Part shown: piece by piece, positions 1 through 64,000 of the stretch
How positions within the stretch are numbered: position 1 is the first letter of the stretch
How the letters are laid out: the number at the start of each line of letters is the position of its first letter
Assembly (NCBI RefSeq): GCF_000429925.1
Contig: NZ_KE386985.1
Span: 285,739 to 349,738 of the forward strand
Origin: Desulfatirhabdium butyrativorans DSM 18734
GTDB lineage: Bacteria; Desulfobacterota; Desulfobacteria; Desulfobacterales; Desulfatirhabdiaceae
Length of the DNA: 64,000 bases
Reading direction: 5' to 3'
Program-made: the position numbers and the translations under genes
Notes under the pieces: generated by a model
Told to the model about the DNA's origin: nothing
Seen by the model: the letters and a program-made list of their open reading frames with translations, nothing else
Databases searched by the model: none

Positions 1-6
1 CGATGT

Positions 7-34
7 GTAGGGGCGGTTCGCGAACCGCCCCTAC
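7..34. repeat. 28-bp perfect palindrome (REP-like)
   Basis: The two 14-base arms, beginning GTAGGGGCGG and ending CCGCCCCTAC, are perfectly complementary with no loop. Such GTAGGGGC...GCCCCTAC palindromes are common dispersed intergenic elements in bacteria. It lies 118 bp before cas4-cas1; there is no T-run to make it a convincing terminator. Confidence 0.7.
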
Positions 35-151
35 GGAATTGGCGGGATCGCCCACCATGACGGGTTTTCCGGAGCTGTCGTGTTCCGGTCCCATTGAAGC
101 CCGGCCTGGCATATGCCGCTTTTGAAACCTTGAATCGATGGGGGTGCCAAG

Positions 152-1831
152 ATGGAAATCGAGGAAATTCCGCTTATTCCGGTGCGGATGCTGAACGAAT
201 TCGTTTATTGTCCCAGGCTTGCCTATCTGGAATGGGTGCAGGGCGAGTTCCTGCCCAATGCCGATACGGTGGACGGCAAAATCCGGCACAAACGGGTGGA
301 TGCCGGAAACGGCCGCCTGCCCGAGCCGGATGCGGCATCCGATCATATCCATGCCCGCTCCGTTCGCTTGGGTTCGACACAGCTCGGTATCACCGCCGTC
401 ATCGACATCGTGGAGGGTGAAGGCAATGTGGTGACCCCGGTGGACTACAAGCGCGGAAAACGGCCGCATGTCGCAGGCGGGGCGTACGCGCCGGAGCGGG
501 TGCAGCTCTGCGCTCAGGCCCTGCTGTTGCGGGAGCACGGGTTCGAGTGCGAGAAGGGCTTCATCTATTTTTCGGGGTCAAAGGAACGTATACCGATTGA
601 AATGACGGACGAGCTGATCGCGGAAACATCTCAGGCAATCGAGGGCCTGAGCCGCCTGGTGCGCGAAACGGCACAATTGCCCCAGCCGCTTGAAGACAGT
701 CCCAAGTGCCCACGCTGCTCGCTCGCGCCCATTTGCCTCCCCGACGAGACCAGGTTCCTGAACATCTGCAAGGGCGATGTTCGGCCCATCTTCGCCCTCC
801 GGGAAACCGCCTATCCATTTTATGTGCAAAAGGCAGGCGCCTTCGTCAAAAAAGACGGCGGGCAATTCATCGTCGAATACGAGAAGGCGAAAATAGCAGA
901 AGCCAGGATCGGCGAGGTAAGCCAGATCGTTCTGTTCGGGCACGCCATGATGTCCACGCCGGCCATCCACGAGTGTTTCAGACGGGAGATTCCGATTACA
1001 TTCTGCAGTTATGGCGGCTGGTTTCTGGGTCATACGGTCGGGGTCGGAAATCGGAATGCGGAAGTTCGGGAAGCCCAGTACCGAACCAGCTTCGACGCGG
1101 CGAAATGCCTGCAAATCGCGAGGGGTATCGTTGCGGCCAAAATCCTCAATTGCCGGACGCTGCTTCGCAGAAACTGGAAACCCCGTAACGGCGAAGACCC
1201 CAAAATGCCTTCCGGACTGCTGGCCGATATGAAGGCCGATGCCGAAAACGCCAGATCGGCCGATTCCATCGAGTCACTGCTCGGCATTGAAGGGGCTGCG
1301 GCCAATCGCTATTTCCAGCATTTCAATCGCATGTTTCCGGAAAAGGAAGGAGATGTATCCGCCTTTGACTTTTCGGGCAGAAACCGGCGGCCTCCGAAGG
1401 ACCCGGTAAATGCCATGCTGTCCCTGGCGTATGCAATGCTTGGCAGGGAATGGACCATTGCCGTTTCGGCAACAGGGCTCGATCCGTACCGGGGGTTTTA
1501 CCACCGACCCCGTTTTGGAAGACCGGCGCTGGCCCTCGACATGATGGAGCCGTTTCGGCCGCTGGTGGCGGACTCGACCGTCGTTACGGCCGTCAATACC
1601 GGTGTGGTGCGGGAAAACGATTTCATGTCCGCAGCAGGAAGCTGCAACCTGACCGACGAAGGTCGAAAGCGGTTCATCGGGGTGTTCGAAAACCGCTTGG
1701 CCCAGGAAATCACCCATCCTCTTTTCGGCTACCAGATCAGCTACCGGCAGTTGCTGGAAGTGCAGTCCCGGCTGCTCATCCGCTACCTGACCGGCGAAAT
1801 TCCGGATTATCCGCATTTTCTCACCCGATGA
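152..1831 (+). CDS. cas4-cas1: CRISPR-associated Cas4-Cas1 fusion protein
   Basis: This 559-residue protein joins a Cas4 exonuclease to the Cas1 integrase, the enzymes that trim and insert new spacers. Residues 1-200 are Cas4: VRMLNEFVYCPRLAYLEW at the N-terminus, the nuclease motif PVDYKRGKRP near residue 95, and late cysteines (CPRCSLAPIC) that with the early one should bind an Fe-S cluster. The remainder reads as Cas1, with FYHRPRFGRPALALDMMEPFRP and a C-terminal helical region. Fusions of this kind are typical of subtype I-G (formerly I-U) and some type V-B loci. Interference genes would lie to the left of the window. The stop overlaps the cas2 start as ATGA. Confidence 0.93.
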   Translation: MEIEEIPLIPVRMLNEFVYCPRLAYLEWVQGEFLPNADTVDGKIRHKRVDAGNGRLPEPDAASDHIHARSVRLGSTQLGITAVIDIVEGEGNVVTPVDYKRGKRPHVAGGAYAPERVQLCAQALLLREHGFECEKGFIYFSGSKERIPIEMTDELIAETSQAIEGLSRLVRETAQLPQPLEDSPKCPRCSLAPICLPDETRFLNICKGDVRPIFALRETAYPFYVQKAGAFVKKDGGQFIVEYEKAKIAEARIGEVSQIVLFGHAMMSTPAIHECFRREIPITFCSYGGWFLGHTVGVGNRNAEVREAQYRTSFDAAKCLQIARGIVAAKILNCRTLLRRNWKPRNGEDPKMPSGLLADMKADAENARSADSIESLLGIEGAAANRYFQHFNRMFPEKEGDVSAFDFSGRNRRPPKDPVNAMLSLAYAMLGREWTIAVSATGLDPYRGFYHRPRFGRPALALDMMEPFRPLVADSTVVTAVNTGVVRENDFMSAAGSCNLTDEGRKRFIGVFENRLAQEITHPLFGYQISYRQLLEVQSRLLIRYLTGEIPDYPHFLTR

Positions 1832-2121
1832 AAGACGAACACCTGTATATCGTCGCCTATGATATCCGTGACGATCGACGTTGGCGCCGGATCTACAAAA
1901 TCCTGAAAGGCTGCGGGGAGTGGCTCCAGTTGTCGGTTTTTCAGTGCAGCCTGGGCGGGATGGCGCTGCTTCGGCTGGAGGAGCGGCTTCGGGAAGAGAT
2001 GAACCTGAGCGAGGACCATCTGGTGATTCTGGATTTGGGGCCATCGGAAAACATCCGGCCGAAGGTGAGGAGTATCGGAAAGCCCTTCGAAGCGGTCGGA
2101 AAGGGACCGATCATCGTGTGA
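1828..2121 (+). CDS. cas2: CRISPR-associated endoribonuclease Cas2
   Basis: Cas2 is the scaffold of the Cas1-Cas2 spacer integration complex. The 97-residue product starts MKDEHLYIVAYDIRDDRRW, with the conserved aspartate of the YDI motif, followed by the ferredoxin-like fold seen in SVFQCSL. The length is normal for the family. Its ATG overlaps the stop codon of cas4-cas1 (ATGA), so the two are translationally coupled. It is the last cas gene here, and no repeat-spacer array follows it within the window. Confidence 0.95.
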   Translation: MKDEHLYIVAYDIRDDRRWRRIYKILKGCGEWLQLSVFQCSLGGMALLRLEERLREEMNLSEDHLVILDLGPSENIRPKVRSIGKPFEAVGKGPIIV

Positions 2122-2455
2122 GGTTTTCGGGAGTTGCTGAGAACCTTCATTTTTTTGCTCAGTTATCCCGTACACAACCTGCAAGGTAATCTGCTTCATG
2201 AGGACACGTCGCCGCTTCCGGGGTTGCGATGCATTTTCATTGCAAAACAACCCATGGCGGATTGGCAGGGATTGAATCAAGGGCTCTTTTTCTTTTGACA
2301 TCTGCAACCATCCTGATAAATTCGCCATGAAGTGGTTCAAACGGGCGCAACGGCTCATGATGCCCCCTGCCTTGCAGAGTGGCGAATCGATTTGGCGCCA
2401 ATCGACATCTTTGTCCGTTTTTGTCAAATTCAACGGTACAGCTTGCCCAATACCC
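2122..2455. other. Intergenic stretch after cas2, no CRISPR array
   Basis: No repeated unit is visible in these 334 bp. One GGGATTGAATC (about 2268) resembles a CRISPR repeat end but has no second copy. An 8-bp stem with one wobble pair (TTGCGATG...CATTGCAA, about 2223-2244) could be a weak terminator for cas2. Confidence 0.5.
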
Positions 2456-2920
2456 ATGAATGTATCGAATTCCTCGCCCATCACCTATCGCGGCACTGTC
2501 TATCCATGGCAATGCGACCATGTCGGTCACATGAATGTCATGTGGTACATCGGAAAATTCGACGAGGCAACATGGCATTTTCTGCACACGCTCGGCCTTT
2601 CTCCTTCGTACCTTCGGAACAACAGTCGCGGCATGGCGGCCGTCGATCAGCACGTATCCTATTTTCGGGAGTTGCGCGCCGGGGATATTGTCACCGTGCG
2701 TTCGACGATTCTCGAAATAGGGGAAAAAAGCGTACGGTTCGTTCATGAAATGTTCAATGAGGAAACGGGGGATCTGGTCGCAAGAACCGTTCTCAAAGGT
2801 GTCCACATGGATACGGTCGCGAGAAAGTCATGCCCTTTCGAGGACGGCATTCTGGAAAAGGCCAGGTCCATGTTGATCGCAGAACAGATGGCGGCATCGA
2901 TTCCGGAATCATCCGATTAA
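2456..2920 (+). CDS. Acyl-CoA thioesterase, hotdog fold (4HBT family)
   Basis: Probably hydrolyses acyl-CoA thioesters in the cytoplasm; the substrate cannot be told. The 154-residue protein has the 4HBT signature near its N-terminus: WQCDHVGHMNVMWYIGKFDEA, where the aspartate and GHMN stretch match the YbgC/4HBT catalytic motif, followed by the long hotdog helix. I chose the ATG at 2456 (MNVSNSSP), because the upstream in-frame extension from 2327 does not look like the family; no strong ribosome binding site marks either start. It stands alone between the cas genes and an unrelated gene. Confidence 0.8.
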   Translation: MNVSNSSPITYRGTVYPWQCDHVGHMNVMWYIGKFDEATWHFLHTLGLSPSYLRNNSRGMAAVDQHVSYFRELRAGDIVTVRSTILEIGEKSVRFVHEMFNEETGDLVARTVLKGVHMDTVARKSCPFEDGILEKARSMLIAEQMAASIPESSD

Positions 2921-2954
2921 CGCCAACCCGCCTACCCGGAAAGGAAACGCGCTC

Positions 2955-3575
2955 ATGAAACTGAAAACGCTGGTGTATCAGTTCAAACTCACGATTCGGG
3001 AAATCGAACCGCCGATTTGGCGCCGGATTCAGGTCCCTGCGGTGTACAGTTTCTGGGACTTGCATGTCGCCATCCAGGATGCCATCGGATGGCTCGATTA
3101 CCACCTGCATGCCTTCCGTTTTCCCAGGCGCCACCATCCAAAGGATTTCATCGAGATTGGCATTCCGGGTGAAGAATTCGATGATCGGAAGACGCTGCCC
3201 GGGTGGGAGGTTCCGATCAGCGAATATTTCACCGAACCGGGAATTGCCGGGCTTTACGAATACGATTTTGGTGACAGTTGGGAAGTGGATGTGCTGCTGG
3301 AAGGAATTCTGCTGAAAGAAAAAGGCGTGAAATACCCGCGCTGTCTTGCAGGCGAGCGGGCCTGCCCGCCGGAAGACTGCGGCGGTGTGCCCGGCTATTA
3401 TGATTTGCTTGAAACGCTCGCAGATCGGAAACATCCCGAATACAAGGAAACGGCTCAGTGGGCGAAGGGGCAGACGAAATACGGAGGACCCTACAAGCCG
3501 GAAAAATTCGATCTGAAAGAAATTGTTTTCGATAACCCAGGCAAGCGGTGGAAAGAGGCATTTTCCGAAAGATGA
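2955..3575 (+). CDS. Plasmid pRiA4b ORF-3-like family protein
   Basis: The 206-residue protein belongs to the pRiA4b ORF-3 family (PF07929), recognised by the opening YQFKLTIREIEPPIWRRI, the WDLHVAIQDAIGW segment and the later YEYDFGDSWEVDV block. The biochemical function is unknown; members occur as passengers on plasmids and transposons and also in chromosomes. A GGAAAGG ribosome binding site lies before the ATG. No transposase is adjacent, so mobility is not supported here. Confidence 0.85.
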   Translation: MKLKTLVYQFKLTIREIEPPIWRRIQVPAVYSFWDLHVAIQDAIGWLDYHLHAFRFPRRHHPKDFIEIGIPGEEFDDRKTLPGWEVPISEYFTEPGIAGLYEYDFGDSWEVDVLLEGILLKEKGVKYPRCLAGERACPPEDCGGVPGYYDLLETLADRKHPEYKETAQWAKGQTKYGGPYKPEKFDLKEIVFDNPGKRWKEAFSER

Positions 3576-3791
3576 TCCATCCGCAAAAATGATTTGTTGG
3601 TAACATATCGTCATTCCCCCGGAATGGTGGCCGAAGAATTGAGCGACATTCTGGGTTGCGGGGGAAAGTCTGCCATAGAGATTGGCCACCGAAAACGAGG
3701 CGTTTTGCCGCTGGCGCCATTTATTTTCCTTTCCGAATGTGGTACAGAGCCTTCAGTCCCTTTCCGATAACGCCCTTTGCTGGAGGCATGC

Positions 3792-4838
3792 ATGCACAAC
3801 ATTCTGGTGACAGGCGGCTGCGGGTTCATCGGTGCGAACTTCATCCGCTATCTCTTTTCCCGAAACGACTTCACCGGCAGGGTGATCAATGTTGACAGGC
3901 TCACCTATGCCGGAAACCCCGAAAACCTCACGGACATTGCATCGGCATTCCCGGATCGCTACCGTTTCGTCAAGGCCGACATCTGCGACAGGGAAGCCAT
4001 GGAAAAGACATTCGATGCCAACGGTGTCGATACGATCTGCCATTTCGCCGCCGAATCCCATGTCGATCGCTCCATCGTCGGTCCGGACGATTTTGTCCGC
4101 ACCAACATTCTGGGAACCTTCACCCTGCTGGAACTCTGCCGCAAGTTTTCCCGCCAAATCGAGCTCTTTCATCATGTCAGCACGGATGAAGTCTTCGGCT
4201 CCCTGGGGGAAACGGGCCATTTCACCGAGAAAACGCCCTACGACCCGAGCAGCCCCTATTCGGCTTCCAAGGCGGCATCGGATCATCTCGTGATGGCCTA
4301 TGCCCGCACCTACAAAATCCCGGTGACCCTGTCCAACTGCTCCAACAACTACGGCCCCTACCAGTTTCCGGAAAAACTGATCCCGCTCATGATCCTCAAC
4401 GGGCTGGAAGGAAAACCGCTGCCGGTTTACGGCGACGGCCGCAATATCCGGGACTGGCTGTATGTGGAAGACCATTGCGCTGCCGTCTGGCGGATCATGC
4501 AGCAGGGCAGACGGGGCGAGTGCTATTGTATCGGCGGGCGCTCGGAGCGGACGAATCTGCAGGTGGTTCACGACATCTGTAACATTCTGGACGAAGAAGC
4601 GCCTGGGCCAGAGAGCCGGCGCAAGCTGATTTCCTTCGTGAAGGATCGGCCGGGCCACGACCTGCGATACGCCATCGACTGTACGAAACTGGAGACGGAG
4701 CTGGGCTGGAAGCCACAGGAGCATTTCGAAAGCGGTCTTCGCAAAACCGTCCGGTGGTATCTCCGGCATCCGCAGTGGGTCGAACGGGTCCGCTCCGGGG
4801 AATACCAGAAATGGATCGAAACCCATTATGCGGGTTGA
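3792..4838 (+). CDS. rfbB: dTDP-glucose 4,6-dehydratase
   Basis: Converts dTDP-glucose to dTDP-4-keto-6-deoxyglucose, the second step to dTDP-rhamnose and other deoxysugars of surface polysaccharides. The 348-residue protein is an extended SDR enzyme: NAD-binding TGGCGFIGANF at residues 7-17, DRLTYAGNPENL, the active-site region HVSTDEVFGSL, and the catalytic YSASKAASDH. The ATG at 3792 is preceded by GGAGG at 3782-3786; an upstream in-frame start at 3777 would add five residues and has no such site. The usual partners rmlA, rmlC and rmlD are not nearby, so it is an isolated member of the pathway. Confidence 0.93.
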   Translation: MHNILVTGGCGFIGANFIRYLFSRNDFTGRVINVDRLTYAGNPENLTDIASAFPDRYRFVKADICDREAMEKTFDANGVDTICHFAAESHVDRSIVGPDDFVRTNILGTFTLLELCRKFSRQIELFHHVSTDEVFGSLGETGHFTEKTPYDPSSPYSASKAASDHLVMAYARTYKIPVTLSNCSNNYGPYQFPEKLIPLMILNGLEGKPLPVYGDGRNIRDWLYVEDHCAAVWRIMQQGRRGECYCIGGRSERTNLQVVHDICNILDEEAPGPESRRKLISFVKDRPGHDLRYAIDCTKLETELGWKPQEHFESGLRKTVRWYLRHPQWVERVRSGEYQKWIETHYAG

Positions 4839-4921
4839 GCCGGTTTCCCTGAAATCCTTTCTCCTGGATCCTGCCGATGTTGTGTGGCACCAGCGGGCAA
4901 ATCTTTTTACGCCATGTACCG

Positions 4922-5008
4922 TCACAGCCACCGGATGGCGATGATCACCGCCAGAAGGAGCGCCAGGCTTGCCGCAAGCAGGAGCTGATCCGGGCTGAAA
5001 TGCCTCAT
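4922..5008 (-). CDS. 28-residue membrane microprotein coupled to the racemase
   Basis: The reading frame MRHFSPDQLL...IAIRWL encodes a short polar start and one hydrophobic helix rich in Leu, Ala, Ile and Val. Its ATG overlaps the TGA of the upstream racemase gene (ATGA at 5005-5008), the usual arrangement for translational coupling. The function is unknown; it could be a small membrane subunit or simply a fortuitous ORF. It does not resemble a transporter component I recognise. Confidence 0.45.
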   Translation of the reverse strand: MRHFSPDQLLLAASLALLLAVIIAIRWL

Positions 5009-6024
5009 GACATTTCGCTGTCGAGCAAAAATCCATTGGCGAGCGGATCGTCGGGCTGGATGACCCACTGGTTGATGCCCATCACCCAGGCGCTTCCCGT
5101 CACTTCGGGAATGACGGCGGGCAAACAGGCCACCCGGGTCTCCTCGGCAACCCGGGCCCGGAACAGGCTTCCGATGATGCTTTCGTGAACGAAGGATTCG
5201 CCGGTTTTGAGCCGCCCTTTGGCGTGCAGGCAGGCCAGCCGGGCCGAAGTGCCCGTGCCGCAGGGGGACCGGTCGATGCCCGAGTCTCCGAACAGAACGG
5301 CATTCTGGAAATCGGCATCGGGCCTGCTGGCAGGTTGATAGAACTGCACGTGGGTGCAGCCCCGGATGAAGTCCTTTTCCGGATGAACGATGGAAAGCTC
5401 GCGGTTGACCGCCTGGCGGACCTTTCGGCCCAGCTCGATGATGCGGGATGTGATTTCCGGGGAAATGACCAGCCCGACCGCGGCGGCAGGCAGGATGGCA
5501 TAGACGTTGCCGCCGTAGGCCACATCGAGGGTCACCGGGCCGATGCCCTCGACATCGACGGTGGCATCCATCGCCATGACGAAGGAGGGGATGTTGCGGA
5601 AGGTGACGGAGCGGGCATGCCCGTCCGCCACTTCGACCCGGACGCGGGTCAGGCCTGCCGGAGTGTCGAGACAGATGGCAGTGACCGGCTCCGTTACGGG
5701 GACCATGCCGGCTTCGACCAGGGCGGTCGAAACGCCGATGGTGTCATGACCGCACATCGGCAGATACCCGCCCGTTTCGATGAAGATGACCCCGATGTCC
5801 GCCTCGGGATGGGTCGGCTCGGTGAGGACCACACCCGACATGACGGAATGGCCCCGAGGCTCGAACATCAGGGCCGTTCGGATCCAGTCCAGGTGCTCCT
5901 GCATGTACAGCATTTTTTCGGCCATCGTCTTGCCGGGGAGCCGGGGGACGCCGGAGGTGATGGTGCGGGTGGGCTCCCCGCCCGTATGGGTGTCGATGGT
6001 GGTGAACATTTTGGAATAGCGCAT
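5005..6024 (-). CDS. Proline racemase family protein (probable 4-hydroxyproline 2-epimerase)
   Basis: Proline racemase-fold enzymes invert the alpha carbon of proline or hydroxyproline without a cofactor, using two cysteines. Both are present: Cys91 in PMCGHDTIG and Cys255 in DRSPCGTGTSA, so it is an epimerase or racemase and not a trans-3-hydroxyproline dehydratase, which has Thr at one site. The N-terminal DTHTGGEPTR also fits. The 339-residue length is close to that of hydroxyproline epimerases. No hydroxyproline catabolic genes are adjacent, so the exact substrate is open. A coupled microprotein follows it. Confidence 0.85.
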   Translation of the reverse strand: MRYSKMFTTIDTHTGGEPTRTITSGVPRLPGKTMAEKMLYMQEHLDWIRTALMFEPRGHSVMSGVVLTEPTHPEADIGVIFIETGGYLPMCGHDTIGVSTALVEAGMVPVTEPVTAICLDTPAGLTRVRVEVADGHARSVTFRNIPSFVMAMDATVDVEGIGPVTLDVAYGGNVYAILPAAAVGLVISPEITSRIIELGRKVRQAVNRELSIVHPEKDFIRGCTHVQFYQPASRPDADFQNAVLFGDSGIDRSPCGTGTSARLACLHAKGRLKTGESFVHESIIGSLFRARVAEETRVACLPAVIPEVTGSAWVMGINQWVIQPDDPLANGFLLDSEMS

Positions 6025-6045
6025 GGGGTGATCCTTATGATGTGA

Positions 6046-6139
<94 letters not shown>

Positions 6140-6179
6140 TTCTATCATCTTTTCAGGATTTTTTCAAAACAGGGGAAGC

Positions 6180-7904
6180 ATGAACATCCTGATTGCAGAA
6201 GACGACGGGAATCTTCGCGCCATGCTGAGCGAATTTTTTCACGAACGCGGCTATGGGGTGTTTGAGGCCGCAGACGGCCAGAGCGCTTTGGACCTGTTTC
6301 AGGAATATCCCGTTCAGATCGTGCTGCTGGATTGGCGGCTGCCGGTTCTCGGCGGCAAAGAAGTCTGCCTTGCGATCCGATCCAAACCGATGACGCATTA
6401 TGCGTATCTGATCGTCATGACCGGCGATGCGACGGAAGCCCGATCCATCGAGGCCCGGGAATGCGGCGCCGACGATTATCTGGCAAAGCCTTTTGACCTG
6501 GAAGCCCTGATGGTGCGGGTGAAATCCGGTGAACGGATCATTCGCCTGGAAGAGCGGTATATCGAGCTGCAAGACGTATTGATGGAAAGCCGCAACAGCT
6601 TCCGATCCGTTCTGGACGTTCTGTATGAAGAAATTCTTGCCGTAGACCGCAATTTCGAAATCATTCTGGTCAACCAGGCCTATCTGAAGCAAAGAGGTCT
6701 TCGCTTTGTGGAAGTGTTTGGAAAATCCGGACTCAGCGAAGGATTCTGGTTTTTCGACTCGGGCCTCATCGATTTTATCAAGGCCGAAACGATGGCGGCC
6801 TTCGATACGGCAAAATCCGCCCGGTGGGTCCGTTCGGTCGATGTCCGCAAAGCGGGTCATCTTGTTTATGAAATCCAGTTTCTACCCATCCCCAGTGAAC
6901 AGGGCTCCGTTGCCCAGGTGGTGATCGTCCTGCGAAACGTTACGGAAGCGCATCTGCGCAGGGAAAAAATCGTCACGCTCAACCAGCGCCTCCAGCAGAC
7001 CCTCGCAGAGCTCAACACCAAGAACGAAACCCTCGAAAAAACGCTATCCAGCCTCAAAGAAACCCAGGCGCAGATGATCCAGTCCGAAAAAATGGCTTCC
7101 ATCGGGCAACTTGCCGCGGGGATTGCCCATGAAATCAACAATCCGGTCGGTTTTGTCACCAGCAACATGAATACGCTCGGCAATTACGTCGAAGAGCTGA
7201 AAACGATGGTGATGGCCTATCGCAGGGCGCTGCGGGATGCGGCGGACCCCCAATGTCCGGGTGGCCTGTTGGACGGCGTTTTTGCCGGCGATGCCGAACG
7301 GGATGTGGATTTCATTCTCGAAGACCTCCCGCAGCTTGTGCAGGAATCCCGGGAAGGGCTGGAGCGCATTCGAAAAATTGTCCTCGATCTGAAGGATTTC
7401 GCCCATCCCGGCGAAGACACGCTCAAGCTGGTCGATCTCAACCGGAACATCGATTCAACCCTGAACATCGTCTGGAACGAAATCAAATACAAAGCCGTCG
7501 TTCACAAGGATTACGGTGATCTTCCCCAGGTCAACTGCTATTCCCAGCAGATCAATCAGGTGTTCATGAACCTGCTGGTCAATGCGGCCCAGGCCATCGC
7601 CGAAAAAGGGGAAATCCGGATCTGCACCCGGGCTGAAGGAGAGTCTGTCGTCGTCGCCATCTCCGATACCGGATGCGGCATTCCGCCCGAGCAGATCGGC
7701 CGGATTTTCGACCCGTTCTTCACGACAAAACCTGTCGGAAAAGGGACCGGCCTGGGACTCAATGTCGTCTATAACGTTGTGTGCAAGCACGGCGGGAAGA
7801 TCTCCGTAGAAAGCAGCCCGGGCAAAGGAACGACATTCACCGTCCGGCTGCCGGTCAACGGTCCCGAAACCCAAACAGGGGATGCCCATGAGCCTCAAGC
7901 ATGA
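6180..7904 (+). CDS. REC-PAS-histidine kinase hybrid
   Basis: A cytoplasmic signalling protein of 574 residues. Residues 1-120 are a receiver domain with phospho-acceptor Asp51 (VLLDWRLP) and conserved Lys in YLAKPFD. A PAS-like domain follows (about 140-255), then a coiled coil (HLRREKIVTLNQRLQQ) and a histidine kinase core: His317 in AAGIAHEINNPVGF, N box QVFMNLLVNAAQAI, and G boxes DTGCGIPPEQ and GKGTGLGLNVVYNV. With the receiver at the N-terminus and no membrane segment, it probably takes phosphate or signal from another kinase. It overlaps the next gene by about 17 bases, so they are one operon. Confidence 0.92.
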   Translation: MNILIAEDDGNLRAMLSEFFHERGYGVFEAADGQSALDLFQEYPVQIVLLDWRLPVLGGKEVCLAIRSKPMTHYAYLIVMTGDATEARSIEARECGADDYLAKPFDLEALMVRVKSGERIIRLEERYIELQDVLMESRNSFRSVLDVLYEEILAVDRNFEIILVNQAYLKQRGLRFVEVFGKSGLSEGFWFFDSGLIDFIKAETMAAFDTAKSARWVRSVDVRKAGHLVYEIQFLPIPSEQGSVAQVVIVLRNVTEAHLRREKIVTLNQRLQQTLAELNTKNETLEKTLSSLKETQAQMIQSEKMASIGQLAAGIAHEINNPVGFVTSNMNTLGNYVEELKTMVMAYRRALRDAADPQCPGGLLDGVFAGDAERDVDFILEDLPQLVQESREGLERIRKIVLDLKDFAHPGEDTLKLVDLNRNIDSTLNIVWNEIKYKAVVHKDYGDLPQVNCYSQQINQVFMNLLVNAAQAIAEKGEIRICTRAEGESVVVAISDTGCGIPPEQIGRIFDPFFTTKPVGKGTGLGLNVVYNVVCKHGGKISVESSPGKGTTFTVRLPVNGPETQTGDAHEPQA

Positions 7905-9273
7905 CCATGTGCTGCTTTTGGTCGACGACGAGCCGTCGATTCTGCACGCCCTGCAGCGGGTCTTTCGAAAGGAGAGGTTTTCCCTGCTCCTGGCCACAAG
8001 CGGCGAGCAGGCCCTTCGGCTGATCACCGAATCGGAGCGGCCCGTCTCCCTCATCATTTCCGATCAACGCATGCCCCAGATGAGCGGCGCGGAATTTCTG
8101 GAGAAGGCGAAAAATCTGGCTCCGGAGGCCATTCGCTTTCTGTTGACCGGATATTCGGATATCAAGGACGTGATCAGCGCCATCAACAAGGGCGAAATCC
8201 ACCGGTATCTGACCAAGCCATGGGATGACGAGGCCCTGCTGGTCGAGGTGCGTCAGGCCCTCGAAGCATATGAGCTCCAGGATGAAAACCGGCGCCTTGC
8301 CGATATGGTCCGCCAGAAGAACGTCGAGCTGACGACGCTGATGCAGGAGCTGGAGCACAAGGTGGCGGAGCGGACGTACCAGCTTCAGGAAAAGAGCGTC
8401 GCGCTCGAACAGGCCAATGCTTCGCTCGAACGGGGGTTTCTGGATACCTTCCGGCTGATGTTTTCCCTGATCGAAACGATCAACCCCAAGCTGGGCAGCT
8501 ACCTGAGCTTCGTATCCCAGTTGGCCAGGAAACTGGGGGCTGGGCTGGGCATGGATACCATCGAGCTGGAACACCTGGAAATGGCGGGCCTCCTGCATGA
8601 TGCCGGTCTGCTGGGCCTTTCCAGGCAGGCTTTCGAAAAGCCTTACGAAGAGCTCTCCGATGGGGAGAAGGCCCTGTACAGGCAGCATCCGATCATTGGC
8701 CAGATCTGCCTGCAGCCCGTGCCGAGGCTCGATATCGTCGGCATCTATATTCTGTACCATCATGAAAATTACGACGGGAGCGGGTTTCCCGAAAAACTGC
8801 ACGAGGAGGAAATTCCGCTTGGTGCGCGGATTTTGCACATTGCCGCCGATTACGCCATGCTGCTGCGCAATTGGCCGGAGTCGATCGCCGATATCAAGTC
8901 CCGGTACTATGGCATGACTGGCGAGTCGTTTATCAAAGTGCAGTCGGACAAACGGGATGATGTGATCGTAGACCTGACCCAGCGGGTGATGCTCTTCCGG
9001 TCGGGGAAAGCCTACGATCCGCAAATTGTCAAGAAACTGGTCGAAGTGGTCAATGCCGAGCGGCTGAAGAACCAGCAGAAGAAAACGGAAACCATCGTCG
9101 ATATCCGGATCAAATTTCTCAAGGAGGGCATGGTTCTCGGCAAAGACATCCGGACTGCCGACGGCCGTTTGCTGCTGGCCAGAGAGGCCGTGCTGAACAA
9201 AATCCTGATCGGCGCCATTCAGAAATTGCATGGCGACGGGTTCATCGGGGAGACGGTGCCGATACGGATGTAG
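7888..9273 (+). CDS. Response regulator with HD-GYP domain (c-di-GMP phosphodiesterase)
   Basis: RpfG-type protein expected to hydrolyse cyclic di-GMP. Residues 1-125 are a receiver with Asp59 (LIISDQRMPQMSG) and Lys in YLTKPWDD. A coiled coil links it to an HD-GYP domain: LLHDAGLLGL carries the HD pair, and HHENYDGSGFP is the GYP-type motif with Phe in place of Tyr, a variant that may keep activity. About 60 extra C-terminal residues resemble a small output domain. I prefer the ATG at 7888 to the one at 7882 because AGGGG at 7877-7881 is better spaced. It overlaps the preceding kinase gene. Confidence 0.9.
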   Translation: MSLKHDHVLLLVDDEPSILHALQRVFRKERFSLLLATSGEQALRLITESERPVSLIISDQRMPQMSGAEFLEKAKNLAPEAIRFLLTGYSDIKDVISAINKGEIHRYLTKPWDDEALLVEVRQALEAYELQDENRRLADMVRQKNVELTTLMQELEHKVAERTYQLQEKSVALEQANASLERGFLDTFRLMFSLIETINPKLGSYLSFVSQLARKLGAGLGMDTIELEHLEMAGLLHDAGLLGLSRQAFEKPYEELSDGEKALYRQHPIIGQICLQPVPRLDIVGIYILYHHENYDGSGFPEKLHEEEIPLGARILHIAADYAMLLRNWPESIADIKSRYYGMTGESFIKVQSDKRDDVIVDLTQRVMLFRSGKAYDPQIVKKLVEVVNAERLKNQQKKTETIVDIRIKFLKEGMVLGKDIRTADGRLLLAREAVLNKILIGAIQKLHGDGFIGETVPIRM

Positions 9274-9477
9274 TGCCTGAACGGAAGCCCGGTTTTGGTT
9301 ACAGTCTGCCCGCAGGCGGCGCGCTGCTCCGAATAGGGGCTTTCCGTTCGGGTACGATGCAGCGGGGAAATCAAAAAGAGCCAATCATCTTGTGTATTCT
9401 CTTTCCGCTATGGCGGGAAGAGCGGAAAACTGACGCGGGCATGACAGCCGGATTTTCATCTTGGAGGGCTGCTGGCC
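9274..9477. other. Spacer with an imperfect hairpin
   Basis: GAACGGAAGCCC at about 9279 pairs with GGGGCTTTCCGTTC near 9336-9350, giving a long stem with one bulge. There is no clear T-run, so terminator function is uncertain. A GGAGG at 9463-9467 serves the next gene. Confidence 0.4.
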
Positions 9478-10377
9478 ATGAAAATGACTTGCAGCAAAGC
9501 ATCTCACTTACAAGCACCGGGAAACATGAGCCAAATGAACAGCGAAGCATTTTTTCGGGAGCTGGACCGGGTTCGGGACATTCCAACGCTGCCTGCCATG
9601 GTGATGGAAGCCAACCGCCTGCTGGAAGACATGAACACCTCGGTTGGCGATCTGTGCGCCGTCATCGAAAAAGATCAGGCCATGACGATGAAGATTCTCA
9701 AACTCGTCAATTCCTCTTTCTATGGACTGCCCTCCCAGATATCCAATATCCGCAACGCCATCATCGTGCTGGGGTACAACACCGTTCGCAACGCCATCAT
9801 GACATTGACGATCATGAAGCTGATGCCGAAAAAAGGGATGAGCATCGAAGGGTTTTCGGTGAGCGAACTCTGGTCCCATGCCGTTGAAGTCGGGGTCCTG
9901 AGCCGTCACCTGGCCGAGCTTGCCGGGGTCAAATGGTCGAACGACTGTTTTGTCGCAGGTCTTCTCCACGACATCGGGAAAGTCATTCTTTTCCGCTTCT
10001 TTCCAGCGATGTTCGAGGCCGTTGTTGCCATGAAACGATCCCGGCGCATCCGGTTTTTCGAAGCGGAGAAAGCGCTGGGTCACGTCGATCATGCCGTCAT
10101 CGGCGGTGTGCTGGGTGAAAAATGGCTGCTGCCGCCCATTCTGATCGAAGCCATCCGGTGCCATCATGAAATTCCCGATCATGCGGAGGATGGCTCTCCG
10201 GTGTTGCTGGTGCACGCAGCCAACCAGATCAGCCATGCAACGGATGAGGATCCGGAAAGCGCCTGCCATTCGAGGGCCGTTCCTTACATCCGCATGTACC
10301 GATCGCTCGATGCGAAAAAGCGGGAAGAAATCCAGATCGAAATCGATGCCTGCAACCGCTTTTTCCGCGAAGGATGA
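9478..10377 (+). CDS. HDOD domain protein
   Basis: HDOD proteins are signalling modules related to HD phosphohydrolases, usually without catalytic activity. The 299-residue product contains the hallmark N-terminal helices (RDIPTLPAMVMEANRLLED), the KILKLVNSSFYGLPSQISNI block and the late GLLHDIGKVILFRFF stretch. The central HD pair is kept here. GGAGG at 9463-9467 is ten bases before the chosen ATG; a later in-frame ATG at 9526 (MSQMNSEAFF) is the alternative. Lying between an HD-GYP regulator and a REC-PAS protein, it probably acts in the same pathway. Confidence 0.9.
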   Translation: MKMTCSKASHLQAPGNMSQMNSEAFFRELDRVRDIPTLPAMVMEANRLLEDMNTSVGDLCAVIEKDQAMTMKILKLVNSSFYGLPSQISNIRNAIIVLGYNTVRNAIMTLTIMKLMPKKGMSIEGFSVSELWSHAVEVGVLSRHLAELAGVKWSNDCFVAGLLHDIGKVILFRFFPAMFEAVVAMKRSRRIRFFEAEKALGHVDHAVIGGVLGEKWLLPPILIEAIRCHHEIPDHAEDGSPVLLVHAANQISHATDEDPESACHSRAVPYIRMYRSLDAKKREEIQIEIDACNRFFREG

Positions 10378-10392
10378 ACCAGAGAGGCCCGC

Positions 10393-11199
10393 ATGGTGGA
10401 GGATGATCGAAATCCTGTCGTGCTGATCGTGGACGATGAGCCCAATGTGATTCATGCGCTGAAACGCCTGCTTCGAAAAGAGCCGATCGTCGTGGTGAGC
10501 GCGCAAAACGGGCAGGAAGCCCTTTCCCTGATGGCCAGGCAGGCGGTGGATATCTTGCTGACGGATCACCGCATGCCGCAGATGTCGGGCATCGAGCTGC
10601 TGTCCGCCGTGAAGGACAAGTATCCCGACACCCTGCGCATGATTCTGACCGGATATACGGACATCGACACCATTGCCGAATGTGTGAATCAGGGGCAGAT
10701 TTATAAATTCTTTTTCAAACCCTGGGACGACAGCCAGTTGATCCTGGAAATCCGCCAGGCGATCGAACACCGGAAGTTGCTTCGGGCCAACGCCCGCCTG
10801 AACGAAACCATCCGCGCCCAGAATGTCGCACTCAGGCGGATGAACGATCACCTGGAGGAACGGATCGAGGAGCGCACCCGGGAGCTGAGGCTTCAAAACG
10901 CGGCCCTGGAGCTGGCGCGGGCCATTCTCGAAGACATTCCGCTTCCCATCCTCGGTGTGAGCACCGAGCATCTGATCGTCTGGATGAACCGCTCGGGTCG
11001 GCATGTTCTGGGCGGGGATCGTCCGCTGCGGCTGGGTGACACGGCGGAAGACCATTTTCCGGAGGAAATCTGCCATCGCATGGATCAGGTGTTTCGGGAA
11101 TTGCATCCGGTGCATCTTGCTTGGGCGGGCCGGGAAATGGCGATCCTTCCACTGAGTGGTCCATTTTCCGGGAAAGGCGTTATCCTGTTGTTTCAATAG
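10393..11199 (+). CDS. Response regulator with coiled coil and PAS-like domain
   Basis: The 268-residue protein has a receiver domain with Asp58 (ILLTDHRMPQMSG) and Lys in FFFKPWDD, a coiled coil (about 125-175, LEERIEERTRELRLQ) and a C-terminal PAS-like domain (ILEDIPLPILGVSTEHLIVWMN). It has no DNA-binding or enzymatic output, so it probably relays by protein contact. The receiver is of the same RMPQMSG class as in the HD-GYP protein at 7888. It ends 31 bases before the membrane histidine kinase gene. Confidence 0.87.
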   Translation: MVEDDRNPVVLIVDDEPNVIHALKRLLRKEPIVVVSAQNGQEALSLMARQAVDILLTDHRMPQMSGIELLSAVKDKYPDTLRMILTGYTDIDTIAECVNQGQIYKFFFKPWDDSQLILEIRQAIEHRKLLRANARLNETIRAQNVALRRMNDHLEERIEERTRELRLQNAALELARAILEDIPLPILGVSTEHLIVWMNRSGRHVLGGDRPLRLGDTAEDHFPEEICHRMDQVFRELHPVHLAWAGREMAILPLSGPFSGKGVILLFQ

Positions 11200-11230
11200 G
11201 GAAAGACGAAATCCATCGATACGGAATGCC

Positions 11231-12697
11231 ATGTTAAAGCCCTGGAAACTGAAAACCCGTCTGTTTTTTGTTGTGGCCGCCCTGATGCTGATCACGGTCA
11301 GCGGCGGCATCGTGATGATCGCCTACAGTATTCAGATGGAGCACATCGTTTCGGAAATTACGGAGCGGGACCTGACGGCGTTTGAAATTGCCGAAGGCAT
11401 GGAAAGTGCTCTTGCGATGCAAAAGGGTTTTGTCGCCTATTACTTCATGGATCGAAACCCCCAGTGGCTGCAGCAATTGGGCGAGTACCGCCAGATTTTT
11501 CGGGAAAAGCTGGCCGAGGCAAAATCCGTGGCGATGGATGCGAAACTTCTTCGGGATATTGAAACCATTGAAACCGAATACAACCGGTATATTCAGAACA
11601 AGGATCAGGTGATCGCCCTTTACAAGAGCGGGAATTCCGAGCACGGCCAGAAGCTGCATCAGGAGGTACGCCAGCAATTTTTCCGGATACTCGATGGGTG
11701 TCAGCGCTTCAAGGATGCCTACCGCAGCAAGGTTTACGAGCAGAAGCTTGCCGTTCATGAACAGGCACGCCGGTTGCGGATCGTGACCATTTTTGCCATT
11801 CTGCTGTGCGGGCTGCTGGCGCTGGTGCTGGTGTGGCTGATGATGGATCAGGTATTCAAGCCGGTGGTGAAGCTGACCCGAGAGCTTGGCGGCATCGCCC
11901 CATCCAGTGGGAAAGGGGATGAAATCCATGCATTGAGCGAGGGGGTTCGGGGTCTGATCGAAGATGCGGACCAGACCTACCATGAACTCAAGCGGAGCCG
12001 GGAGACATTGCTTCAGGCCGAGAAGATGGCCCTGGTGGGGAAACTTGCGGCAGGCATGGCCCACAGCCTGCGAAATCCCTTTACCTCCGTGAAAATGCGC
12101 CTGTTTTCCCTTAGCCGATCCCTCAAGCTGACGGAAACACAGCAGGAAGATTTCGATGTCATCTCGGAGGAAATCCAGCACATCGATACCATCGTTCAGA
12201 ATTTTCTGGAATTTTCGAGACCGCCGAAATTGCGGATGACACGGGTGAGCCCATCGAGTGTGGTGGACCTGGTGATCCGGCTGCTTGCCCACCGCTTGAA
12301 TTCGTACGATGTGACCGTGGAAATTCGAAGAAAAGCGATGCTGCCCGAAATCGAGGCTGATCCGGAACAGCTCAAGGAAGTGCTGGTCAATCTGGTGGTC
12401 AATGCATGTGAGGCGATGAAGCGGGGCGGGCACATCACGATCGAAGAGACGGAATTTTTCGACCCGCAGGCTGGCAGAACGGTCATCCTGCGCATTGCGG
12501 ACACCGGCCCCGGCATTCCCGAGGAAATCCGGGGAAAAGTCTTCCAGCCGTTTTTCACCACCAAGGAAGAAGGAACGGGACTGGGCTTGAGCATTGCCGC
12601 CCGGATCGTGCAGGAACATGGGGGCGAGTTGTCCGTCGAGTCGCCGGAAGGGCAAGGCGCCGTTTTCGTGATGCGGTTTCCCGTGAAGCGGCCGTGA
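11231..12697 (+). CDS. Membrane-bound sensor histidine kinase
   Basis: The 488-residue protein has a transmembrane helix near residues 10-35, a periplasmic four-helix-bundle-like sensor (to about 185), a second transmembrane helix (IFAILLCGLLALVLVWLMM), a HAMP-like linker and a kinase core: His278 in AAGMAHSLRNPFTSVKM, N box EVLVNLVVNACEAM, G boxes DTGPGIPEE and EGTGLGLSIAARI. This NtrB/ZraS-like core normally pairs with an NtrC-type regulator; one lies at 18669, beyond the accessory island. The ATG at 11231 (MLKPWKLKTRLFF) starts directly before the first membrane segment. Confidence 0.92.
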   Translation: MLKPWKLKTRLFFVVAALMLITVSGGIVMIAYSIQMEHIVSEITERDLTAFEIAEGMESALAMQKGFVAYYFMDRNPQWLQQLGEYRQIFREKLAEAKSVAMDAKLLRDIETIETEYNRYIQNKDQVIALYKSGNSEHGQKLHQEVRQQFFRILDGCQRFKDAYRSKVYEQKLAVHEQARRLRIVTIFAILLCGLLALVLVWLMMDQVFKPVVKLTRELGGIAPSSGKGDEIHALSEGVRGLIEDADQTYHELKRSRETLLQAEKMALVGKLAAGMAHSLRNPFTSVKMRLFSLSRSLKLTETQQEDFDVISEEIQHIDTIVQNFLEFSRPPKLRMTRVSPSSVVDLVIRLLAHRLNSYDVTVEIRRKAMLPEIEADPEQLKEVLVNLVVNACEAMKRGGHITIEETEFFDPQAGRTVILRIADTGPGIPEEIRGKVFQPFFTTKEEGTGLGLSIAARIVQEHGGELSVESPEGQGAVFVMRFPVKRP

Positions 12698-13232
12698 ATG
12701 TGTCGCATCGTGAACAGGTATCGGGATAAGTGAAAAGAGCGCCGGTGAAATGAGGGTATAATTTTTCGGCAACCAACACTATCATTAATGATATTAATGA
12801 GATAAGTGGTGTCGCCCGGCCGACACCCCCTTCCCTAAAAATCAGGACAATGGGCGCAAGGGGAATATCGTTATGAATATTGTGGATGGGGAAATGTATC
12901 TTGAACGGAATATTTGATCTATTTCCGAATGGATAGCCAAACCATCTTTAGTGGTTTTCCGGCAGATGGGTAAAATGGATCTTGCTTCAACCACCTCACC
13001 AAAACAAGTTGATATAGGTGATGAAATGGGGGGCTATGTCATTGAACAGAAAACCTGCTAAATACGTAAAGTGAGTATTGAACAAATAAGATTTTAATAT
13101 GATATTAATCAGACATGTCGTTATCAATATCTTCTTTAAATTGGCGATCATGAATATTCATGATATTGAACATAACTGTTCAATATATTGTTATGCCATC
13201 AGAAAAGCCATAGCAGCAAAAGGTAATTCACA
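12698..13232. other. AT-rich intergenic region at the left edge of the accessory island
   Basis: No gene is visible in 535 bp. It holds a 7-bp hairpin (GGTGTCG...CGACACC, 12808-12827), short ATTAATGA-type repeats near 12783-12801, and the two palindromes annotated at 13147-13184. Base composition turns clearly AT-rich from about 12890, unlike the flanking kinase gene, which marks the start of foreign DNA. Confidence 0.6.
13147..13184. promoter_or_regulatory. Two adjacent palindromes upstream of the methylase, operator-like
   Basis: ATCATGAATATTCATGAT (13147-13164) is a perfect 18-bp palindrome. It abuts ATTGAACA-TAAC-TGTTCAAT (13165-13184), 8-bp arms round a 4-base loop. They lie 49-86 bp before the methylase start, where a promoter would be, and could bind a repressor; no regulator gene is seen next to them. 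Confidence 0.5.
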
Positions 13233-15443
13233 TTGATTGAAAAAAAGTTCGATATTCCATTCATCGCAGCCCTCGCTCTGCGGGAAAAACAGATTCAACA
13301 GAACTACAGGCCTATCATAGCGGTACACAAATGGTTCGCTCGCAGGCCGGGTACGCTGTTTCGGGGTCTTTTGCTATCCGAGTTTTCCGATAGCCCGCTA
13401 AGGGAAGGTTTTTACAGGGCGAATGATTTTCCGCATCTACGAATCGCTGACCCCTTCATGGGGGGCGGCACGCCCCTGTTAGAAGCAAATCGTCTTGGTT
13501 TCGACGTGGTCGGGTTTGACATCAATCCTATGTCCTATTGGATCGTGAAACAGGAAATCGAGCATCTTGATTTGACCGCCTATGATAAAGCGGCCAATCT
13601 CCTGTGGGACGAACTTGAAAAAGACATCGGACACTTGTACCGCACAAAGTGCGCCATCTGCGGAAACGAAGAGGCTCACGTTAAGTACTTCCTATGGGTA
13701 AAGACGATTGGATGTCAATACTGTGGGAAAAGCATTGACCTTTTCCCAGGTTATCTTCTTTCCTCCGATGCAAGGCACCCGAAGAACGTTTTCGTATGTT
13801 CTTCTTGCGGGCAATTTTCGGAAACAGATGACCGAAAGAATCCTGGCAAATGCTGTCATTGCGGGGTTTTCCTCTCACTGAAAGGGCCTGCAAGTCGAAA
13901 TCGCTGCAAGTGTTCCCATTGCGGAACGGGAAATTATTTTCCCAACGCGAGACTTGGTCCTCCAAGGCATCGTCTTTTTGCCATGGAATATCATTGCCCG
14001 TCGTGCAAGAGCGGTCATGCCGGCCGGTTTTTCAAGGTGCCTGACGATCAAGACCTAAGTCGGGTAGCGGAATCCGAGGCGCGATTTGCTAAACTACAAT
14101 CACGGTTCGTACCTGACGATGAAATCCCTTCTGGCGACGAGACGAATCGACTCCACCGATGGGGATACAAGCGATATCGTGAAATGTTCAACGTACGTCA
14201 ACTTCTGGGTCTCGAACTGTCGGCCCGGATCATATCAAGTATTACGAACGAACGTGTCCGGAACGCCCTCGCGACGAACCTATCTGATCTGCTTCGTTAC
14301 CAGAATATGCTTTGCCGCTATGACACTGTGGCGCTGAAGTCTCTTGACATATTCTCCGTGCATGGGTTCCCGGTGGGGCTTATTCAATGTGAATCCAATT
14401 TTTTGGGAATTATGGACAGAGACAGAAATGTATGCGTGGGAAGCGGTGGATGGAAAAACATCACAGAAAAATTTCGCAAAGCGAAATCCTACTGCGACGC
14501 TCCGTTTGAATTGATGCACAAAGGCAAACGAAAAGTGACCGTGCCCATCAAGGGCGAATGGATAGGAGACCATCTCGACGGGGGAAAAAAGGCACGACAG
14601 AGGATCGTGCAAATTCATTGCGGTGATGCCGCTGCCGTTGAGCTCCCGGAATCCTCGATAGATGCGGTGTTCACCGACCCTCCTTATTATGGAAATGTCC
14701 AGTATGCGGAACTGATGGACTTCTGTTATGTGTGGTTGAGACGATTGATCGGTAACAAATTGGATGCATTCAGGAATTCATCAACCAGAAATCCACAAGA
14801 GTTGACAGGCAACATAGATATGGGAAGAGGCCTGCAGCATTTCACCGAAGGCCTCTCTTCTGTTTTTCAGAGGATGACAAAGGCGTTAAAACCAGGAGCG
14901 CCTTTGGCATTCACATATCATCATAACACAATTGAAGCCTACCTGCCTGTAGCTGTTGCGATTCTCGATGCTGGTTTAACTTGTTCGACCTCGTTGCCAT
15001 GTCCTGCGGAAATGGGGGCTTCCATCCACATCAACGGCACGGGCTCTTCAATTATTGACACAGTATTCGTATGCCGAACGACAGGGGTTGTTTCAAGAAA
15101 AACACTACCCCATTCACCTGAAGGGGTTGCCTCTCTCGTCCGCGATGATTTAGCCGAACTTCGGAAAGGCAATGTAAAGCCGTCTTTCGGGGACACGCGT
15201 TGCATCGCATACGGTCATCTTGTCCGTTTGGCGATATGGAACCTCCGGAGCGCTTGGGACAAGACGGCCGACACATCCAATAAGATTTCAGCGGTCTCCA
15301 AATGGCTCCGTGATTTCGGCGGATGGCCCAAAGTCGAAAGGCGCCTTAATGAACCAGACCCTTCTTGTCGTCCCGAACCCCTGTTCGAAGTTCGCGAAAC
15401 TATGGAAGAATACGGAGTTGAATATGCCAACGTTTCCTTTTGA
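13233..15443 (+). CDS. Adenine-specific DNA methylase with zinc ribbons (COG1743-like)
   Basis: The 736-residue protein should transfer methyl groups from S-adenosylmethionine to DNA. The cofactor motif is DPFMGGGTPLLEANRLGFD near residue 75, and the catalytic motif TDPPYYGNVQYAEL lies near residue 480. Between them are many CxxC pairs (CAICG, CQYCG, CSSCG, CHCG, CSHCG, CPSC) forming several zinc ribbons, as in COG1743 methylases. The start is a TTG at 13233 preceded by AAAGG. It overlaps the nuclease gene by 20 bases, so the two form a restriction-modification operon. Composition differs from the chromosomal neighbours and suggests transfer. Confidence 0.85.
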   Translation: MIEKKFDIPFIAALALREKQIQQNYRPIIAVHKWFARRPGTLFRGLLLSEFSDSPLREGFYRANDFPHLRIADPFMGGGTPLLEANRLGFDVVGFDINPMSYWIVKQEIEHLDLTAYDKAANLLWDELEKDIGHLYRTKCAICGNEEAHVKYFLWVKTIGCQYCGKSIDLFPGYLLSSDARHPKNVFVCSSCGQFSETDDRKNPGKCCHCGVFLSLKGPASRNRCKCSHCGTGNYFPNARLGPPRHRLFAMEYHCPSCKSGHAGRFFKVPDDQDLSRVAESEARFAKLQSRFVPDDEIPSGDETNRLHRWGYKRYREMFNVRQLLGLELSARIISSITNERVRNALATNLSDLLRYQNMLCRYDTVALKSLDIFSVHGFPVGLIQCESNFLGIMDRDRNVCVGSGGWKNITEKFRKAKSYCDAPFELMHKGKRKVTVPIKGEWIGDHLDGGKKARQRIVQIHCGDAAAVELPESSIDAVFTDPPYYGNVQYAELMDFCYVWLRRLIGNKLDAFRNSSTRNPQELTGNIDMGRGLQHFTEGLSSVFQRMTKALKPGAPLAFTYHHNTIEAYLPVAVAILDAGLTCSTSLPCPAEMGASIHINGTGSSIIDTVFVCRTTGVVSRKTLPHSPEGVASLVRDDLAELRKGNVKPSFGDTRCIAYGHLVRLAIWNLRSAWDKTADTSNKISAVSKWLRDFGGWPKVERRLNEPDPSCRPEPLFEVRETMEEYGVEYANVSF

Positions 15444-16455
15444 AGTAGCGTTTGAGGATATACTGAAAGACCCGGAAAGTTATGTCGACGCCGTATTTTC
15501 CTGCCTCGAGTCGGAGTTTCTCATCATGCCCAAAGGGGCCGGTTTCGTCGAATACTCTGCCTTCGAGCGCGGTTACGAGGCTTTAAAGACAGTGACAAAA
15601 GGATTTTCAAAGTTCGAGCCTGCTACGGTCTTACCCGTGACTCTACGAGAGCCAATCGCAATCGTGGTTCTCCGCACCATGCTTGGATTTACCCCTCCCG
15701 AATGGGGCTACGTGACGACTCAGAGAACCGGTGTCGTGGTTGCCCAAGGTTTTGTCCGTTCTCTCGACCGGAAGGTTCGAATAGCTCCGGAAACACCGAT
15801 CAGCATCAACGGAGTCACCAGGGAACGAATAGAAGCCCTTGTTGATACGGCATGCCAGCTGCTTACTGAGGGTGTGCCCAAAGTGGACGCCGATCAACTA
15901 CATCGGCTCGACAAGGCGGACACGAGACTTGGAGTTGAAAGCATCTCAAACCTTGCCGGCATGGGTGTTCCATATGCCATGCTGCTATACGAACGTTTTC
16001 TCGGAAGACCGTTCGCCGGTCATCGAGATTCGGTCAGTGAATTGGTCGGGGACAGCCTCGAATCAGCAATCGAGGAAGTCTTGTCTGGGGCGGGAATCAG
16101 TTTCCGCAAGACAAAGCGCGCTGAACGTATCGAGGGTTTTGATCAGACTCCGGATTTCATCATCCCGAGCGAATTCAACCCGCAGATCATCATTGAGGCG
16201 AAGATCACGGAAGACGACGGCACAGCGCGAGACAAGGTCACCCGTATTCAGCATCTCGGCGAATTGAGCCTTGCGGGACGATCTCAGGACAAGCCGAAAT
16301 ATGAAGTCATAGCTTGTATCGGTGGCCGCGGTTTTGGGGTTCGCCGTGAGGACATGAAGAAAATGATCCTTGCGACACGGGGTAAGGTTTTTACAATCAA
16401 GACTCTCGACAAACTCGTCGAACATACAAGGCTGGCAGAGTTCAAGACCAAATGA
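15424..16455 (+). CDS. Putative restriction endonuclease, PD-(D/E)XK type
   Basis: The 343-residue product is translated from an ATG inside the methylase 3-prime end, with GGAG eight bases upstream. Near residues 240-260 it has QTPDFIIPSEFNPQIIIEAKI, which fits the D...ExK nuclease core, after a helical region (VSELVGDSLESAIEEVLSGAG) typical of such enzymes. The genetic coupling with a DNA methylase makes a restriction role likely. Recognition sequence and subtype cannot be predicted. An attC-like site begins 10 bp after its stop. Confidence 0.75.
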   Translation: MPTFPFEVAFEDILKDPESYVDAVFSCLESEFLIMPKGAGFVEYSAFERGYEALKTVTKGFSKFEPATVLPVTLREPIAIVVLRTMLGFTPPEWGYVTTQRTGVVVAQGFVRSLDRKVRIAPETPISINGVTRERIEALVDTACQLLTEGVPKVDADQLHRLDKADTRLGVESISNLAGMGVPYAMLLYERFLGRPFAGHRDSVSELVGDSLESAIEEVLSGAGISFRKTKRAERIEGFDQTPDFIIPSEFNPQIIIEAKITEDDGTARDKVTRIQHLGELSLAGRSQDKPKYEVIACIGGRGFGVRREDMKKMILATRGKVFTIKTLDKLVEHTRLAEFKTK

Positions 16456-16464
16456 CATGCAACT

Positions 16465-16558
16465 GCTTCAACCTGACATTGCTAATGTCACACTTTTTGC
16501 TTGTCGTCGCTTCGCTCCTCGGCAAAAAGTGCGCCAATGTACGCAATGCAGGTTAAGC
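16465..16558. repeat. attC-like integron cassette recombination site 1
   Basis: GCTTCAACCTGACATTG at the left pairs with CAATGCAGGTTAAGC at the right, with one extrahelical base, and the inner CACTTTTTGC pairs with GCAAAAAGTG. The right end GTTAAGC fits the R-prime core consensus GTTRRRY. The 94-bp imperfect palindrome follows the nuclease stop by 10 bp, as attC sites follow cassette genes. Confidence 0.65.
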
Positions 16559-16562
16559 AAAT

Positions 16563-16643
16563 GTTGGCGCCGCCTGCGGCGTCGCCAACGCGGCGTTGAC
16601 CCCATCGGGTCCATGTCCTGGAGGCTCCGCAGACGGCGCCAAC
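16563..16643. repeat. 81-bp palindrome containing cassette-linked repeat copy A
   Basis: The ends GTTGGCGCCGCCTGCGG and CCGCAGACGGCGCCAAC are complementary at 16 of 17 positions. Its first 55 bp (16563-16617) recur at 17579-17633 with four differences. Both copies start at or just after an attC-like right end. Confidence 0.75.
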
Positions 16644-16719
16644 CAGGCCATTGGACACCGATGTCACTTGCTTGCATGTGCCTTCAGTACTTGCAAGCTG
16701 CGTGCCACGGGTTAACGCC
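16635..16719. repeat. attC-like site 2
   Basis: GGCGCCAAC at 16635 and GTTAACGCC ending at 16719 are complementary at 7 of 9 positions, and an inner stem GCTTGCA (16670-16676)/TGCAAGC (16692-16698) gives the two-stem architecture of attC. The core deviates from GTTRRRY at the third purine, so this call is weaker than the others. Confidence 0.45.
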
Positions 16720-16755
16720 GCATTATGCAGCAATTCGTGTAGGTGCAAAGCAGTG

Positions 16756-16995
16756 ATGATATTCACGACAATGTTCTTAGCGCTAATCGTCATTGCCATT
16801 CTTTACTTCTTGGCAATTCGATTCATTCCCTGGCCAGCACTCAGTTATGTGCTAGTAGTGGCAGTTGGTTTAATTTGCCTGGTGCAGGGAGATGTACATT
16901 TTCGCTACGTTGGTATAGAGGTTATCGGTATTGGTAGCTTCGCAGTTTGGTTGCACTACAACGTTTTCAAGAATCGAAAAGACGGTGAAGCATAA
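16756..16995 (+). CDS. Small membrane protein, cassette-borne
   Basis: The 79-residue product (MIFTTMFLALIVIAILYFLA...) has two or three hydrophobic segments and a basic C-terminal tail (FKNRKDGEA). I do not recognise the family. It is flanked by attC-like sites and its codon use is unlike that of the signalling genes nearby, as expected for a gene cassette. A GTG directly before the ATG could be the start instead. No clear attC separates it from the next gene, so both may ride in one cassette. Confidence 0.5.
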   Translation: MIFTTMFLALIVIAILYFLAIRFIPWPALSYVLVVAVGLICLVQGDVHFRYVGIEVIGIGSFAVWLHYNVFKNRKDGEA

Positions 16996-17053
16996 ATCAT
17001 TAAAGGCAGACGCAGTAAACGGCGCCGCTTAATTTGTACAAGTTGGGGGTGTA

Positions 17054-17506
17054 ATGGTTTGGCGTACTGAACTTGCTAGTTCCTGCTCCGATCCTTCATT
17101 TGGGAAGGTGGTGGCGAATGCCATCCAAACGCTTTTGGAAAGGGATGGGCTCTTGCTCACAACCGATGCAAACGAAAGAACCATCTCTGCACAGTTGGCC
17201 TGTTATTTGAAGCAGGCGCTTCCCGAGTGGGACGTTGACGTCGAATACAACCGCCAAGGTCTTGACCCAAAGAAAATTGGTATCGGAGGGTCCACTGAAC
17301 TCGTCTATCCAGACATCATCGTCCACCGCAGGCGGTCGGACGCCAATCTACTGGTAGTCGAAATGAAGAAGGGCGACTCCCCGGCGCCAGATGACGAAGA
17401 CCTGAAGAAGCTGCGTGGCTACGCTGCGACGTTCAAATATCCGAACGCTCTATTCCTTCGGCTTTCAACAACCAAGGCGAATGTGTCTGCATTTCTGTGG
17501 GTGTAA
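17054..17506 (+). CDS. PD-(D/E)XK-like nuclease fold protein, cassette-borne
   Basis: The 150-residue product has a helical N-terminal half and then LVYPDIIVHRRR...NLLVVEMKKG, the D...ExK pattern of PD-(D/E)XK nucleases, near residues 85-110. Small proteins of this fold are frequent among integron cassettes; a nuclease or defence role is plausible but unproven. GGGGGTG lies shortly upstream of the ATG. An attC-like site follows 15 bp after the stop, which places the gene at the 3-prime end of a cassette. Confidence 0.6.
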   Translation: MVWRTELASSCSDPSFGKVVANAIQTLLERDGLLLTTDANERTISAQLACYLKQALPEWDVDVEYNRQGLDPKKIGIGGSTELVYPDIIVHRRRSDANLLVVEMKKGDSPAPDDEDLKKLRGYAATFKYPNALFLRLSTTKANVSAFLWV

Positions 17507-17520
17507 GAATGAGCCGCACC

Positions 17521-17586
17521 CCCAACCCGGCAGTCGAGCGGACCTGCACGAAAAGCCGCGCAGGCCGCTCACTTCTACGTTGGCGC
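17521..17586. repeat. attC-like site 3 (best example)
   Basis: CCCAAC at the left and GTTGG at the right form the outer pair. Inside, GAGCGG-a-CCTGC (17536-17547) pairs with GCAGG-CCGCTC (17560-17570), leaving a single extrahelical A, the feature integrases use to choose the strand. The loop ACGAAAAGCCGC and spacing match chromosomal integron attC sites. Confidence 0.75.
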
Positions 17587-17640
17587 CACCTGCGGCGTCG
17601 CCAATGCGGCGTTGACCCTATCGGGTCCACGTCGCATTAG
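17579..17640. repeat. Cassette-linked repeat copy B
   Basis: Positions 17579-17633 match 16563-16617 at 51 of 55 bases. Here the last part folds differently: AATGCGGCGTTGACCC (from 17603) pairs with GGGTCCACGTCGCATT with two mismatches. It begins exactly at the GTTGG end of attC-like site 3. Confidence 0.75.
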
Positions 17641-17649
17641 CCGCCTTCC

Positions 17650-18384
17650 TTGGTTGGTCAAAAGAACGTTGTGGGAAAAATTGGTTACGGATACGGAAGC
17701 GAATGGCACTTACTGCGGTACCTGGGATACCATCGCGCCTACCTTTCTCAAAGGGTCGCAGAAGTTGTAGGTAGTCAAGATGTTGAATGGCTGGACTTTG
17801 GTTTTTCGCCAGAAAATGCGCCTTTGCGAGATGACAGAGAATTTGTCGGATTGGAGTTTATCCAAGACCCTCAAGTCCAAGAAAGGTAGAAATCGTTTTG
17901 GCCGCAAACTGGCAATGCCCAAAATTGGGACGCAGTAGGCCGGGTCTCCTTTGGAGATACACCTGAATGGTTGCTTATAGAAGCCAAAGGTCATCTTGGC
18001 GAACTTGAAAGCAAGTGCGGCGCAACCAGCCAAGTCAGCCAGCAAATCATTCACTCGGCTTTGGAGAAAACCAGCAAGGCATTTGGTAATTGTCGTCAGC
18101 CAATCGAAAACTGGCTCACACCTTACTACCAGTATGCCAACCGATTAGCCGTGCTATACTTTTTGATGAAGGAATGTACGCCTGGCGTAGAAACTCGGTT
18201 GCTATTCATCTACTTCTACGGCGAAAATCGAGAAGGTTGCGAATGCCCGCAAAGTGAACAGAAGGGGTTGCCAGCAATTCAGAAAATGACTGAGTGGCTC
18301 GGTATTGATAGGCGCAGTGAATTGATGCAACGGATGCATTACCTTTTTCTGCCCGTTAATCCAGCGGACGTTGGTGTTCGTTAA
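17650..18384 (+). pseudogene. Cassette gene interrupted by one in-frame TAG
   Basis: The frame from 17650 to 18384 reads 244 codons with a single stop, TAG at 17887-17889, and continues in the same frame without any shift. Upstream is GKIGYGYGSEWHLLRYLG and downstream WLLIEAKGHLGELE, an ExK pattern that may be part of a PD-(D/E)XK core. The codon after QVQER was most simply TGG (Trp) turned to TAG. I do not recognise the family beyond having seen similar proteins as hypothetical cassette products. Either the gene is dead, or amber is read through; the first is far more likely. Confidence 0.7.
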
Positions 18385-18398
18385 AAGGCAAACAGCGG

Positions 18399-18578
18399 CC
18401 AAGCCGTGATATTATAATTGCTGCTCATCAACAGATGACGATGGAGTGGCGGGTAAATCGACGCCACGAATTTGAATGTTTCATCTCTCAGATCGTCATT
18501 GATGAGATTCAGGCTGGTGACCCGCACGCTGCGGGAAAAAGGTTGAGTGAAGTCAGCAAGTTGCAGGTCCTTGAAGCA
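18399..18578 (+). pseudogene. PIN-domain (VapC-like) toxin remnant, truncated at both ends
   Basis: The frame reads RPSRDIIIAAHQQMTMEW and then SQIVIDEIQAGDPHAAGKRL, ending at VLEA. This matches the middle of VapC-like PIN proteins. The N-terminal strand with the first catalytic Asp is missing, replaced by the end of the cassette ORF, and the C-terminal half is cut by a REP-like element at 18582. The ORF runs on to 18650 with unrelated residues. It marks the right border of the accessory island. Confidence 0.6.
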
Positions 18579-18581
18579 CTG

Positions 18582-18609
18582 CTGGATTTTCGCTTTCGCA
18601 GAAATGACG
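18582..18609. repeat. REP-like element
   Basis: The sequence resembles the widespread CTGGATTCCCGCTTTCGC... family ending in AATGACG, with several changes. It directly follows the last recognisable PIN codon. A related element lies at 55084-55176. Confidence 0.5.
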
Positions 18610-18668
18610 CGCCGGATGTTCATCCCCGGGAGCGGCAACTTTTGCCATGAACATGATGGGAAGGCACC

Positions 18669-20105
18669 ATGAGCCGGGTTCTGATTATTGATGACGATGA
18701 TCAATTGAGAAAAAGCTTCCAGAAGCTTCTGAAAGAAGAAGGTTACGAGGTGAGCGGTGCGGCATCGGGTGAGGCCGGGCTTGCCGAAGTGCGCAGGCAG
18801 CCGCCCGATCTGGTGATCGTGGACATGCGGCTTCCGGGCATGAACGGCCTGGAAACGTTTCAGGCGATCCAGGGCATCGAACCGAAACTTCCGGCCATCA
18901 TCATGACGGCGTACGGAACGACCGAAACCGCCATCGAGGCGACCAAGATCGGTGCGTTCGACTATATTCTCAAACCCTTCGATATCCCGGAAATGCTGGG
19001 ACTGATCGCCAAGGCCATCGAGGCCGGCCGGCTGATGCGCTCCCCGGTCGAAATGAACGCCGGTCCCGAGGATTCCGGAAAAGAAGCCATCATCGGGCGA
19101 AGCACCGCCATGCAGGATGTTTACAAGGCCATCGGCAGGGTGGCGCCGACAGACGCGACGGCGCTGATCCGTGGCGAATCGGGCACCGGAAAAGAGCTGG
19201 TGGCCAGAGCCATTTACCAGCACAGCAGAAGGTCCGCCAAACCCTTTCTGGTCATCAATTGTGTGGCCATTCCCGAAACGCTTCTCGAGAGTGAACTTTT
19301 CGGCTACGAGAAAGGGGCTTTCACGGGCGCCGGCCACCGGCGGATCGGCAAGCTGGAGCAGGCCAACGGCGGAACGGTCTTTCTGGACGAAATCGGGGAT
19401 ATGCCGTTTTCCCTGCAATCGAAAATCCTGCGCTTGCTGCAGGAGCGCAGCATCGAGCGGCTCGGCGGGCGGGAAACGATTCCGGTCGATGTCCGGGTGA
19501 TCGCCGCAACCAACCGGGATCTGGAGGCGGCCATCGATGCGGGCCGGTTCCGGGAAGACCTGTATTACCGGCTCAAGGTCGTGAGCATTTTTCTGCCGCC
19601 CCTTCACCAGCGAACCGGTGATATTCCGCTGCTGACAAGCTATTTTCTCAAACGTTTCTCCCGCGAAACCGGCATTTCACCACCCGTGATCCATCCGGAA
19701 GCCATGGACCTGCTCTCCGGCTATCCGTGGCCGGGAAACGTCCGGGAGCTGGCCAACACGATCCAGAAGGCGGTCATCTTCAGCCGTGGGGCGCCGATCG
19801 GGCCGGAGAACATTGCCGCTGCGCTGGGTGAAAAGCAAGCCGTGTCCGCAGAAGAGGTCGAAAACCAGGAGGGTATCCTGCGCAGGCTTTTTCGCGGGGT
19901 GATCCAGGCTGGTACAGGCGAACATCTTTATGACAGCTATTTCGACTACCTGTCCCGGCTCTTCATCACCGAAGCCCTCAACATTGCCGATGGTAACCGC
20001 AGCCGCGCAGCCAAACTCCTCGGGCTTTCCCGGCCGACCCTCCATGCCAAGATTGAAAAATACGGCCTGAAAATCGAATCCGCCGTGCGGGATGAGGGCC
20101 AATAG
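18669..20105 (+). CDS. Sigma-54-dependent response regulator, NtrC family
   Basis: The 478-residue protein activates sigma-54 promoters when phosphorylated. Residues 1-120 are a receiver with Asp52 (VIVDMRLPGMNG); the AAA+ domain has Walker A GESGTGKE, the sigma-54 contact loop GAFTGA and Walker B TVFLDEIGDMP; the C-terminal Fis-type helix-turn-helix is NRSRAAKLLGLSRPTLHAKI. GGAAGG precedes the ATG. Its likely partner kinase ends at 12697, and the accessory island now lies between them. The target genes are unknown. Confidence 0.93.
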   Translation: MSRVLIIDDDDQLRKSFQKLLKEEGYEVSGAASGEAGLAEVRRQPPDLVIVDMRLPGMNGLETFQAIQGIEPKLPAIIMTAYGTTETAIEATKIGAFDYILKPFDIPEMLGLIAKAIEAGRLMRSPVEMNAGPEDSGKEAIIGRSTAMQDVYKAIGRVAPTDATALIRGESGTGKELVARAIYQHSRRSAKPFLVINCVAIPETLLESELFGYEKGAFTGAGHRRIGKLEQANGGTVFLDEIGDMPFSLQSKILRLLQERSIERLGGRETIPVDVRVIAATNRDLEAAIDAGRFREDLYYRLKVVSIFLPPLHQRTGDIPLLTSYFLKRFSRETGISPPVIHPEAMDLLSGYPWPGNVRELANTIQKAVIFSRGAPIGPENIAAALGEKQAVSAEEVENQEGILRRLFRGVIQAGTGEHLYDSYFDYLSRLFITEALNIADGNRSRAAKLLGLSRPTLHAKIEKYGLKIESAVRDEGQ

Positions 20106-20167
20106 GATAGAGCGTCTGAACGTGAACCCCGTTTTTTCCCGACCGGAGTCGGTCATGGAGGCATGTG

Positions 20168-21133
20168 ATGAATGCCATCTCCACCAACCATCTTCAGAGC
20201 GGCCCTGAAACCAAATTTATCCTGTTTTCCGATGCCCACCGGGGCGACGGCAGCGGGGCGGACGATTTTGCGGCCAATTCCCAATTGTTCAAATGCGCGC
20301 TCGATCACTACCTTGCCGAAGGCTACACCTTGATCGAGTTGGGCGATTCCGAAGAGCTGCTGGAAAATAAACAATTCGACCAGATCTACATCAGCCATAC
20401 GGCCATTTACGATAGGCTGGCCCAATTTCATCAGTCTGGCGGTCGCTACATCAAGCTGTGGGGCAATCACGACGATCTCTGGGAGCGCAGGCAGGATCTG
20501 CTGCAGCATCTTTTCCCCGGGATCGTGGTCTATGAGGCTGCCGTCATCGACCGTCGTATCCTGTTGTGGCACGGACATCGGGCGGATCCGAAATGTTGGG
20601 GATGGTGGGCCAAATTGACGCGGGTGGTTCTGCGAAAATTCTGGTACGGGATGCAGCAGATTGGTTTTCGGGATCCCACTCGGGCGGCTGAAAATCCCGG
20701 ACGATGCGATGCCGTGGACAAAATCTTGTTCGAATGGGCGAAGACCGGCCGTTCCGAAATGCGCCGGTTGGACGAGTGGTTCCCGGGGATGCGGATCGAC
20801 ATAATCATCGCCGGGCATACCCACAGGCCCGTTTTCCAGAACCTGTCGTTGACGGACAAGTGGTATGTCGAGAAAAGGCGCTCCACACCCGGCACAAGAC
20901 GCGGGAACCGTCGAGACAGCGCCTACTTCAACACGGGCTCCTGCGTTCATCCCCGATGCATCACCGGGATCGAACTGACGGGAACGGGGAATGAGATGCA
21001 CATTTCCCTGATCAAATGGTCGGCCGAGCCAATCCGGGAAAAGGAATTGGCTGAAGGAACCGTTTATCCGCTGGCGATTCAAAGGACTGTCCTCGAGTCG
21101 GCTTTGCTGAAATCAGGAGCGATATCGATATGA
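20168..21133 (+). CDS. Metallophosphoesterase
   Basis: Calcineurin-like phosphoesterase of 321 residues. The metal motifs are FSDAHRGD near residue 23, LGDSEELL, GNHDDLW near residue 102, WHGHR and, near the C-terminal third, AGHTHRPVF. Substrate unknown; the general arrangement is like UDP-2,3-diacylglucosamine pyrophosphatase-type enzymes, but more sequence lies between the motifs. GGAGG at 20157-20161 favours the ATG at 20168 over the GTG at 20165. Its stop overlaps the start of the next gene (ATGA). Confidence 0.87.
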   Translation: MNAISTNHLQSGPETKFILFSDAHRGDGSGADDFAANSQLFKCALDHYLAEGYTLIELGDSEELLENKQFDQIYISHTAIYDRLAQFHQSGGRYIKLWGNHDDLWERRQDLLQHLFPGIVVYEAAVIDRRILLWHGHRADPKCWGWWAKLTRVVLRKFWYGMQQIGFRDPTRAAENPGRCDAVDKILFEWAKTGRSEMRRLDEWFPGMRIDIIIAGHTHRPVFQNLSLTDKWYVEKRRSTPGTRRGNRRDSAYFNTGSCVHPRCITGIELTGTGNEMHISLIKWSAEPIREKELAEGTVYPLAIQRTVLESALLKSGAISI

Positions 21134-22701
21134 AAACATTGCCGATCGGCATACAATACTTCGGAAACATTCGAGGCAGAGCGAACGACTACTACTATAT
21201 CGACAAGACGGATCATATCGTCGATCTCGTTCGTCACGGAAAATTTCTCTTTCTTTCCCGGCCGAGACGTTTCGGAAAATCTCTGCTGCTCAGCACGATG
21301 GAGGAGGCGTTTCTGGGAAACCGGGAGCTGTTTCGGGGGCTCTATCTCGAGGATCACTGGGATTGGGATACCCGGCATCCGGTGATCCATATCAGCTTCG
21401 GAGCAGGCGTGATCCGGGATGTGGCGGACCTGGGGGAGCGCTTTGGGTTCATTCTCAAGGAAAACGCCCGAAGCGGCGGGGTGACTCTTACGGAATCCAA
21501 TCGACGGGAGCGGTTTTTCGAGCTTATTACCGCATTGTTTCGAAAAAGCGGCCAACAAGTCGTCATCCTGGTGGACGAATACGACAAGCCGATCTTGGAC
21601 AACATCGACAAGCCGACTGTGGCAACCGACATCCGGGACGAGCTCAAGAACATCTACTCGGTGATCAAGGATGCGGATCGGTATCTGAAGTTCGTCTTCA
21701 TCACGGGCGTGAGCAAGTTCAGCAAGGTGTCGCTCTTCAGCGGGTTGAACAACCTGCAGGACATCACCCTTCACGAGCGCTATGCCACGATCTGCGGCTA
21801 TACCCACGAGGAGATGGTGACGACCTTTGCCGAGCGGCTTTCCGGCGTGGACCTCGATGCGGTGCGGCGCTGGTACAACGGATACAACTTCCTGGGCGAG
21901 CCGGTGTACAATCCTTTCGACATCCTCTTGTATCTCGACACGAAGGAATTTCGAAGTTACTGGTTCGAGACGGGAAGCCCGTCGTTTCTGATCAAGCTGA
22001 TCGAAGAGCGACATTATCCCGTTCCGAATCTTGAAAAGGTGTTGTCTTCCGAGCAGATGCTGGGGGCCTTCGATGTGGACCGAATCGATATCGAGCCTCT
22101 CCTGTTTCAGACCGGATACCTGACGATTCGCTCCCGGGAATCGATCGGCTCGAAAATCGGATATCGCATGGCATTTCCCAATCTGGAGGTGAAGCTCAGC
22201 CTGACGGATGCCATCCTCGATCGGTTGTCCGGAGCACCGGCGGTGAAAGAGAACAACCAGTATCGGCTCTACCATTGTCTGGAAGATGCCGATATCGACG
22301 GCCTCCGGGACATCTTCCACGCCTTTTTCGCCTCGATCCCGAACGAGTGGTATGCAAGCAGCCGGGTGGCGGCATACGAAGCCTTCTATGCGAGCGTCTT
22401 CTACTGCTATTTTACGGCGATCGGGCTCGATGTCCGGGTGGAGGATTCCACGAATGTCGGCAGGATCGACATGACGGTGATCTATGGCGGCAGGGTGTAC
22501 CTCTTCGAATTCAAGGTGGTGGAGCTCGACCCCTCGCCCCGCAAGGCCATCGAGCAGATCCGAAGCAGGCGCTACTGGGAGAAATATGTCGGCAAGGGTG
22601 AGATCGTCCTCGTCGGCGTCGAATTTTCGAAGACGACCCGAAACATCGTCGGCTACGACTGGGAGCGGATCGATTCAGGGGCGGCCGCCCCTCTGCCATA
22701 A
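21130..22701 (+). CDS. AAA-ATPase-like protein with PD-(D/E)XK nuclease domain
   Basis: The 523-residue protein is of the AAA-ATPase-like family (PF09820) with the C-terminal PD-(D/E)XK domain once called DUF1703. It opens with LPIGIQYFGNIRGRANDYYYIDKT, has Walker A SRPRRFGKSLLLST and Walker B VVILVDEYDKPIL, and near residue 450 the nuclease motif RIDMTVIYGGRVYLFEFK. These proteins occur in many paralogues in anaerobes; their role is unknown. It overlaps the metallophosphoesterase by four bases, so they are cotranscribed. Confidence 0.9.
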   Translation: MKTLPIGIQYFGNIRGRANDYYYIDKTDHIVDLVRHGKFLFLSRPRRFGKSLLLSTMEEAFLGNRELFRGLYLEDHWDWDTRHPVIHISFGAGVIRDVADLGERFGFILKENARSGGVTLTESNRRERFFELITALFRKSGQQVVILVDEYDKPILDNIDKPTVATDIRDELKNIYSVIKDADRYLKFVFITGVSKFSKVSLFSGLNNLQDITLHERYATICGYTHEEMVTTFAERLSGVDLDAVRRWYNGYNFLGEPVYNPFDILLYLDTKEFRSYWFETGSPSFLIKLIEERHYPVPNLEKVLSSEQMLGAFDVDRIDIEPLLFQTGYLTIRSRESIGSKIGYRMAFPNLEVKLSLTDAILDRLSGAPAVKENNQYRLYHCLEDADIDGLRDIFHAFFASIPNEWYASSRVAAYEAFYASVFYCYFTAIGLDVRVEDSTNVGRIDMTVIYGGRVYLFEFKVVELDPSPRKAIEQIRSRRYWEKYVGKGEIVLVGVEFSKTTRNIVGYDWERIDSGAAAPLP

Positions 22702-22749
22702 TCTACCGAATCATCATTCCATTTTGCCATCAAAAGGATAGAAACGCTT

Positions 22750-23120
22750 CGTCAATGACGTTGGCCATGGTTTCTCCATCCGGATTTCCCGTGTGATCTC
22801 CTCCCTTTTCCTCTCTATAAACGGTTTCGTTTCACCCATCCGGTTTTCCGAACTCCCGTCGAATTGTTAACGAAGTTTAATATTCGCCTAATATCTCCCA
22901 AACATTTCACCGGTAAAAAAGAATCGACCGTAAGAATGGATGCGGAAAATGTCCGAGACCTTGCGCTCGGCTTCCGTTCAGTCGCCGGTAATCACCCTAT
23001 CCAAGCCAGGAGAAGCAAAATGGAAAAAAGGCGAGCCGGTTCTGACAGTGTTCCCAAAGGAGGCTTTCGGCTGAGATATGAAAGCCAATGCGCTCATCAA
23101 AAAGCCGAATATCAAATCTT
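22750..23120. repeat. 371-bp direct repeat, left copy
   Basis: This stretch matches 34521-34891 in the same orientation without gaps; by hand I count 26 differences (about 93% identity). It contains a candidate Pho box and ends inside a remnant of an aminoethylphosphonate-binding protein gene. The two copies bracket the whole phnC-to-phnM block. Confidence 0.92.
22860..22894 (+). promoter_or_regulatory. Candidate Pho box 1
   Basis: Core TTTAATATTCGCCTAATA at 22876-22893, preceded by GTTAAC. TTAA/TAAT half-sites recur at about 11-bp spacing, as in PhoB/PhoP direct repeats. The same core recurs at four other places in the window. Here it now precedes only a gene remnant. Confidence 0.5.
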
Positions 23121-23347
23121 CGGCTAAAACTTTTCTGGATTGGGCCATCGGTGCTTCGATCATGAAGGCATACGCCCAGGTTTATCCGATTACGGCGCAT
23201 GACACCGGCCTTGCGGTGCCGGAGGGTTATCCATCCGATCCATCCCAGCAACTGATTCAAAAGGATTTCGAGTGGGCGGCGAAAAATCAGGATCGCATTC
23301 TTCAGGAATGGGCCAGACGATACGATGTCAAAAGTGAAGCCAAATAA
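23021..23347 (+). pseudogene. Remnant of a 2-aminoethylphosphonate ABC transporter binding protein gene
   Basis: The frame reads [17 protein letters not shown], then TGA at 23072-23074, then [12 protein letters not shown] and a well-conserved C-terminal stretch (YPSDPSQQLIQKDFEWAAKN, AKNQDRILQEWARRYD) ending at 23347. This is the last third of a PhnS-type periplasmic binding protein. The TGA stands where the right-hand copy has TGG, so a nonsense mutation and loss of the N-terminal part have killed it. A short ORF from an internal ATG (23078) could still be translated, but without signal peptide it cannot work. Confidence 0.7.
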
Positions 23348-23390
23348 GGAATGAAACATCCCGCCGCCATTTTTAACAGAAAACAAATAT

Positions 23391-23412
23391 GTTTTTAATA
23401 TTCCCCTAACAA
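23391..23412 (+). promoter_or_regulatory. Candidate Pho box 2, upstream of phnC
   Basis: TTTAATATTCCCCTAACA (23394-23411) matches the repeat-borne box core at 16 of 18 positions. It lies 115 bp before phnC, where phosphate-starvation control of the operon would be expected. Confidence 0.55.
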
Positions 23413-23525
23413 TCTCAGACGAATATCACATCCATTTGGAGACGCAGATGTCTATTACCAAATATGGATGCGCAGCGGCAACGGGAGTATGGCCGTCAAT
23501 ATCAAATGATAGCGGAGGAAAGAAG

Positions 23526-24332
23526 ATGGTGCATATTTTAGCGAAAAATCTGACTTTAGGCTACAGCAGCAAAAAGGTCATTCAGAGCATCGATCTGAAA
23601 ATTCGGAAAGGAGAATTCCTGAGTATTATTGGGCCGTCCGGCGTCGGAAAATCAACGCTGCTGATGGGCTTCAACGCGACCACCTCCATTCTGGGCGGAC
23701 GTCTGAATATTCTGGGGACCGACCTGGGAACGATCCGATACAAGGAGTTGAAGGCGCTTCGCGCCAAGATCGGCGTGATCTTCCAGGGGTTCAACCTGGT
23801 GTCCCGGCTCAGTGTCCTGGACAACATCGCCAGCGGCATGCTGCACCGAAAGCCGCTGTTTTCGTCAATGATCAGGCATTACAGCCGGCAGGAATACGAA
23901 GAGATCTACGATTACATGATGGTTGTCGGTATCGAGCAGGAAGCCCTCAGCCGCTGCGACCGACTTTCGGGGGGCCAGAAACAACGGGTGGCCATCGCCC
24001 GTGCCATTGCGCAGCGCCCGGAGATTATCCTGGCCGATGAGCCGATCTCTTCTCTGGATCCGGTCAGTGCCCGCAGCGTATTGGAAACCCTGAAAAACGC
24101 CAACAAGAAATACGGTATTACGGTGGTGTCCAACCTGCACCAGCTCGACTATGCGCGGGAATTCTGCAGCCGGGTGATCGGCCTGAACGGGGGCCGGATC
24201 GTATATGACGGCCCGCCGGATCAGCTCTGCGCCGCAACGGTATCTCAAATTTACCATAAGGAGGAAACGGATCAAAATGTTGGCAATTGTTTCAGCAGTC
24301 CCTTTGCAACCGCCTCGCTCCTGCCTGCGTGA
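23526..24332 (+). CDS. phnC: Phosphonate ABC transporter ATP-binding protein
   Basis: The 268-residue ATPase powers phosphonate uptake with PhnE and PhnD. It has Walker [12 protein letters not shown], the Q loop [12 protein letters not shown], the signature [14 protein letters not shown] and Walker [15 protein letters not shown] chose the ATG at 23526 after GGAGGA; an upstream in-frame ATG at 23448 with its own GGAG would add 26 residues that do not match the family. It opens the phn operon, 115 bp after a candidate Pho box. The C-terminal tail after YHKEE is longer than usual. Confidence 0.9.
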
Positions 24333-24448
24333 CGGGGTCAATGTCGCAATCACCGGGAAAGATTTACAGTATTGGTATCGAAATCATTGGTAAATGCGTT
24401 TGCAGGTTTTAAACCCTATCTTTCATTTCAAGCAAAAGGAGAATAACA

Positions 24449-25318
24449 ATGAAAATGCTTTTTAAGGCAGTTGCCACCCTCGTCCTGACGTTCTGTATTC
24501 CAATGGCCGCCCTGGCCGCATCGGCCGACTGGCCGAAGGAGTTGAACTTCGGTCTGATTCCCACCGAATCCGCGGAAGGAATTACCGATCGATATGAAAG
24601 CCTTGCCAAACACTTGGAAAAAAAGCTCGGCATTCCGGTCAAACTGCATACGGCTACGGACTATGCCGGCGTGATTGCCGCCATGCAGTTCAAGCACGTG
24701 GACGTGGCCTATTTCGGTCCGAAATCCTATGTGGAGGCTGCCGCGCGGGCCAATGCGGAAGCGTTTGTCTTGGAAGTCTCGGAAGATGGGACCATGGGCT
24801 ACCACGGGCTGATCATCACCAAGAAGGATTCCGGCATCAACAAGATGGAGGATGCCAAAGGCAAAGTATGGGCCTTTACCGATCCCAACTCAACCAGCGG
24901 AACGCTGGTGCCGACGGTCTATTTTTATAAAGTCATGAAGATCGATCCGGAGAAGTATTTTTCGAAAGTGATATATTCCGGAAGTCATGAGTCTTCGATC
25001 ATGGCGGTGAAAGCGGGTAAGGTCGACGTTGCTTCCACCAACGATCTGGATCTGGATCGCGGCAATGGAAAGCAGTGGAATACGGACAAGGATTTTCAGA
25101 TACTCTGGACTTCTCCATTGATTCCCGGCTCCCCCATGGCCTACCGCAAGGATCTGCCGGATACCCTGAAAAAGGCGATCAAGGAAGCATTTCTTTCCTA
25201 CGATGACAAGGAAGGCTTGAAAAAGCTGAAACTCAAGGGTTATGCCGCTACGGACGATAAGACCTACGATCCTATCCGCGAACAGATCGAAGTCAAAAAA
25301 CAACTGGCAAATAAATAA
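24449..25318 (+). CDS. phnD: Phosphonate ABC transporter substrate-binding protein
   Basis: The 289-residue periplasmic protein captures phosphonates. A signal peptide (MKMLFKAVATLVLTF...AALA) precedes the mature part, which shows the PhnD pattern: LNFGLIPTESAE, the ligand-site region VAYFGPKSYVEA, and ITKKDSGINKMEDAKGK then DPNSTSGTLVP. AAAGGAG precedes the ATG. A strong terminator stands between it and phnE, so it is probably made in excess over the membrane parts, as is usual for binding proteins. Confidence 0.92.
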   Translation: MKMLFKAVATLVLTFCIPMAALAASADWPKELNFGLIPTESAEGITDRYESLAKHLEKKLGIPVKLHTATDYAGVIAAMQFKHVDVAYFGPKSYVEAAARANAEAFVLEVSEDGTMGYHGLIITKKDSGINKMEDAKGKVWAFTDPNSTSGTLVPTVYFYKVMKIDPEKYFSKVIYSGSHESSIMAVKAGKVDVASTNDLDLDRGNGKQWNTDKDFQILWTSPLIPGSPMAYRKDLPDTLKKAIKEAFLSYDDKEGLKKLKLKGYAATDDKTYDPIREQIEVKKQLANK

Positions 25319-25324
25319 GCGACT

Positions 25325-25369
25325 GGCCGCAGCCGGTCATCTCGAAAGCCGGCTGCGGCCTCTTTTTTT
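25325..25369 (+). terminator. Rho-independent terminator between phnD and phnE
   Basis: GGCCGCAGCCGG and CCGGCTGCGGCC form a perfect 12-bp stem round a 12-base loop, followed after TC by seven Ts. It lies inside the operon, 7 bp after the phnD stop and 37 bp before phnE, so it should act as a partial terminator. Confidence 0.9.
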
Positions 25370-25405
25370 CCGGCGTCCGACAACCTGCTCTATGGGAGTT
25401 CCGAA

Positions 25406-26266
25406 ATGACGCATATCGATGAGATAAAGCGCCAGACCAACCCTTTTCATCCGTATAACATCATGGTCGTGGTCGTGAGCCTGATCATCCTGGCATGGTG
25501 CTGGCACTCCACGGAGATGAGTGTCGGCGCAATACTGCATGGCTGGGGCAATATGATCACCTATATTGCCGGAAACCCGGAGATCCGAGATAGCGGGTTT
25601 TTCCCCCCAACCATCAGCAGCGCCAAAATATTAAAGTATCTTCTATCGATGATGGAGACGGTGCAGATGGCCGTTCTGGCGCTGATCCTCTCGGTGATGA
25701 TTGCCTTTCCGGCCTCATTGTTCGCCTCCAGGAACACGCTTAACATCATCATCCCCGGAAATCACAGATTGGCGATCTTTCTGAAAAAAGGGATCTATAT
25801 CGTTGTCCGGTTTTTTGCCAACCTCTGCCGTTCCATCAACGAGATCATCTGGGCACTGCTCTTTGTCTCTGCCGTCGGGCTGGGGCCGATGCCCGGCATC
25901 CTGGCCCTCGGCATTCACACCTCCGGAGTTCTAATCAAGCTCTTTTCAGAGGGGATCGAAACGATCCAGCAGGAGCCGATCGACGCCCTGACAGCCACCG
26001 GCGCCGGTTTCATCAAGGTGATCTGCTACGCCGTGATTCCCCAGATCACCCCGTTTTTTGTCTCCATGACCCTGTATCGCCTGGAGTCGGATGTTCGCTC
26101 TGCCACGATTCTGGGTTTTACGGGCGCGGGCGGCATCGGGATCTTTCTTTTTGATAAGCTCAGGGGCTACGAAAATCACGACGTGACAACCATCCTGATC
26201 ATCATCGTGGTTACCGTGGCAGTGATTGACCGGATCAGCGCAGCCATCCGGAACCGGTATACCTGA
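25406..26266 (+). CDS. phnE: Phosphonate ABC transporter permease
   Basis: The 286-residue inner-membrane permease has about six hydrophobic segments and the coupling-loop region ALTATGAGFIKVICYAVIPQ typical of PhnE, plus FTGAGGIGIFLFD. It is the only permease gene in the cluster, so it should act as a homodimer with PhnC. The ATG is preceded by GGGAG. It lies after the terminator that follows phnD. Confidence 0.92.
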   Translation: MTHIDEIKRQTNPFHPYNIMVVVVSLIILAWCWHSTEMSVGAILHGWGNMITYIAGNPEIRDSGFFPPTISSAKILKYLLSMMETVQMAVLALILSVMIAFPASLFASRNTLNIIIPGNHRLAIFLKKGIYIVVRFFANLCRSINEIIWALLFVSAVGLGPMPGILALGIHTSGVLIKLFSEGIETIQQEPIDALTATGAGFIKVICYAVIPQITPFFVSMTLYRLESDVRSATILGFTGAGGIGIFLFDKLRGYENHDVTTILIIIVVTVAVIDRISAAIRNRYT

Positions 26267-26321
26267 TATCATCCCTGTCTCCAGAAAGAGAAAACGATTG
26301 TGATGGGAAAGACGCAATAAG

Positions 26322-27443
26322 ATGCAACTGGAAAAAGGAAAAAGAGCAATCATACTGATGCTGGACGGATTCGGGACCGAATATTTCCGGGCTTCGGATA
26401 TGCCGGCGCTGAAAAAAATGGCCCAAGACGGCTTTTACCTGGAGGGCAAGGCGGTTTTTCCCACCCTGACCAACGCGAACAACATTTCCATCGTCTGCGG
26501 TTCTTTTCCGGAAAGGCATGGAGTGACCACGAACTGCTATCTGGACCCGGCAACCGGAAAGCCCGCGTTTCTGGAAGATCCCGGTTTTCTGAAGAGCCCG
26601 ACGCTGTTTGAAAAGGTCGCAATGCAGGGAATCCGTTCGGCGCTGGTAACCAGCAAGTCAAAGACCATCCGTATCCTGGGCGGCTCGGTGGATGCCGGGC
26701 TGTCCGCGCAGGATGCCGATCCGGATACGATCCGGGATTTCGGCATCCCCCCCGATATTTATTCCATTGAAGTGAACGAATGGATCGTTCGCTCCGGCAT
26801 GAAAATTCTTCAGAGCCGGCCGGACATCAATGTCCTGTATGTGCATACGACCGATTACCCGATGCACATGTGGGCGCCTGAGGATGAGCGTTCGCTTGAT
26901 CACCTGTCGCGGCTGGATCGTCTGATCGGTGAAATGGCGGACAGGTACCCGGACGCCGCTTTTCTGGTGACGGCGGATCATGGCATGAATCCCAAAAAGG
27001 AATGCCTCGATCTGGAGAAGATCCTGCGGGCGGCAGGCTTTCCGATCCTGGCGGCGATTTCCCCGGTTGCGGACCGGCTGGTAAAGCATCATGGCGGGCA
27101 CGGTGGCGCTTCCTATATTTATCTCGAGAACCGGTCCCGCCGGGATGAGATTCTGGATTTTCTCTCCGAGGTCAAAGGTGTGGATAAAGCGCTTGCTTCC
27201 GAGGAGGCGGCAACATGCTACCGGCTGGACAGGGACCGCATCGGCGACATCGTGGTGGGGGCGGACCCGGAGACCGTTTTTGGAACGATTGAAAATGAAA
27301 GGATGGATCTGCATGACGGCTATCGGAACCACGGCTCCCGTTTCGAGCAGTCCATTCCGCTCATTGCCTGGAACGCCAATCTGGGGGAGACAAGACATAT
27401 TCAATATAACCTGGATCTGACACGGGCGCTTTTCTTTGAATAA
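26322..27443 (+). CDS. Phosphonoacetate hydrolase-like protein, alkaline phosphatase superfamily
   Basis: The 373-residue protein resembles phosphonoacetate hydrolase (PhnA type), which cleaves the C-P bond of phosphonoacetate to acetate and phosphate with two Zn ions. Seen are LMLDGFG (metal ligand Asp), FPTLTNANNISIVCGSFPE with the nucleophile Thr, TTDYPMHMW, TADHGMN and the C-terminal NHGSRFEQS. No signal peptide is present, so it is cytoplasmic. Its place between phnE and phnG agrees with a phosphonate substrate. A related phosphodiesterase on another phosphonate cannot be excluded. PhnY, which would supply phosphonoacetate, is absent. Confidence 0.75.
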   Translation: MQLEKGKRAIILMLDGFGTEYFRASDMPALKKMAQDGFYLEGKAVFPTLTNANNISIVCGSFPERHGVTTNCYLDPATGKPAFLEDPGFLKSPTLFEKVAMQGIRSALVTSKSKTIRILGGSVDAGLSAQDADPDTIRDFGIPPDIYSIEVNEWIVRSGMKILQSRPDINVLYVHTTDYPMHMWAPEDERSLDHLSRLDRLIGEMADRYPDAAFLVTADHGMNPKKECLDLEKILRAAGFPILAAISPVADRLVKHHGGHGGASYIYLENRSRRDEILDFLSEVKGVDKALASEEAATCYRLDRDRIGDIVVGADPETVFGTIENERMDLHDGYRNHGSRFEQSIPLIAWNANLGETRHIQYNLDLTRALFFE

Positions 27444-27544
27444 GCATTTTATTCACGCGGCCTGCCATGACCATGAGCGTTTAACAATTTGTGACTGCAT
27501 CTGCGGTCTATAAGATGAACCGATTAACAAAGGGGTGAAACCAG

Positions 27545-27970
27545 ATGAGTCATGCGGATTTGACGGTCCTGATCAATACCATGGATGAGCAGCAGGTGGA
27601 GAGTCTTCTGGAGTTGTTTGCCAATGAGGAGTTGACGGTCAGCCGTCCGCCGCGCACGGGGCTGGTGATGCTGACCGTGAAAGACTGTTTTGAAACCGAT
27701 TTCCACCTGGGAGAAGTCCTGGTGACAGAGGCGCGCGTCGTGTTTCGCGGCTGCGAGGGATACGGCATGATCCCGGGAGAGGCCCCACGCAGGGCCCTGG
27801 CGCGGGCCGCGGCGGATGCGGTGCTTCGGTGCTCCGAGCCGACCGGAATCCAGAAGGATCTGCGGGCTTTCCTTGAGCGGGAAGAAGCGATCCGGGAAAC
27901 TCGTCTGGCGGAAGAAGCTGCCTTAGTTGCCGCCACAAAAGTCAATTTTGATCTGATGCCTGGAGCATGA
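27545..27970 (+). CDS. phnG: C-P lyase subunit PhnG
   Basis: PhnG is a structural subunit of the PhnGHIJ carbon-phosphorus lyase core, needed to couple the phosphonate to ATP ribose. The 141-residue product is recognised by RTGLVMLTVKDCFETDFHLGEVLVTEA and GCEGYGMIPGEAPRRALARA. The ATG at 27545 follows AAAGGGGTG. It is coupled to phnH through an ATGA overlap. Confidence 0.93.
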   Translation: MSHADLTVLINTMDEQQVESLLELFANEELTVSRPPRTGLVMLTVKDCFETDFHLGEVLVTEARVVFRGCEGYGMIPGEAPRRALARAAADAVLRCSEPTGIQKDLRAFLEREEAIRETRLAEEAALVAATKVNFDLMPGA

Positions 27971-28524
27971 GCATGCATATCCACAGAACCATCCGCGATC
28001 ACTTCACGTTCCGGGTGCTCCTTCAGGGGATGAGTCATCCCGGAAGGGTGTTCCCCTTGCCCGGGTTGCCCGGCGAAGGATCTGCCGCTGTCGAACTTCT
28101 CGGCTGCCTGATGGACAATGAGGTGGGGTTTGCCGTTATCGGTGACAGGGACATGGAAAGGGAGATTGCCCGCCATACCGACAGCCGGCCCGTATCTTTG
28201 GAGGATGCGGATTTCATTATCGCCCAACATGGAACCACAATGGGCAGGCTGGCCCATTTCAGGCGGGGCAGCCTGGAGTACCCGGACACCGGGGCCACCG
28301 TCCTCTATCTGGTGGAAGCGCTGAGCGAGGCAGCGGGCGTTGTCCTGTCGGGCCCCGGCATCGACGGCACGGCCTCGCTGAGAATCTCAGGGCTCGACCC
28401 GGGTGAATTGCAGCTTTTAAGGGAACTGAACAGCGAATTCCCCCTCGGCGTGGACGCCATATTTCTGGACCAGAGCGGGAACATCGCCTGCATCCCCCGC
28501 TCGTCGCGAATCGGAGTAAATTAA
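27967..28524 (+). CDS. phnH: C-P lyase subunit PhnH
   Basis: The 185-residue PhnH subunit completes the C-P lyase core. Typical features are the N-terminal FRVLLQGMSHPGRVFPLPG and the later LSGPGIDGTASLRISGL and FPLGVDAIFLD. The start overlaps the phnG stop (ATGA), and phnI begins three bases after its stop. Length is normal for the family. Confidence 0.94.
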   Translation: MSMHIHRTIRDHFTFRVLLQGMSHPGRVFPLPGLPGEGSAAVELLGCLMDNEVGFAVIGDRDMEREIARHTDSRPVSLEDADFIIAQHGTTMGRLAHFRRGSLEYPDTGATVLYLVEALSEAAGVVLSGPGIDGTASLRISGLDPGELQLLRELNSEFPLGVDAIFLDQSGNIACIPRSSRIGVN

Positions 28525-28526
28525 CG

Positions 28527-29639
28527 ATGGGATATGTTGCGGTAAAAGGCGGCAATGAAGCGATTGAAAGGGCCTGTCGGCTCTTTGCCCATGAGCGGAC
28601 AAAGGGAACGTCTCCGCCGCTCGGGGTGGAACAGATCAAGGAACAGCTCTATTTGGCCGCTGATCGCGTGATGGGGGAAGGCTCGCTCTATGCCCCGGAT
28701 CTGGCCGCACTGGCCATCAAACAGTCCGCAGGCGACACCTTCGAAGCCGCGTTTATGCTACGCGCCTTTCGGGCCACCCAGCAGCGCCTGGGCTACTCGC
28801 TTCCATCCAGCACCGAAAAGATGCGGGTGGTGAGACGGATTTCTTCCGCCTTCAAGGACATTCCCGGCGGGCAGATTCTGGGGGCCACCAGCGATTACAC
28901 CTTGCGGCTTCTGGATTTTGACCTGCTGAAGGATGACGCGGCCCGGCGGCGGGCCTTTCGGGAACAAATATTCAGCAGCCTGCCGGCCGATGCGGAAATT
29001 CCCGAAACGTTTCCCAAGGTGATTCGCATCCTGCGCCGGGAAGGGCTGCTGGAGGAGACCCTGTCGGCAGCACATCCGGAGGAGAGGGCATTCGACATCA
29101 CCCGCCAGCCGCTCACTTTCCCGGCCTCCCGCAGCGCCAAGCTTCAGGCACTGGCGCGGGGAGAGACCGGCGGAATGCTGGCGCTGGCCTATTCCAGCAT
29201 GCGCGGCTATGGCGACATCCACCCAACCCTGGGGGAACTGCGCATCGGTTACCTGCCGCTCACGGTGCCGCATCCGGCAACCGGCGAGCCTTATGTCGCG
29301 GGTGAAGTCAAGGTGACGGAAGCCGAGGTGCTGGCCCGCATGCAGGGAAGCGACGGCATGCCGCGGTTCAGCCTGGGCTACGGAATCTGCTTCGGGCAGA
29401 ACGAGATCAAGGCGATCTCCATGGCCATACTGGATCGCTGCACCCGGACCGAGAAACCCAATTGTCCGGCTGAGGATCCGGAATTCGTCCTTTACCACAT
29501 CGACGGCATCGAGGCCATGGGGTTCTGCAATCACTGGAAACTGCCCCACTATGTGGATTTCCTTTCCGATCTCGATCGACTCAGAAAAGCCCAGGAGATG
29601 GCCCGGGCCGGAAAACAACAGGAGAGACGCCGATGCTGA
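28527..29639 (+). CDS. phnI: C-P lyase subunit PhnI
   Basis: PhnI acts in the first step, displacing adenine from ATP to give ribose 5-triphosphate 1-phosphonate, together with PhnG, H and L. The 370-residue product starts MGYVAVKGGNEAIERA, with LGVEQIKEQLYLAADRVMGE and, near residue 290, GYGICFGQNEIKAISMAIL. It overlaps phnJ by seven bases. Its role is assigned from the known pathway. Confidence 0.95.
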   Translation: MGYVAVKGGNEAIERACRLFAHERTKGTSPPLGVEQIKEQLYLAADRVMGEGSLYAPDLAALAIKQSAGDTFEAAFMLRAFRATQQRLGYSLPSSTEKMRVVRRISSAFKDIPGGQILGATSDYTLRLLDFDLLKDDAARRRAFREQIFSSLPADAEIPETFPKVIRILRREGLLEETLSAAHPEERAFDITRQPLTFPASRSAKLQALARGETGGMLALAYSSMRGYGDIHPTLGELRIGYLPLTVPHPATGEPYVAGEVKVTEAEVLARMQGSDGMPRFSLGYGICFGQNEIKAISMAILDRCTRTEKPNCPAEDPEFVLYHIDGIEAMGFCNHWKLPHYVDFLSDLDRLRKAQEMARAGKQQERRRC

Positions 29640-30529
29640 TGCGTGAATGGCTGCAAAAAGAGGCGCAATTGCGAAACGATGAAACGCCCATAGCCGGTTA
29701 TCCCTTCGGGTTTATGGACGAAGGGGCAAAGAAGGAAATCCGACGCAGCATCCTCAAAGCGGTCGCCATACCGGGTTACCAGGTCCCTTACGGTTCCCGG
29801 GAAATGCCAATCGCCCGCGGCTGGGGGACCGGGGGTCTTCAGATCACCCTTTCTCTCGTTAAACCGGATGATGTCCTGAAGGTGATTGACCAGGGCTGCG
29901 ACGGCAGCGTGAATGCGGTCAACATCAAGAAGTTTGTGGCCACGGTTGCCGGTGTGACCATCACCACCGACACCCGGGCAGCGACCCTCATCCAGACCCG
30001 TCACCGGATTCCAGAGGAGCGCATGAGCGGCCGACAGATCCTGGTGCTCCAGGTCCCCTACCCGGAAGCGCTGCGGGAGGTGGAGCCCTCGGAAATGGAA
30101 ACACGACGGATGCACGCAGAGGCCGACTACAGCCGGATGTGGCTTTTTCTGTATGAGGATATCGTCAAATACGGCGAGATCACCATCAGCTACCGCTACC
30201 CGGTGACGGTCAACGGCCGTTATATCATGGATCCAAGCCCGATTCCCCGCTGGGACGTGCCCAAACTCCACATGGCCGACACGCTGTTTCTCTTCGGGGC
30301 CGGGCGGGAAAAACGAATTTATGCCATCCCCCCCCACACGACGGTTGAGCCGCTGGAGTTCGAGGACCACAAATTCAGGACTGAGAATTTCTCCGGCAAG
30401 GCCTGCGCCCGGTGCGGCGCAACGGATACCTATCTGGATGAAGTCATCGACAATGCAAGCGGCGAGCGACGCTTTTTCTGTTCGGATTCCGGTTACTGCG
30501 ACAAGAGGAGACTGGCATGGAACCCCTGA
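29633..30529 (+). CDS. phnJ: C-P lyase catalytic subunit PhnJ (radical SAM)
   Basis: PhnJ breaks the C-P bond by radical chemistry, releasing the alkane and 5-phosphoribosyl 1,2-cyclic phosphate. The 298-residue product keeps the unusual cluster motif CX2CX21C: CARCG, then 21 residues to the Cys of FFCSDSGYC, whose second Cys is the catalytic thiyl-forming residue. The N-terminal AGYPFGFMDEGAKKEIRR and GWGTGGLQITLSL also fit. GGAGAG precedes the ATG; the gene overlaps phnI and phnK, so the lyase genes are tightly coupled. Confidence 0.96.
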   Translation: MLMREWLQKEAQLRNDETPIAGYPFGFMDEGAKKEIRRSILKAVAIPGYQVPYGSREMPIARGWGTGGLQITLSLVKPDDVLKVIDQGCDGSVNAVNIKKFVATVAGVTITTDTRAATLIQTRHRIPEERMSGRQILVLQVPYPEALREVEPSEMETRRMHAEADYSRMWLFLYEDIVKYGEITISYRYPVTVNGRYIMDPSPIPRWDVPKLHMADTLFLFGAGREKRIYAIPPHTTVEPLEFEDHKFRTENFSGKACARCGATDTYLDEVIDNASGERRFFCSDSGYCDKRRLAWNP

Positions 30530-31389
30530 TACGGATACGCGGGCTCTCGAAGCGGTTCGGGCCGGGGTGTTCCCGCTGCCTGGAAGCCACCGGGCCGGAA
30601 CAGCATACCAATCTTTGCCCCCACTGCGGCTCCGTGATGGCCTGCAACGACGTCTCCTTTGATCTGTTTCGAAACGAGGCCCTTGGCGTTGTCGGCGAGA
30701 GCGGCTCCGGCAAAAGCACCCTGGTGCGGCTGCTTCACTTTGAATGGGAGGCAACTGAAGGCACCGTGGAGATGCATCGTTCGGCGGGAATAGCGTCTTT
30801 GCCGGAGATATTTGCCGATGGTTCGGACTACAGCAGCAACCTGCTCGGGCTGAGCCATTTTCAGAAGCGCCGCCTTAGAAACGCCCTGATGGGGATTGTG
30901 TACCAGAACCCGCATTTGGGGCTTCGGATGCAGGTCAGCTCCGGCGGCAATATCGCCGAGCGGCTTCTTGGGGCCGGGTGGAGGCACATCGGCAACATGC
31001 GGCAACGGGCAGCCGAACTGCTGAAGATAACGGAATTCCCGGTAGAACGGATGGACGAGCCCCCCTGCAACTTCAGTGGGGGCATGCAGCAGCGGGTCCA
31101 GATCGCAAAAGCCCTCTCGAACAACCCGCTTATCCTCTTTCTGGATGAAGTCACCACCGGACTTGACCTTTCGGTCCAGGCACGCGTGCTGGATCTCATC
31201 CGGAATTTAAGGAGCGAGTTCAACCTGTCCATGCTGGTGGTTTCCCATGACCTGGGCGTGATCAACCTGCTCTGTCAGCGCACCATGGTCATGAAATCCG
31301 GCCATGTGGTGGAGTCCGGGCTCACGGACCAGATCCTGCAGGATCCTCAGCACCGGTACACCCAACTGCTTGTGGCATCTCAATTATAG
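30517..31389 (+). CDS. phnK: C-P lyase ABC-type protein PhnK with CxxC insertion
   Basis: PhnK is an ABC ATPase subunit that docks on the lyase core and is not a transporter part. Of 290 residues, the motifs are Walker A GESGSGKSTLVRLL, signature FSGGMQQRVQIAKAL and Walker B LILFLDEVTTGLD. Between the first strand and the Walker A it carries an insertion with two CxxC pairs (CSRC and CPHC), absent from the E. coli protein as I remember it, which could hold a zinc. A 170-bp piece of this gene is duplicated at 34351-34520. Confidence 0.93.
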   Translation: MEPLIRIRGLSKRFGPGCSRCLEATGPEQHTNLCPHCGSVMACNDVSFDLFRNEALGVVGESGSGKSTLVRLLHFEWEATEGTVEMHRSAGIASLPEIFADGSDYSSNLLGLSHFQKRRLRNALMGIVYQNPHLGLRMQVSSGGNIAERLLGAGWRHIGNMRQRAAELLKITEFPVERMDEPPCNFSGGMQQRVQIAKALSNNPLILFLDEVTTGLDLSVQARVLDLIRNLRSEFNLSMLVVSHDLGVINLLCQRTMVMKSGHVVESGLTDQILQDPQHRYTQLLVASQL

Positions 31390-31397
31390 GAGTGGTC

Positions 31398-32075
31398 GTG
31401 ATTACCGTAGACAATTTGTCAAAAACCTTCACGCTTCATATCCTGAATGGGAAAAGGATTGCGGCCTGCCGCAACATCTCCTTCAGTGTGCCTCCGGGCG
31501 GGTTTCTGGGGCTGTCCGGTCCCAGCGGCGCCGGTAAAAGCACGGTGCTCAAATGCATCTACCGCACCTATCTCTCCACAAACGGTGCCATCCATTACCA
31601 CTCGGCATCCTACGGCAAGGTCGATCTGGCCACATTGCCGGACCGCGCTGTCATCGATATCCGCAACAGGGAAATGGGATATGTCTCCCAGTTCCTAAAG
31701 GTCATCCCGAGGGTTTCGGCCCTCGATGTCATCATGGAGCCGATATTGGCCCGTAACGGGGTGTCTCGGGATGCGGCCAAAAAGCGGGCTTCCGGCTTGC
31801 TGGAACGACTCCGAATCCCTTCGCACCTGTTTGATGCCTACCCGGCGACATTCAGCGGCGGAGAGCAGCAACGGATCAACATTGCCCGCGCCGTCGGTTG
31901 GAAACCGCGCCTGCTGCTGCTCGATGAACCCACGGCCTCGCTTGACACAAATTCGATCGGTATTGTGCTGGAAATCCTTAAGGAACTGCGTAACGAAGGA
32001 ACCACCATGATCGGGGTCTTCCATGACACCGCACTGTTGGCATCGGTAACGGATGCAGTCTACCATGTCGGCTGA
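31398..32075 (+). CDS. phnL: C-P lyase ABC-type protein PhnL
   Basis: PhnL is the second ABC ATPase of the C-P lyase pathway, needed in the first ribosylation step. The product has Walker A GPSGAGKSTVLKCI, signature FSGGEQQRINIARAV and Walker B LLLLDEPTASLD. I chose the GTG at 31398 (MITVDNLSKTF) because AGGAG at 31388-31392 is five bases away; a GTG at 31392 is in frame as well. It follows phnK by eight bases. Confidence 0.93.
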   Translation: MITVDNLSKTFTLHILNGKRIAACRNISFSVPPGGFLGLSGPSGAGKSTVLKCIYRTYLSTNGAIHYHSASYGKVDLATLPDRAVIDIRNREMGYVSQFLKVIPRVSALDVIMEPILARNGVSRDAAKKRASGLLERLRIPSHLFDAYPATFSGGEQQRINIARAVGWKPRLLLLDEPTASLDTNSIGIVLEILKELRNEGTTMIGVFHDTALLASVTDAVYHVG

Positions 32076-32152
32076 CAGATACCCATCCGGATCGTACCGG
32101 GTTTGTCGAAGATTCAGCGGTCCTTTCAAGAAGATCAAAATGGAGAAGATGC

Positions 32153-33304
32153 ATGCAGGATGGTTTTGTGATCACAAACGCCCGGGCGGTTACCCCGGAA
32201 GGGGTGCGGAAAGGTGCGTCGGTACAGGTCGAAAACGGGCGGATCGTCAAGATCGGAGACGGGCTTCCGCGGGGAGTCAGAGAGATTGACGCCGGGGGAA
32301 ATTTTCTGTTTCCCGGTTTTGTGGATATGCATTCCGATGCCATCGAAAAGGGGATCGAACCCCGACCCAACACTTTTTTCCCTGTGGATATCGCGGTGTT
32401 TGAACTGGACAAGAAGGTTGCCTCCTGCGGCATTACCACCACGTTTCACTCGCTCTCCTTTGCCGAACAGGAAGTCGGACTCCGAAACAACCACAAGGCG
32501 GCGGAGATCATCCGGGAGATCAACAAGCTGCGCGAAAAGCTGAAGGTGAACACCCGGATTCATGCCCGCTTCGAGATCACCGACCACGGGGCCGTTCCGT
32601 TTCTCGATGAATTGATCCGGGACGCTCAGATCGACCTCTTCTCCCTGATGGACCACTCCCCCGGCCAGGGACAGTTTCGGGATATCCTTTCTTTCAAGAA
32701 TTATTACGGTCGGGTTTACGCCAAGAGCGACTGGGAGATGGACGATATCATCGAGAGGAAACTGCAGGCCAAAAATAGTCATGCACAGCAGGATATCGCC
32801 CATATGCTGGCGGTTTGCCGCGAACACGGGATTGCCGTCGCTTCCCATGACGATGACTCCCGGCAGAAGATCCACTGGTTGAAGGAAATGGATATCGGCA
32901 TGACGGAATTTCCCATCAATATGGAGGCGGCGCAGGCCGCTCACGAGTTGGGCATCCGCGTCTGTCTCGGTGCTCCCAACGTGGTGCGGGGGCAGTCTTC
33001 ATCCAGCAACCTGGATGCCCGGGAGGCGATCCGCAGGGGGTACGGGGACATCCTGTGCTCCGATTACTCCCCCATGACCATGATTCACGCCTTGTTTACC
33101 CTGGAACGGCACGGCATCCTCCCTCTCCATGAGGCGGCAGAGATGGTCAGCCTGAATCCGGCCCGCGCCGTCGGGATCGCGGATCATACCGGATCACTGG
33201 CGGCTGGAAAGGATGCCGACATGGTGTTGGTGGAGTGCTCCGATGGGCTGCCTCGGGTAATGAAGACGTTTGTCGCAGGCAGGGAGGTATTCGCCACATG
33301 CTGA
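32153..33304 (+). CDS. phnM: Triphosphoribosyl phosphonate diphosphohydrolase PhnM
   Basis: PhnM removes diphosphate from the ribose triphosphate phosphonate, giving the substrate of PhnJ. The 383-residue amidohydrolase-fold protein has the metal motif FPGFVDMHSDAIEKG, HSLSFAEQEVG, LMDHSPGQGQ, ASHDDDS and, near the C-terminus, CSDYSPMTMIHA. GGAGAAG lies just before the ATG. Its last bases overlap the start of a TIM-barrel gene, the last of the operon. Confidence 0.94.
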   Translation: MQDGFVITNARAVTPEGVRKGASVQVENGRIVKIGDGLPRGVREIDAGGNFLFPGFVDMHSDAIEKGIEPRPNTFFPVDIAVFELDKKVASCGITTTFHSLSFAEQEVGLRNNHKAAEIIREINKLREKLKVNTRIHARFEITDHGAVPFLDELIRDAQIDLFSLMDHSPGQGQFRDILSFKNYYGRVYAKSDWEMDDIIERKLQAKNSHAQQDIAHMLAVCREHGIAVASHDDDSRQKIHWLKEMDIGMTEFPINMEAAQAAHELGIRVCLGAPNVVRGQSSSSNLDAREAIRRGYGDILCSDYSPMTMIHALFTLERHGILPLHEAAEMVSLNPARAVGIADHTGSLAAGKDADMVLVECSDGLPRVMKTFVAGREVFATC

Positions 33305-34229
33305 ATATCGGCAGCAATATCAATGAAGTCAGGATGGACGGCAGTCTGAAGGCATTGCAGCGGGATCTTGCAGCTTTTGCGGAATTCGGCCTGACGGCTG
33401 CGGAAATATCGATCCATGGTCTGGATGCGGTCAAAAACGGAGGCATCGATCGCCGCAGGACATCGGAGATCAATACAATTCTGGCCGACTTCCCGTTTCG
33501 TTACAGCACCCATGCCCCCAATCCACTGAATCTGATGGACCGGAGCTATCCGGAGCTGCACCGGGACGTGCTGCACGCCTCCCTGGAATTTTCATCCGGG
33601 ATCGGCGCCAGGTGCATGGTGTACCATCCCGGGCGGTACCTGGTGGAAGAGGAGTTTGGCATCCGGGGACCGCTCTCCTTCACATATCATGAAAAACAGG
33701 AATTGCGCGATCATGAGGCAAAGGTTCTCCAGGAAGCCGCTGACTGCTTTCCGGAGGTGATCATTGCCATGGAAAACGCACGCCCTTACCGGCTCATTCC
33801 CCGTATTGCTATGCCGAGATACCCAAAAAGCTGATAAAACAGATTCAGCGGATCAACCGGAGCAACGTCCGGATGACCCTGGATTTTGGCCATCTTCATC
33901 TGTCGGCGCGGTACTATCACCTGGATGCGGCAGAGGAGGTGAGGGCGGCGGCTCCCTTCATCGCCCATTGCCACGTCCATGACAATTTCGGCCGGTCGGT
34001 CTATTACACGGAAAAAATCCAGACCCACCAGATACCTTTCGGCAAGGGGGATGCCCATATGCCGGTCGGCTGGGGCTCCGTCCCTTTTGATGTCCTTTTG
34101 GATGGGTTCATCCGCGACTATGACGGGCTGCTCATCTGTGAACTGCGAAGCCGGTATTTCGAGCGGACCGGAGAATCGGCGGAGAACCTTGCAGCGATTC
34201 TTGAGAAGCTCGGAATCCGGATGCGGTAA
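33298..34229 (+). pseudogene. Xylose isomerase-like TIM-barrel gene with a frameshift
   Basis: Two ORFs read as one sugar phosphate isomerase/epimerase-like protein of about 310 residues. The first frame (MLNIGSNINEVRMDG...AMENARPY) fails near 33790; the second (HSPYCYAEIPKKL, then TLDFGHLHLSARYY and AHCHVHDNFG) goes on to 34229. One missing base near 33788-33794, probably from a run of Gs, explains it. His, Asp and Glu residues of the barrel metal site are still visible (YHPGRY, DFGHLH, CHVHD). The start overlaps phnM, after GGGAGG. It may be a sequencing error in a live gene. Its reaction is unknown. Confidence 0.7.
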
Positions 34230-34271
34230 TGAAAGTCATATTCACTGTTTATCATCGATAAGGAGGAAAAA

Positions 34272-34379
34272 ATGAATGCAATGGATCTTTCAAGACGCGA
34301 ATTTTTGAAGCTGGGAGGCATCACGATAATTTTGTTCGATTCGGGTTGGGTTCGGTCCAGGCACGGGTGCTGGATCTAA
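34272..34379 (+). pseudogene. Truncated gene start with twin-arginine signal
   Basis: After AGGAGG, an ATG opens MNAMDLSRREFLKLGG, a twin-arginine export signal, but from 34351 the DNA is a piece of phnK in another frame and a stop follows at 34377. Only 26 native codons remain. It was probably a secreted oxidoreductase or binding protein gene, cut by the same rearrangement that made the right-hand repeat. Confidence 0.65.
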
Positions 34380-34520
34380 ACCGGAATTTAAGGAGCGAGT
34401 TCAACCCCTCCATGCTGGTGGCTTCCCATGATCTGGGCGTGATCAACCTGCTCTGTCAGCGAACCATGGTGATGAAATCCGGCCATGTGGTGGCGTCCGG
34501 GCCGACGGACCAGATCCTGC
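34351..34520 (+). pseudogene. Duplicated phnK fragment
   Basis: The 170 bp match 31170-31339 without gaps, with about 12 differences by hand count (93%). They encode the phnK segment VQARVLDL...KSGHVV that follows Walker B. The fragment joins the 371-bp repeat directly at 34520/34521. Confidence 0.85.
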
Positions 34521-34891
34521 CGTCAATGACGTTGACCCTGGTTTCTCCATCCGAATTCCTCGTGTGATCTCCTCCCTTCTCCTCTCTATAAAGGGTTTCG
34601 TTTCACCCATCCGGTTCTCCAAACTCCCGTCGAATTGTTAACGAATTTTAATGTTCGCCTAATATCTCCCAAACATTTCACCGGTAAAAAAGAATCGACC
34701 GTAAGAATGGCTGCGGAAAATGTCCGGGACCTTGCGCTCGGCTTCCGTTCAGTCGCCGGTAATCACCCCATCCAACCCAGAAAAAACATAATGGAAAAAA
34801 GGCGAGCCGGTTCTGACGGTGTTCCCAAAGGAGGGTTCCGGCTGGGATGTGGAAGCCAATGCTCTCATCAAAAAGCCGAATATCAAATCTT
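34521..34891. repeat. 371-bp direct repeat, right copy
   Basis: Gap-free match of 22750-23120. In this copy the binding-protein frame keeps its tryptophan ([19 protein letters not shown]) but has a TAA upstream of WKKGEP and breaks after FASIK. phnX starts 29 bp beyond its end. Confidence 0.92.
34631..34665 (+). promoter_or_regulatory. Candidate Pho box 3, upstream of phnX
   Basis: Core TTTAATGTTCGCCTAATA (34647-34664), one change from the left-hand copy. It lies about 255 bp before phnX and could drive phnX-phnW. Confidence 0.45.
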
Positions 34892-34919
34892 TCGCATCGA
34901 TCAAGGAAAGGACAATCAG

Positions 34920-35789
34920 ATGTACCCAAACGGAAAATCTCGAAATAAGCTTCAGGCTATCGTTCTGGACTGGGCCGGAACGGCGGTGGACTATGGCTGT
35001 CTCGGGCCGGTCCGGGTGATCACGGCTGCTTTTCAGCGCTTTGGTATTTTGATTAAGGCGGCGGATGTCCGCCAATTCATGGGCCTGATGAAAAAAGAGC
35101 ACATCCGCCGGATATGCGAGCTTCCGGCTGTTTCCGCCCGCTGGAAAGAAAAATACGGATGGTACCCCGGAAAGACCGATATCGAGGATATTTACCTCGA
35201 AACCGAACGGCTGATGTTTTCCTGTCTGGCCGATCATGCGGAACCGATTCCCGGCTTGCTGGACTTCGTTCTGGAAGCCCGAGCAAAGGGCATCAAAATC
35301 GGCTCATCAACCGGATACACCCGACCCATGATGGATGTGCTCATTCCTGCAGCCTTACAGAAAGGGTATATGCCCGATGTGGTGATTTGTTCTTCCGATG
35401 CGCCGGCCGGAAGACCCTATCCCTGGATGTGTTATCTCAACGCCATTCAGTTGGATGTTTATCCCATGGAAACCATGGTGAAAATCGGAGATTCGATCAG
35501 CGACGTTTTTGAAGGACGAAATGCCGGTATGTGGACAATCGGGCTGACAAAATCCGGGAATGAACTTGGTCTTTCGGAAGCGGAAGTTCAAGCGCTCGCT
35601 GCCGGGGAGCTTTCCCAGAGACTTCAGGCGATAGAGACCCGAATGATGGATGCGGGCGCCCATTATACGGCCGAAGGCATCTGGGCATGCATGCCCGTTC
35701 TGGAAGAAATCGACAGGCGGCTGCAGCGGGGGGAAACACCGGGAGCAGCTTGCTCCCGATCCGTTATGCAAGCCGATATGCCCAATTGA
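34920..35789 (+). CDS. phnX: Phosphonoacetaldehyde hydrolase
   Basis: Splits phosphonoacetaldehyde into acetaldehyde and phosphate, the second step of aminoethylphosphonate breakdown. The 289-residue HAD enzyme starts with [15 protein letters not shown], where Asp and the AGT context are typical of PhnX, and has [28 protein letters not shown] and [16 protein letters not shown]. The Schiff-base lysine should lie in the cap (MGLMKKEHI). The start at 34920 follows AAGGAAAGG; the frame is open further upstream through the repeat, but those residues are not PhnX. phnW follows. Confidence 0.94.
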
Positions 35790-35967
35790 TCCGGATACCG
35801 GAGAAACGAAAAGAACCACTCTCGTGGCGCTATCGGGCGGAGGTGGCGGCAGGATCGCCGCAACCCCGGGAATGAAAATGGGCCAGTGATTTACTGCCTT
35901 CTGCCGACTGCCCGCTATTTTCACGATATAACCCGGCACATTTGCCGACACTTTCAAGAGGAATCCC

Positions 35968-37146
35968 ATGAATGCTTCTGACATGCCGAAAAACCCCTAT
36001 TTGTTACTGACCCCTGGTCCATTGACGACGACGGCGAGCGTCAAATGGGCGATGATGCAGGACTGGTGCACCTGGGACGACGATTACAAACAGATCGTGC
36101 AGGATATTCGCAGCGAACTCGTATCCTTGGCCACATCCCAGTCAGGGTATACGGCCGTGCTGATGCAGGGAAGCGGCACGTTCGGAGTCGAGTCGGTGTT
36201 GACTTCAGCCGTCCCGCAAAACGGAAAACTCCTGGTTTTGGCAAACGGCGTCTATGGTCGTCGGATGGTGCACATCGCTCGCAAGGCAGGCATTCGGTGT
36301 TGTGTGAGCGACAGCGGCGAAACGAAACCGCCTGACCTCGATCGACTCAAAAGCATGCTGACGATCGAGCCGTCGATCTCCCACGTCGCGGTTGTTCACT
36401 GTGAAACGACGACCGGAATGCTCAACCCGATATTGGAGATCGGTAACATCGTCAATGCCTTCCGAAAAGTGTTCATTGTAGACGCCATGAGCAGTTTCGG
36501 CGGCATTCCGTTGGATATGGCGCAGATCCATGCAGATTACCTGATCAGCTCCGCCAACAAATGCATCCAGGGGGTTCCCGGCTTTTCCTTTATCATCGCC
36601 AGAGAAGATGAATTGCGAGAGACCCGGGATAGGGCCAAGTCCCTCAGCCTGGACCTCTTCGACCAATGGGAAGCCATGGAGAACGACCATGGCAAATGGC
36701 GATTCACTTCGCCCACCCATGTCGTTCGGGCCTTTGCGCAGGCGTTGGCGGAATTGAAGGAAGAAGGGGGTATCGAAGCACGCTATCATCGTTATGCCAA
36801 AAACCAGCTCCTGCTCGTTTCCGGCATGAAAGCGCTCGGATTTCAGCCTCTGTTGCCCGAACCCCTCCATTCACCCATCATCACGGCCTTTCGGTATCCG
36901 AATCATCCGGGTTTCGATTTCGGGTTATTCTATCGGCTGCTCAAACAGCGCGGGTTTGTCATTTATCCGGGGAAGGTCACCGATATCGATACGTTCCGAA
37001 TCGGGTCGATCGGAGATGTCCATGAGCAGGATATTTCGCGGCTCCTCCAGGCCGTCGAGCGGAGCATGTACTGGAGGGTCGGAATACCGGGCGGATGGGA
37101 ACAGGGGCTCAGCAAACATCGATACAATGAACGGGTATGGATATGA
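35968..37146 (+). CDS. phnW: 2-aminoethylphosphonate-pyruvate transaminase
   Basis: Transfers the amino group of 2-aminoethylphosphonate to pyruvate, giving phosphonoacetaldehyde for PhnX. The 392-residue PLP enzyme starts with [18 protein letters not shown] and has [27 protein letters not shown] and the PLP lysine in [22 protein letters not shown] precedes the ATG. It is about 180 bp after phnX on the same strand. Confidence 0.95.
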
Positions 37147-37256
37147 AAGGAGGTGATCGGCTCATTCGAGGGTTTCAAGAAGGCAGCGGTTGATGAAAAC
37201 AATGGATCATACGCAAAAGAATCCAACAAGCTTGTTCGAATCGAAAGGAGAAAACA

Positions 37257-38840
37257 ATGAAGTTCAGATTTCCGGGGAAACACACCAAGATCGCGATTTT
37301 CGTGTTGTGGATGCTGTTCGCCGTTTCTTCGATGGCGGCAGCAGAAGTGAAATATGTCTTTTTCTTTCTCGGGGACGGTATGTCCACCAGCCAGATTCAG
37401 ACGACCGAAGCCGCCATGGCAACGGCTTATGCAAAATCCAGCAATCAATCGTTGGGGCCGGAAGCAGGTGATTTGGATGCGCAATATCTTTTGAATGCAG
37501 CGGCACATCTCCGGTTCACGCAGTTTCCCATCATGGGCATGCAGACAACATACGATGCCTATTCGCTGAATACGGACTCGGCTAGTGCAGGAACGGCCTT
37601 CGCTTGCGGTATCAAAACCAAAAGCGGCATGATCAACATGAGTCCGGATCAGAAAGAGCAATACAAAAGTGTGGCCCAATTGGCTCACGAGCGAGGCATG
37701 AAGGTCGGGATATTGACCAGTGTTTCGATCGATCATGCAACCCCCGCATCTTACTATGCGAGTGCTGCATCACGATCTTACTACAACAGCATTGGAACGC
37801 AGCTTGCCAATAGCGGGTATGAGTTTTTTGGCGGTGGTGGATTTGTGTCCCCACAGAAGGCCGAAAAATCCGGCGACACCAACAACGATGTGTATGCCTT
37901 GTTGGCACAGAACGGTTACACGGTCCTCAATGATCGCTCCTCCATCCTGAATTTGAAAACCAATCCAAAGAGCAAGGTGGTTGCCATCAATCCATGGCTA
38001 CAGGACAGCTCGGCGCTGCCTTACCATTTGGATAAGGTTTATTACGATAACGGAAACAAGAATCTGACCTTGAGTGAAATGACAGCAGTGGCCATCGCCA
38101 ATCTGGAAGCTCTCGATCGGAAAGAAGGCGGAAAAGGTTTCTTCATTATGGTTGAGGGCGGGAAAATCGACTGGGCCTGTCATGCAAACGATGCCATGGC
38201 CGCGATGGTCGACGTGACCGATTTCGATGCCGCCGTCGGTCAAGCCATCGACTTTTACAACAAGCACCCGAATGAAACGCTCATCGTTGTTACAGGGGAT
38301 CATGAAACCGGCGGTATGAGTGTCGGGCATGCAACGACGGCTTACAAGGCCTATTATGACAAGATGTTCGGTCAAAAGGCGACTTTTCAATATTTTACAG
38401 ACAACCAGTGGAAAGCGCACAAAGCGAAATATGCTACAGGGTATGATTACACTCGGTCCGACAATTTGGCTTCAAACGCCGAAATGGTGGCCTTGCTGAA
38501 AGATGTGTTTGGTCTGGATTATAGCAGCCTCAATGATTACCAGAAAGAACGCCTGGAAGATGCTTACGATCAATCGATGACTGGAAAGAACAGCAACAAT
38601 AATGCAGCCAATAAACTGCTCTATGGTGGCTATGAGCCGATTACGGTAACAATCACACATATCCTGAACGAAATCGGTGGAATCGGGTGGACGTCCTATT
38701 CTCATACAGGGCAGCCCGTACCTCTTTTCGCCAAAGGCGAGAACGCCGACACGTTTGTTGGTTTCTATGACAATACGGATATCGCCAAAAAACTGGCTTC
38801 CGTAATGGGCATCGCACAAAGCTTGCCCGTGTTGAAATAA
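37257..38840 (+). CDS. Secreted alkaline phosphatase
   Basis: Releases phosphate from organic esters in the periplasm. The 527-residue protein has a signal peptide ending near AAAE, the metal motif FFFLGDGMSTSQIQ, the nucleophile serine in NTDSASAGTAFACG, ILTSVSIDHATPASYYA, VEGGKIDWACHANDA and VTGDHETGGM. This is a PhoA-superfamily enzyme, longer than E. coli PhoA. AAAGGAG precedes the ATG and a strong terminator follows. Its place after the phosphonate genes fits phosphate-starvation control, but I see no Pho box just upstream. Confidence 0.92.
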   Translation: MKFRFPGKHTKIAIFVLWMLFAVSSMAAAEVKYVFFFLGDGMSTSQIQTTEAAMATAYAKSSNQSLGPEAGDLDAQYLLNAAAHLRFTQFPIMGMQTTYDAYSLNTDSASAGTAFACGIKTKSGMINMSPDQKEQYKSVAQLAHERGMKVGILTSVSIDHATPASYYASAASRSYYNSIGTQLANSGYEFFGGGGFVSPQKAEKSGDTNNDVYALLAQNGYTVLNDRSSILNLKTNPKSKVVAINPWLQDSSALPYHLDKVYYDNGNKNLTLSEMTAVAIANLEALDRKEGGKGFFIMVEGGKIDWACHANDAMAAMVDVTDFDAAVGQAIDFYNKHPNETLIVVTGDHETGGMSVGHATTAYKAYYDKMFGQKATFQYFTDNQWKAHKAKYATGYDYTRSDNLASNAEMVALLKDVFGLDYSSLNDYQKERLEDAYDQSMTGKNSNNNAANKLLYGGYEPITVTITHILNEIGGIGWTSYSHTGQPVPLFAKGENADTFVGFYDNTDIAKKLASVMGIAQSLPVLK

Positions 38841-38868
38841 TCCGGCATCCGTAGAGGTTTACAAAACG

Positions 38869-38917
38869 ATCCCACAGGCCAGAAATGGGAACTTTTGGGC
38901 CTGTGGGATGTCTTTTT
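38869..38917 (+). terminator. Rho-independent terminator after the alkaline phosphatase
   Basis: ATCCCACAGGCC and GGCCTGTGGGAT form a perfect 12-bp stem round a 17-base loop, followed by GTCTTTTT. It closes the alkaline phosphatase unit and separates it from the YibE/F-like gene. Confidence 0.9.
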
Positions 38918-38935
38918 GGGCAATTGGAGAACGAC

Positions 38936-40069
38936 ATGTCTATCTCGAAAAATCACTGGCTTTTTTCCGGCTCGATGATCTTGATCTGTATCGGCTTATG
39001 GTTTCTGGATATCGGCAACATCCCCCAATCGCCCAAAGGATTGCACGATCGGGCTCTGGTGCTCGAAGTTGACAACCGATTGGTTCGTACCCACATGATC
39101 GTCAGAACCGGTGAACAAATCCTACGGGTGAGATTGCTGGGAGGACCGGCAGCCGGGCAGGAATTTACGATGGGAAATCGGCTGACGGGAAAGATGGAAT
39201 TGGACGAGTATTACGTGCCGGGTGCGACCATCCTGGTGGAGTATGACATTGCTGATGGAAAACCATTGAACGGTCTGGCCAGGGGATATTTTCGACTGCA
39301 TTATCTGGTGCTGTTGCTGTTGCTGTTTGGGGTGTTGTTATGCGTCGTCGGCGGACGCACCGGATTCAATGCGCTTTTGTCTTTTCTGCTGGTCGCGATG
39401 GTACTGTGGAAATTGTTTTTCCCGATGTTGCTCAAGGGATATCCGCCAATATGGACAGGTCTTGTCATCGCCACATTGCTGACGGGTTTTATCTGCTTAT
39501 CGGTCGGCGGACTGAATCGAAGGGGCGTATCCGCATTTCTGGGTTCACTCTCCGGAATATCGTTGACCTGTGTGCTTGCTGTCATCTCGACAAAGGCATT
39601 TCATTTGCACGGCGCCATACAACCGTTTTCTGAAACCCTATTGTATTCCGGGTATTATGGACTCAATTTGACGGATATTTTCATTGCGAGTGTGTTCATT
39701 GCATCATCTGGCGCTGTCATGGATTTGGCAATGGATATCTCTGCCAGTATGGAGGAAATCAAGTGGAGCCAGCAGCACATATCCTTCGTGGCGCATCTTG
39801 CTTCCGGATTGCGGGTGGGACGTGCAGCCCTTGGTACAATGGCCACCACCCTGCTGTTGGCCTATTCCATCAGCCACAGCACCATGTTCATGTTCTTCAT
39901 GGCAAAGGGGCTTCCGCCGGAGAATCTCCTGAATGCGCCCTTTGTCTCCGCTGAACTGTTGAATATTCTTATCGGCAGCTTCGGGCTGATTGCCGTGGCA
40001 CCGCTGACGGCTTTGATATCGGCCTTGTTCTGCCGTATCGAACATGCTGTCGAATATTCCATTGGTTAA
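38936..40069 (+). CDS. YibE/F-like multispanning membrane protein
   Basis: The 377-residue protein matches the YibE/F family (PF07907), whose function is unknown. A first membrane helix (SGSMILICIGLWFLDIG) is followed by an extracytoplasmic domain (about 30-115) and then seven or more hydrophobic segments, with the family-like LTDIFIASVFIASSGAVMDLAMDIS and LLAYSISHSTMFMFFM. The ATG at 38936 follows GGAGA. It is the last plus-strand gene before the minus-strand block. Confidence 0.82.
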   Translation: MSISKNHWLFSGSMILICIGLWFLDIGNIPQSPKGLHDRALVLEVDNRLVRTHMIVRTGEQILRVRLLGGPAAGQEFTMGNRLTGKMELDEYYVPGATILVEYDIADGKPLNGLARGYFRLHYLVLLLLLFGVLLCVVGGRTGFNALLSFLLVAMVLWKLFFPMLLKGYPPIWTGLVIATLLTGFICLSVGGLNRRGVSAFLGSLSGISLTCVLAVISTKAFHLHGAIQPFSETLLYSGYYGLNLTDIFIASVFIASSGAVMDLAMDISASMEEIKWSQQHISFVAHLASGLRVGRAALGTMATTLLLAYSISHSTMFMFFMAKGLPPENLLNAPFVSAELLNILIGSFGLIAVAPLTALISALFCRIEHAVEYSIG

Positions 40070-40100
40070 ATGTGAGGGCTTCGCAACAAGTCGAAGGATA

Positions 40101-40202
40101 TCAAGAGTGCCGCATGGGGGCTGGGGCGTCGATGCCGAGAATGAAGACGGGCTTCTTTCTCGGCATTGATTTTCCGAGTATCCGGATTTCGAGTTCAGGC
40201 AT
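40101..40202 (-). pseudogene. 33-codon stub of a phoH 5-prime end
   Basis: Starting with an ATG inside the last codons of olsF, the frame reads MPELEIRILGKSMPRKKPVF and then IL before it diverges and stops. The complete phoH at 55294-56661 begins MPKPKTRTPGKRMPRNKKKV then FIL. The overlap of this start with the olsF end (ATGCCTGA) shows how the two genes were once joined. Confidence 0.75.
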
Positions 40203-41979
40203 CGGTTGCCCTGATGAATCGCTTGCACATGCGCGTATGGGTTTTCTCGAGATCGACGACGATCAGCGCGTCGATCACATCCGAAAATTTGTCATCGATG
40301 TTGAATCCAAGCACTTTGCCGTTGAGTTTGAGGTAATGCTTCAGCAGAACAGGAATCCCTTTTCCGTCAGGCTCGATTTGAGATATCCAATGGGATACCT
40401 CATCGATGGATTCGGGATATGCTAAGCGCCGATCTCTGTTCTCCGATATTCCGAACCATAAGCGATAAGGATGCCGCGGTTTCACCCGGGAGGCCCAATC
40501 CGGTTCGCTATGATGCAGCATCAGGAAGTGGGCCATGAGTTTTTTGGAAAAGTCCCGATAATCGTTTCGGATGCTGACCAGACCGAACAATATCCGGTAG
40601 CCGGGATTTCTCCGGATAAATTCGCCGATGCCTCTCCAGATCGTGATCAGACTGTTGTGCTTCTTTTGATACTCGATGCGCACAAAAGATCTGCCGAATT
40701 CGATCATGCTGGCTGCCTGATCGAAGAATGAACGGTTCAAGCGAAACAGGGTGTTCGTATAAAGACCTTTTTTGCCGTAGGCAGCCAGGATTTCATCCAC
40801 CAGCCCCAGGCGGTACCCTCCGATGATTTCTCCGGTTTTTCGATTGCACATGAACAAGTGGCGATAATGGTCATCGAAACGATCCAGATCGAGGGATCGT
40901 CCCGTTCCTTCCCGCACGGCCCGAAATGCCTGCTCCCGAAGCCGGCCGATTTCCCGGAGAGCATGGGGAATCTGGTCGCTGACAGCGATATAGACCGCAT
41001 GATCCTCGGCCGTGATCAGAAGCTGTTCCTTTGGCAAAGCTTGGATTTCTTGTCGAAGAATATCCGGTGCAATCGGTTCGATCAGGGGTTCACGATGGTT
41101 GTGTCTCCGAACGAATACCGAAGCGGTTCCATCTGAAAACCATTTTCTTTCTTCCCGTTGATACTGAAGGATTTCGGTCGTGGTTCTGAGGTAAGCGACC
41201 AATTCCTTGTCACTTGTTTTGCGTTTCAGAAAAGACCAGGCAAGAGGCTTGCCGATATGAACACCAATATGCTGCTTACCTTTGTTGACCAATTCTCTGG
41301 GAAGCAGAAGTGTCCGCAGGCGGGGTGACAGCAGACCGGCCATGGAAAACAGGGTGCTGTTCCGACCTGGAAAGTAAACCGGAAGTGTGGTTGCCCGGGT
41401 TTTTCGAATCAGCGCAGCAACATGATGGCTCCAGTCGGGATCGGTGATCCTTTGGCGTTTCGGATTCCAGGAAGCGACTTCGCCCGCAGGGAATACAACC
41501 AGCGCTCCCCCTTGGCTCAGCCACAAGAAGGACTGTTTCAAACCTGCATAATTTTCGGATACCTTCCGGTTGTCGAAAGGATTGACCGGGATGATCCATT
41601 CCTCAAGATTCTGGATTTGTTTCAAAAGGTAATTGCCCATGATGCGAACATCGGATCGGATTTTGGAAATCATCGCGCCGATGATGAGGCCCTCAAGACC
41701 TCCGAAGGGGTGATTGGCAACGACAACCAGCGGTTCTGAAGCCGGAATCTGGTGGAGCAGGATTTCATCATAGGAATAGCGAACATCCATGGTTTCGAGA
41801 ATCGTGTCAAATGCGGATCTCTTTGAACGATTGACGACTTGCTTGTCTTGAAATCGGCTGTAATGCGCATTGACATCATCGATACCGAGAAACCGCTCGA
41901 TCGGCTGCTGAAAAACGGAGAAAAGCTTTCTGGCGAAGGGTGTTTCGATGGTTAAAGAAAGATCGATCAATTTTTCCAT
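40195..41979 (-). CDS. OlsF-like bifunctional acyltransferase (ornithine lipid synthase)
   Basis: The 594-residue protein joins an N-terminal PlsC-like acyltransferase (VVVANHPFGGLEGLIIGAM near residue 88, VFPAGEVASW) to a C-terminal GNAT/hemolysin-like N-acyltransferase (from about 330; RKTGEIIGGYRLGLVDEIL, MIEFGRSFVRIEYQ, LKHYLKLNGKVLGFNID). This order is that of OlsF, which makes ornithine lipids in two acylations. Ornithine lipids replace phospholipids when phosphate is scarce, which fits the candidate Pho box 127 bp upstream and the phosphate genes nearby. Only the substrate is uncertain; lysine or glycine lipids are alternatives. Confidence 0.8.
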   Translation of the reverse strand: MEKLIDLSLTIETPFARKLFSVFQQPIERFLGIDDVNAHYSRFQDKQVVNRSKRSAFDTILETMDVRYSYDEILLHQIPASEPLVVVANHPFGGLEGLIIGAMISKIRSDVRIMGNYLLKQIQNLEEWIIPVNPFDNRKVSENYAGLKQSFLWLSQGGALVVFPAGEVASWNPKRQRITDPDWSHHVAALIRKTRATTLPVYFPGRNSTLFSMAGLLSPRLRTLLLPRELVNKGKQHIGVHIGKPLAWSFLKRKTSDKELVAYLRTTTEILQYQREERKWFSDGTASVFVRRHNHREPLIEPIAPDILRQEIQALPKEQLLITAEDHAVYIAVSDQIPHALREIGRLREQAFRAVREGTGRSLDLDRFDDHYRHLFMCNRKTGEIIGGYRLGLVDEILAAYGKKGLYTNTLFRLNRSFFDQAASMIEFGRSFVRIEYQKKHNSLITIWRGIGEFIRRNPGYRILFGLVSIRNDYRDFSKKLMAHFLMLHHSEPDWASRVKPRHPYRLWFGISENRDRRLAYPESIDEVSHWISQIEPDGKGIPVLLKHYLKLNGKVLGFNIDDKFSDVIDALIVVDLEKTHTRMCKRFIRATDA

Positions 41980-42547
41980 ACGGTTGGCCTTTCAAGGTTG
42001 TTTTGTTCAAGATGAAAGGGATATCAGGTTCGATGAATTCGACACGGACGAAAACAGTGCAGCGATGCCATTTTTCCAAGTCTTATAGGCCGGAATTGTT
42101 TTCCCAATATTCGGCGAATATTAATTTTTGCTAACGATTCGTTGGTGGGAAAAAAGGCAGACGGAATGATCTCATCGGCAAGTCCCAAGGCTCTTGTCCG
42201 AACTGTTGCCGTCTTGGGTTGCACGCAGGATGGGTGTGAGAAGAAAGATGGGGCAGTTGCCGAAGAAACCGCAAGTGGTGCGAGCATCAATTGAATGCTT
42301 GCTGAATACGGACAGACACCGGCAGGGATGTGTTTCACACACCCCTGCCGGTTGCAGGAGGGCGGTTTTCAATCGACCCCCTGCATGATTCCAAGGAGTT
42401 TCATTCCCGGAAGCGGCAAGCCTCATGGTCCTGCGGATGACTTTCCGGATCACAACCGACGGCACTGCCCGTCCAATTCATAGAACGCCTTCATCCAACC
42501 GCATCGGCATGATGCCATTGAAAAGGGGTTTCGCTTCAGGTGGGAGA
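41980..42547. other. Intergenic region with Pho box and a long hairpin
   Basis: No gene is supported in 568 bp. Apart from the box at 42106-42141 it has a hairpin at 42318-42352: ACCGGCAGGG pairs with CCCTGCCGGT, and inside the loop TGTGT pairs with ACACA. No T-run follows on either strand, so it may be a structured transcript or a processing site. Confidence 0.55.
42106..42141 (-). promoter_or_regulatory. Candidate Pho box 4, upstream of olsF
   Basis: On the minus strand the core is ATTAATATTCGCCGAATA (42108-42125), preceded by CGAATCGTTAGC, parallel to the CGAATTGTTAAC before the boxes in the 371-bp repeats. It lies 127 bp before the olsF-like ATG. Confidence 0.6.
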
Positions 42548-42901
42548 TCACCACTTTCGATACAGAATTTCGTCCTGCTCCGGGCTTTCTTGTTGATGTT
42601 CCGTTTTCTCCTCCTCTTCCAGACAAGGCTCTTCACAGGATACGACAAATGCGGGTGTGTTTTCTTCCTCAGAGGGCTCATTTTCGCGCCATTTGAGCTG
42701 AATCTCGAATTTGAATTTTCCTTTCTTCGCCGATGCTGTCATTTCCACATCGACTTCCCCGCAGGGGGTTAATGTGACAAAGGATGAGGCTTGTTGCAGG
42801 ACAAGTTTTCCTTCCCGAAAGCTTTTGCCCAGGTCGTCGAACAAGTTGGCGATGGCTTCAGGGGTTAACCGGCATTTGACTTCGATTTCGGTGTGTTTCA
42901 T
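42548..42901 (-). CDS. Amphi-Trp domain protein 1 (GAK cluster)
   Basis: The 117-residue product starts at an ATG after AGGAGG (MKHTEIEVKCRL) and has the amphi-Trp pattern: an N-terminal helix (IANLFDDLGKSFREGKLVLQ), then beta strands ending GKFKFEIQLKW with the closing Trp. An acidic tail (SCEEPCLEEEEKTE) is extra. Function unknown; such proteins go with the HprK-like kinase and ATP-grasp enzyme of the GAK system. It is the last gene of the minus-strand cluster. Confidence 0.82.
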   Translation of the reverse strand: MKHTEIEVKCRLTPEAIANLFDDLGKSFREGKLVLQQASSFVTLTPCGEVDVEMTASAKKGKFKFEIQLKWRENEPSEEENTPAFVVSCEEPCLEEEEKTEHQQESPEQDEILYRKW

Positions 42902-42986
42902 CAGGGCCTCCTGTTGAAGAATGGTTATTGGAACGACATATCCGATGGTCACGCCAAGCTGCCGATCGCCTCGATTCGGCATTTGA

Positions 42987-44177
42987 TCAGACCACGGAGA
43001 ATAAAACCGATATCAGCTTCTTGGCATCGATTCGACTCGGATCGTCTTTGGAAATCAGATCTAAGGCCAGAATTCGGATTCCCATGCATTGCAGTGCGTT
43101 GATTTCGAAGGAACCTGGATAATCCGTCCGGGTTGGATCCAGCAAAACGATATCGAGCAGATTGGGCTCGATTGCAACGATGGGCAAATCCCGGACCAAC
43201 AATCGATTGATCCAACGAATTTGTTCCAGAATCGAATATCCCCGCAATTCCGGATCGATGCCCATGTTGGGAATAAATACCTTGGGGCAAGGGTTTCGGC
43301 ACACGGCATAACCGACGCCGTGCGGCAGCAAATTCACCAGAATGCTGGAAAAGAAACTACCCATCGGAAAGCAGATCATATCCGCATCCTGGATCAGGGT
43401 GATCATTTTATCCCGGATACTCGTCGTCACCGGTTCGTAGCGGTGCAACGATCGGGTGAGAGCAATGTCGATGATTCTGGATGGAAGCGGGGCGCATTCC
43501 TTCGCGGTGATGCGGTGCTGTCCGAGGACCACCTGCCCTGTTTCCAGGGTTGCCGCAAGATGGAGGGGAGAGTTGACGACCGGTCGAACCGTTCCCCGTA
43601 CCTGGGCCAGTTTGGAATAGATGTAAATGACCGGATCGAGATGGCGATCATAATTCAAGTATCCGCCGGTCAAAACGAGATTACCGACGCTTGCGCCCCG
43701 TAAATCGAAGCAGGCGGGCATGTGATGGTTGAACACGGCCAGATGGTTGCGAATAATCTTCCGCATGGGGTGGGCAACATCGGCCATCAGGGGGTGATCG
43801 CCTCTGACCATGGCCTCGATCGTTGATCGCAGCTCCTTTGGCTCTCCTGTTTTGGGAAGACGATAGGCAAACAGGCGGTAAACTTCCGGGTTTCCCTGAA
43901 GGGACTGATCGGCAAGTGCCATCAGACGGTTTCGGATATCGCCAACTGCAGGCATGTTGAATGCATCCCGCAGAATGGCTGAACTGCCCCCCGAATCAAA
44001 AGGGGTGATGATGTGGATGGAATTGTGGGTGTAATGAATCAATTCCTGGGAAACTTCGCGGAGCGCGCTGCCCCCGCTGAAAAATAAAATCTTGGGCCCG
44101 AATTCCGGACTTTTCCGATACAGAGCGAGTTTGGCAGCGTTCGGAATGGGGATATTTTTGGTTAGCTCAACATACAT
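42987..44177 (-). CDS. CofD-like protein of the GAK system
   Basis: The 396-residue product resembles CofD/YvcK-type proteins that bind nucleotide or phosphoglycolate-type ligands: KILFFSGGSALREVSQELI at residues 29-47, ITPFDSGGSSAILRDAFNMPAVGDIRNRL, VGNLVLTGGYL and FPMGSFFSSILVNLLP. A catalytic role is not established. I start at ATG 44177 (MYVELTKN); an upstream start at 44246 would overlap the kinase gene by 19 bases. It follows the HprK-related gene in the same orientation. Confidence 0.85.
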   Translation of the reverse strand: MYVELTKNIPIPNAAKLALYRKSPEFGPKILFFSGGSALREVSQELIHYTHNSIHIITPFDSGGSSAILRDAFNMPAVGDIRNRLMALADQSLQGNPEVYRLFAYRLPKTGEPKELRSTIEAMVRGDHPLMADVAHPMRKIIRNHLAVFNHHMPACFDLRGASVGNLVLTGGYLNYDRHLDPVIYIYSKLAQVRGTVRPVVNSPLHLAATLETGQVVLGQHRITAKECAPLPSRIIDIALTRSLHRYEPVTTSIRDKMITLIQDADMICFPMGSFFSSILVNLLPHGVGYAVCRNPCPKVFIPNMGIDPELRGYSILEQIRWINRLLVRDLPIVAIEPNLLDIVLLDPTRTDYPGSFEINALQCMGIRILALDLISKDDPSRIDAKKLISVLFSVV

Positions 44178-44227
44178 GGTATCGATCCATCCAATTGGAA
44201 ATGGCTCTTTTCTCCCTGCCGTCCTGC

Positions 44228-45304
44228 TTAAAACAAATGCTTGCAACGATCGATGACTGCCTCGAAATCGACCCCGCCGGTGATTTCATAAATGGGCGTT
44301 TCCCCGAGCCGTTCGAGATAATCCATATCCGTCGGATCGTCGGGTTTGAACCCTCGGCTTCCGAGATAAAACAAACCGGTCGCTTTTTGAAAGGTGGCCA
44401 GCAAATCCTTTCGATCGTTCAAGGAAACCGTTTGCATATCCATCGGTTTATCCTGAGGCTTCCAATTGAGAATCAACAGGGCATGCAATGGGGTACAGAG
44501 CAGAAAACGGCTTTTGGGAAAGCATCGGTCGATGGGTGCATCGTATTTTTCCTCCAACCGCCAAAGCGTTTCAGCGGTCATTCCGGAATACCGTTCAATA
44601 TCATTTTCAGGCAATAACCCATGTAAATTCGGGTTGTTCAATATGGTGCCCGGATTGATCCGAGGCAGTTTGGCCACACCGTGCATGAGCAAGCGATCGG
44701 AAGTCTTTTCCAGGACCAGTCTGTCGTTGCTGACGAAATCCGCCCCTTCACGCAACAAATGAAGGCTGAGGGTGGATTTGCCCATGCCCGAAAAGCCGGC
44801 AATGGCTATACCCAATCCCCGGAAAACGACGCCGGCAGCATGGGCCAGTATGCCGCCGGCATCCAGCATCCATTGGATGTATCGGTTGTTGATGAAATTG
44901 ATGATCTGGTTGAGATTGTTTTTGCAGGGACCGATGGCGATGTGATCGCCTTCACCGAAAATGAAGACCATACCGGTCAGCCGTTTTCGGACGATTCGAC
45001 CGTCTTCCAGATCGACGTATTCTTCTTTTATACGGGTCTTACCCGGATCCGGTCTCTTGGGAATCAGGGGAAAACCGATTTCGACGGCTTCTGCTTCGTG
45101 CACGGAGATCGTGTAGGCCGGAGGGCCTTCCTCCGGTGCAAGAAACGGATGGAAGTAGGTCTGCAAACCGGAGAGAATCTCGCTGTCGTTGGTCCGAACC
45201 GCGATGGTGCACTCACCGAAGCGCACCCATAGATTCTCCAATGGGGGATAGGTGTTTCGAATGGCTTCCGCTATGGATTTGCGGTTCATGGAACGTAGCA
45301 TCAT
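44228..45304 (-). CDS. HprK-related kinase B (GAK system)
   Basis: The 358-residue protein has an HPr kinase/phosphorylase-like ATPase core with P loop GFSGMGKSTLSLHLL near residue 163 and VSNDRLVLE and KLPRINPGTIL downstream. HPr kinase phosphorylates a serine in a partner protein, but no HPr gene is near, so the target is unknown. N-terminal residues 1-120 form a separate domain. The start overlaps the ATP-grasp stop (ATGA). An upstream in-frame start exists at 45349. Confidence 0.85.
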   Translation of the reverse strand: MMLRSMNRKSIAEAIRNTYPPLENLWVRFGECTIAVRTNDSEILSGLQTYFHPFLAPEEGPPAYTISVHEAEAVEIGFPLIPKRPDPGKTRIKEEYVDLEDGRIVRKRLTGMVFIFGEGDHIAIGPCKNNLNQIINFINNRYIQWMLDAGGILAHAAGVVFRGLGIAIAGFSGMGKSTLSLHLLREGADFVSNDRLVLEKTSDRLLMHGVAKLPRINPGTILNNPNLHGLLPENDIERYSGMTAETLWRLEEKYDAPIDRCFPKSRFLLCTPLHALLILNWKPQDKPMDMQTVSLNDRKDLLATFQKATGLFYLGSRGFKPDDPTDMDYLERLGETPIYEITGGVDFEAVIDRCKHLF

Positions 45305-46209
45305 GATGCGATCCGTTTCTTCACGTAATCGAGATAGAGTTGGGCACAATCGATGTTGCAGGCTGTTTTTAGCCCCTTGAAACCACCGAATGCCGATACT
45401 TCGAACACCACCGGTCCGGCCTCCGTTTCCGCGACATCGACGCTCGTAAAATCCAGTTGAAACAATGCCTGCGCTCTTTGCGCGATTGCGATCGTCTGGG
45501 GATCTGGCGTGTATGGCACATATCTTCCACCATTTGCCGTTGTGGTGTTCCAGCTCGGTGTATCGTTTTTACGGGCGTAGGTCGCAACATATTCCCCGCC
45601 TAAAAAGACGATGCCGAGATCCCTGCCTTGCAGATTCACGCGTTTTTGCAGATAGAGAATCGGATTGTTATTTCGGAACGATTCGAGTTGGATGTAGGCA
45701 CCGGGATGGTCTTCGATCAGCTCCATTCCTCTGGCCTTGGTGGAATACAAAGGTTTCAGGACGGCTTCGCCGTATTCTTGCAGTTGGCGCAAGGCTGCGG
45801 CACTGTCTTCGGTGATGCAGGTCGGCGGCATGGGGATGTTTGCGATTCGAAGCGCAATGGTACAACTGAGCCGGTCCAGCACACGGAGGATGTGGATGGG
45901 CCGGGAGAAGATCCGCACGCCCCGGCTTTCCAGGAAATGCAGGATTTCCAATCGATCCAGCAGATTCGGAGAATAATACGGCCCGATCTTCTTGATGATG
46001 ATGGCATCGAGTGTGCAAAGATCCAGCCCGTTCCAGTGGACTATCCCCCGATCCAGATCCAGCATGATCTGTTCCATATTGATCAGCAACCGCTTGCCCG
46101 TGAAACGGGCCACCGTATCGGCAAGTCGTTCCGATGACCATCCGCCGGGATTCCCGATGACGGCAATGTTCGGTTTTTTCCGATTTCCGCCTATATCAAT
46201 TTGTGTCAT
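45301..46209 (-). CDS. ATP-grasp enzyme of the GAK system
   Basis: The 302-residue product has a RimK-like ATP-grasp fold: an N-terminal domain (IAVIGNPGGWSSERLADTV, DAIIIKKIGPYYSP), the ATP-binding AVLKPLYSTKARGMEL, and the metal-binding C-terminal VVFEVSAFGGFKGL. Such enzymes ligate a carboxylate to an amine using ATP. The substrate is unknown. It starts at ATG 46209, overlapping the stop of the PhoU-APH gene (TGATG), and is itself coupled to the kinase gene. Confidence 0.85.
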   Translation of the reverse strand: MTQIDIGGNRKKPNIAVIGNPGGWSSERLADTVARFTGKRLLINMEQIMLDLDRGIVHWNGLDLCTLDAIIIKKIGPYYSPNLLDRLEILHFLESRGVRIFSRPIHILRVLDRLSCTIALRIANIPMPPTCITEDSAAALRQLQEYGEAVLKPLYSTKARGMELIEDHPGAYIQLESFRNNNPILYLQKRVNLQGRDLGIVFLGGEYVATYARKNDTPSWNTTTANGGRYVPYTPDPQTIAIAQRAQALFQLDFTSVDVAETEAGPVVFEVSAFGGFKGLKTACNIDCAQLYLDYVKKRIAS

Positions 46210-47888
46210 CACAAGGCCTCCAAAAAGAGGATGTCTTCCGAAAACGAGAATGAGCCCCAGTCGTTTCGGTCGGCATGCGAGCGGATCTTTTCCATCAGAT
46301 AATGCGATCGCAGCACCATTTCTTTGGCGAATGCCTGATGCTGTTCAAACCGAATGGATGTGTAAAAATTTCGGCAAAGCCCCAGTGCCAGGCGCGCCTG
46401 AAACGTCGTATCCTGGTGGGTTTTCGAAAACCGGAGCAACAGACCGAAAAATTCAGCGATCATCTCGTTCAACCGTTCCCGGAGAATCGGTTCAAACGCG
46501 GGCAATCGAAACAGGGAAACCAGAAAAACGGCTGCGTCTTCAACGTAATCTCCGTCATGGGAGCGATACACATCAATGTAGTAAATCCGCTGGGCTTCGT
46601 GGTCGTAGACGATGTTGTTCACATTGAAATCCCCGTGACAGAATACGGACAGCGGGGCCTCGAGCGTCGCTTCGATTTCGGCGCATTGACGGATCAAATG
46701 GATCGTCGAGGGGATATGCAATTCGCCGAGATATTTTTCGGAACGCACCAATGCTGGATGGAGCCGGTTGCTTTCGTCGATTCTGGCAAGCAATTGTTTC
46801 ATGAATTGCACCGGAACCGGTTGCAACCGCAGGCTTCGCGCCCAGATTTCTTCGATCACCTCTTGCAGCAGGAAGAGGGCGTTTTGGACGATTTCGGTTT
46901 CAGCCGACAACAACACCTCCTCGAAGGTACATCCCGGCAAGAATTCGATCAGCAACGATGCGGTTTCGCTGGTTTCGTGATAACCGAACACACGGGGTGT
47001 CAAACCCGGGAAAAAGGATTGCCAGCGAAGCAGGTTATTTTTCTCACGGAGAATTTTGTTCTTGTTGCCTTCTTTGAAAATCCCTTGTGAATTGTCAGTG
47101 TTATCCGTTTTTGTGCCGATCAGCGAAATCCGGCATCCGGATCGCGTACCCCAGATCGACTTCATTTTGATTTTCGAAAAATCGTCCGTATATCCACATC
47201 GGCTGAGGGTTTCTTGCAGGGCCTCAAACTGATGAATCTTGATTTTTTCACCCATGATGGCGAACAACAACGCTTCTCCGATGTTTAGCAGCGAATCGCC
47301 GATTCGCTCAAGATAGCGAAAAATGAACAGACTCGTAATCAGATCGGGTGGGGCGCCTCCCTGCTGCAGCTCCTGGAGGATACGGCGAAAACACTTATTA
47401 TACAGGATATCCAGCCGGTATTCCGACCTGCAGATTTCCAGTGCATCCGAAAGGCTTCTTCCCTCGAAGGCCGGATGAATTTTCATGGCCTCTGTTTCAA
47501 TCACTTTCAGCATGGGTTGGTGGTCGAATCGCTGGATGAAGGCCGGATCGGAAAAGTATTCGACTTGTCGGGCGATGTTGACGCAGAAATCGGCGATGCG
47601 TTCCAAATTGACGGAAATCGTATGAATGGCCCGCAGCGAGTTGATTTCATTCTGATCGATGTGCTCACCGCCGTGAATCCGCGAAAAGCAGGCGTTTTCG
47701 ACAATGGTCTTCAGGTTGTCGATGTAATCATCCCGCGAGGCCATTTTCTTGAAGAAAAAGGAACCGGGCTGTTTCAACAAGTCTGATGTCGTTTGAATCT
47801 GGCCGATGATTTCGGTCCAGAGAAATTTGAAATTTTCCCGGAGTTCATCCAGTTTGCTGGAGGAATCAGGTGGATATTTGAATGGCAT
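46209..47888 (-). CDS. PhoU-aminoglycoside phosphotransferase-like fusion protein
   Basis: The 559-residue protein joins two folds. Residues 10-235 are PhoU-like helices (ISVNLERIADFCVNIARQVEYF, FRYLERIGDSLLNIGEALLF, the E/D-containing repeats that bind metal in PhoU). Residues 265-550 are a kinase of the APH/choline kinase type, with CHGDFNVNNIVYD (catalytic loop) and IYYIDVYRSHDGDYVEDAA (metal motif). PhoU proteins report phosphate status, so this looks like a phosphate-sensing small-molecule or protein kinase. SD GAGGGA precedes the ATG; the gene overlaps the second amphi-Trp gene. Confidence 0.8.
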   Translation of the reverse strand: MPFKYPPDSSSKLDELRENFKFLWTEIIGQIQTTSDLLKQPGSFFFKKMASRDDYIDNLKTIVENACFSRIHGGEHIDQNEINSLRAIHTISVNLERIADFCVNIARQVEYFSDPAFIQRFDHQPMLKVIETEAMKIHPAFEGRSLSDALEICRSEYRLDILYNKCFRRILQELQQGGAPPDLITSLFIFRYLERIGDSLLNIGEALLFAIMGEKIKIHQFEALQETLSRCGYTDDFSKIKMKSIWGTRSGCRISLIGTKTDNTDNSQGIFKEGNKNKILREKNNLLRWQSFFPGLTPRVFGYHETSETASLLIEFLPGCTFEEVLLSAETEIVQNALFLLQEVIEEIWARSLRLQPVPVQFMKQLLARIDESNRLHPALVRSEKYLGELHIPSTIHLIRQCAEIEATLEAPLSVFCHGDFNVNNIVYDHEAQRIYYIDVYRSHDGDYVEDAAVFLVSLFRLPAFEPILRERLNEMIAEFFGLLLRFSKTHQDTTFQARLALGLCRNFYTSIRFEQHQAFAKEMVLRSHYLMEKIRSHADRNDWGSFSFSEDILFLEAL

Positions 47889-48141
47889 TGCCCTTGTCCC
47901 TCAGGATATCGGATGGGAAATCGTTCCAGGACAATTTGATCGTGATTTTCGATTTTCCGGGTTTCCGCTTCGCTTTCAGAGAAAACCGAATCAATTCCGT
48001 CGGTGCCAGCAGGACGCTTTCTTTCTCAGAACGCAACAGAATCTTGCCGTTTTCGATTCCTTCGATCAGCGTGTTCAGGTATTGTCGCATCGTTTCTCTG
48101 TCTTGAACGGCTTCATAATCGAATTTTTCCATTTCGGACAT
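47866..48141 (-). CDS. Amphi-Trp domain protein 2 (GAK cluster)
   Basis: The 91-residue product has the amphi-Trp layout: MRQYLNTLIEGIENGKILLR, then strands with KPGKSKITIKLSW. It starts after AAGGAGG and its end overlaps the PhoU-APH start by 23 bases. This is the second such protein in the cluster, so a heterodimer or two partner enzymes are possible. Confidence 0.8.
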   Translation of the reverse strand: MSEMEKFDYEAVQDRETMRQYLNTLIEGIENGKILLRSEKESVLLAPTELIRFSLKAKRKPGKSKITIKLSWNDFPSDILRDKGNAIQIST

Positions 48142-48165
48142 AGCGTTCCTCCTTATTTTCGTTCA

Positions 48166-49356
48166 TCACTGTGGATCGGTTTTGGGCATCTCTTCACCCA
48201 AACGGGCTTTGTATTCCTCGATAACGCATTTTCGGCTCATGTTGGCCGTAATCAGAGCCTTTCGAATGGGAATTTCTTCCCATGCCGGCTGAACGCCGAT
48301 CTCTCGAGCGGCCTTTTCAGGGTCTTGTTTATCGACGTCCCGTATTTTTTCCCCCATGTGGGTGTCATCCCCCATAAAGAGCAGCAGCCTTTTGCTGGAG
48401 CGTATTTGAACGGCGTTTTTCCGGTTGACCACGGAAATCAGAAATTCCGTATAGCGACGGGACTGCGGATTCCAGATTTCATAGCCATCCACATCGTAAT
48501 CTGCGAGCAAAATGGGCCAAAACTGTTCGGGATGGGGAATGACGATGCCGCCGCCTAACGATCGGACTTCTTCAATAATCTCCGATGTCCGGTAGAAATA
48601 TCGCATGGGGAATTGGGATTTGACGATTTGTTTGACAGCGTGCAAAAAAATCTGGGCGCGATTGATCCATGCATCTCCATATTCCGGTCGATATTCATCC
48701 AGAAAATCCCGCAACAGCTTGTTCTTGAACACTTCAATCGGGATTTTGTCATAATGATGTCCGATTAACAGCGACAGTTTCTTCATCTGTGCCTGTACAA
48801 ACCGGATGCATTCGTCGTTTGCACCGGTTTCGGTAGCAGCAAGCTGAATACGGCTTTCGTTCGGCTTGATCAGCGTATCGAGCAAGTCGTTCATCTGATG
48901 CTGACGGTATTTTAGCGTATATGCGAGCATGGACTTGAGAACATGAGCGGATTGGACCCGGCGTTCATGAAAATGCAGCAGCAATTGCACCTTCTGATTG
49001 AATCCTTTGGAGTAAGCATCGATTTCGACCCCTGCATATTCGTGAAAGCACAGCAATTCATTGTGTTGGGTGGGGATGATCAACGACTTTTTCATATTGG
49101 GGAACGTATTGTGGATTCGCTGCTCGACCAGTTCCAAAGGAATATGTTCCGGATGCCAATGAACGGCCAGGACGGTTTCTTGCCGGGGATACAGGGTGGC
49201 AGGGTTGACGATGCGATCGACCTGTTCAGACGACAAACGGGTCGTTGTAATTTTGGCGAAAATCGCTTCGTCGTTTTCCGTGAGCTCTTCGGAAAACATG
49301 CGGGAAAATTGCGGATTCAAGGGAATACATTCAGATTTGGGTTTCACCAGGACCAT
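48166..49356 (-). CDS. PHP-like metal-dependent hydrolase, GAK cluster
   Basis: The 396-residue protein is unknown to me by name, but carries histidine-rich motifs like those of PHP phosphoesterases: HWHPEHIP near residue 67, IIPTQHNELLCFHEYAGVEID, LLLHFHERR, IVIPHPEQFWPI and MGDDTHMGEK near the end. These would give a multi-metal site. GGGAGG precedes the ATG. Its place between the XXXCH and amphi-Trp genes suggests it removes phosphate from a product of this cluster; that is inference. Confidence 0.6.
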   Translation of the reverse strand: MVLVKPKSECIPLNPQFSRMFSEELTENDEAIFAKITTTRLSSEQVDRIVNPATLYPRQETVLAVHWHPEHIPLELVEQRIHNTFPNMKKSLIIPTQHNELLCFHEYAGVEIDAYSKGFNQKVQLLLHFHERRVQSAHVLKSMLAYTLKYRQHQMNDLLDTLIKPNESRIQLAATETGANDECIRFVQAQMKKLSLLIGHHYDKIPIEVFKNKLLRDFLDEYRPEYGDAWINRAQIFLHAVKQIVKSQFPMRYFYRTSEIIEEVRSLGGGIVIPHPEQFWPILLADYDVDGYEIWNPQSRRYTEFLISVVNRKNAVQIRSSKRLLLFMGDDTHMGEKIRDVDKQDPEKAAREIGVQPAWEEIPIRKALITANMSRKCVIEEYKARLGEEMPKTDPQ

Positions 49357-49399
49357 TTGCCTCCCTTTTGCTGCAGTCGTTCATCGGACGAATGGGGCA

Positions 49400-49936
49400 T
49401 CATTTGTGATGGCATGCCTTTTTCATCGCTGATATATTGACCCATACCTCCCGAAAACCTTCTACATTGGTTTTCAAGTAGGCTTGTTGAAGTGCACGGA
49501 TCAGATCGAGGAACTCCGGATACCGTTCATCTCCATAACCTGGGTATGTCGTCATTTCTGCTGCATGTTTGCAGAATAAATCCATCTCGACGTTGGATGG
49601 TAACCGTCCCTCTTCCAGGAGGCCTTCGATCGATTGAAACAATTTTTTTAACCGTTTCTTCAAGACAGGGTATTCGGGTTTTTCTGCCAAGGGAGAGCCC
49701 TCGGTCTGCGTTTCCGTTGCTTCCACCGAATCACGACGGTATTTGATTTTGCATTCGATCAGTGGCTGGTTCATTGTCTTACGAATACGGAGTTTCAGCT
49801 TCTTGATTCGATCAAAGTCCAGAGGCTGTCGTTCGGAGGAAATCACTTTGCCGGAAAGATCTTCAAGTATCCGCTGGAGGAAAGAAATGGCATCAGCACC
49901 AAAGACGATGAATTCCTGCGTGTTTTTTCGTTTCAT
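49400..49936 (-). CDS. GAK system XXXCH protein
   Basis: The 178-residue product ends with ISAMKKACHHK, the XXXCH motif: like a heme-binding CxxCH whose first Cys is lost. Before it are TYPGYGDERYPEFLDLIRA and a helical bundle that recall cytochrome c-prime. The N-terminal half (residues 1-90) is a separate amphi-Trp-like domain with LKLRIRKTMNQPLIECKIKY. I start at the ATG 49936 after GGGGTG; a GTG at 49945 would add three residues. Function unknown. Confidence 0.75.
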   Translation of the reverse strand: MKRKNTQEFIVFGADAISFLQRILEDLSGKVISSERQPLDFDRIKKLKLRIRKTMNQPLIECKIKYRRDSVEATETQTEGSPLAEKPEYPVLKKRLKKLFQSIEGLLEEGRLPSNVEMDLFCKHAAEMTTYPGYGDERYPEFLDLIRALQQAYLKTNVEGFREVWVNISAMKKACHHK

Positions 49937-50033
49937 GTCAGTCACCCCATGATTGCTTCTGACCTTTATTGGTTTTTTCTGCCTGAAGAACTCTTTTGCC
50001 GCATAGGTTCGAATCCTGGATACCGTTCGGTGA

Positions 50034-50258
50034 TCACCGCGGGTGGCCTTTTTCCGTATCGTTCAACGCATCTGTTTTGGCATCCTCTTTGGATAATTCA
50101 TTGAATGCTTGTATCAATATGTCGGTTTCCGTACGTTTTCGAGGATACACCCAACGCTTTGCCGCACAGAACCAGATGATCCACAGCAGAATCAGAAAAA
50201 TCGTCCAACCGACCATTTCAAAAATCCTTTTGAGTAGAAGAGACTTTTTTTCTATCAT
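50034..50258 (-). CDS. Small single-span membrane protein
   Basis: The 74-residue product has one hydrophobic segment (VGWTIFLILLWIIWFCAAKRW, roughly residues 15-37) and a charged tail with TDILIQAFNELSKEDAKTD. I do not recognise it, and no good ribosome binding site precedes the ATG. It keeps the orientation and spacing of the cluster and may be a real accessory subunit. Confidence 0.5.
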   Translation of the reverse strand: MIEKKSLLLKRIFEMVGWTIFLILLWIIWFCAAKRWVYPRKRTETDILIQAFNELSKEDAKTDALNDTEKGHPR

Positions 50259-50337
50259 CGATTTGTTAGGAAATGATTAGCGTTTTATTAAAAAATGATG
50301 AGGATGGGGTATCGTATAAAGGTCAATCCGGAACGTT

Positions 50338-51393
50338 CTATATTTGGTCCGGATATACAAAAATCTGGAGATGGGATCCCGTCACCCGGCTTCTTCCCGT
50401 ATAGAGAAATATGCCAAGGGCGATGCCTTCGAGAAAGAGAAGCACCTGTGGACTCCACAAGGCTTCGAGCCCGACAAGAATATCCAGGGGAAGATCGCTG
50501 CCTTGGACAGGGGAAGCGAAGACAATGAGAGCAGCCAAGGGGATCGATGCGAGCGAGAGCCACTGATATGCCGTGATGAAACCGACCCCTCGAAAATCCG
50601 CTCGAAAAAATTCGGATATCCAGCGCCAGAGCTTTTCGACGCAAACAGCAATCAGGAATGCCGTCGAAAAATTGCCGTTCAGGTGGAAAACCATGGAAAC
50701 GCATCCGGTAAGAGAAAGGACGATGCAAGTCATGGCTTGAACCGGCACCACCGCTTGACCATCCAGGTGATGGGCGTAAGCGATTTTCTTCGATTTTCCG
50801 GTGAACACAAAGCAAAATCGGCTGAAGATGCGTTGCATCCGGACGGGGTAGCTTGCGATCGGCCTGCCGTAACAGCATCCGAAACTGATACAGGCAAGAC
50901 GGCCGATGCTCTCGCCGAAACAGTATGCAATGCTCAATGCCGACATCACCGGCAACAGCGGAAGCGAAAGGCCATCAGGTCGCTCGGTGGCGATGTTGAT
51001 CCCCAAAACGATCATGGGCGCAAACACCATTCCGGCAAAAGCCGCACCGGCCACCGTGAAGGTATTGGGCTTGCCCTCGATGAACCGGGCGATGATCTTT
51101 GCTGCCGGCAGGCAAAGAATCGAAATCAGGAAAATCAATGCCATCCATTGGTTTCTCGGAACGCCTCCGGTTGCCAGCAGCAGGATCAATATGGCGGCTG
51201 CAAAGGTGTAGGCCAATGCATTGAACACGCCGTAAAACGTCAGATTCAGTCCGCTCCAGCTCCCTGAATCCATCTGTTTGTCCGGAATGACGGCAAACAC
51301 TTGCCAGCGTTCCCGAGGCAGGTGGCCAAAACCCCAGGCCAGCAATCCGGTGAGGCTGCAGATCAGAACAGCCAGAAAAATGAAATTGTGCAT
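50338..51393 (-). CDS. Lgt-like multispanning membrane protein
   Basis: The 351-residue protein resembles prolipoprotein diacylglyceryl transferase: about eight membrane segments and GESIGRLACISFGCCYGRP near residue 172, like the Lgt signature around its essential Arg. It is not the housekeeping Lgt, being longer at the N-terminus and sitting in a different cluster, so it may move a lipid moiety onto another acceptor. AAGGAGG sits five bases before the ATG at 51393. It follows the phosphatidylserine decarboxylase gene. Confidence 0.7.
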   Translation of the reverse strand: MHNFIFLAVLICSLTGLLAWGFGHLPRERWQVFAVIPDKQMDSGSWSGLNLTFYGVFNALAYTFAAAILILLLATGGVPRNQWMALIFLISILCLPAAKIIARFIEGKPNTFTVAGAAFAGMVFAPMIVLGINIATERPDGLSLPLLPVMSALSIAYCFGESIGRLACISFGCCYGRPIASYPVRMQRIFSRFCFVFTGKSKKIAYAHHLDGQAVVPVQAMTCIVLSLTGCVSMVFHLNGNFSTAFLIAVCVEKLWRWISEFFRADFRGVGFITAYQWLSLASIPLAALIVFASPVQGSDLPLDILVGLEALWSPQVLLFLEGIALGIFLYTGRSRVTGSHLQIFVYPDQI

Positions 51394-51452
51394 CGCATCC
51401 TCCTTGAAGGTATTGTCCTTCGGCAAACACGGCCAACAGGCGCCAACCCCTC

Positions 51453-52562
51453 TTACAGACCAGCCTCGTTTGTAATCGTCATACCAGGGCACTTTTCGCC
51501 AGACATTTCATGAAACAGGTAATGGGGGACATCGATGGGATGCGCTATGGTTTCGCGGTTCGCAGAAGCGATATCGGAACGGACGAGCACGTCCGTTTCC
51601 ACCAGATGACAACCGAAACCGATGCTGTAGCGGCTGCTCACATCCTGACGCCATTGGTTCTGCAGCAGATCGGATGAGAAGCGGATACGGTCTTTTTCGA
51701 AAATCAGCAGGGTCGTCGAACTCCCCGGTCTGAAAAGGCTCTTGGGTTGCCCTTTTCGGACGAACATACCGGAAGAGATGGGCTTGGGCGATTCATAACG
51801 CTTATCGCTGTAACATTGAACGATGTCGCCGATCATCAGGGCGGCGATTTCGATTATGGCGACATAACCGATACCGGTTCCATCGGCGACGTCCGTATCG
51901 ACAATACTGACGGTTCTGCGGTTCTTGGATAAGGGGGTGACTGCCTGAATGGCGGCCGTCGGATTGCAGGCGTGATACAGACCGGAGATATCATAGATAT
52001 CCGCTATATAACCCGATACGGGCATGTGGTTGTAGTGGTATTTGTCGGGCGTCAGGCGAAAGACGGCGAAATCGCCTCCCCGGAACAGCGCCCGCCATTC
52101 GGGGTGATGCAATCCGAGCAGTTCGTCGTATTCGAACAATTTATCCTTGATGTGAAGGCTGCTGTCGGTTGAAAACGAGCCGACAAGTACTCGGGCATCC
52201 GATGGCGATACGATGGCGTTCTGGTTTTCGTTCATTGGGCGGCATTCCCAATAGCGGATCTGACGTTCGAACAATTCGCGAAATGTATTCATCCTTTGGA
52301 TATCCTTTACGAATTCGGTTTCATTGATTTTCAGGGAACAAACGGTGCGCCTGATGTGTTCGGGGTGAATGGGGCGCATGAGGTCATAGTGGAACCAGCC
52401 CAGGAGCTTGGAAAACCTTCCCGAAACAAGCGCCCGGAACATCGCACCGGGTCTTTCCCGAAGCCGGTTGTACATCCAGAATATCACCCGGTCTCCAAGC
52501 AATGTTTCGTTTTGGACGGCCCCGGTTGAGCGATCGACATACTGATGCGGTAAGGCCCTCAT
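51453..52562 (-). CDS. Phosphatidylserine decarboxylase family protein
   Basis: The 369-residue product matches the phosphatidylserine decarboxylase family (PF02666): the central VSPSDARVLVGSFS, FRLTPDKYHYNHMPVSGYI, and the cleavage region FRPGSSTTLLIFEK, where the Gly-Ser-Ser would yield the pyruvoyl group. It makes phosphatidylethanolamine, or decarboxylates a related lipid. It starts two bases after the stop of the 808-residue gene, so it is coupled to it, not to a phosphatidylserine synthase gene. Confidence 0.85.
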   Translation of the reverse strand: MRALPHQYVDRSTGAVQNETLLGDRVIFWMYNRLRERPGAMFRALVSGRFSKLLGWFHYDLMRPIHPEHIRRTVCSLKINETEFVKDIQRMNTFRELFERQIRYWECRPMNENQNAIVSPSDARVLVGSFSTDSSLHIKDKLFEYDELLGLHHPEWRALFRGGDFAVFRLTPDKYHYNHMPVSGYIADIYDISGLYHACNPTAAIQAVTPLSKNRRTVSIVDTDVADGTGIGYVAIIEIAALMIGDIVQCYSDKRYESPKPISSGMFVRKGQPKSLFRPGSSTTLLIFEKDRIRFSSDLLQNQWRQDVSSRYSIGFGCHLVETDVLVRSDIASANRETIAHPIDVPHYLFHEMSGEKCPGMTITNEAGL

Positions 52563-52564
52563 GG

Positions 52565-54991
52565 TCAGGCCGCCTTCGCAAAGCTTCGGTCGCGTTCTTC
52601 GGGTCCGGACTGAGTTTCACGAATCTGTTGCGTACTTTGTTGCGTTTGAAATCCGATGACCAGAATCAGCAAACCGATCAGGGCATCCATATCCTGATGG
52701 GTCAACCGGTCGTTCAACAGATCTTGTCGAAGGCATTCGATGAGGCTGACCGGCGGCTGACCTTTTAAGAGGATATTCAGGGTCATGCGCCATGAACTGT
52801 CTTCGTTCCAGAGTCGTTCAAAATCGCACAGACATTCCCGAAGGGTCTGCAAGGCTTCCGAAAGATGTTCTTTGGAAAGTGTCTTCCGGTAATAGGACTC
52901 CGCAGCCCCGTTGAACTCACTGCTGTTCAGCCGGAAGGGATCCGATGCGCCAGCGTGGGCCAAAATATCCTTGACCAGCCGTTGGGATGCCGCGGTGTCC
53001 GGCGCATTCGATATCCGATTTTCCAGATCGTCGATTTCAGGCTGAAGCTGCATCAGCTCGATCAAGTCGGCTGCATCTTTCCGAATCAATCGAAGGAGCG
53101 CTTTTCTGTATTCCAGTTGATATACCCGTACATATCCCGGATAGCGGGTGCTGAACCGGGTACGACGAACCTCTTTCAGAATGTTCTGCATGAAGGCATT
53201 GGGGGTATCGATCTTGACGAAAAACGTGGGCAGCCCGACTGCCGCGCCGAAGGTGATCTGGCGCCGTTCGCTTTCCACAAAAGGCGTATCCGGGATCGAG
53301 GAATGGGCGACATCGCCTTGAACGATGTATTTTGCGGCCAGTGCGTTGATCAGCGTCTGGAGGGATGCTGCAGGCCCCATGTCGTTCAGCAGAGATGGAA
53401 ACAGGCTGTAGAAACGCCCTTCGAATCCGAAGAACCCGTGCACGTCCGCCTGGCGCATACGATAGAACAGGTAGAGCGCCATGCGGCTGTCGAATACCCC
53501 CAATTCTGTCAGATCGCGTTTGAGCCGAACGTCGTTTCCGATGTGGCCATCCAGAGCCGGGCTTTCGTTTGTGCTGAGCAGGGCTACCAGATAATCGATC
53601 AGCCGGAAATCCGGAACGAGATCCCCCTTGAGACCGAAAATTCGACCGATTGCTGCATCGAGCCATTCCGGACCCATCGGGGTGACCGGAACGCCGAAAA
53701 ACTTCAGCCTGGCTTTTTTCTTCCACCGTCTCCACAGCATCCGCAGATGAGTGAAATCGAGCTCATGGGGCAGGAATCCAAGCGCTTTTTCCGGATGAAA
53801 CTGCTGAAAATCCAGGCGATAAGGCGCTGCTGCATAGGTGTTGATGAACAGCGGCAGAAAATGCTCGAAAATCTTGATGACGAGATCCCCGAAGCGCTTT
53901 TCTTCGGCGGCCTTGAAGCTCATTTCCGGATCGTGATAGAGCCGAAGCAGTTTCCGGCTGCTGATGCTGATATGGGTGCCGTTGTTGGCGAGACTCACAT
54001 TCGATAGATTGGGCAAGACCACGAGATTGGACTGGATGATGCCGGCATCGCGAAGTTTGCTCACGGCGTTCAACTGGCTTCTGGACAGCACCCGGTGGCA
54101 GACGTGCATGTAGTCTTGTTTGCTTTCCCCCAAATCCCATCCGGAAAGACATGGGTTCATGAACAATTGTCTGTAGAAGGCATCCGGAATGACATTGTTG
54201 AGCGCGATCAGGCGTTGCGGCGGATTGGGTGCAAAGCAGATTTGCGCTTCCTGACCATGATGCCGGAGCATGAAATGATGATTGCCGTAAACGACCAGAA
54301 GATGGGTCAGCAGATGGCGCAACAGGGTTTCTTGGGCAACGGCCCGACCCATCCGGGTTTCCACGGTCATCGGGGAAGGATAAAAGGAAAATGTTTCCGG
54401 CGAGGTATTGTCACTGAGAAAGTGCGGCAACATGTTTTCCCCGAGTTGTTGCAACGAAATCGGGGTGTTTTGGGTTTGACCGATATACTGGGCCAGCCCC
54501 AGTTTGATGAAATAGCTCACCGGAATACGGAGCCATTTCTCCTGGTTCCGATCAAAGAAAAACCGGTCGATATCCGAACGGAAAGGTCCGCCCGGATTTC
54601 GTTTATCCGCGAGCATGTCGGTCTGCAGGATGTTCAGGGCGTAGGCGTTCAGCAGATCAACCGGAAAACGGACCCAACTGTTTTCCCAGACATTGCCGGC
54701 ATGCTCATCCAGAAAGGTCCTCAGTTTTAAAAATGGTTTTTCGGTGCTTTCTTCCGATTCAACGCGTTTTCGCAAATTCCGGTAAAATGTGGAATCCCGA
54801 ATGATGATGGGCAAATCGACCGACTGCTTTCCGCCGGATACCGTTGATAGCAATTCGTTTTCCACGCCTGCCGCCGCATCTTCCGGTACGAATGGCAGGC
54901 TTTGGACAAACCGGTCCCTGGATGATCGGTCGATTTCCAGAACCCGATCCCAATCCAAGGAAGCATCAGGTTGTACTGAAGGAGTATTCAT
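52565..54991 (-). CDS. Large conserved-looking protein of unknown function (808 residues)
   Basis: I do not recognise this protein. It opens the minus-strand cluster, AGGAA before ATG, and its stop is two bases from the decarboxylase start. It has no signal peptide and no obvious membrane segment. Notable stretches are YGNHHFMLRHHGQEAQICFA near residue 238, SNLVVLPNLSNVSLANNGTHIS, a basic piece MLWRRWKKKARLKFFG near residue 427, and a helical C-terminal third. The length and the His-rich segment would allow an enzyme. Ordinary base composition and a clean frame argue that it is a real gene. Confidence 0.7.
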   Translation of the reverse strand: MNTPSVQPDASLDWDRVLEIDRSSRDRFVQSLPFVPEDAAAGVENELLSTVSGGKQSVDLPIIIRDSTFYRNLRKRVESEESTEKPFLKLRTFLDEHAGNVWENSWVRFPVDLLNAYALNILQTDMLADKRNPGGPFRSDIDRFFFDRNQEKWLRIPVSYFIKLGLAQYIGQTQNTPISLQQLGENMLPHFLSDNTSPETFSFYPSPMTVETRMGRAVAQETLLRHLLTHLLVVYGNHHFMLRHHGQEAQICFAPNPPQRLIALNNVIPDAFYRQLFMNPCLSGWDLGESKQDYMHVCHRVLSRSQLNAVSKLRDAGIIQSNLVVLPNLSNVSLANNGTHISISSRKLLRLYHDPEMSFKAAEEKRFGDLVIKIFEHFLPLFINTYAAAPYRLDFQQFHPEKALGFLPHELDFTHLRMLWRRWKKKARLKFFGVPVTPMGPEWLDAAIGRIFGLKGDLVPDFRLIDYLVALLSTNESPALDGHIGNDVRLKRDLTELGVFDSRMALYLFYRMRQADVHGFFGFEGRFYSLFPSLLNDMGPAASLQTLINALAAKYIVQGDVAHSSIPDTPFVESERRQITFGAAVGLPTFFVKIDTPNAFMQNILKEVRRTRFSTRYPGYVRVYQLEYRKALLRLIRKDAADLIELMQLQPEIDDLENRISNAPDTAASQRLVKDILAHAGASDPFRLNSSEFNGAAESYYRKTLSKEHLSEALQTLRECLCDFERLWNEDSSWRMTLNILLKGQPPVSLIECLRQDLLNDRLTHQDMDALIGLLILVIGFQTQQSTQQIRETQSGPEERDRSFAKAA

Positions 54992-55293
54992 GGGTATTCC
55001 TGTTGCGTAAAAGGGTTATTTCCCAAAATGGCTCAGCCTGAGGCAACGCCACATGATTGACTTGAGAAAACAGACCTCTGTTCCGTCACCCCGGCGAAAG
55101 CCGGGCTCCAGAAACAGCATGCGATTTGGATCGCAGCTTGCGCCTTGAAAATCCACCGGCTTTCATCGGGGTGACCGAACGATTTTCATCCCCGGATGTG
55201 GCATCCGGCGCCATGAAAATTAAATCGGAATACGGTATCCGATTCTTTCAACAGCCAACGAGGGCTCAGGTCAATGACATCGAGCCTTCTGCA
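54992..55293. other. Intergenic region with a MITE-like inverted repeat
   Basis: Apart from the element at 55084-55176 nothing is seen in these 302 bp. The unknown 808-residue gene and phoH are both on the minus strand, so this holds the cluster promoter. Confidence 0.5.
55084..55176. repeat. REP/MITE-like inverted repeat pair
   Basis: CGTCACCCCGGCGAAAGCCGG at the left, of the very common GTCACCCCGGCGAAAGCCGGG family, returns inverted as CCGGCTTTCATCGGGGTGAC at the right. The 93-bp unit looks like a non-autonomous palindromic element. A degenerate relative truncates the PIN remnant at 18582. Confidence 0.75.
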
Positions 55294-56661
55294 CTATAGA
55301 AGATTGCTGGCCAGCTCGGACAACTCCGAGCGTTCCCCTTTTTCCAGGTTGATATGCGCATAGAGCTTTTGTCCGTGCATTTTTTCGATCAGATAACTCA
55401 GGCCGTTGGACTGCGTGTTGAGATAGGGATGATCGATCTGGAAGATGTCGCCTGTCAGAACGACCTTGGTGTTTTCCCCGGCCCGGGTGATGATGGTCTT
55501 GACCTCGTGGGGGGTGAGGTTCTGGGCTTCGTCGACAATGAAGAAAATGTTCACGAGGCTTCGCCCCCGAATATAGGCCAGAGCCGAAATGAGCAGTTTC
55601 TGTTCTTCCAGCAGCCGATTGACGGCGTCTCGGGTCGATTCCGATTTTCCGTACTGGGAGCGGATCACGCTCAGGTTGTCGAACAACGGCTGCATGTATG
55701 GATCGAGTTTTGAGTGAATGTCTCCGGGCAGAAAGCCAATGTCCTTGTTGCTGAGCGGAACGACCGGCCGCGCCAGAAAAATCTGGCGATAATTCTTTTT
55801 TCGGTGCAGTGCGGCTGCCAGTGCCAGCAGGGTTTTTCCCGTTCCGGCTTTACCGGTCAGGGTGATGAGCTGGACATTGCTGTTTGTCAGGGCATCCAGG
55901 GCAAAGGTTTGCTCGGCGTTTCGGGGAATGATCCCGAAGGCCGGATTTTTTTCGATTTTTCGAATGGTTCGGTTGCCGGGATCATAGACGGCCAGAACCG
56001 ACCGGGAAGCGTTCCGCAGGATGAAATATTCGTTGGCTACGGGTTCCCGCTCCAGGGTGAGCATTCCTGGATCGATCTCGAACGGCTGCTCATAGAAGTG
56101 CTGCATCACGTTTTCCGGAACGTTTTCGATGCGGCGTTTTCCCGTGTAAAGAGCGGTGATGTCCTTGACCTGATCGCTTTTGTAATCCTGCGCAGGCAGC
56201 CCGATCGATTTGGCCTTGATGCGGAGGTTTACGTCCTTGGAAACCAGGATGATTTCCCGGGAAGGTTTTTCTTTTGCGGCATGATAGGCGATGTTGAGGA
56301 CATGGTGATCGGCGCGGTTATCCGAAAAGCTTCGCTGGATGTCCGGATCGAAGGGGACATCCAGCTTGACCGTGATTTTGCCAAGACCTGGCCCGATGGG
56401 AACTCCGCCGTTGAACAGGTGCTCGCCGCAGAGTGCATCCAGGGTCCGGACAAATTCCCGGGCATGAAAGTTCAGCATTTCGCTTCCCTTTTTGAACTGG
56501 TCCAGCTCTTCAAGAACCGTGACGGGGATGACGACATCGTTTGCTCCGAACTGATAAATGCAGGAGCTGTCGTGCAGGATGACATTGGTGTCCAGAATGA
56601 AAACCTTCTTCTTGTTTCTCGGCATGCGTTTTCCTGGGGTTCGGGTTTTGGGTTTGGGCAT
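55294..56661 (-). CDS. phoH: PIN-PhoH family ATPase
   Basis: The 455-residue protein joins an N-terminal PIN ribonuclease domain (KVFILDTNVILHDSSC near residue 19, VLEELDQFKKG, NRADHHVLNIA) to a C-terminal PhoH ATPase (Walker A LTGKAGTGKTLLALA, Walker B NIFFIVDEAQNLTPHE). PhoH2-type proteins unwind and cut RNA; the name comes from phosphate starvation. The start at 56661 (MPKPKTRT) follows GGAG, and an ATG at 56625 is also possible. It is preceded by the stub of an olsF gene and a candidate Pho box. Confidence 0.93.
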   Translation of the reverse strand: MPKPKTRTPGKRMPRNKKKVFILDTNVILHDSSCIYQFGANDVVIPVTVLEELDQFKKGSEMLNFHAREFVRTLDALCGEHLFNGGVPIGPGLGKITVKLDVPFDPDIQRSFSDNRADHHVLNIAYHAAKEKPSREIILVSKDVNLRIKAKSIGLPAQDYKSDQVKDITALYTGKRRIENVPENVMQHFYEQPFEIDPGMLTLEREPVANEYFILRNASRSVLAVYDPGNRTIRKIEKNPAFGIIPRNAEQTFALDALTNSNVQLITLTGKAGTGKTLLALAAALHRKKNYRQIFLARPVVPLSNKDIGFLPGDIHSKLDPYMQPLFDNLSVIRSQYGKSESTRDAVNRLLEEQKLLISALAYIRGRSLVNIFFIVDEAQNLTPHEVKTIITRAGENTKVVLTGDIFQIDHPYLNTQSNGLSYLIEKMHGQKLYAHINLEKGERSELSELASNLL

Positions 56662-56830
56662 CGGGTGCTCCGATGAATCGCCTGCAAATGGGCTTATGGG
56701 TTTTCTCGGGATCGATCAGCATCAGGCCATCGATGACCTCCGAAAAATCCCTGTCGATGTTATATCCAAGCACTTTGCCGTTGAGGTGGAGTTCATGGTT
56801 GCGCTTGGTCGGCATTCCTTTGCCGTTTGC
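56657..56830 (-). pseudogene. 3-prime stub of a second olsF-like gene
   Basis: The minus-strand frame reads NGKGMPTKRNHELHLNGKVL and then GYNIDRDFSEVIDGLM, DPEKTHKPICRRFIGAPDA. The intact protein at 40195-41979 ends DGKGIPVLLKHYLKLNGKVL, GFNIDDKFSDVIDALI, RFIRATDA. Only the last 57 or so codons are left, fused to the Pho box leader, and the old stop codon is lost, so the frame runs on over phoH. Confidence 0.85.
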
Positions 56831-56858
56831 TATGTTTTTACGCAGGATTTGTTTGAGC

Positions 56859-56894
56859 AATATTCAGCGAATATTAATTTTTGCTAATGATTCG
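56859..56894 (-). promoter_or_regulatory. Candidate Pho box 5, upstream of phoH
   Basis: On the minus strand ATTAATATTCGCTGAATA (56861-56878), preceded by CGAATCATTAGC. It agrees with the box upstream of olsF at 33 of 36 positions and lies about 200 bp before the phoH ATG, with only the olsF stub between. Confidence 0.6.
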
Positions 56895-57249
56895 GACCAG
56901 CATCCCACAGCCCTTCGAATGGGCTCAGAAGTGTGGAACGCTGGATCGCGCATGGGCTCATTTCGCTATACAATATTCCGGTTGATTTGATATGATGATT
57001 CATTTGTCAGAAGGTCGAATGACAGGGTAAAAGGCAGCGCAAACGCAGGGGGGCGTTGCGACGCGCCCATCGGTTCCCGGGGGCGGCAACTATCGCCATG
57101 AGCATTTCTTGATTATTTGCGGCGTTGCAGCCTTGCGTTATGGCGTCCTTGCTCTATGATGTTTGCCGTTCTTTCTGTTTCACGGTTCCTTCCTGATTCA
57201 TGTATCGACATTGGAAACCCCAACCCCAACATGGAAAGGTGGCTTGCTT
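56895..57249. other. Divergent gap between phoH and carB
   Basis: It should contain the carB promoter; I cannot fix it. The stretch 57078-57107 (CCCGGGGGCGGCAAC...) resembles 18627-18656 at about 24 of 30 bases, a minor dispersed repeat. Confidence 0.4.
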
Positions 57250-60200
57250 ATGCCCAAAAGAGACGACATCCACAAGGTGCTCATCATCGGCTCCGGTCCC
57301 ATCATCATCGGTCAAGCATGTGAATTCGATTATTCCGGTACCCAAGCCTGCAAAGCCCTGCGCAAATTGAACTACCGCATCGTTCTGGTAAACTCGAATC
57401 CAGCCACCATCATGACGGATCCCGGTATGGCCGATGTGACCTACCTGGAGCCCTTGACCGTCGAATCCCTCGAAAAAATCATCGAAAAGGAGCGTCCCGA
57501 TGCCGTACTGCCCAACCTGGGCGGTCAGACCGGACTCAATCTCACATCCCAACTCCATCAGCAGGGCATTCTGGACCGCTACGGTGTTCGGATCATCGGT
57601 GTACAGGCCGATGCCATCGAACGAGGCGAAGATCGCATTGCCTTCAAGGAAACGATGAACCGGTTGGGTATTGAAATGCCCAAGAGCAGCCCAGCCTTCA
57701 GCGTCGAAGAGGCCGAAACGATCGCAGCCGAATTGGGCTATCCGGTTGTCATCCGACCGGCCTATACCCTGGGCGGAACCGGCGGTGGACTGGTGTACAA
57801 TGTTGAAGAGCTCCGCACGGTGGCAAGCCGCGGCATTGCAGCGAGCATGGTCGGCCAGATTTTGGTGGAAGAATCGGTGCTGGGCTGGGAAGAGCTGGAG
57901 CTGGAAGTGGTGAGGGATGCAAAAAGTCAGAAGATTACCGTCTGCTTCATCGAAAATGTGGATGCCATGGGGGTTCACACGGGGGATTCCTATTGCACTG
58001 CACCCATGATGACGATCGATCCGGCATTGCAGAAGCGCCTTCAGAAAGCATCCTATGCCATCGTGGATGCCATCGAAGTCATCGGTGGAACCAATATCCA
58101 GTTTGCGCACAATCCGCAAACCGGTCGGGTGGTCGTCATCGAAATCAACCCCAGAACCTCGCGCTCATCCGCCCTGGCCTCCAAGGCTACCGGATTTCCC
58201 ATCGCATTGATTTCGGCCATGCTTGCAGCAGGCGTGAACCTCGATGAAATACCCTATTGGAAGGAAGGCACCCTCGAAAAATATGCTCCCTGGGGCGAGT
58301 ACGTGGTGGTGAAGTTTGCCCGTTGGGCTTTCGAAAAATTTCCGAAGTCGGAAGACTGCCTTGGCACACAGATGCGGGCGGTTGGAGAGGTGATGAGTAT
58401 CGGCAAGCACTACAAGGAAGCGATGCAAAAAGCCATTCGTTCTTTGGAAATCGGTCGATACGGCTTGGGTTTTGCGAAGGATTTTCATCAAAAATCGCTT
58501 GCGGAGTTGCTGCAGAAGCTAACCGTTCCCACGAGCGAACGCTATTTCCTGTTGTACGAAGCCCTGCGAAAAGGCGCCGACATCGAGACCCTCTATCGCA
58601 TGACCTTCATCAAACCCTGGTTTTTGGAACAGATGCGGGAACTGGTGGCGCTGGAAGAAGAAATTCTCGCCTGCCGGGGCCGAGAACTTCCGGAGAACCT
58701 TCTGCGCAAAGCCAAACAGGATGGGTTTAGCGATCGCTATCTGGCGATGTTGTTGAACGATTCCGAGGCGGCCATCCGCGAACGTCGAAAACGTCTGGGG
58801 ATCGTTCAGGGATGGCATATTCTTCCGGTCAGTGGCGTTGAAAATGCAGCCTATTACTATTCGACTTACAACGGCGCCGATCAGGTCGTGACCAGCGACC
58901 AGCCAAAGGTCATGGTACTGGGAGGTGGCCCCAACCGCATCGGCCAAGGTATCGAATTCGACTATTGTTGTGTGCATGCCGCCTTTTCGCTTCGGGAAAT
59001 GGGCTATGAATCCATCATGGTCAACTGCAATCCCGAAACGGTTTCAACAGACTACGACACCTCGGATAAACTCTATTTCGAACCCGTGACCGTAGAGGAT
59101 GTGCTTGCCATCTACGAAAAGGAAAAGCCTGAAGGTGTCATCGTCCAGTTTGGTGGTCAGACCCCGCTCAATATCGCAAGGGAGCTGGCGGATGCTGGAG
59201 TGACCATCCTTGGGACTTCACCGGATGCCATCGATTTGGCGGAAGATCGGGATCGTTTTCGCAAGCGGATGGCTTCCCTCGGAATTCCGATGCCGGAATC
59301 CGGTATGGCCAGCAACCTGGATGAGGCATTGGCCGTGGCCGGGCGTATCGGCTATCCGCTGATGGTTCGGCCTTCTTATGTTCTGGGAGGCAGAGGCATG
59401 GAGGTGGTGCACGATGAAGGAATGTTGCGCGAATACGTGACGGCTGCCGTTGGTGTCACGCCGGACAGGCCCATCCTGATCGATCGTTTTCTGGTGGATG
59501 CCATCGAGGCGGAGGCGGATGCCGTTGCAGACGGGAAAGACGCTTTCGTTCCAGCGGTCATGGAGCATATCGAAAGGGCGGGCATTCATTCGGGGGATTC
59601 CGCCTGTGTGATACCGCCCATCAGCATTCCACCGAGACATCTTGAAACCATTCGGGAATATACCCGAAAGATCGCGGTGGAACTTCATGTTGTCGGCCTG
59701 ATGAACATCCAGTATGCCATCGCAAAGGATACGGTCTACGTACTGGAAGCCAACCCGAGGGCGTCCCGGACGGTGCCGCTGGTATCCAAGGTCTGCAACA
59801 TTCCCATGGCAAGACTGGCCACCCAGCTCATGCTCGGAAAATCCCTGGCGGATCTCGGGCTTTCTCAAACCCGGCGCCTCGGACATTATGGCGTCAAGGA
59901 ATCGGTATTCCCCTTCAACATGTTTCCAGAGGTGGATCCGGTTCTGGGTCCCGAAATGCGATCCACCGGTGAAGTGCTGGGGATGGCTGAATCGTTTGGT
60001 CTTGCATTTTACAAGGCGGAGGAAGCGGCCATGCAGCGGCTTCCTCTGGAAGGAAGCGTTTTGTTTACGGTGACGGACAGCGACAAGCCAGCAGCGTTGG
60101 AGGTGGCCAAGCGGTTTCGTCAACTGGGTTTTGCGGTTCGGGCAACCCGGGGCACCCATCATTTTTTTGCAGCCAATGGATTGAAGGCTGAGCGGATTGA

Positions 60201-60453
60201 CAAGATGCATGAGGGAAGACCGAATATTGTGGATGCCATCAAGAACCGGGAAATTCAGCTCGTGATCAACACCCCCGGCGGTCGGCGAAGCGAGCATGAC
60301 GATTCCTACATCCGCAAGGCGGCCGTGAAGTTCAAGATTCCGTACATCACGACGATAGCGGCAGCAGAAGCGGCAGCCAGAGGCATCGAGGCTTGGCAAA
60401 AAGGTCACGACCGTGTGAAATCGCTACAGGAATACCATGCGGAGATTCGGTAG
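57250..60453 (+). CDS. carB: Carbamoyl-phosphate synthase large subunit
   Basis: Makes carbamoyl phosphate for arginine and pyrimidines from bicarbonate, two ATP and ammonia supplied by CarA. The 1067-residue protein has two ATP-grasp halves, starting with GSGPIIIGQACEFDYSG and GGGPNRIGQGIEFDY, and a C-terminal allosteric domain (LFTVTDSDKPAALEVAKRF, VINTPGGRRSEHD). I start at ATG 57250 (MPKRDDIHK) after AAAGGTGG, since the upstream extension to 57163 does not match the family. carA is not adjacent. Confidence 0.96.
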   Translation: MPKRDDIHKVLIIGSGPIIIGQACEFDYSGTQACKALRKLNYRIVLVNSNPATIMTDPGMADVTYLEPLTVESLEKIIEKERPDAVLPNLGGQTGLNLTSQLHQQGILDRYGVRIIGVQADAIERGEDRIAFKETMNRLGIEMPKSSPAFSVEEAETIAAELGYPVVIRPAYTLGGTGGGLVYNVEELRTVASRGIAASMVGQILVEESVLGWEELELEVVRDAKSQKITVCFIENVDAMGVHTGDSYCTAPMMTIDPALQKRLQKASYAIVDAIEVIGGTNIQFAHNPQTGRVVVIEINPRTSRSSALASKATGFPIALISAMLAAGVNLDEIPYWKEGTLEKYAPWGEYVVVKFARWAFEKFPKSEDCLGTQMRAVGEVMSIGKHYKEAMQKAIRSLEIGRYGLGFAKDFHQKSLAELLQKLTVPTSERYFLLYEALRKGADIETLYRMTFIKPWFLEQMRELVALEEEILACRGRELPENLLRKAKQDGFSDRYLAMLLNDSEAAIRERRKRLGIVQGWHILPVSGVENAAYYYSTYNGADQVVTSDQPKVMVLGGGPNRIGQGIEFDYCCVHAAFSLREMGYESIMVNCNPETVSTDYDTSDKLYFEPVTVEDVLAIYEKEKPEGVIVQFGGQTPLNIARELADAGVTILGTSPDAIDLAEDRDRFRKRMASLGIPMPESGMASNLDEALAVAGRIGYPLMVRPSYVLGGRGMEVVHDEGMLREYVTAAVGVTPDRPILIDRFLVDAIEAEADAVADGKDAFVPAVMEHIERAGIHSGDSACVIPPISIPPRHLETIREYTRKIAVELHVVGLMNIQYAIAKDTVYVLEANPRASRTVPLVSKVCNIPMARLATQLMLGKSLADLGLSQTRRLGHYGVKESVFPFNMFPEVDPVLGPEMRSTGEVLGMAESFGLAFYKAEEAAMQRLPLEGSVLFTVTDSDKPAALEVAKRFRQLGFAVRATRGTHHFFAANGLKAERIDKMHEGRPNIVDAIKNREIQLVINTPGGRRSEHDDSYIRKAAVKFKIPYITTIAAAEAAARGIEAWQKGHDRVKSLQEYHAEIR

Positions 60454-60748
60454 GATTTGATAGACTCACAAAAAGTCTCTTTAACCCCGATTTTCCGTAA
60501 TTGCCAGGTCTGAGCATGAGGGCGGGTCGCTTTTCCTCTGAGGAGCAAAAAGGCGCCCGCTTCCATGCGGGTGTTTGAAGCCAATTGACTTTTTACAAGA
60601 CCGTCAATTTTTGGTGGACAAATGTCCAGGCAAAAAACAGTGGGGATTTTCCAGGGCGCTTGCATCGATCGATAGCGATGTTGAACAGCAATTCATGGAC
60701 TTCCGTTCAGCCACAATATGCGATGCAAGACACCTGGGGGTTGCCGCA

Positions 60749-61099
60749 TCATCGAACGAGGGACAGGAACCATCCCACGAAAACGATCCCGACCCACACC
60801 ACCGATAAGATGCCAAGGGCCTTCTGCCAGTTTCCACCGAAATAGCCCTTGAACGTGTTCTGAATCCAGGCCCAGTTGAAGCTCAGGTGGATGGGCAAAA
60901 GGATCAGGAAGCCAATGGCGAGATAAAAATGAATATTTCCCCACTGGTGCTTGTGCAGCCACAAGAAATAATGCGTCGGTGCTGTAGGGCCGCCTCCCTG
61001 GGGTATGGCAAACGCCAGGATCAGTCCGACCACCAGCAAACTGCAGAAATCCACGAACATCAGGCAATCCACCAGCCACTTCATATCCGACTTTTTCAT
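60749..61099 (-). CDS. DUF4405-type membrane protein
   Basis: The 116-residue product has three to four membrane helices (MFVDFCSLLVVGLILAFAIP, FYLAIGFLILLPIHLSFNW, LGILSVVWVGIVFVGWF) with histidines placed as in cytochrome b-like DUF4405 proteins (LWLHKHQWGNIHFYL). Heme binding is plausible, but the family is not well characterised. GGAGA lies a few bases before the ATG at 61099. It is a separate unit. Confidence 0.75.
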   Translation of the reverse strand: MKKSDMKWLVDCLMFVDFCSLLVVGLILAFAIPQGGGPTAPTHYFLWLHKHQWGNIHFYLAIGFLILLPIHLSFNWAWIQNTFKGYFGGNWQKALGILSVVWVGIVFVGWFLSLVR

Positions 61100-61129
61100 C
61101 ACGTCTCCTTTTTCTATCCCAGTCTTGTT

Positions 61130-61336
61130 TTATAACCGGAAATCCGAAGTCTTTCTCGGCGCTGGTTCAGGCTTTACCCATTCCATGGCTTCGGCAAGGA
61201 AACCGATATATGTGTCCAGATCGCAGGTTTCGTTGTGCCGACGCGCTTCCCGAAAGGCCGCCCTTCTGCTCTCGTCCCGAGCGTCGAGCAGCATTTCCAT
61301 CCGTATCTCATCCGTCAATTTCCTGAAGCCACTCAT
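61130..61336 (-). CDS. Small hypothetical protein after the nucleotidyltransferase
   Basis: The 68-residue product (MSGFRKLTDEIRMEMLLDARDESRRAA...) is charged and helical. I do not recognise it. It overlaps the end of the nucleotidyltransferase gene by 29 bases, an arrangement common for two-gene nucleotidyltransferase modules, so it may be its partner. Confidence 0.5.
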   Translation of the reverse strand: MSGFRKLTDEIRMEMLLDARDESRRAAFREARRHNETCDLDTYIGFLAEAMEWVKPEPAPRKTSDFRL

Positions 61337-61904
61337 TCAGCCACGCTTCCTTATCGAAAATCCGAAAATATTCCCGGACAAGGTCCATGTCCATTTTTGC
61401 CCGATGCAGTTTTAGCAGCCGCTGAATATCCGGTTTATCGATGAGATACCGATTGTCCGGATCATTGCATATCGCCTGAACCTTGAGCCCGATCAGGTCT
61501 TCCGGTCGAACCGCATGAACGTTCAGGCGACCCCCGAATAGCGGTTTTTCAGTCGCTTTCTGCATCATTGTACGGGTATATTTTCTCCTTGCAATCAAAA
61601 AATCGACCTGGCCGAAAACCCTCAACGGCGAACAGTAACAAACGATTTCATCGCTGCTATAGCTCTGACGTTCATATCCCAGTTCGGTCATGATGCGGTT
61701 CACCCTTTCCTTGTCCTCTTCATATATGATGAAATCAATATCTGAGGTAAACCGAGCAACGTCCATCGTGCTCAGAGCAAGGCCTCCGGACAGAACAAAG
61801 GCAATTCCTTCTTCATTGAACCGTTTCATGAGAAGATGAAGTACCGTCTCGAATTTCATGGCCGCATCATGCCTGAGAAACGGGTTATCTCTTTCTTTCG
61901 TCAA
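61308..61904 (-). CDS. Nucleotidyltransferase, AbiEii-like
   Basis: The 198-residue protein has the nucleotidyltransferase core GGLALSTMDVARFTSDIDFII, where GG...DIDF forms the active site of AbiEii/MNT-type enzymes, and the later VFGQVDFLIARRKY with a third acidic residue. Such proteins modify tRNA or a partner toxin. The start may be 61904 or the ATG at 61859 (MKFETVLHL). It overlaps its neighbours on both sides and could be part of a toxin-antitoxin-like module with the small protein downstream. Confidence 0.75.
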   Translation of the reverse strand: MTKERDNPFLRHDAAMKFETVLHLLMKRFNEEGIAFVLSGGLALSTMDVARFTSDIDFIIYEEDKERVNRIMTELGYERQSYSSDEIVCYCSPLRVFGQVDFLIARRKYTRTMMQKATEKPLFGGRLNVHAVRPEDLIGLKVQAICNDPDNRYLIDKPDIQRLLKLHRAKMDMDLVREYFRIFDKEAWLNEWLQEIDG

Positions 61905-62379
61905 GAATCCGTTTCACGAGATTCCCGTCCGCCTGTTTACCGAAATGCTTCATGATGGCGCCCATGGCCTGCGTCGGCGATTTGAACTTCGAAAAATCGA
62001 CGTTCTCCTCAATCCAGCTCCGGATGTCCTCTTCCGAAGCCATCTTCGGCAGATAGGCTTCCAGGATGTGCAGGTATTCGGGGCTTTGTTCGGGCTTGAG
62101 GGAAATCACCGTTTTTTCCGACTTGACCAGCCCCCGGATGATGTCGAGGATATCGTCGTTGGTGATTTCTTCGGCGGTTTTCAGCCGAAAGGATTTCTTT
62201 CCGCTTTCCAACGTCAGTGGAACCGTCAGCTTCGGGAATTCGGACATGATCTGGCGGATGGCGTTACGGAGGGTTTCGTTTTTTTGAAGCATGCTCGTCT
62301 TCAAATCCGCCTTGAGTTTCTCCAGAAGCGGGACATGCATATCCGGGCTCCAGCCATAGGGTTTATCCGTTGTGGTCAT
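61885..62379 (-). CDS. GatB/YqeY domain protein
   Basis: The 164-residue product has the GatB/YqeY helical tail: LEKLKADLKTSMLQKNETLRNAIRQIMSE, then YLHILEAYLPKMASEEDIRSWI and GAIMKHFGKQADGNLVKRIL. It may help tRNA-dependent amidation or quality control, but the function of free YqeY proteins is not settled. The ATG at 62379 (MTTTDKPYG) follows GGAGG; the longer start at 62415 has none. It overlaps the nucleotidyltransferase gene by 20 bases if that starts at 61904. Confidence 0.85.
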   Translation of the reverse strand: MTTTDKPYGWSPDMHVPLLEKLKADLKTSMLQKNETLRNAIRQIMSEFPKLTVPLTLESGKKSFRLKTAEEITNDDILDIIRGLVKSEKTVISLKPEQSPEYLHILEAYLPKMASEEDIRSWIEENVDFSKFKSPTQAMGAIMKHFGKQADGNLVKRILDERKR

Positions 62380-62511
62380 GATTACCTCCTGGGTTAGCGA
62401 TATTATAGGCGTCAACTGTAAAAAGCACTGCTGCGTCGTTCCGGCGACCGATCAAGGTACGGGCATGGGCCAACGATATTGCCCGGGAATGATCGAACGA
62501 AGCTGCCACCG

Positions 62512-64000
62512 TTATGCCGCGTCGCTCAATTGGGTTTCGAAAAACGCTTTTTTCTCCTCGTATTGCCGACTGAGCACATCGAGCTTGTTGAATGCTTCCT
62601 CCATACGATCCTGGCATGCGGCCAGTTCTTTGGAAAGTGCCGCAATCCTGGCACCTTCTCCCGACTGGGCTGCCTCCTGAATGGCCAGCGACAGGGTGCT
62701 CATCGTCTCTTCGTCCGCCACGATCCGGTTTTCGATCTCCGCCATCGCTGTCTCCAGGGGTTTCAGTTCGCGGGATTTTGCTGCGATCAGCTCGGAGCGG
62801 ATTTTCCGCTGCCCTTTTTTGGAGGTTTTGATGACCGGCAGCGTTTCGGCGGAAGGCTGTGATCCACCCGTGCGGACTTCTTCGGCCCATCCGATGGTAT
62901 CGAGAAACCGCTGATAGGTGCCGTCGAAATGCTCGATGCGATCGTCCTGGAATACAATGAGGCTGTCGGCCAGGGCATGCAGAAACATTTCGTTGTGGGT
63001 GACCATGATCAGGGCGCCATCGAAGCTGTCGAGCGCTTCCAGCAGGGCGTCACACGCATCCATGTCGAGGTGGTTGGTCGGCTCGTCGAGAATCAGCAGG
63101 TTGCAAGGCGTAAGCAGAATCTTTCCGAGCATCACCCGGCTTTTTTCGCCGCCGGAGAGCACATCGATCTTTTTCAGGGCATCGTCGCCTTCGAAGAGCA
63201 TCGCCCCGCAAATGTTCCGGACAGCCTGCCGTTCGATCCGGTGGTTGACCGTCCAGATCTCTTCCTCGATGGTATGCTGAGGGATCAGCGTCTGGATATT
63301 GGTCTGCTCATATACCCCCATGGCCACCCCGGGGTTGACGGTGATCTTGCCGCTTTGCGGCTGCAGGGTTCCAGCCAGAAGCCGAAGCAGCGTCGTCTTG
63401 CCTTTCCCGTTTCGTCCGATCACCCCGATCTTGCGACCGGATTCGATGGCGCAGGAAAAATCCCGGATGAGGGGTTGGGTCGGATCATAGGAAAAGTCGA
63501 TATGCTCCGCCCGCAGCATCTGCTTTCCGGAAAAAGGCTTGGAACTGAAGGAAAACTCGAGCTGCCGGATTTTTTCAAGCCGGTCTTTCTGGCTCATCTT
63601 GGCCAGGGTTTTCACGCGGCTTTGCACCATGTTGGCTAGCCGCGCCTTGGCCCGGAAGCGGGAAATGAACAACTCGATTTCCTTCCGCTTTTTTTCGTCG
63701 TTGACCCGCGTCTTTTCGTAAATGGCCTCATCCTGGGCGATCTGGGTGTAGAATTTTTCGGTGTTGCCAGCGATTTTCCGGATTTTTTTCCGGTGGATGC
63801 CCATGGTATGCGTGATGACGGAATCCATGAACCCGCGATCATGGGTGATGAGGACAAGCTCTCTGGGCCAGGATGCCAGAAACCGCTGAATCCAGCGGAT
63901 GGAGGCGATGTCGAGGTAGTTGGTGGGCTCATCGAGAAGCAGCATGTCCGGATCGGACACCAGAATCTTGGCCAGATTGAGCCGCACCTGATATCCTCCC
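62512..64000 (-). CDS. ABC-F family ATPase, partial (C-terminal part)
   Basis: ABC-F proteins act on the ribosome. The visible part begins at the end of the first ABC domain (signature SGGYQ at the edge, then LLLDEPTNYLD), continues with the linker (about residues 65-150) and the complete second ABC domain: Walker A GRNGKGKTTLLRLL, signature LSGGEKSRVMLGKIL and LLILDEPTNHLD. It ends with a coiled-coil tail (about residues 390-490). The start lies beyond the right end of the window; the frame is open through position 64000. The subclass cannot be named. Confidence 0.92.
   Translation of the reverse strand, partial: GGYQVRLNLAKILVSDPDMLLLDEPTNYLDIASIRWIQRFLASWPRELVLITHDRGFMDSVITHTMGIHRKKIRKIAGNTEKFYTQIAQDEAIYEKTRVNDEKKRKEIELFISRFRAKARLANMVQSRVKTLAKMSQKDRLEKIRQLEFSFSSKPFSGKQMLRAEHIDFSYDPTQPLIRDFSCAIESGRKIGVIGRNGKGKTTLLRLLAGTLQPQSGKITVNPGVAMGVYEQTNIQTLIPQHTIEEEIWTVNHRIERQAVRNICGAMLFEGDDALKKIDVLSGGEKSRVMLGKILLTPCNLLILDEPTNHLDMDACDALLEALDSFDGALIMVTHNEMFLHALADSLIVFQDDRIEHFDGTYQRFLDTIGWAEEVRTGGSQPSAETLPVIKTSKKGQRKIRSELIAAKSRELKPLETAMAEIENRIVADEETMSTLSLAIQEAAQSGEGARIAALSKELAACQDRMEEAFNKLDVLSRQYEEKKAFFETQLSDAA

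Follow-up and report, generated by a model that had tools for sequence, protein, structure and literature searches.

A run of twelve genes on the minus strand (42548-54991) of the window, the whole 64-kb stretch of DNA analysed here, raises the question of whether the genes of the GAK system and the lipid genes beside them form a single pathway, and what the GAK operon might do. An earlier note had described the run as eleven genes, although its own list holds twelve. The named GAK parts, PhoU-APH fusion, PHP-like gene and lipid genes that it listed on this strand are all present. The features of the run and its neighbours are as follows.

40195-41979, minus strand: OlsF-type ornithine-lipid synthase, downstream neighbour (NF052615 381 bits, E 1e-113; under the 620-bit cut-off)
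42548-42901, minus strand: amphi-Trp protein 1; ORF open to 42982 (TIGR04354 55.6 bits, cut-off 31)
42987-44177, minus strand: GAK CofD-like protein; ORF open to 44246 (TIGR04357, CofD_rel_GAK, 522 bits, cut-off 340)
44228-45304, minus strand: HprK-related kinase B; ORF open to 45349 (TIGR04355, HprK_rel_B, 470 bits, cut-off 200)
45301-46212, minus strand: GAK ATP-grasp protein, RimK-like (TIGR04356, grasp_GAK, 435 bits, cut-off 300)
46209-47888, minus strand: fusion of PhoU domain and APH-type kinase, 559 aa (PF01895 and PF01636)
47866-48141, minus strand: amphi-Trp protein 2 (TIGR04354 65.6 bits, cut-off 31)
48166-49356, minus strand: putative PHP-like phosphoesterase (invariant residue set in 32 sequences)
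49400-49945, minus strand: XXXCH protein (TIGR04358 78 bits, cut-off 40)
50034-50258, minus strand: small membrane ORF, 74 aa, called from sequence; start possibly a later ATG at 50216
50264-50303, minus strand: predicted PhoB-box array upstream of the GAK operon, tandem half-sites with 11-bp period (12.5, 10.7 and 9.8 bits, GAK-derived two-block model)
50338-51393, minus strand: Lgt-like membrane protein; ORF open to 51492 (PF01790 40.5 bits)
51453-52562, minus strand: phosphatidylserine decarboxylase (PSD)-like protein (PF02666 124.7 bits; PGSS site; PDB match to PSD)
52565-54991, minus strand: 808-aa protein (U808), first gene of the lipid trio (no family match; model pLDDT 85)
55294-56661, minus strand: PhoH2-like ATPase (PIN-PhoH), upstream neighbour (PF02562, PF13638)

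The run very probably comprises two units, a GAK core (42548-49945) and a lipid trio (50338-54991). The gap of ~80 bp between the Lgt-like gene and the small membrane ORF holds the predicted PhoB-box array, and the run is therefore probably not a single transcription unit. The GAK core contains genes for the XXXCH, PHP-like, amphi-Trp, PhoU-APH kinase, ATP-grasp, HprK-like, CofD-like and second amphi-Trp proteins. The small membrane ORF, formerly counted as part of the system, gave no phmmer match in other GAK loci and was rejected as a core gene because no homologue was found there. Both units lie in a phosphorus island that includes phn genes, phoA and olsF within the window. A PHP-glycosyltransferase gene also neighbours the units, and the PhoH2-like ATPase recurs close to GAK in other loci.

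Conservation of the core was assessed in 48 GAK loci with full flanks from several phyla. PhoU-APH was present in all 48, amphi-Trp and ATP-grasp each in 47, PHP in 45 and CofD in 44. The core genes keep their order and strand between loci; dozens of loci from different phyla share this order, far more than chance would give. Relatives of Nitratidesulfovibrio are among the carriers of GAK. The PHP-like and PhoU-APH genes, which lie outside the NCBIfam definition of GAK, are core members since 45/48 and 48/48 loci carry them, which bears out their earlier assignment to the system. PHP co-occurred with GAK-context CofD in 18/21 cases in the phylum (p=1e-21); divergent CofD matches in genus g166 (L093-L096) fall outside GAK clusters, and counts were made with and without them. 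A PHP of GAK type was also found in six genomes of family f148. In the three of these that were opened, PHP, amphi-Trp and PhoU-APH form a group by themselves, with no CofD, ATP-grasp or HprK-B beside them. The heart of the GAK operon is PHP, amphi-Trp and PhoU-APH, and the window carries a complete GAK operon. A literature search on GAK, amphi-Trp and HprK-related kinase B found nothing relevant.

In the PhoU-APH protein both PhoU metal motifs (LERIxD type) are kept, with N94, E96, D100, E194 and D198 invariant, as are HGDxxxxN (H418, D420, N425) and the metal-binding D439 of the kinase part (29 sequences). The protein misses the full-length PhoU equivalog (TIGR02135, 68 bits vs a cut-off of 130). 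In the PHP-like protein, HxH (66, 68), E111, H128, H275, E293, D331 and H333 are invariant in 32 sequences; this pattern of metal-ligand motifs fits PHP, yet Pfam and PDB sequence searches gave no match, nor did NCBIfam. HprK-B has an invariant P-loop, and the catalytic first Asp of the HprK motif ADDR is replaced by an invariant Asn (SNDR). In the ATP-grasp protein, the metal-binding EVN of RimK is EVS in all 27 members and DIR is DLG in nearly all; its best NCBIfam relative outside its own model is MptN (134 bits). The CofD-like protein matches PF01933 (127 bits) and falls below the cut-off for YvcK (TIGR01826, 120 bits vs 196), with UPF0052/YvcK-type proteins as the closest solved structures. 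The XXXCH protein has an amphi-Trp-like N-terminal domain (profile match probability 94 %, E 1.8e-7), and the predicted model and a fold search suggest that the C-terminal part is a four-helix bundle shaped like cytochrome c'.

The E. coli Pho-box consensus CTGTCAT was not enriched even at pst promoters, and a motif was therefore learned from 59 GAK promoters instead. This motif is a direct repeat, CTAACA-N5-CTAACA, and requires 11-bp spacing (gain 220 vs 103-138 for other spacings). It was also detected in held-out promoters of pstS (p=1e-5), PHP-glycosyltransferase (p=0.001) and the trio (p=0.0015), with related promoters treated as independent in these p-values. In the published PhoB box, (c/t)GT(n)AC occurs as a direct repeat (PMC3333781), and PhoB binding to the D. 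vulgaris por site has been demonstrated by gel shift (PMC6456213). The por site scores 13-15 bits with the GAK-derived model, so that the motif matches a verified PhoB box. In the window the array lies between the two units, and its best site, at 12.5 bits, falls short of the median for GAK promoters (13.5), with 0.67 sites of at least 12.5 bits expected by chance per 64 kb under the GAK-derived two-block model. No site exceeds 10 bits in roughly a third of the GAK promoters. Many GAK loci adjoin pst/phoU/phoB genes. The f148 minimal unit follows dnaX-type genes and has no adjoining box, which indicates that PhoB control of GAK is not universal. From its promoter sequence, the GAK operon in the window is quite probably under PhoB control. 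The phosphate link proposed earlier is thus upheld by the pst/phoU neighbours, the PhoB-box motif and the phosphorus island.

The trio (50338-54991) makes up a lipid operon of its own. Many genomes that lack GAK also carry it as an operon, and promoter motifs predict that in many genomes it belongs to the same PhoB regulon as GAK. U808 had no match in Pfam, NCBIfam or PDB sequences. Its candidacy as a ligase like gamma-glutamylcysteine synthetase (GCS) was rejected, with weak fold matches only, an hhalign probability of 0.2 % to E. coli GshA and no Pfam support. The PSD-like protein has an invariant self-cleaving site (PGSS, GSS/GST type) in addition to its PF02666 and PDB matches, and falls short of the NCBIfam PSD equivalog cut-offs. 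The Lgt-like protein keeps Arg143, Arg239 and Glu243, and was rejected as a canonical prolipoprotein diacylglyceryl transferase (Lgt) since the catalytic His103 is replaced by small aliphatic residues.

The single pathway proposed in the earlier note, a phosphate-controlled route by which all of the genes make a phosphorylated lipid or peptide, or attach one, is very unlikely. Beside GAK, the trio does occur in about six different arrangements or orientations, in SAR324 as well as in several lineages of Desulfobacterota; it shares the PhoB-type motif with GAK, and the two co-occur above chance (order, p=6e-4; phylum, p=2e-5 to 9e-8). However, 20/31 genomes with U808 in the order and 31/43 in the phylum lack GAK, U808 is nearby in only 3/48 full-flank GAK loci, the Lgt-like protein is without its catalytic His, and none of the results shows GAK working on a lipid. 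The earlier note would have taken the lipid genes for chance neighbours had they been found next to GAK in close relatives only; by this test they are not, and the proposed tie is upheld in a weaker form, with the trio missing near most GAK loci. That the two are chance neighbours, sharing a phosphorus island and no further common role, fits with their separation in most loci, but is itself unlikely given the shared motif and the 3/20 genomes with both in which they lie within about 15 kb (~0.14 expected under random placement with an assumed 0.7 % chance per genome; p about 4e-4).

Two further explanations concern the product of GAK. Glucose pentakis(diphosphate) granules have reportedly been found in Desulfovibrio gigas, and GAK might make such a phosphorus-storage or -sparing metabolite through kinase steps and PPIP5K-like use of the ATP-grasp fold. 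Several phosphotransfer folds, PhoU and the PhoB-type promoter would suit this role, as would the disappearance of phosphate granules in D. alaskensis under limiting phosphate (PMC5193443). However, a literature search found no paper on the chemistry of glucose pentakis(diphosphate) granules, and ATP-grasp and HprK-B are altered at the catalytic positions of their relatives, which makes this a remote prospect. Synthesis of an F420-like conjugate, in which a phospho-group would be transferred from a nucleotide carrier in CofD fashion before an MptN/RimK-like ATP-grasp added amino acids, would draw on the CofD fold and the MptN match, but it appears quite unlikely because the nearest solved structures are YvcK-type, the RimK EVN and DIR motifs are not kept, and CofD, ATP-grasp and HprK-B are missing beside the f148 minimal units.

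We prefer, with an even chance of being right, the reading of GAK as a PhoB-controlled phosphate-starvation module in which a phosphoesterase opposes a kinase gated by PhoU. At low phosphate, PhoB would bind the predicted tandem box (50264-50303) and induce the operon. The mechanism beyond this is tentative, with the opposition of kinase and phosphoesterase read only from gene content: the PhoU domain may inform the APH-type kinase fused to it of the state of phosphate or of the transporter, the PHP enzyme would take off what this kinase puts on, and the small amphi-Trp/XXXCH proteins would be the substrate or present it. In the fuller version, HprK-B, ATP-grasp and the YvcK-like CofD may add nucleotide- or phosphometabolite-dependent steps. 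It is possible, though doubtful, that several phyla share a new starvation switch, in which PhoU gates the APH-type kinase against PHP on amphi-Trp carriers and nucleotide-binding former enzymes serve as readers.

A widely shared operon of several phyla, previously a mere database name, can thereby be assigned a candidate regulon; its gene list is corrected and a minimal form of it recognised. Experiments on relatives of D. vulgaris, a model sulfate reducer, can now address its function directly. A previously undescribed lipid operon also becomes a predicted part of how sulfate reducers respond to phosphate; environmental lipid records are shaped by the way these bacteria remodel their lipids when phosphate is low.

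Phosphate-dependent lipid remodelling in sulfate reducers involves agt and olsF (PMC5193443); an olsF-type gene and the PHP-glycosyltransferase neighbour the trio, whose promoters often share the motif, but, unlike those genes, the trio has no described product. The GAK ATP-grasp protein aligns end to end with RimK/MptN ligases in fold and length and differs in EVS for EVN and, mostly, DLG for DIR. HprK-B shares the P-loop and following DR with HPr kinase/phosphorylase, but has SNDR for ADDR and scores far under the HprK cut-off. All five families of the NCBIfam GAK system (TIGR04354-TIGR04358: HprK_rel_B, grasp_GAK, CofD_rel_GAK, amphi-Trp and XXXCH) match in the window above cut-off, whereas that definition assigns neither function nor regulon and omits the PHP-like and PhoU-APH genes that are core here. 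With PhoU of the Pst/PhoBR pathway the GAK protein has the metal motifs in common, and GAK loci are often near pst; it differs in its score against the equivalog (68 vs 130 bits) and in its fusion to an APH-type kinase.

The earlier note described an expanded GAK cluster of eleven genes linking kinases, phosphate sensing and lipid enzymes. All of the genes that it named lie within 42548-54991 on the minus strand, but their number is twelve:

42548-49945, minus strand: GAK core (XXXCH protein, PHP-like protein, amphi-Trp2, PhoU-APH fusion, ATP-grasp protein, HprK-related kinase B (HprK-B), CofD-like protein, amphi-Trp1)
50034-50258, minus strand: small membrane ORF
50338-54991, minus strand: lipid trio (808-residue protein U808, phosphatidylserine decarboxylase (PSD), Lgt-like protein)

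Both amphi-Trp proteins, CofD_rel_GAK, HprK_rel_B, grasp_GAK and XXXCH scored well over the NCBIfam cut-offs, while Pfam placed PhoU and APH on a single protein and likewise assigned LGT and PS_Dcarbxylase. The PHP-like protein and U808 had no match in Pfam or NCBIfam.

To collect related loci, CofD_rel_GAK was searched in the order (146 genomes) and the phylum (395 genomes), exceeding the cut-off in 19 and 31, respectively, and the regions were then taken; of 324 loci from an HprK-B profile search, the 80 best named ones were added. The gene order [XXXCH]-PHP-amphi-Trp-PhoU-APH-ATP-grasp-HprK-B-CofD-amphi-Trp was recurrent, and was seen in records titled as Desulfobacterota groups, Nitrospinota, Zixibacteria, Phycisphaerae, SAR324, Lambdaproteobacteria and Spirochaetia. 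Among 48 long-flank loci, the core was conserved, with PhoU-APH in 48, amphi-Trp2 and ATP-grasp in 47 each, PHP in 45, CofD in 44, amphi-Trp1 in 37 and XXXCH in 30. The proposed membership of PhoU-APH and the PHP-like gene was upheld. Lgt lay nearby in five of these loci (two matches partial) and PSD and U808 in three each.

A PHP profile matched 27 of the 395 phylum genomes, among them 18 of the 21 with a GAK-context CofD. Six of the 27 belonged to one family (f148); the three that were opened (L222, L223, L224) carried PHP-amphi-Trp-PhoU-APH without HprK-B, ATP-grasp or CofD alongside, and in the other three only CofD was sought, genome-wide. The minimal unit of L222 is preceded by dnaX-type genes, and in L227 PHP is followed by GGDEF-EAL and stand-alone PhoU genes, with motif matches upstream. 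In L065 and L067 the CofD-like gene lies immediately 3' of pstB-phoU, apart from the remaining GAK genes. An MgtE-type magnesium transporter follows CofD in L065 (13638-14990) and related loci, and the cluster of this transporter extends over five independent loci. One uncultured Desulfobacteraceae bin contained two HprK-B loci (L097, L100), which suggests paralogous GAK clusters.

The lipid trio is separable from GAK. U808, PSD and Lgt were grouped in the majority of another 20 genomes, and the majority of genomes with U808 (31 of 146 in the order, 43 of 395 in the phylum) lacked GAK. Overlap with GAK was nevertheless above chance in the order (11 of 21, a total to which contig-edge fragments contributed two; P=6e-4) and the phylum (12 of 31, P=2e-5; 12 of 21, P=9e-8, without the divergent CofD genus). 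The trio adjoins GAK in the window, L064, L087/L152 (a single genome), L117, L164 and L169, with partial Lgt matches by GAK in L123 and L157. A PHP-glycosyltransferase (PHP-GT) fusion occurs near the trio and also near GAK (L209, L213, L214). The Lgt-like protein retains Arg143, Arg239 and Glu243 but not His103. U808 gave a confident structure model, yet no convincing structural match.

GAK, pst and trio promoters share a motif. A first attempt with an E. coli-type Pho box gave no enrichment even at pst promoters. CTAACA repeats were spotted by eye in that listing, and a two-block model was then fitted by EM, with CTAACAT among the seeds, after promoter sets had been cut to operon-first genes (GAK, 84 to 59; pst, 13 to 8; trio, 14 to 13). 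Training was tried on each of the GAK, pst and trio sets, and all later scoring used the GAK-trained model, which describes TGTTA[CG]-type repeats at 11 bp distance. This spacing gave 220 versus 103-138 at other spacings, and four random promoter sets gave 108-140 versus 220 for GAK promoters. Scores above 10 bits were obtained for 75 % of pstS, 54 % of trio and 50 % of PHP-GT promoters, sets outside the fitting, and for 17 % of other promoters, a scoring not fully blind because pst and GAK sites had already been seen by eye. The promoter P-values (pstS 1e-5, trio 0.0015, PHP-GT 0.001) ignore shared ancestry. Published work on Desulfovibrio vulgaris is an independent check: the PhoB box is described there as (c/t)GT(n)AC in direct repeat (PMC3333781), and the site ahead of por that was shown by gel shift (PMC6456213) scored 13-15 bits. 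PhoB would be the probable regulator of GAK in D. butyrativorans.

Sites of at least 11.9 bits in the window, where ~1.2 are expected by chance, and the phosphorus-acquisition island around GAK are:

~22.9 and 23.4 kb: sites at the phn operon
34.7 kb: site at the HAD gene
50264-50281: site between the trio and the GAK core
23436-40069: PhnC/D/E-like phosphonate ABC transporter, phosphodiesterase, PhnI, amidohydrolase, HAD hydrolase, class V aminotransferase, alkaline phosphatase, YibE/F

The window's own U808 promoter had no site (3.5 bits). C-P lyase genes and an OlsF-type synthase are also carried; upstream of olsF (42100-42140) a repeat resembles the phn and HAD promoter arrays by eye, scoring at most 9 bits. 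A short ORF beside PhoH2 (56510-56860) matches the OlsF C-terminal end (59 bits) and is perhaps a remnant copy. In D. alaskensis, phosphate-free lipids under limitation require agt and olsF (PMC5193443).

In PhoU-APH, both PhoU metal motifs, the kinase HGDxxxxN and the subsequent Asp are invariant, and the PHP-like protein, unrecognised by any database profile searched, retains a complete set of PHP-type His/Glu/Asp positions. These proteins may form a kinase/phosphoesterase switch, of which the amphi-Trp proteins would be candidate targets. XXXCH has an amphi-Trp-like N-terminal domain and a C-terminal bundle resembling cytochrome c' in shape only (Foldseek E 0.03). HprK-B aligns with HprK at the P-loop, but where HprK has ADDR, the first Asp of which is the catalytic Asp, it carries SNDR. 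In the GAK ATP-grasp protein, the EVN and DIR motifs of RimK are replaced by EVS and DLG, respectively. The closest structures to the CofD-like protein are YvcK-type.

Follow-up and report, generated by a model that had tools for sequence, protein, structure and literature searches.

A single gene of Desulfatirhabdium butyrativorans DSM 18734 truly joins a PhoU domain to a complete kinase of the small-molecule type that is predicted to be apparently active, and this fusion, which is uncharacterised, is a fixed and conserved part of the GAK operon found in sulfate-reducing bacteria. The gene is located at 46209..47888 on the reverse strand of the 64,000-nucleotide stretch of contig NZ_KE386985.1 analyzed here (the window). 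It starts with ATG and encodes a PhoU-APH protein of 559 aa, for which Pfam and AlphaFold2 delimit a PhoU part (residues ~10-215), a connecting helix (218-230) and a kinase part (239-555). Both Pfam domains score above their gathering thresholds: PhoU (PF01895) over two stretches with E 5.8e-20 and 71.9 bits versus 23.5, and APH (PF01636) with E 7.5e-8 and 32.8 bits versus 23.2. The motifs CHGDFN and IDVYRSHDGDY occupy residues 417-422 and 438-448, respectively. The initial annotation had proposed a PhoU domain and an APH-type kinase in one chain, and the two Pfam matches together with the presence of both folds in the predicted structure bear this out. It had also considered a frameshift or mis-assembly joining two separate genes, for which we found no supporting point. 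This explanation is ruled out by 80 full-length relatives that repeat the PhoU-then-kinase order in other genomes, from independent assemblies, and its probability is negligible.

The AlphaFold2 model of the fusion, built on an alignment of 72 sequences, is one confident two-domain chain (mean pLDDT 92.7, pTM 0.79), the mutual placement of the two domains being less certain than each domain. Solved PhoU structures align with residues 6-224 (Z 23-25.5), the best match being 4q25 (Z 25.5, rmsd 1.9 A, 208 residues), and the two three-helix repeats of solved PhoU are present in the model. The N-terminal part is thus predicted to fold like PhoU, as initially proposed. About residues 193-559 match small-molecule-kinase and APH structures at Z 18-21.5, among them 5-methylthioribose kinase (Z about 21), PsiK (20.9), maltokinase (20) and APH(3')-Ia (18.7). 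A profile search of PDB sequences returned the same two families. In the kinase part, K272, E282, H418, G419, D420, N422, N425 and D439 are invariant in the 72 fusions. In the PhoU part the same holds for D53, E64, E96, D100, E156, D160, E194, R195, D198 and N202, and D57 (71/72) and N104 (69/72) are near-invariant. From established family knowledge, we take these residues to be the Lys, Glu, HGDxxxxN and Asp of the kinases and the metal motifs of PhoU. The segment 240-265 was originally considered as a linker. A connecting stretch is indeed present, but it is not a mere linker, part of it being strands of the kinase N-lobe. The stretch 216-260 is among the most conserved parts of the protein and consists of helix 218-230 followed by beta1 (240-246), the glycine loop and beta2 (252-259) of the kinase. 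The segment 239-260 has the highest conservation of the five fusion regions compared, with G247 found in 71/72 sequences and S250, G251 and C252 in all 72. A flexible joint is therefore ruled out. Model confidence is lower in the ten-residue blocks 241-250 (67) and 261-270 (72). Two fusions (L010, 1498-3282, reverse strand, and L076, 7598-9370) carry an insertion inside the PhoU part, apparently a PhoU repeat that has been duplicated in part.

The operon of the window lies entirely on the reverse strand, and its genes overlap in order. It comprises a GAK system XXXCH domain protein (TIGR04358; 49400..49945; 78 bits, cut-off 40), a PHP-like metal-dependent phosphoesterase assigned from its fold model and ligand residues (48166..49356), an amphi-Trp domain protein (TIGR04354/PF20068; 47866..48141), the fusion, a GAK system ATP-grasp enzyme (TIGR04356; 45301..46212; 434.7 bits, cut-off 300), an HprK-related kinase B with Walker A motif GFSGMGKST (TIGR04355; 44228..45349; 469.6 bits, cut-off 200) and a GAK system CofD-like protein with secondary similarity to CofD/YvcK (TIGR04357; 42987..44246; 521.6 bits, cut-off 340). 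All five GAK models are thus found above cut-off. Since the amphi-Trp gene overlaps the start of the fusion by 23 nt, and the GTG start of the ATP-grasp gene overlaps its stop by 4 nt (GTGA), these genes look translationally coupled. Outside its own model, the ATP-grasp enzyme best matches the methanopterin glutamate ligase MptN (E 4.5e-39). In B. subtilis, YvcK is linked to the HPr-like Crh, and the presence of the HprK-related kinase B beside the CofD/YvcK-like protein (42987-45349) recalls this link. No PADLOC match was found among five operon proteins, and a role in anti-phage defence was rejected. Upstream of the operon, an LGT-like protein (PF01790) and a phosphatidylserine decarboxylase-like protein are encoded on the reverse strand at 50338-52562. 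Homologues of this pair also flank the operon at three other loci (L080, L086 and L087), and the pair may be connected with changes in phospholipids when phosphate is short. In a literature search with thin coverage of subscription journals, no paper was found that names or describes the GAK operon or the fusion. The GAK genes are known in that they bear NCBIfam names; the fusion scores above the cut-off of no NCBIfam model of release 20.0. Uncharacterised two-domain entries of this kind very probably exist in public databases already.

The PHP-like protein has no match by sequence in Pfam, NCBIfam or the PDB. Its predicted structure (pLDDT 92.7) matches 3o0f (Z 16.7), RNase AM (16.1) and 2yb1 (15.4), and H66, H68, H98, H128, H275, D330, D331 and H333 are invariant in 51 sequences, forming ligand motifs such as HxH (residues 66 and 68) and GDDxH (residues 329-333). 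Given this fold and these invariant ligands, on which the assignment rests, the neighbour of the fusion is probably a metal-dependent phosphoesterase.

Among 57 relatives, nine genomes encode a full-length fusion and two more have pieces of it at contig ends. The GAK ATP-grasp enzyme was found above cut-off in 10 of these 11 genomes and in none of the other relatives. Ordinary phoU is also present in fusion-bearing genomes, so the fusion is not their sole PhoU. At the phylum level, the GAK ATP-grasp enzyme is above cut-off in 23 of 394 genomes, and the fusion (E < 1e-180) is found in the same 23/23, a co-occurrence with a hypergeometric P of about 5e-32 when the relatedness of the genomes is ignored. 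Two genomes (G042 and G315) have two copies of both. In a further genome, a second GAK ATP-grasp copy (G005:C55:80351-81208) lies on the other strand some 26 kb away from the main operon, and no second fusion was found in that genome. The kinase half had no stand-alone relative at E 1e-20 or better in the 394 genomes, the matches below the fusions being only stand-alone PhoU proteins. A scan of named genomes provided the 80 full-length fusion loci kept here, which are 42-61% identical and mostly from sulfate-reducing Desulfobacterota. Fusions also occur in single metagenome bins assigned to Zixibacteria, Eisenbacteria and Spirochaetia, where transfer or a binning error may explain their presence.

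Neighbours were counted at the 49 loci whose flanks exceed 7 kb on each side, with profiles made from the window proteins, of which the short amphi-Trp profile gives spurious extras. The fusion is accompanied by amphi-Trp at 47 loci, ATP-grasp at 46, PHP at 46, HprK-B at 43, XXXCH at 39 and CofD-like at 33. The common order is XXXCH, PHP, amphi-Trp, fusion, ATP-grasp, HprK-B and CofD-like, with few swaps and often a second amphi-Trp gene. In one genome (G295), the operon is split, with XXXCH/PHP/amphi-Trp/fusion at one site and ATP-grasp/HprK/CofD at another. This fixed operon and the co-occurrence with GAK stand against the idea that an antibiotic-resistance phosphotransferase was fused to PhoU by chance. 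Such an idea could be based on weak matches to APH(3') models, but the score of 32.9 bits versus the cut-off of 205 bits for NF033068 leads us to reject a resistance identity for the fusion, and a chance event of this kind is very improbable.

As most of the closest solved folds belong to small-molecule kinases, a small metabolite is weakly favoured over a protein as the putative substrate. An alternative is that the kinase phosphorylates the amphi-Trp, XXXCH, CofD-like or a PhoR-like partner in a signalling process similar to that of protein kinases. The operon indeed encodes several small conserved proteins and, besides the fusion, a kinase of the HPr-kinase type, but most of the nearest solved folds are those of small-molecule kinases, with the reserve that a fold does not decide the substrate, and we consider a protein substrate improbable.

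The link of the fusion to phosphate is partly supported, with independent support from genome neighbourhoods. At nine of the 80 loci, pst genes are located just upstream of the operon and in the same direction. A complete pstSCAB-phoU set is found beside the operon at three of these (L036, L056 and L079) and parts of it at six (L033, L065, L072, L085, L097 and L098), the L056 set and others having been identified with Pfam. In L036 and L085, the open frame of phoU overlaps that of XXXCH. Three more loci (L040, L045 and L076) have pst-like genes with a less clear placement; within the flanks covered, none was found at 68 loci, nor was a pst gene found among the flanking genes examined in the window. 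The nine pst-linked loci are scattered over the tree of 81 fusions, where at least six changes on supported branches are needed, so that the linkage does not stem from one inherited event or has often been lost. Canonical phoU occurs at seven loci versus about 0.4 expected, a rough figure that assumes 1.5 phoU per 4.5 Mb. Pho boxes of the E. coli type showed no excess over shuffles upstream of the operon; those of Desulfobacterota may differ, which makes this a weak negative. A phosphate-limitation study of D. alaskensis G20 reported raised fitness for the phoU homolog Dde_2835 after 15 days of starvation (PMC5193443). As this homolog is not assigned to the fusion, its fitness was kept out of the evidence.

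These data can be read in terms of a direct control of the kinase. The fusion would be an active phosphotransferase of the APH/choline-kinase fold whose activity is set by the covalently attached PhoU domain, such that phosphate status, or metal-bound PhoU, would control the kinase directly. The kinase would phosphorylate a substrate, and the neighbouring PHP phosphoesterase would remove what it adds. Judging from residues, predicted folds and gene order, we see the chances of this reading as evenly balanced. Together with amphi-Trp, fusion and PHP would constitute a core cassette that in most genomes may work with the ATP-grasp/HprK-B/CofD half. Six genomes of one family among the 394 scanned are relevant here, with a divergent fusion (L101-L106; E 1e-128 to 1e-143) and no GAK ATP-grasp enzyme. 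Amphi-Trp accompanies the fusion in all six and PHP in 5/6, no other GAK gene was found in the stretch read in these genomes, and in one annotated neighbourhood the upstream flanks are housekeeping genes. That PHP, amphi-Trp and the fusion form cassettes without the other GAK genes indicates that these three are the core. The six divergent fusions keep all the kinase residues listed above, and their first PhoU repeat is without D53, D57 and E64. This loss means that the metal site of the first repeat is not always needed, and the divergent proteins are possibly a kinase module that no longer needs it. That all these kinase residues are kept even where the first PhoU metal motif has been lost points to catalysis as the unchanging function of the fusion, with PhoU sensing as the one that can be adjusted.

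A competing explanation, less probable than direct control of the kinase yet to be taken seriously, is that the PhoU domain has only a structural or docking role, by dimerising or by binding PstB, amphi-Trp or other GAK proteins. The kinase would then run a biosynthetic step of the GAK product without sensing phosphate, while the MptN/RimK-like ATP-grasp ligase and the CofD-like transferase do other steps. The proximity of these two enzymes to MptN and CofD/YvcK is in line with such a pathway, as is the fact that six relatives lack the repeat-1 metal motif. Conversely, none of the 72 aligned GAK-type sequences departs from the PhoU ligand motifs, pst linkage is repeated, and the small cassette occurs in some genomes without the biosynthesis-like enzymes, all of which argue against a purely structural or docking PhoU domain. 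A bolder form of direct control by PhoU, which we hold to be somewhat unlikely, is a self-contained cassette in which the PhoU-controlled kinase and the opposing PHP phosphoesterase would make and break a phosphorylated messenger or cofactor precursor, bypassing PhoR. If true, PhoU output would not run through the PhoR histidine kinase, and the GAK enzymes would be the downstream pathway. The way in which PhoU signals phosphate or metal status has yet to be settled. In the fusion, such a domain is attached to an assayable enzyme whose operon adjoins pst in several lineages, which makes PhoU output directly testable in vitro. The fusion also offers a tangible entry point to the GAK operon of sulfate-reducing bacteria, which is uncharacterised.

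Compared with known systems, the window operon corresponds to the GAK system of NCBIfam (TIGR04354-TIGR04358), all five models being found on one strand in overlapping order. It differs by the PhoU-kinase and the PHP-like protein, neither of which reaches the cut-off of a release 20.0 model. The fusion shares with PhoU (PF01895, TIGR02135; 4q25, 2i0m, 1t72, 1sum) the six-helix, two-repeat fold and the D/ExxxD and ERxxD metal-ligand motifs. Unlike PhoU, it remains below the cut-off of the TIGR02135 equivalog (68.2 versus 130.25 bits), carries a kinase, is located apart from pst in most genomes and coexists with ordinary phoU. The Lys, Glu, HGDxxxxN and second Asp are common to the fusion and to APH/5-methylthioribose kinase-like enzymes (PF01636; 2olc, 4ej7, PsiK, maltokinase), from which it differs by its N-terminal PhoU domain and in not being an APH(3') equivalog. 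Finally, the PHP-like partner has the fold and the HxH/DxH ligands of the PHP phosphoesterases 3o0f, 2yb1 and RNase AM, and is distinguished from them by the lack of a sequence-profile match and by a helical insert at residues ~138-247.

Follow-up and report, generated by a model that had tools for sequence, protein, structure and literature searches.

A protein family with a predicted carboxylate-amine ligase fold in a conserved three-gene unit with two lipid-enzyme homologues

The window, by which we mean the whole stretch of 64,000 nucleotides analysed from Desulfatirhabdium butyrativorans DSM 18734, harbours on its minus strand three consecutive genes that encode an 808-residue protein (hereafter the 808 protein), a phosphatidylserine decarboxylase-like (Psd-like) protein and an Lgt-like membrane protein (Table 1). 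The original prediction of a long intact gene proved exact in both of its bounds but did not give the strand; the frame of 808 codons reads from an ATG at 54991 to a single stop ending at 52565. It is a real gene and no chance frame, since relatives are present in 24 of 94 related genomes and at 64 loci in a genome collection. The stop codon TGA is followed by CC and then by the ATG of the Psd-like gene, and because these run in succession the two-base gap to a phosphatidylserine decarboxylase gene, which had also been predicted, is confirmed. The start of the Lgt-like protein was placed at 51393, a Met that is conserved in the alignment; the listed open reading frame begins at 51492. The 808 gene is preceded, 302 bases upstream, by a PIN-PhoH gene.

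Table 1. Features of the three-gene unit; codons are numbered within each protein and positions within the window.
Feature	Codons	Position	Strand	Evidence or remark
808-residue ligase-fold protein (predicted fold), trio gene 1		52565..54991	-	Intact ORF; 45-sequence family; fold matches
GxExE, G-V-E44-N-E46	42-46	54854..54868	-	First-strand motif, strand 39-46
D-N-T-S-P-E, candidate base and metal ligand (inferred role)	194-199	54395..54412	-	
GxH strand motif, G-T-H340	338-340	53972..53980	-	G338 and H340 in 45/45
Basic motif THLRMLWRRWKKK	414-426	53714..53752	-	Near-invariant; specific to the 808 family
ExR strand motif, E-G-R	524-526	53414..53422	-	E524 and R526 in 45/45; strand 522-527
Phosphatidylserine decarboxylase-like protein, trio gene 2		51453..52562	-	PF02666, E 4.8e-36
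Ser-Ser of PGSS/T site	281-282	51717..51722	-	Aligned with E. coli Psd S254
Lgt-like membrane protein, trio gene 3, 351 aa		50338..51393	-	PF01790, E 2.5e-10

Relatives of the 808 protein in the 24 related genomes share 38-62% identity and are mostly near full length. An alignment-based search found the family in 31 of 297 genomes of the phylum, one of which (G095) has a weak match of 42 residues. Members at the 64 loci include some from Desulfobacteraceae, Desulfobulbaceae, Desulfomonile, Nitrospira, SAR324, Lentisphaeria, Kiritimatiellae and Deferribacteraceae. A large share of the genomes are metagenome-assembled, so odd taxonomic placements may be binning errors. Plasmid records gave no match to the family. 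At L021/L026 (G042), L085 and L076 the gene is split into two frames, by sequencing error or decay.

The family was aligned as 45 sequences with 38-58% identity to the window protein. It has more than 100 near-invariant residues and extends over several phyla, yet no model in Pfam or NCBIfam describes it. As a single query, the 808 protein matched no model of either database at E up to 1. When all 45 members were compared with Pfam, no consistent family and no ligase family emerged; nine families were each matched by one member (best E 0.0035), which we take as chance. PDB sequences gave no match (best E 1.6). A confident match to a known family was also looked for with sensitive profile comparisons, and in hhalign runs against alignments of GshA, Pup ligases and GCS2 the highest probability was 1.04%: the glutamate-cysteine ligase families (PF04262, PF04107) reached 1.04% and 0.40%, and Pup ligase/Dop (PF03136) 0.14%. 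At sequence level, then, the 808 protein does belong to no known family, as originally predicted, the Pfam, NCBIfam and PDB searches all being negative.

Fold search, which had been suggested as a check, places the protein in the carboxylate-amine ligase fold. An AlphaFold2 model based on the 45 sequences (pLDDT 85.4, pTM 0.90; residues 317-330 and 403-413 poorly predicted) was compared at full length with the PDB by Foldseek, which ranked the bifunctional glutathione synthetase GshAB first (E 4.3e-3, probability 1.00); both GshA and PafA appeared within the next four rows. VIA-align 2 with the same full-length model gave Z 16.5 for GshAB (rmsd 4.2, 406 residues aligned), 16.2 for GshA, 15.1 for YbdK, 14.1 for PafA, 13.8 for Dop, 9.8 for yeast glutamate-cysteine ligase and 6.2 for type III glutamine synthetase, against 5.5 for the best unrelated chain. 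The predicted model thus has the curved antiparallel sheet fold, with the GCS, YbdK, PafA and Dop rows falling between Z 16.5 and 9.8. Members of this superfamily share a beta-sheet cradle and three metal sites, according to a paper on Dop (PMC8599861). When residues 30-352 were modelled alone, PafA and YbdK led 157 chains, weakly (Z 4.7 and 4.5); Foldseek with this fragment found no match, and a viral structure library gave nothing at E up to 0.001. The placement rests on the predicted fold because sequence profiles are blind to the relation. On this model, it is well supported that the 808 protein represents a new family with the carboxylate-amine ligase fold; the family is new at the level of sequence and its fold is already known.

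Four motifs (GxExE, D..E, GxH and ExR) lie in or beside strands of the model, in the order seen in the superfamily, and are conserved in 44 or 45 of the 45 sequences. G42, E44 and E46 are each present in 44 of these, and D194, N195, P198 and E199 in all 45. Correspondences to GshA, YbdK and PafA were set by motif, strand and order and not by superposed coordinates; on that basis G42-x-E44-x-E46 resembles GLE27RE29 of GshA and GIE17LE19 of YbdK, G338-x-H340 resembles GVH150 and GQH136, and E524-x-R526 resembles E328-V-R330 and E237-V-R239, the compared residues of GshA and YbdK being presumably the catalytic ones. The alignment of the 30-352 fragment ends with S345 on C141 of YbdK, which would put H340 on H136 if ungapped. 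By eye, the D..SPE segment is similar to D..HPE in the PafA/Dop-type proteins encoded at L104 and L107, where it reads D..HPEY; proteins of this type at L104, L107 and L108 start with G-x-E-x-E.

Two further landmarks had been singled out from the window alone, a basic RRWKKK patch and a His-rich segment, and they fared differently in the family alignment. The basic patch is a true family motif: within THLRMLWRRWKKK, R421, R422, W423, K425 and K426 are kept in all 45 sequences and K424 in 44, and no counterpart was found. The His-rich segment is incidental, with H238, H239, H244 and H245 retained in few of the 45; the adjoining G246-Q247 is present in every one.

The Psd-like protein retains the residues that align with D90, H147 and S254 of E. 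coli Psd, which we take to be its Asp-His-Ser catalytic triad, together with the Gly-Ser self-cleavage site. The PGSS/T site is conserved among 57 aligned Psd-like sequences and, judging from the alignment, the pyruvoyl group would form at its Ser-Ser. The protein nevertheless differs from Psd proper in scoring below all NCBIfam Psd cut-offs, and the genome has its housekeeping Psd as a separate, distinct copy on contig C4.

In the Lgt-like protein, alignment showed that R143, R239, E243 and R246 of E. coli Lgt are kept, residues which PMC4728403 ties to diacylglyceryl transfer. At the position of H103 in the HGGL segment the window protein has Ala, with no conserved His in its family, and Cys occupies the positions of N146 and E151. 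In that paper H103 is reported to be essential in E. coli Lgt, and the HGGL motif is proposed to bind the lipoprotein (lipobox peptide) substrate (PMC4728403). The loss of H103 together with the two cysteines makes a different acceptor plausible for the Lgt-like protein. The housekeeping Lgt of the genome (L093, contig C37) is separate and shows partly the same residue changes, having YGGF at HGGL (Tyr for H103) and GCCYG in the signature motif.

Both partner genes lie beside the 808 gene at 49 of the 50 loci (out of 64 in total) that have at least 2.8 kb downstream; at the one exception (L057) the decarboxylase gene is present with no recognised Lgt-like gene. Across the 94 related genomes, strong matches to the decarboxylase (E below 1e-70) and to the Lgt-like protein (E below 1e-29) occur in the same 22 genomes, all within the 24 that harbour the 808 family; weak partner matches elsewhere (E 1e-6 to 1e-3), which are probably homologues with housekeeping roles, were not counted. 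The two 808-family genomes without strong partners (G029 and G031) have partial 808 matches only, as does G090 among the 22. A conserved unit of ligase, decarboxylase-like and Lgt-like genes is therefore well supported, and the trio is nearly obligate; the tie to the decarboxylase holds up and goes well beyond what could be seen when it was originally predicted. We found no description of the trio in the literature searched, in which no paper combined Psd, Lgt and glutamate-cysteine ligase; a prior mention is possible in the 2009 amidoligase survey of Iyer and colleagues. The portion of the lipocone paper available to us (PMC12419801) contains nothing bearing on the trio.

Genes for PhoU, PstB, PstS or PhoB occur near the trio at seven of the 46 loci that have 8 kb or more of flanking sequence (L028, L031, L038, L039, L040, L053 and L067; L054, L077 and L079 were dropped as weak matches), compared with a chance expectation of about 0.3, a rough estimate that ignores relatedness. 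PhoU over its cut-off lies within 11 kb of the trio, a distance chosen after inspection of the data, in three of the 22 genomes (G005, G023 and G075; 0.11 expected). These counts are not independent, because the trio of G005 is that of L028 as judged by score and length. The window trio is not beside a real pst operon: PhoU over cut-off is encoded on contig C67 and the trio on C66, and within the window the closest gene of PhoU type encodes the PhoU-APH fusion in the GAK operon. Upstream regions were also scanned with what we take to be the Pho-box consensus. The best match upstream of the window gene has nine of 14 positions; matches of at least 11 of 14 were found in six of 49 upstream regions, five of these six being near relatives, versus 2.7% of shuffles and none of 49 coding controls. 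Those five share a single CTAACAT-N4-CTGnCAT site, slightly Pho-box-like and with 11-base spacing, upstream of the 808 gene at L027, L028, L029, L030 and L069.

The reading that we prefer, with modest confidence, is that the 808 protein, as the representative of a new family, acts as an ATP-dependent carboxylate-amine ligase (amidoligase) in a three-enzyme pathway for a membrane-lipid headgroup. Together with its two lipid-enzyme partners it probably makes an undescribed membrane lipid, and the trio would be a dedicated aminolipid headgroup pathway, possibly tied to phosphate supply. What we infer for the activities of the three proteins, their order, substrates and product, and for phosphate regulation, is as follows. 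The Lgt-like protein would transfer the diacylglyceryl group of phosphatidylglycerol to a small acceptor. Psd converts phosphatidylserine to phosphatidylethanolamine; the Psd-like protein would in like manner use a pyruvoyl group to decarboxylate an amino-acid lipid. The 808 ligase would couple a carboxylate, via an acyl-phosphate, to the resulting amino group or to the acceptor prior to its attachment to the lipid. These three steps, with the amide formed at the expense of ATP, would together fit a lipid headgroup pathway.

A more specific form of this pathway, which we consider improbable in its particulars, is that the product of the trio is an analogue of phosphatidylethanolamine that contains no phosphorus, has its amine capped with an amino acid and is used when phosphate is short. 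Here the Lgt-like enzyme would put diacylglycerol on free cysteine or another small acceptor to give an analogue of phosphatidylserine; with cysteine this would be diacylglyceryl-S-cysteine, a thioether with the same amino-acid end as phosphatidylserine. The Psd-like enzyme would convert it to diacylglyceryl-cysteamine, and the amidoligase would then cap the amine with an amino acid. Replacement of phospholipids by other lipids under phosphate limitation is described for a sulfate reducer in PMC5193443, which also reports diacylglycerol lipids with unassigned headgroups. If true, such an analogue would be a new lipid class in Desulfobacterota, Nitrospira, SAR324 and others.

Four other explanations were weighed against the lipid headgroup pathway. 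The presence of PafA and Dop among the fold matches, the likeness of D..SPE to the D..HPE of PafA/Dop-type proteins, and the action of Lgt on protein cysteines would all suit conjugation of a peptide or protein tag by the 808 protein, as PafA does with Pup, the Lgt-like enzyme lipidating the conjugate. We regard this as unlikely: no conserved small ORF that might encode a Pup-like tag was found within 1.5 kb on either side of the trio at the loci scanned, Psd-like decarboxylation has no obvious role in such a system, and HGGL, the proposed binder of lipobox peptides, is altered in the Lgt-like protein.

That the top fold matches are glutamate-cysteine ligases raises a second possibility, namely that the 808 protein is a divergent enzyme of this kind making soluble gamma-glutamylcysteine as a thiol, a reaction in which the lipid genes have no part. 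The GshA family PF04262 is absent from all 297 genomes of the phylum that were searched, and therefore a substitute could be needed. However, the 808 family, in 31 of these genomes, is present in too few for a general thiol enzyme, and the near-obligate partnership with the decarboxylase-like and Lgt-like genes would be left unexplained; such a role is improbable.

We give still less credence to the suggestion that the family has kept the fold in a non-catalytic or hydrolytic form, for example as a lipid-bound regulator of both partners. There is a precedent in Dop, which hydrolyses rather than ligates within the PafA fold (PMC8599861), and the extra length and family-specific basic motif of the 808 protein point to changed function, but the residues expected in the metal- and ATP-binding motifs are invariant or nearly so across the 45 sequences.

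The original prediction had the 808 gene heading the GAK operon, and this did not hold, given that the Lgt-like gene is part of the unit and that most 808-family genomes (16 of 24) lack GAK CofD, taken as TIGR04357 over its cut-off. The phylogenetic profile against the GAK genes, a check named at the outset, was run on the 94 genomes and ruled out GAK operon membership as the main reading: GAK CofD is present in 14 genomes, only eight of which harbour the 808 family, a weak statistical link (Fisher p 0.007). That the 808 protein belongs to the GAK system and works in that undefined pathway is very improbable, for against its position upstream of the GAK genes in the window, these shared genomes and the GAK-operon-type genes within 10 kb of 808 relatives at L051 and L077 stand the 808-family genomes without GAK CofD, the six of 14 GAK genomes without the 808 family, and the roughly 390 bases that separate the Lgt-like gene from the first XXXCH gene.

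Other genes of this part of the window, all on the minus strand, deserve a brief record. The PhoU-APH fusion of the GAK operon (46209..47888) is a protein of 559 residues, one half of it PhoU-like and the other aminoglycoside-phosphotransferase-like; similar frames, mostly of about 546 to 596 aa and with PhoU matches below cut-off, are present in many of the 94 relatives, some of them in genomes without GAK CofD over cut-off. A second protein of the operon (48166..49356, 396 residues) matches nothing in Pfam or NCBIfam at E up to 1, and its relatives adjoin amphi-Trp and PhoU-APH genes at L051 and L077. Downstream of the GAK genes, 40195..41979 encodes a protein similar to OlsF (E 9.7e-114, below the NCBIfam cut-off), the bifunctional ornithine lipid synthase, which makes phosphorus-free lipids.

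The 808 family defines a compact and nearly obligate three-enzyme module, both partners in which are lipid enzymes distinct from the housekeeping copies. This makes a new bacterial lipid pathway directly testable.

Among known systems, GshA and GshAB (PF04262) have in common with the 808 protein the fold and the GxExE, GxH and ExR motifs, but no sequence similarity by hhalign or Pfam; the 808 protein has 808 residues as against about 500 in GshA, and it is encoded in a trio with lipid genes. YbdK-type ligases (GCS2, PF04107) are likewise similar in fold (Z 15.1), and H340 would fall on H136 of YbdK in the fragment alignment; they differ in having no sequence match to the 808 protein, less than half its length and other gene neighbours. 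PafA and Dop are alike in fold (Z 14.1 and 13.8 respectively) and have no sequence match to the 808 protein.
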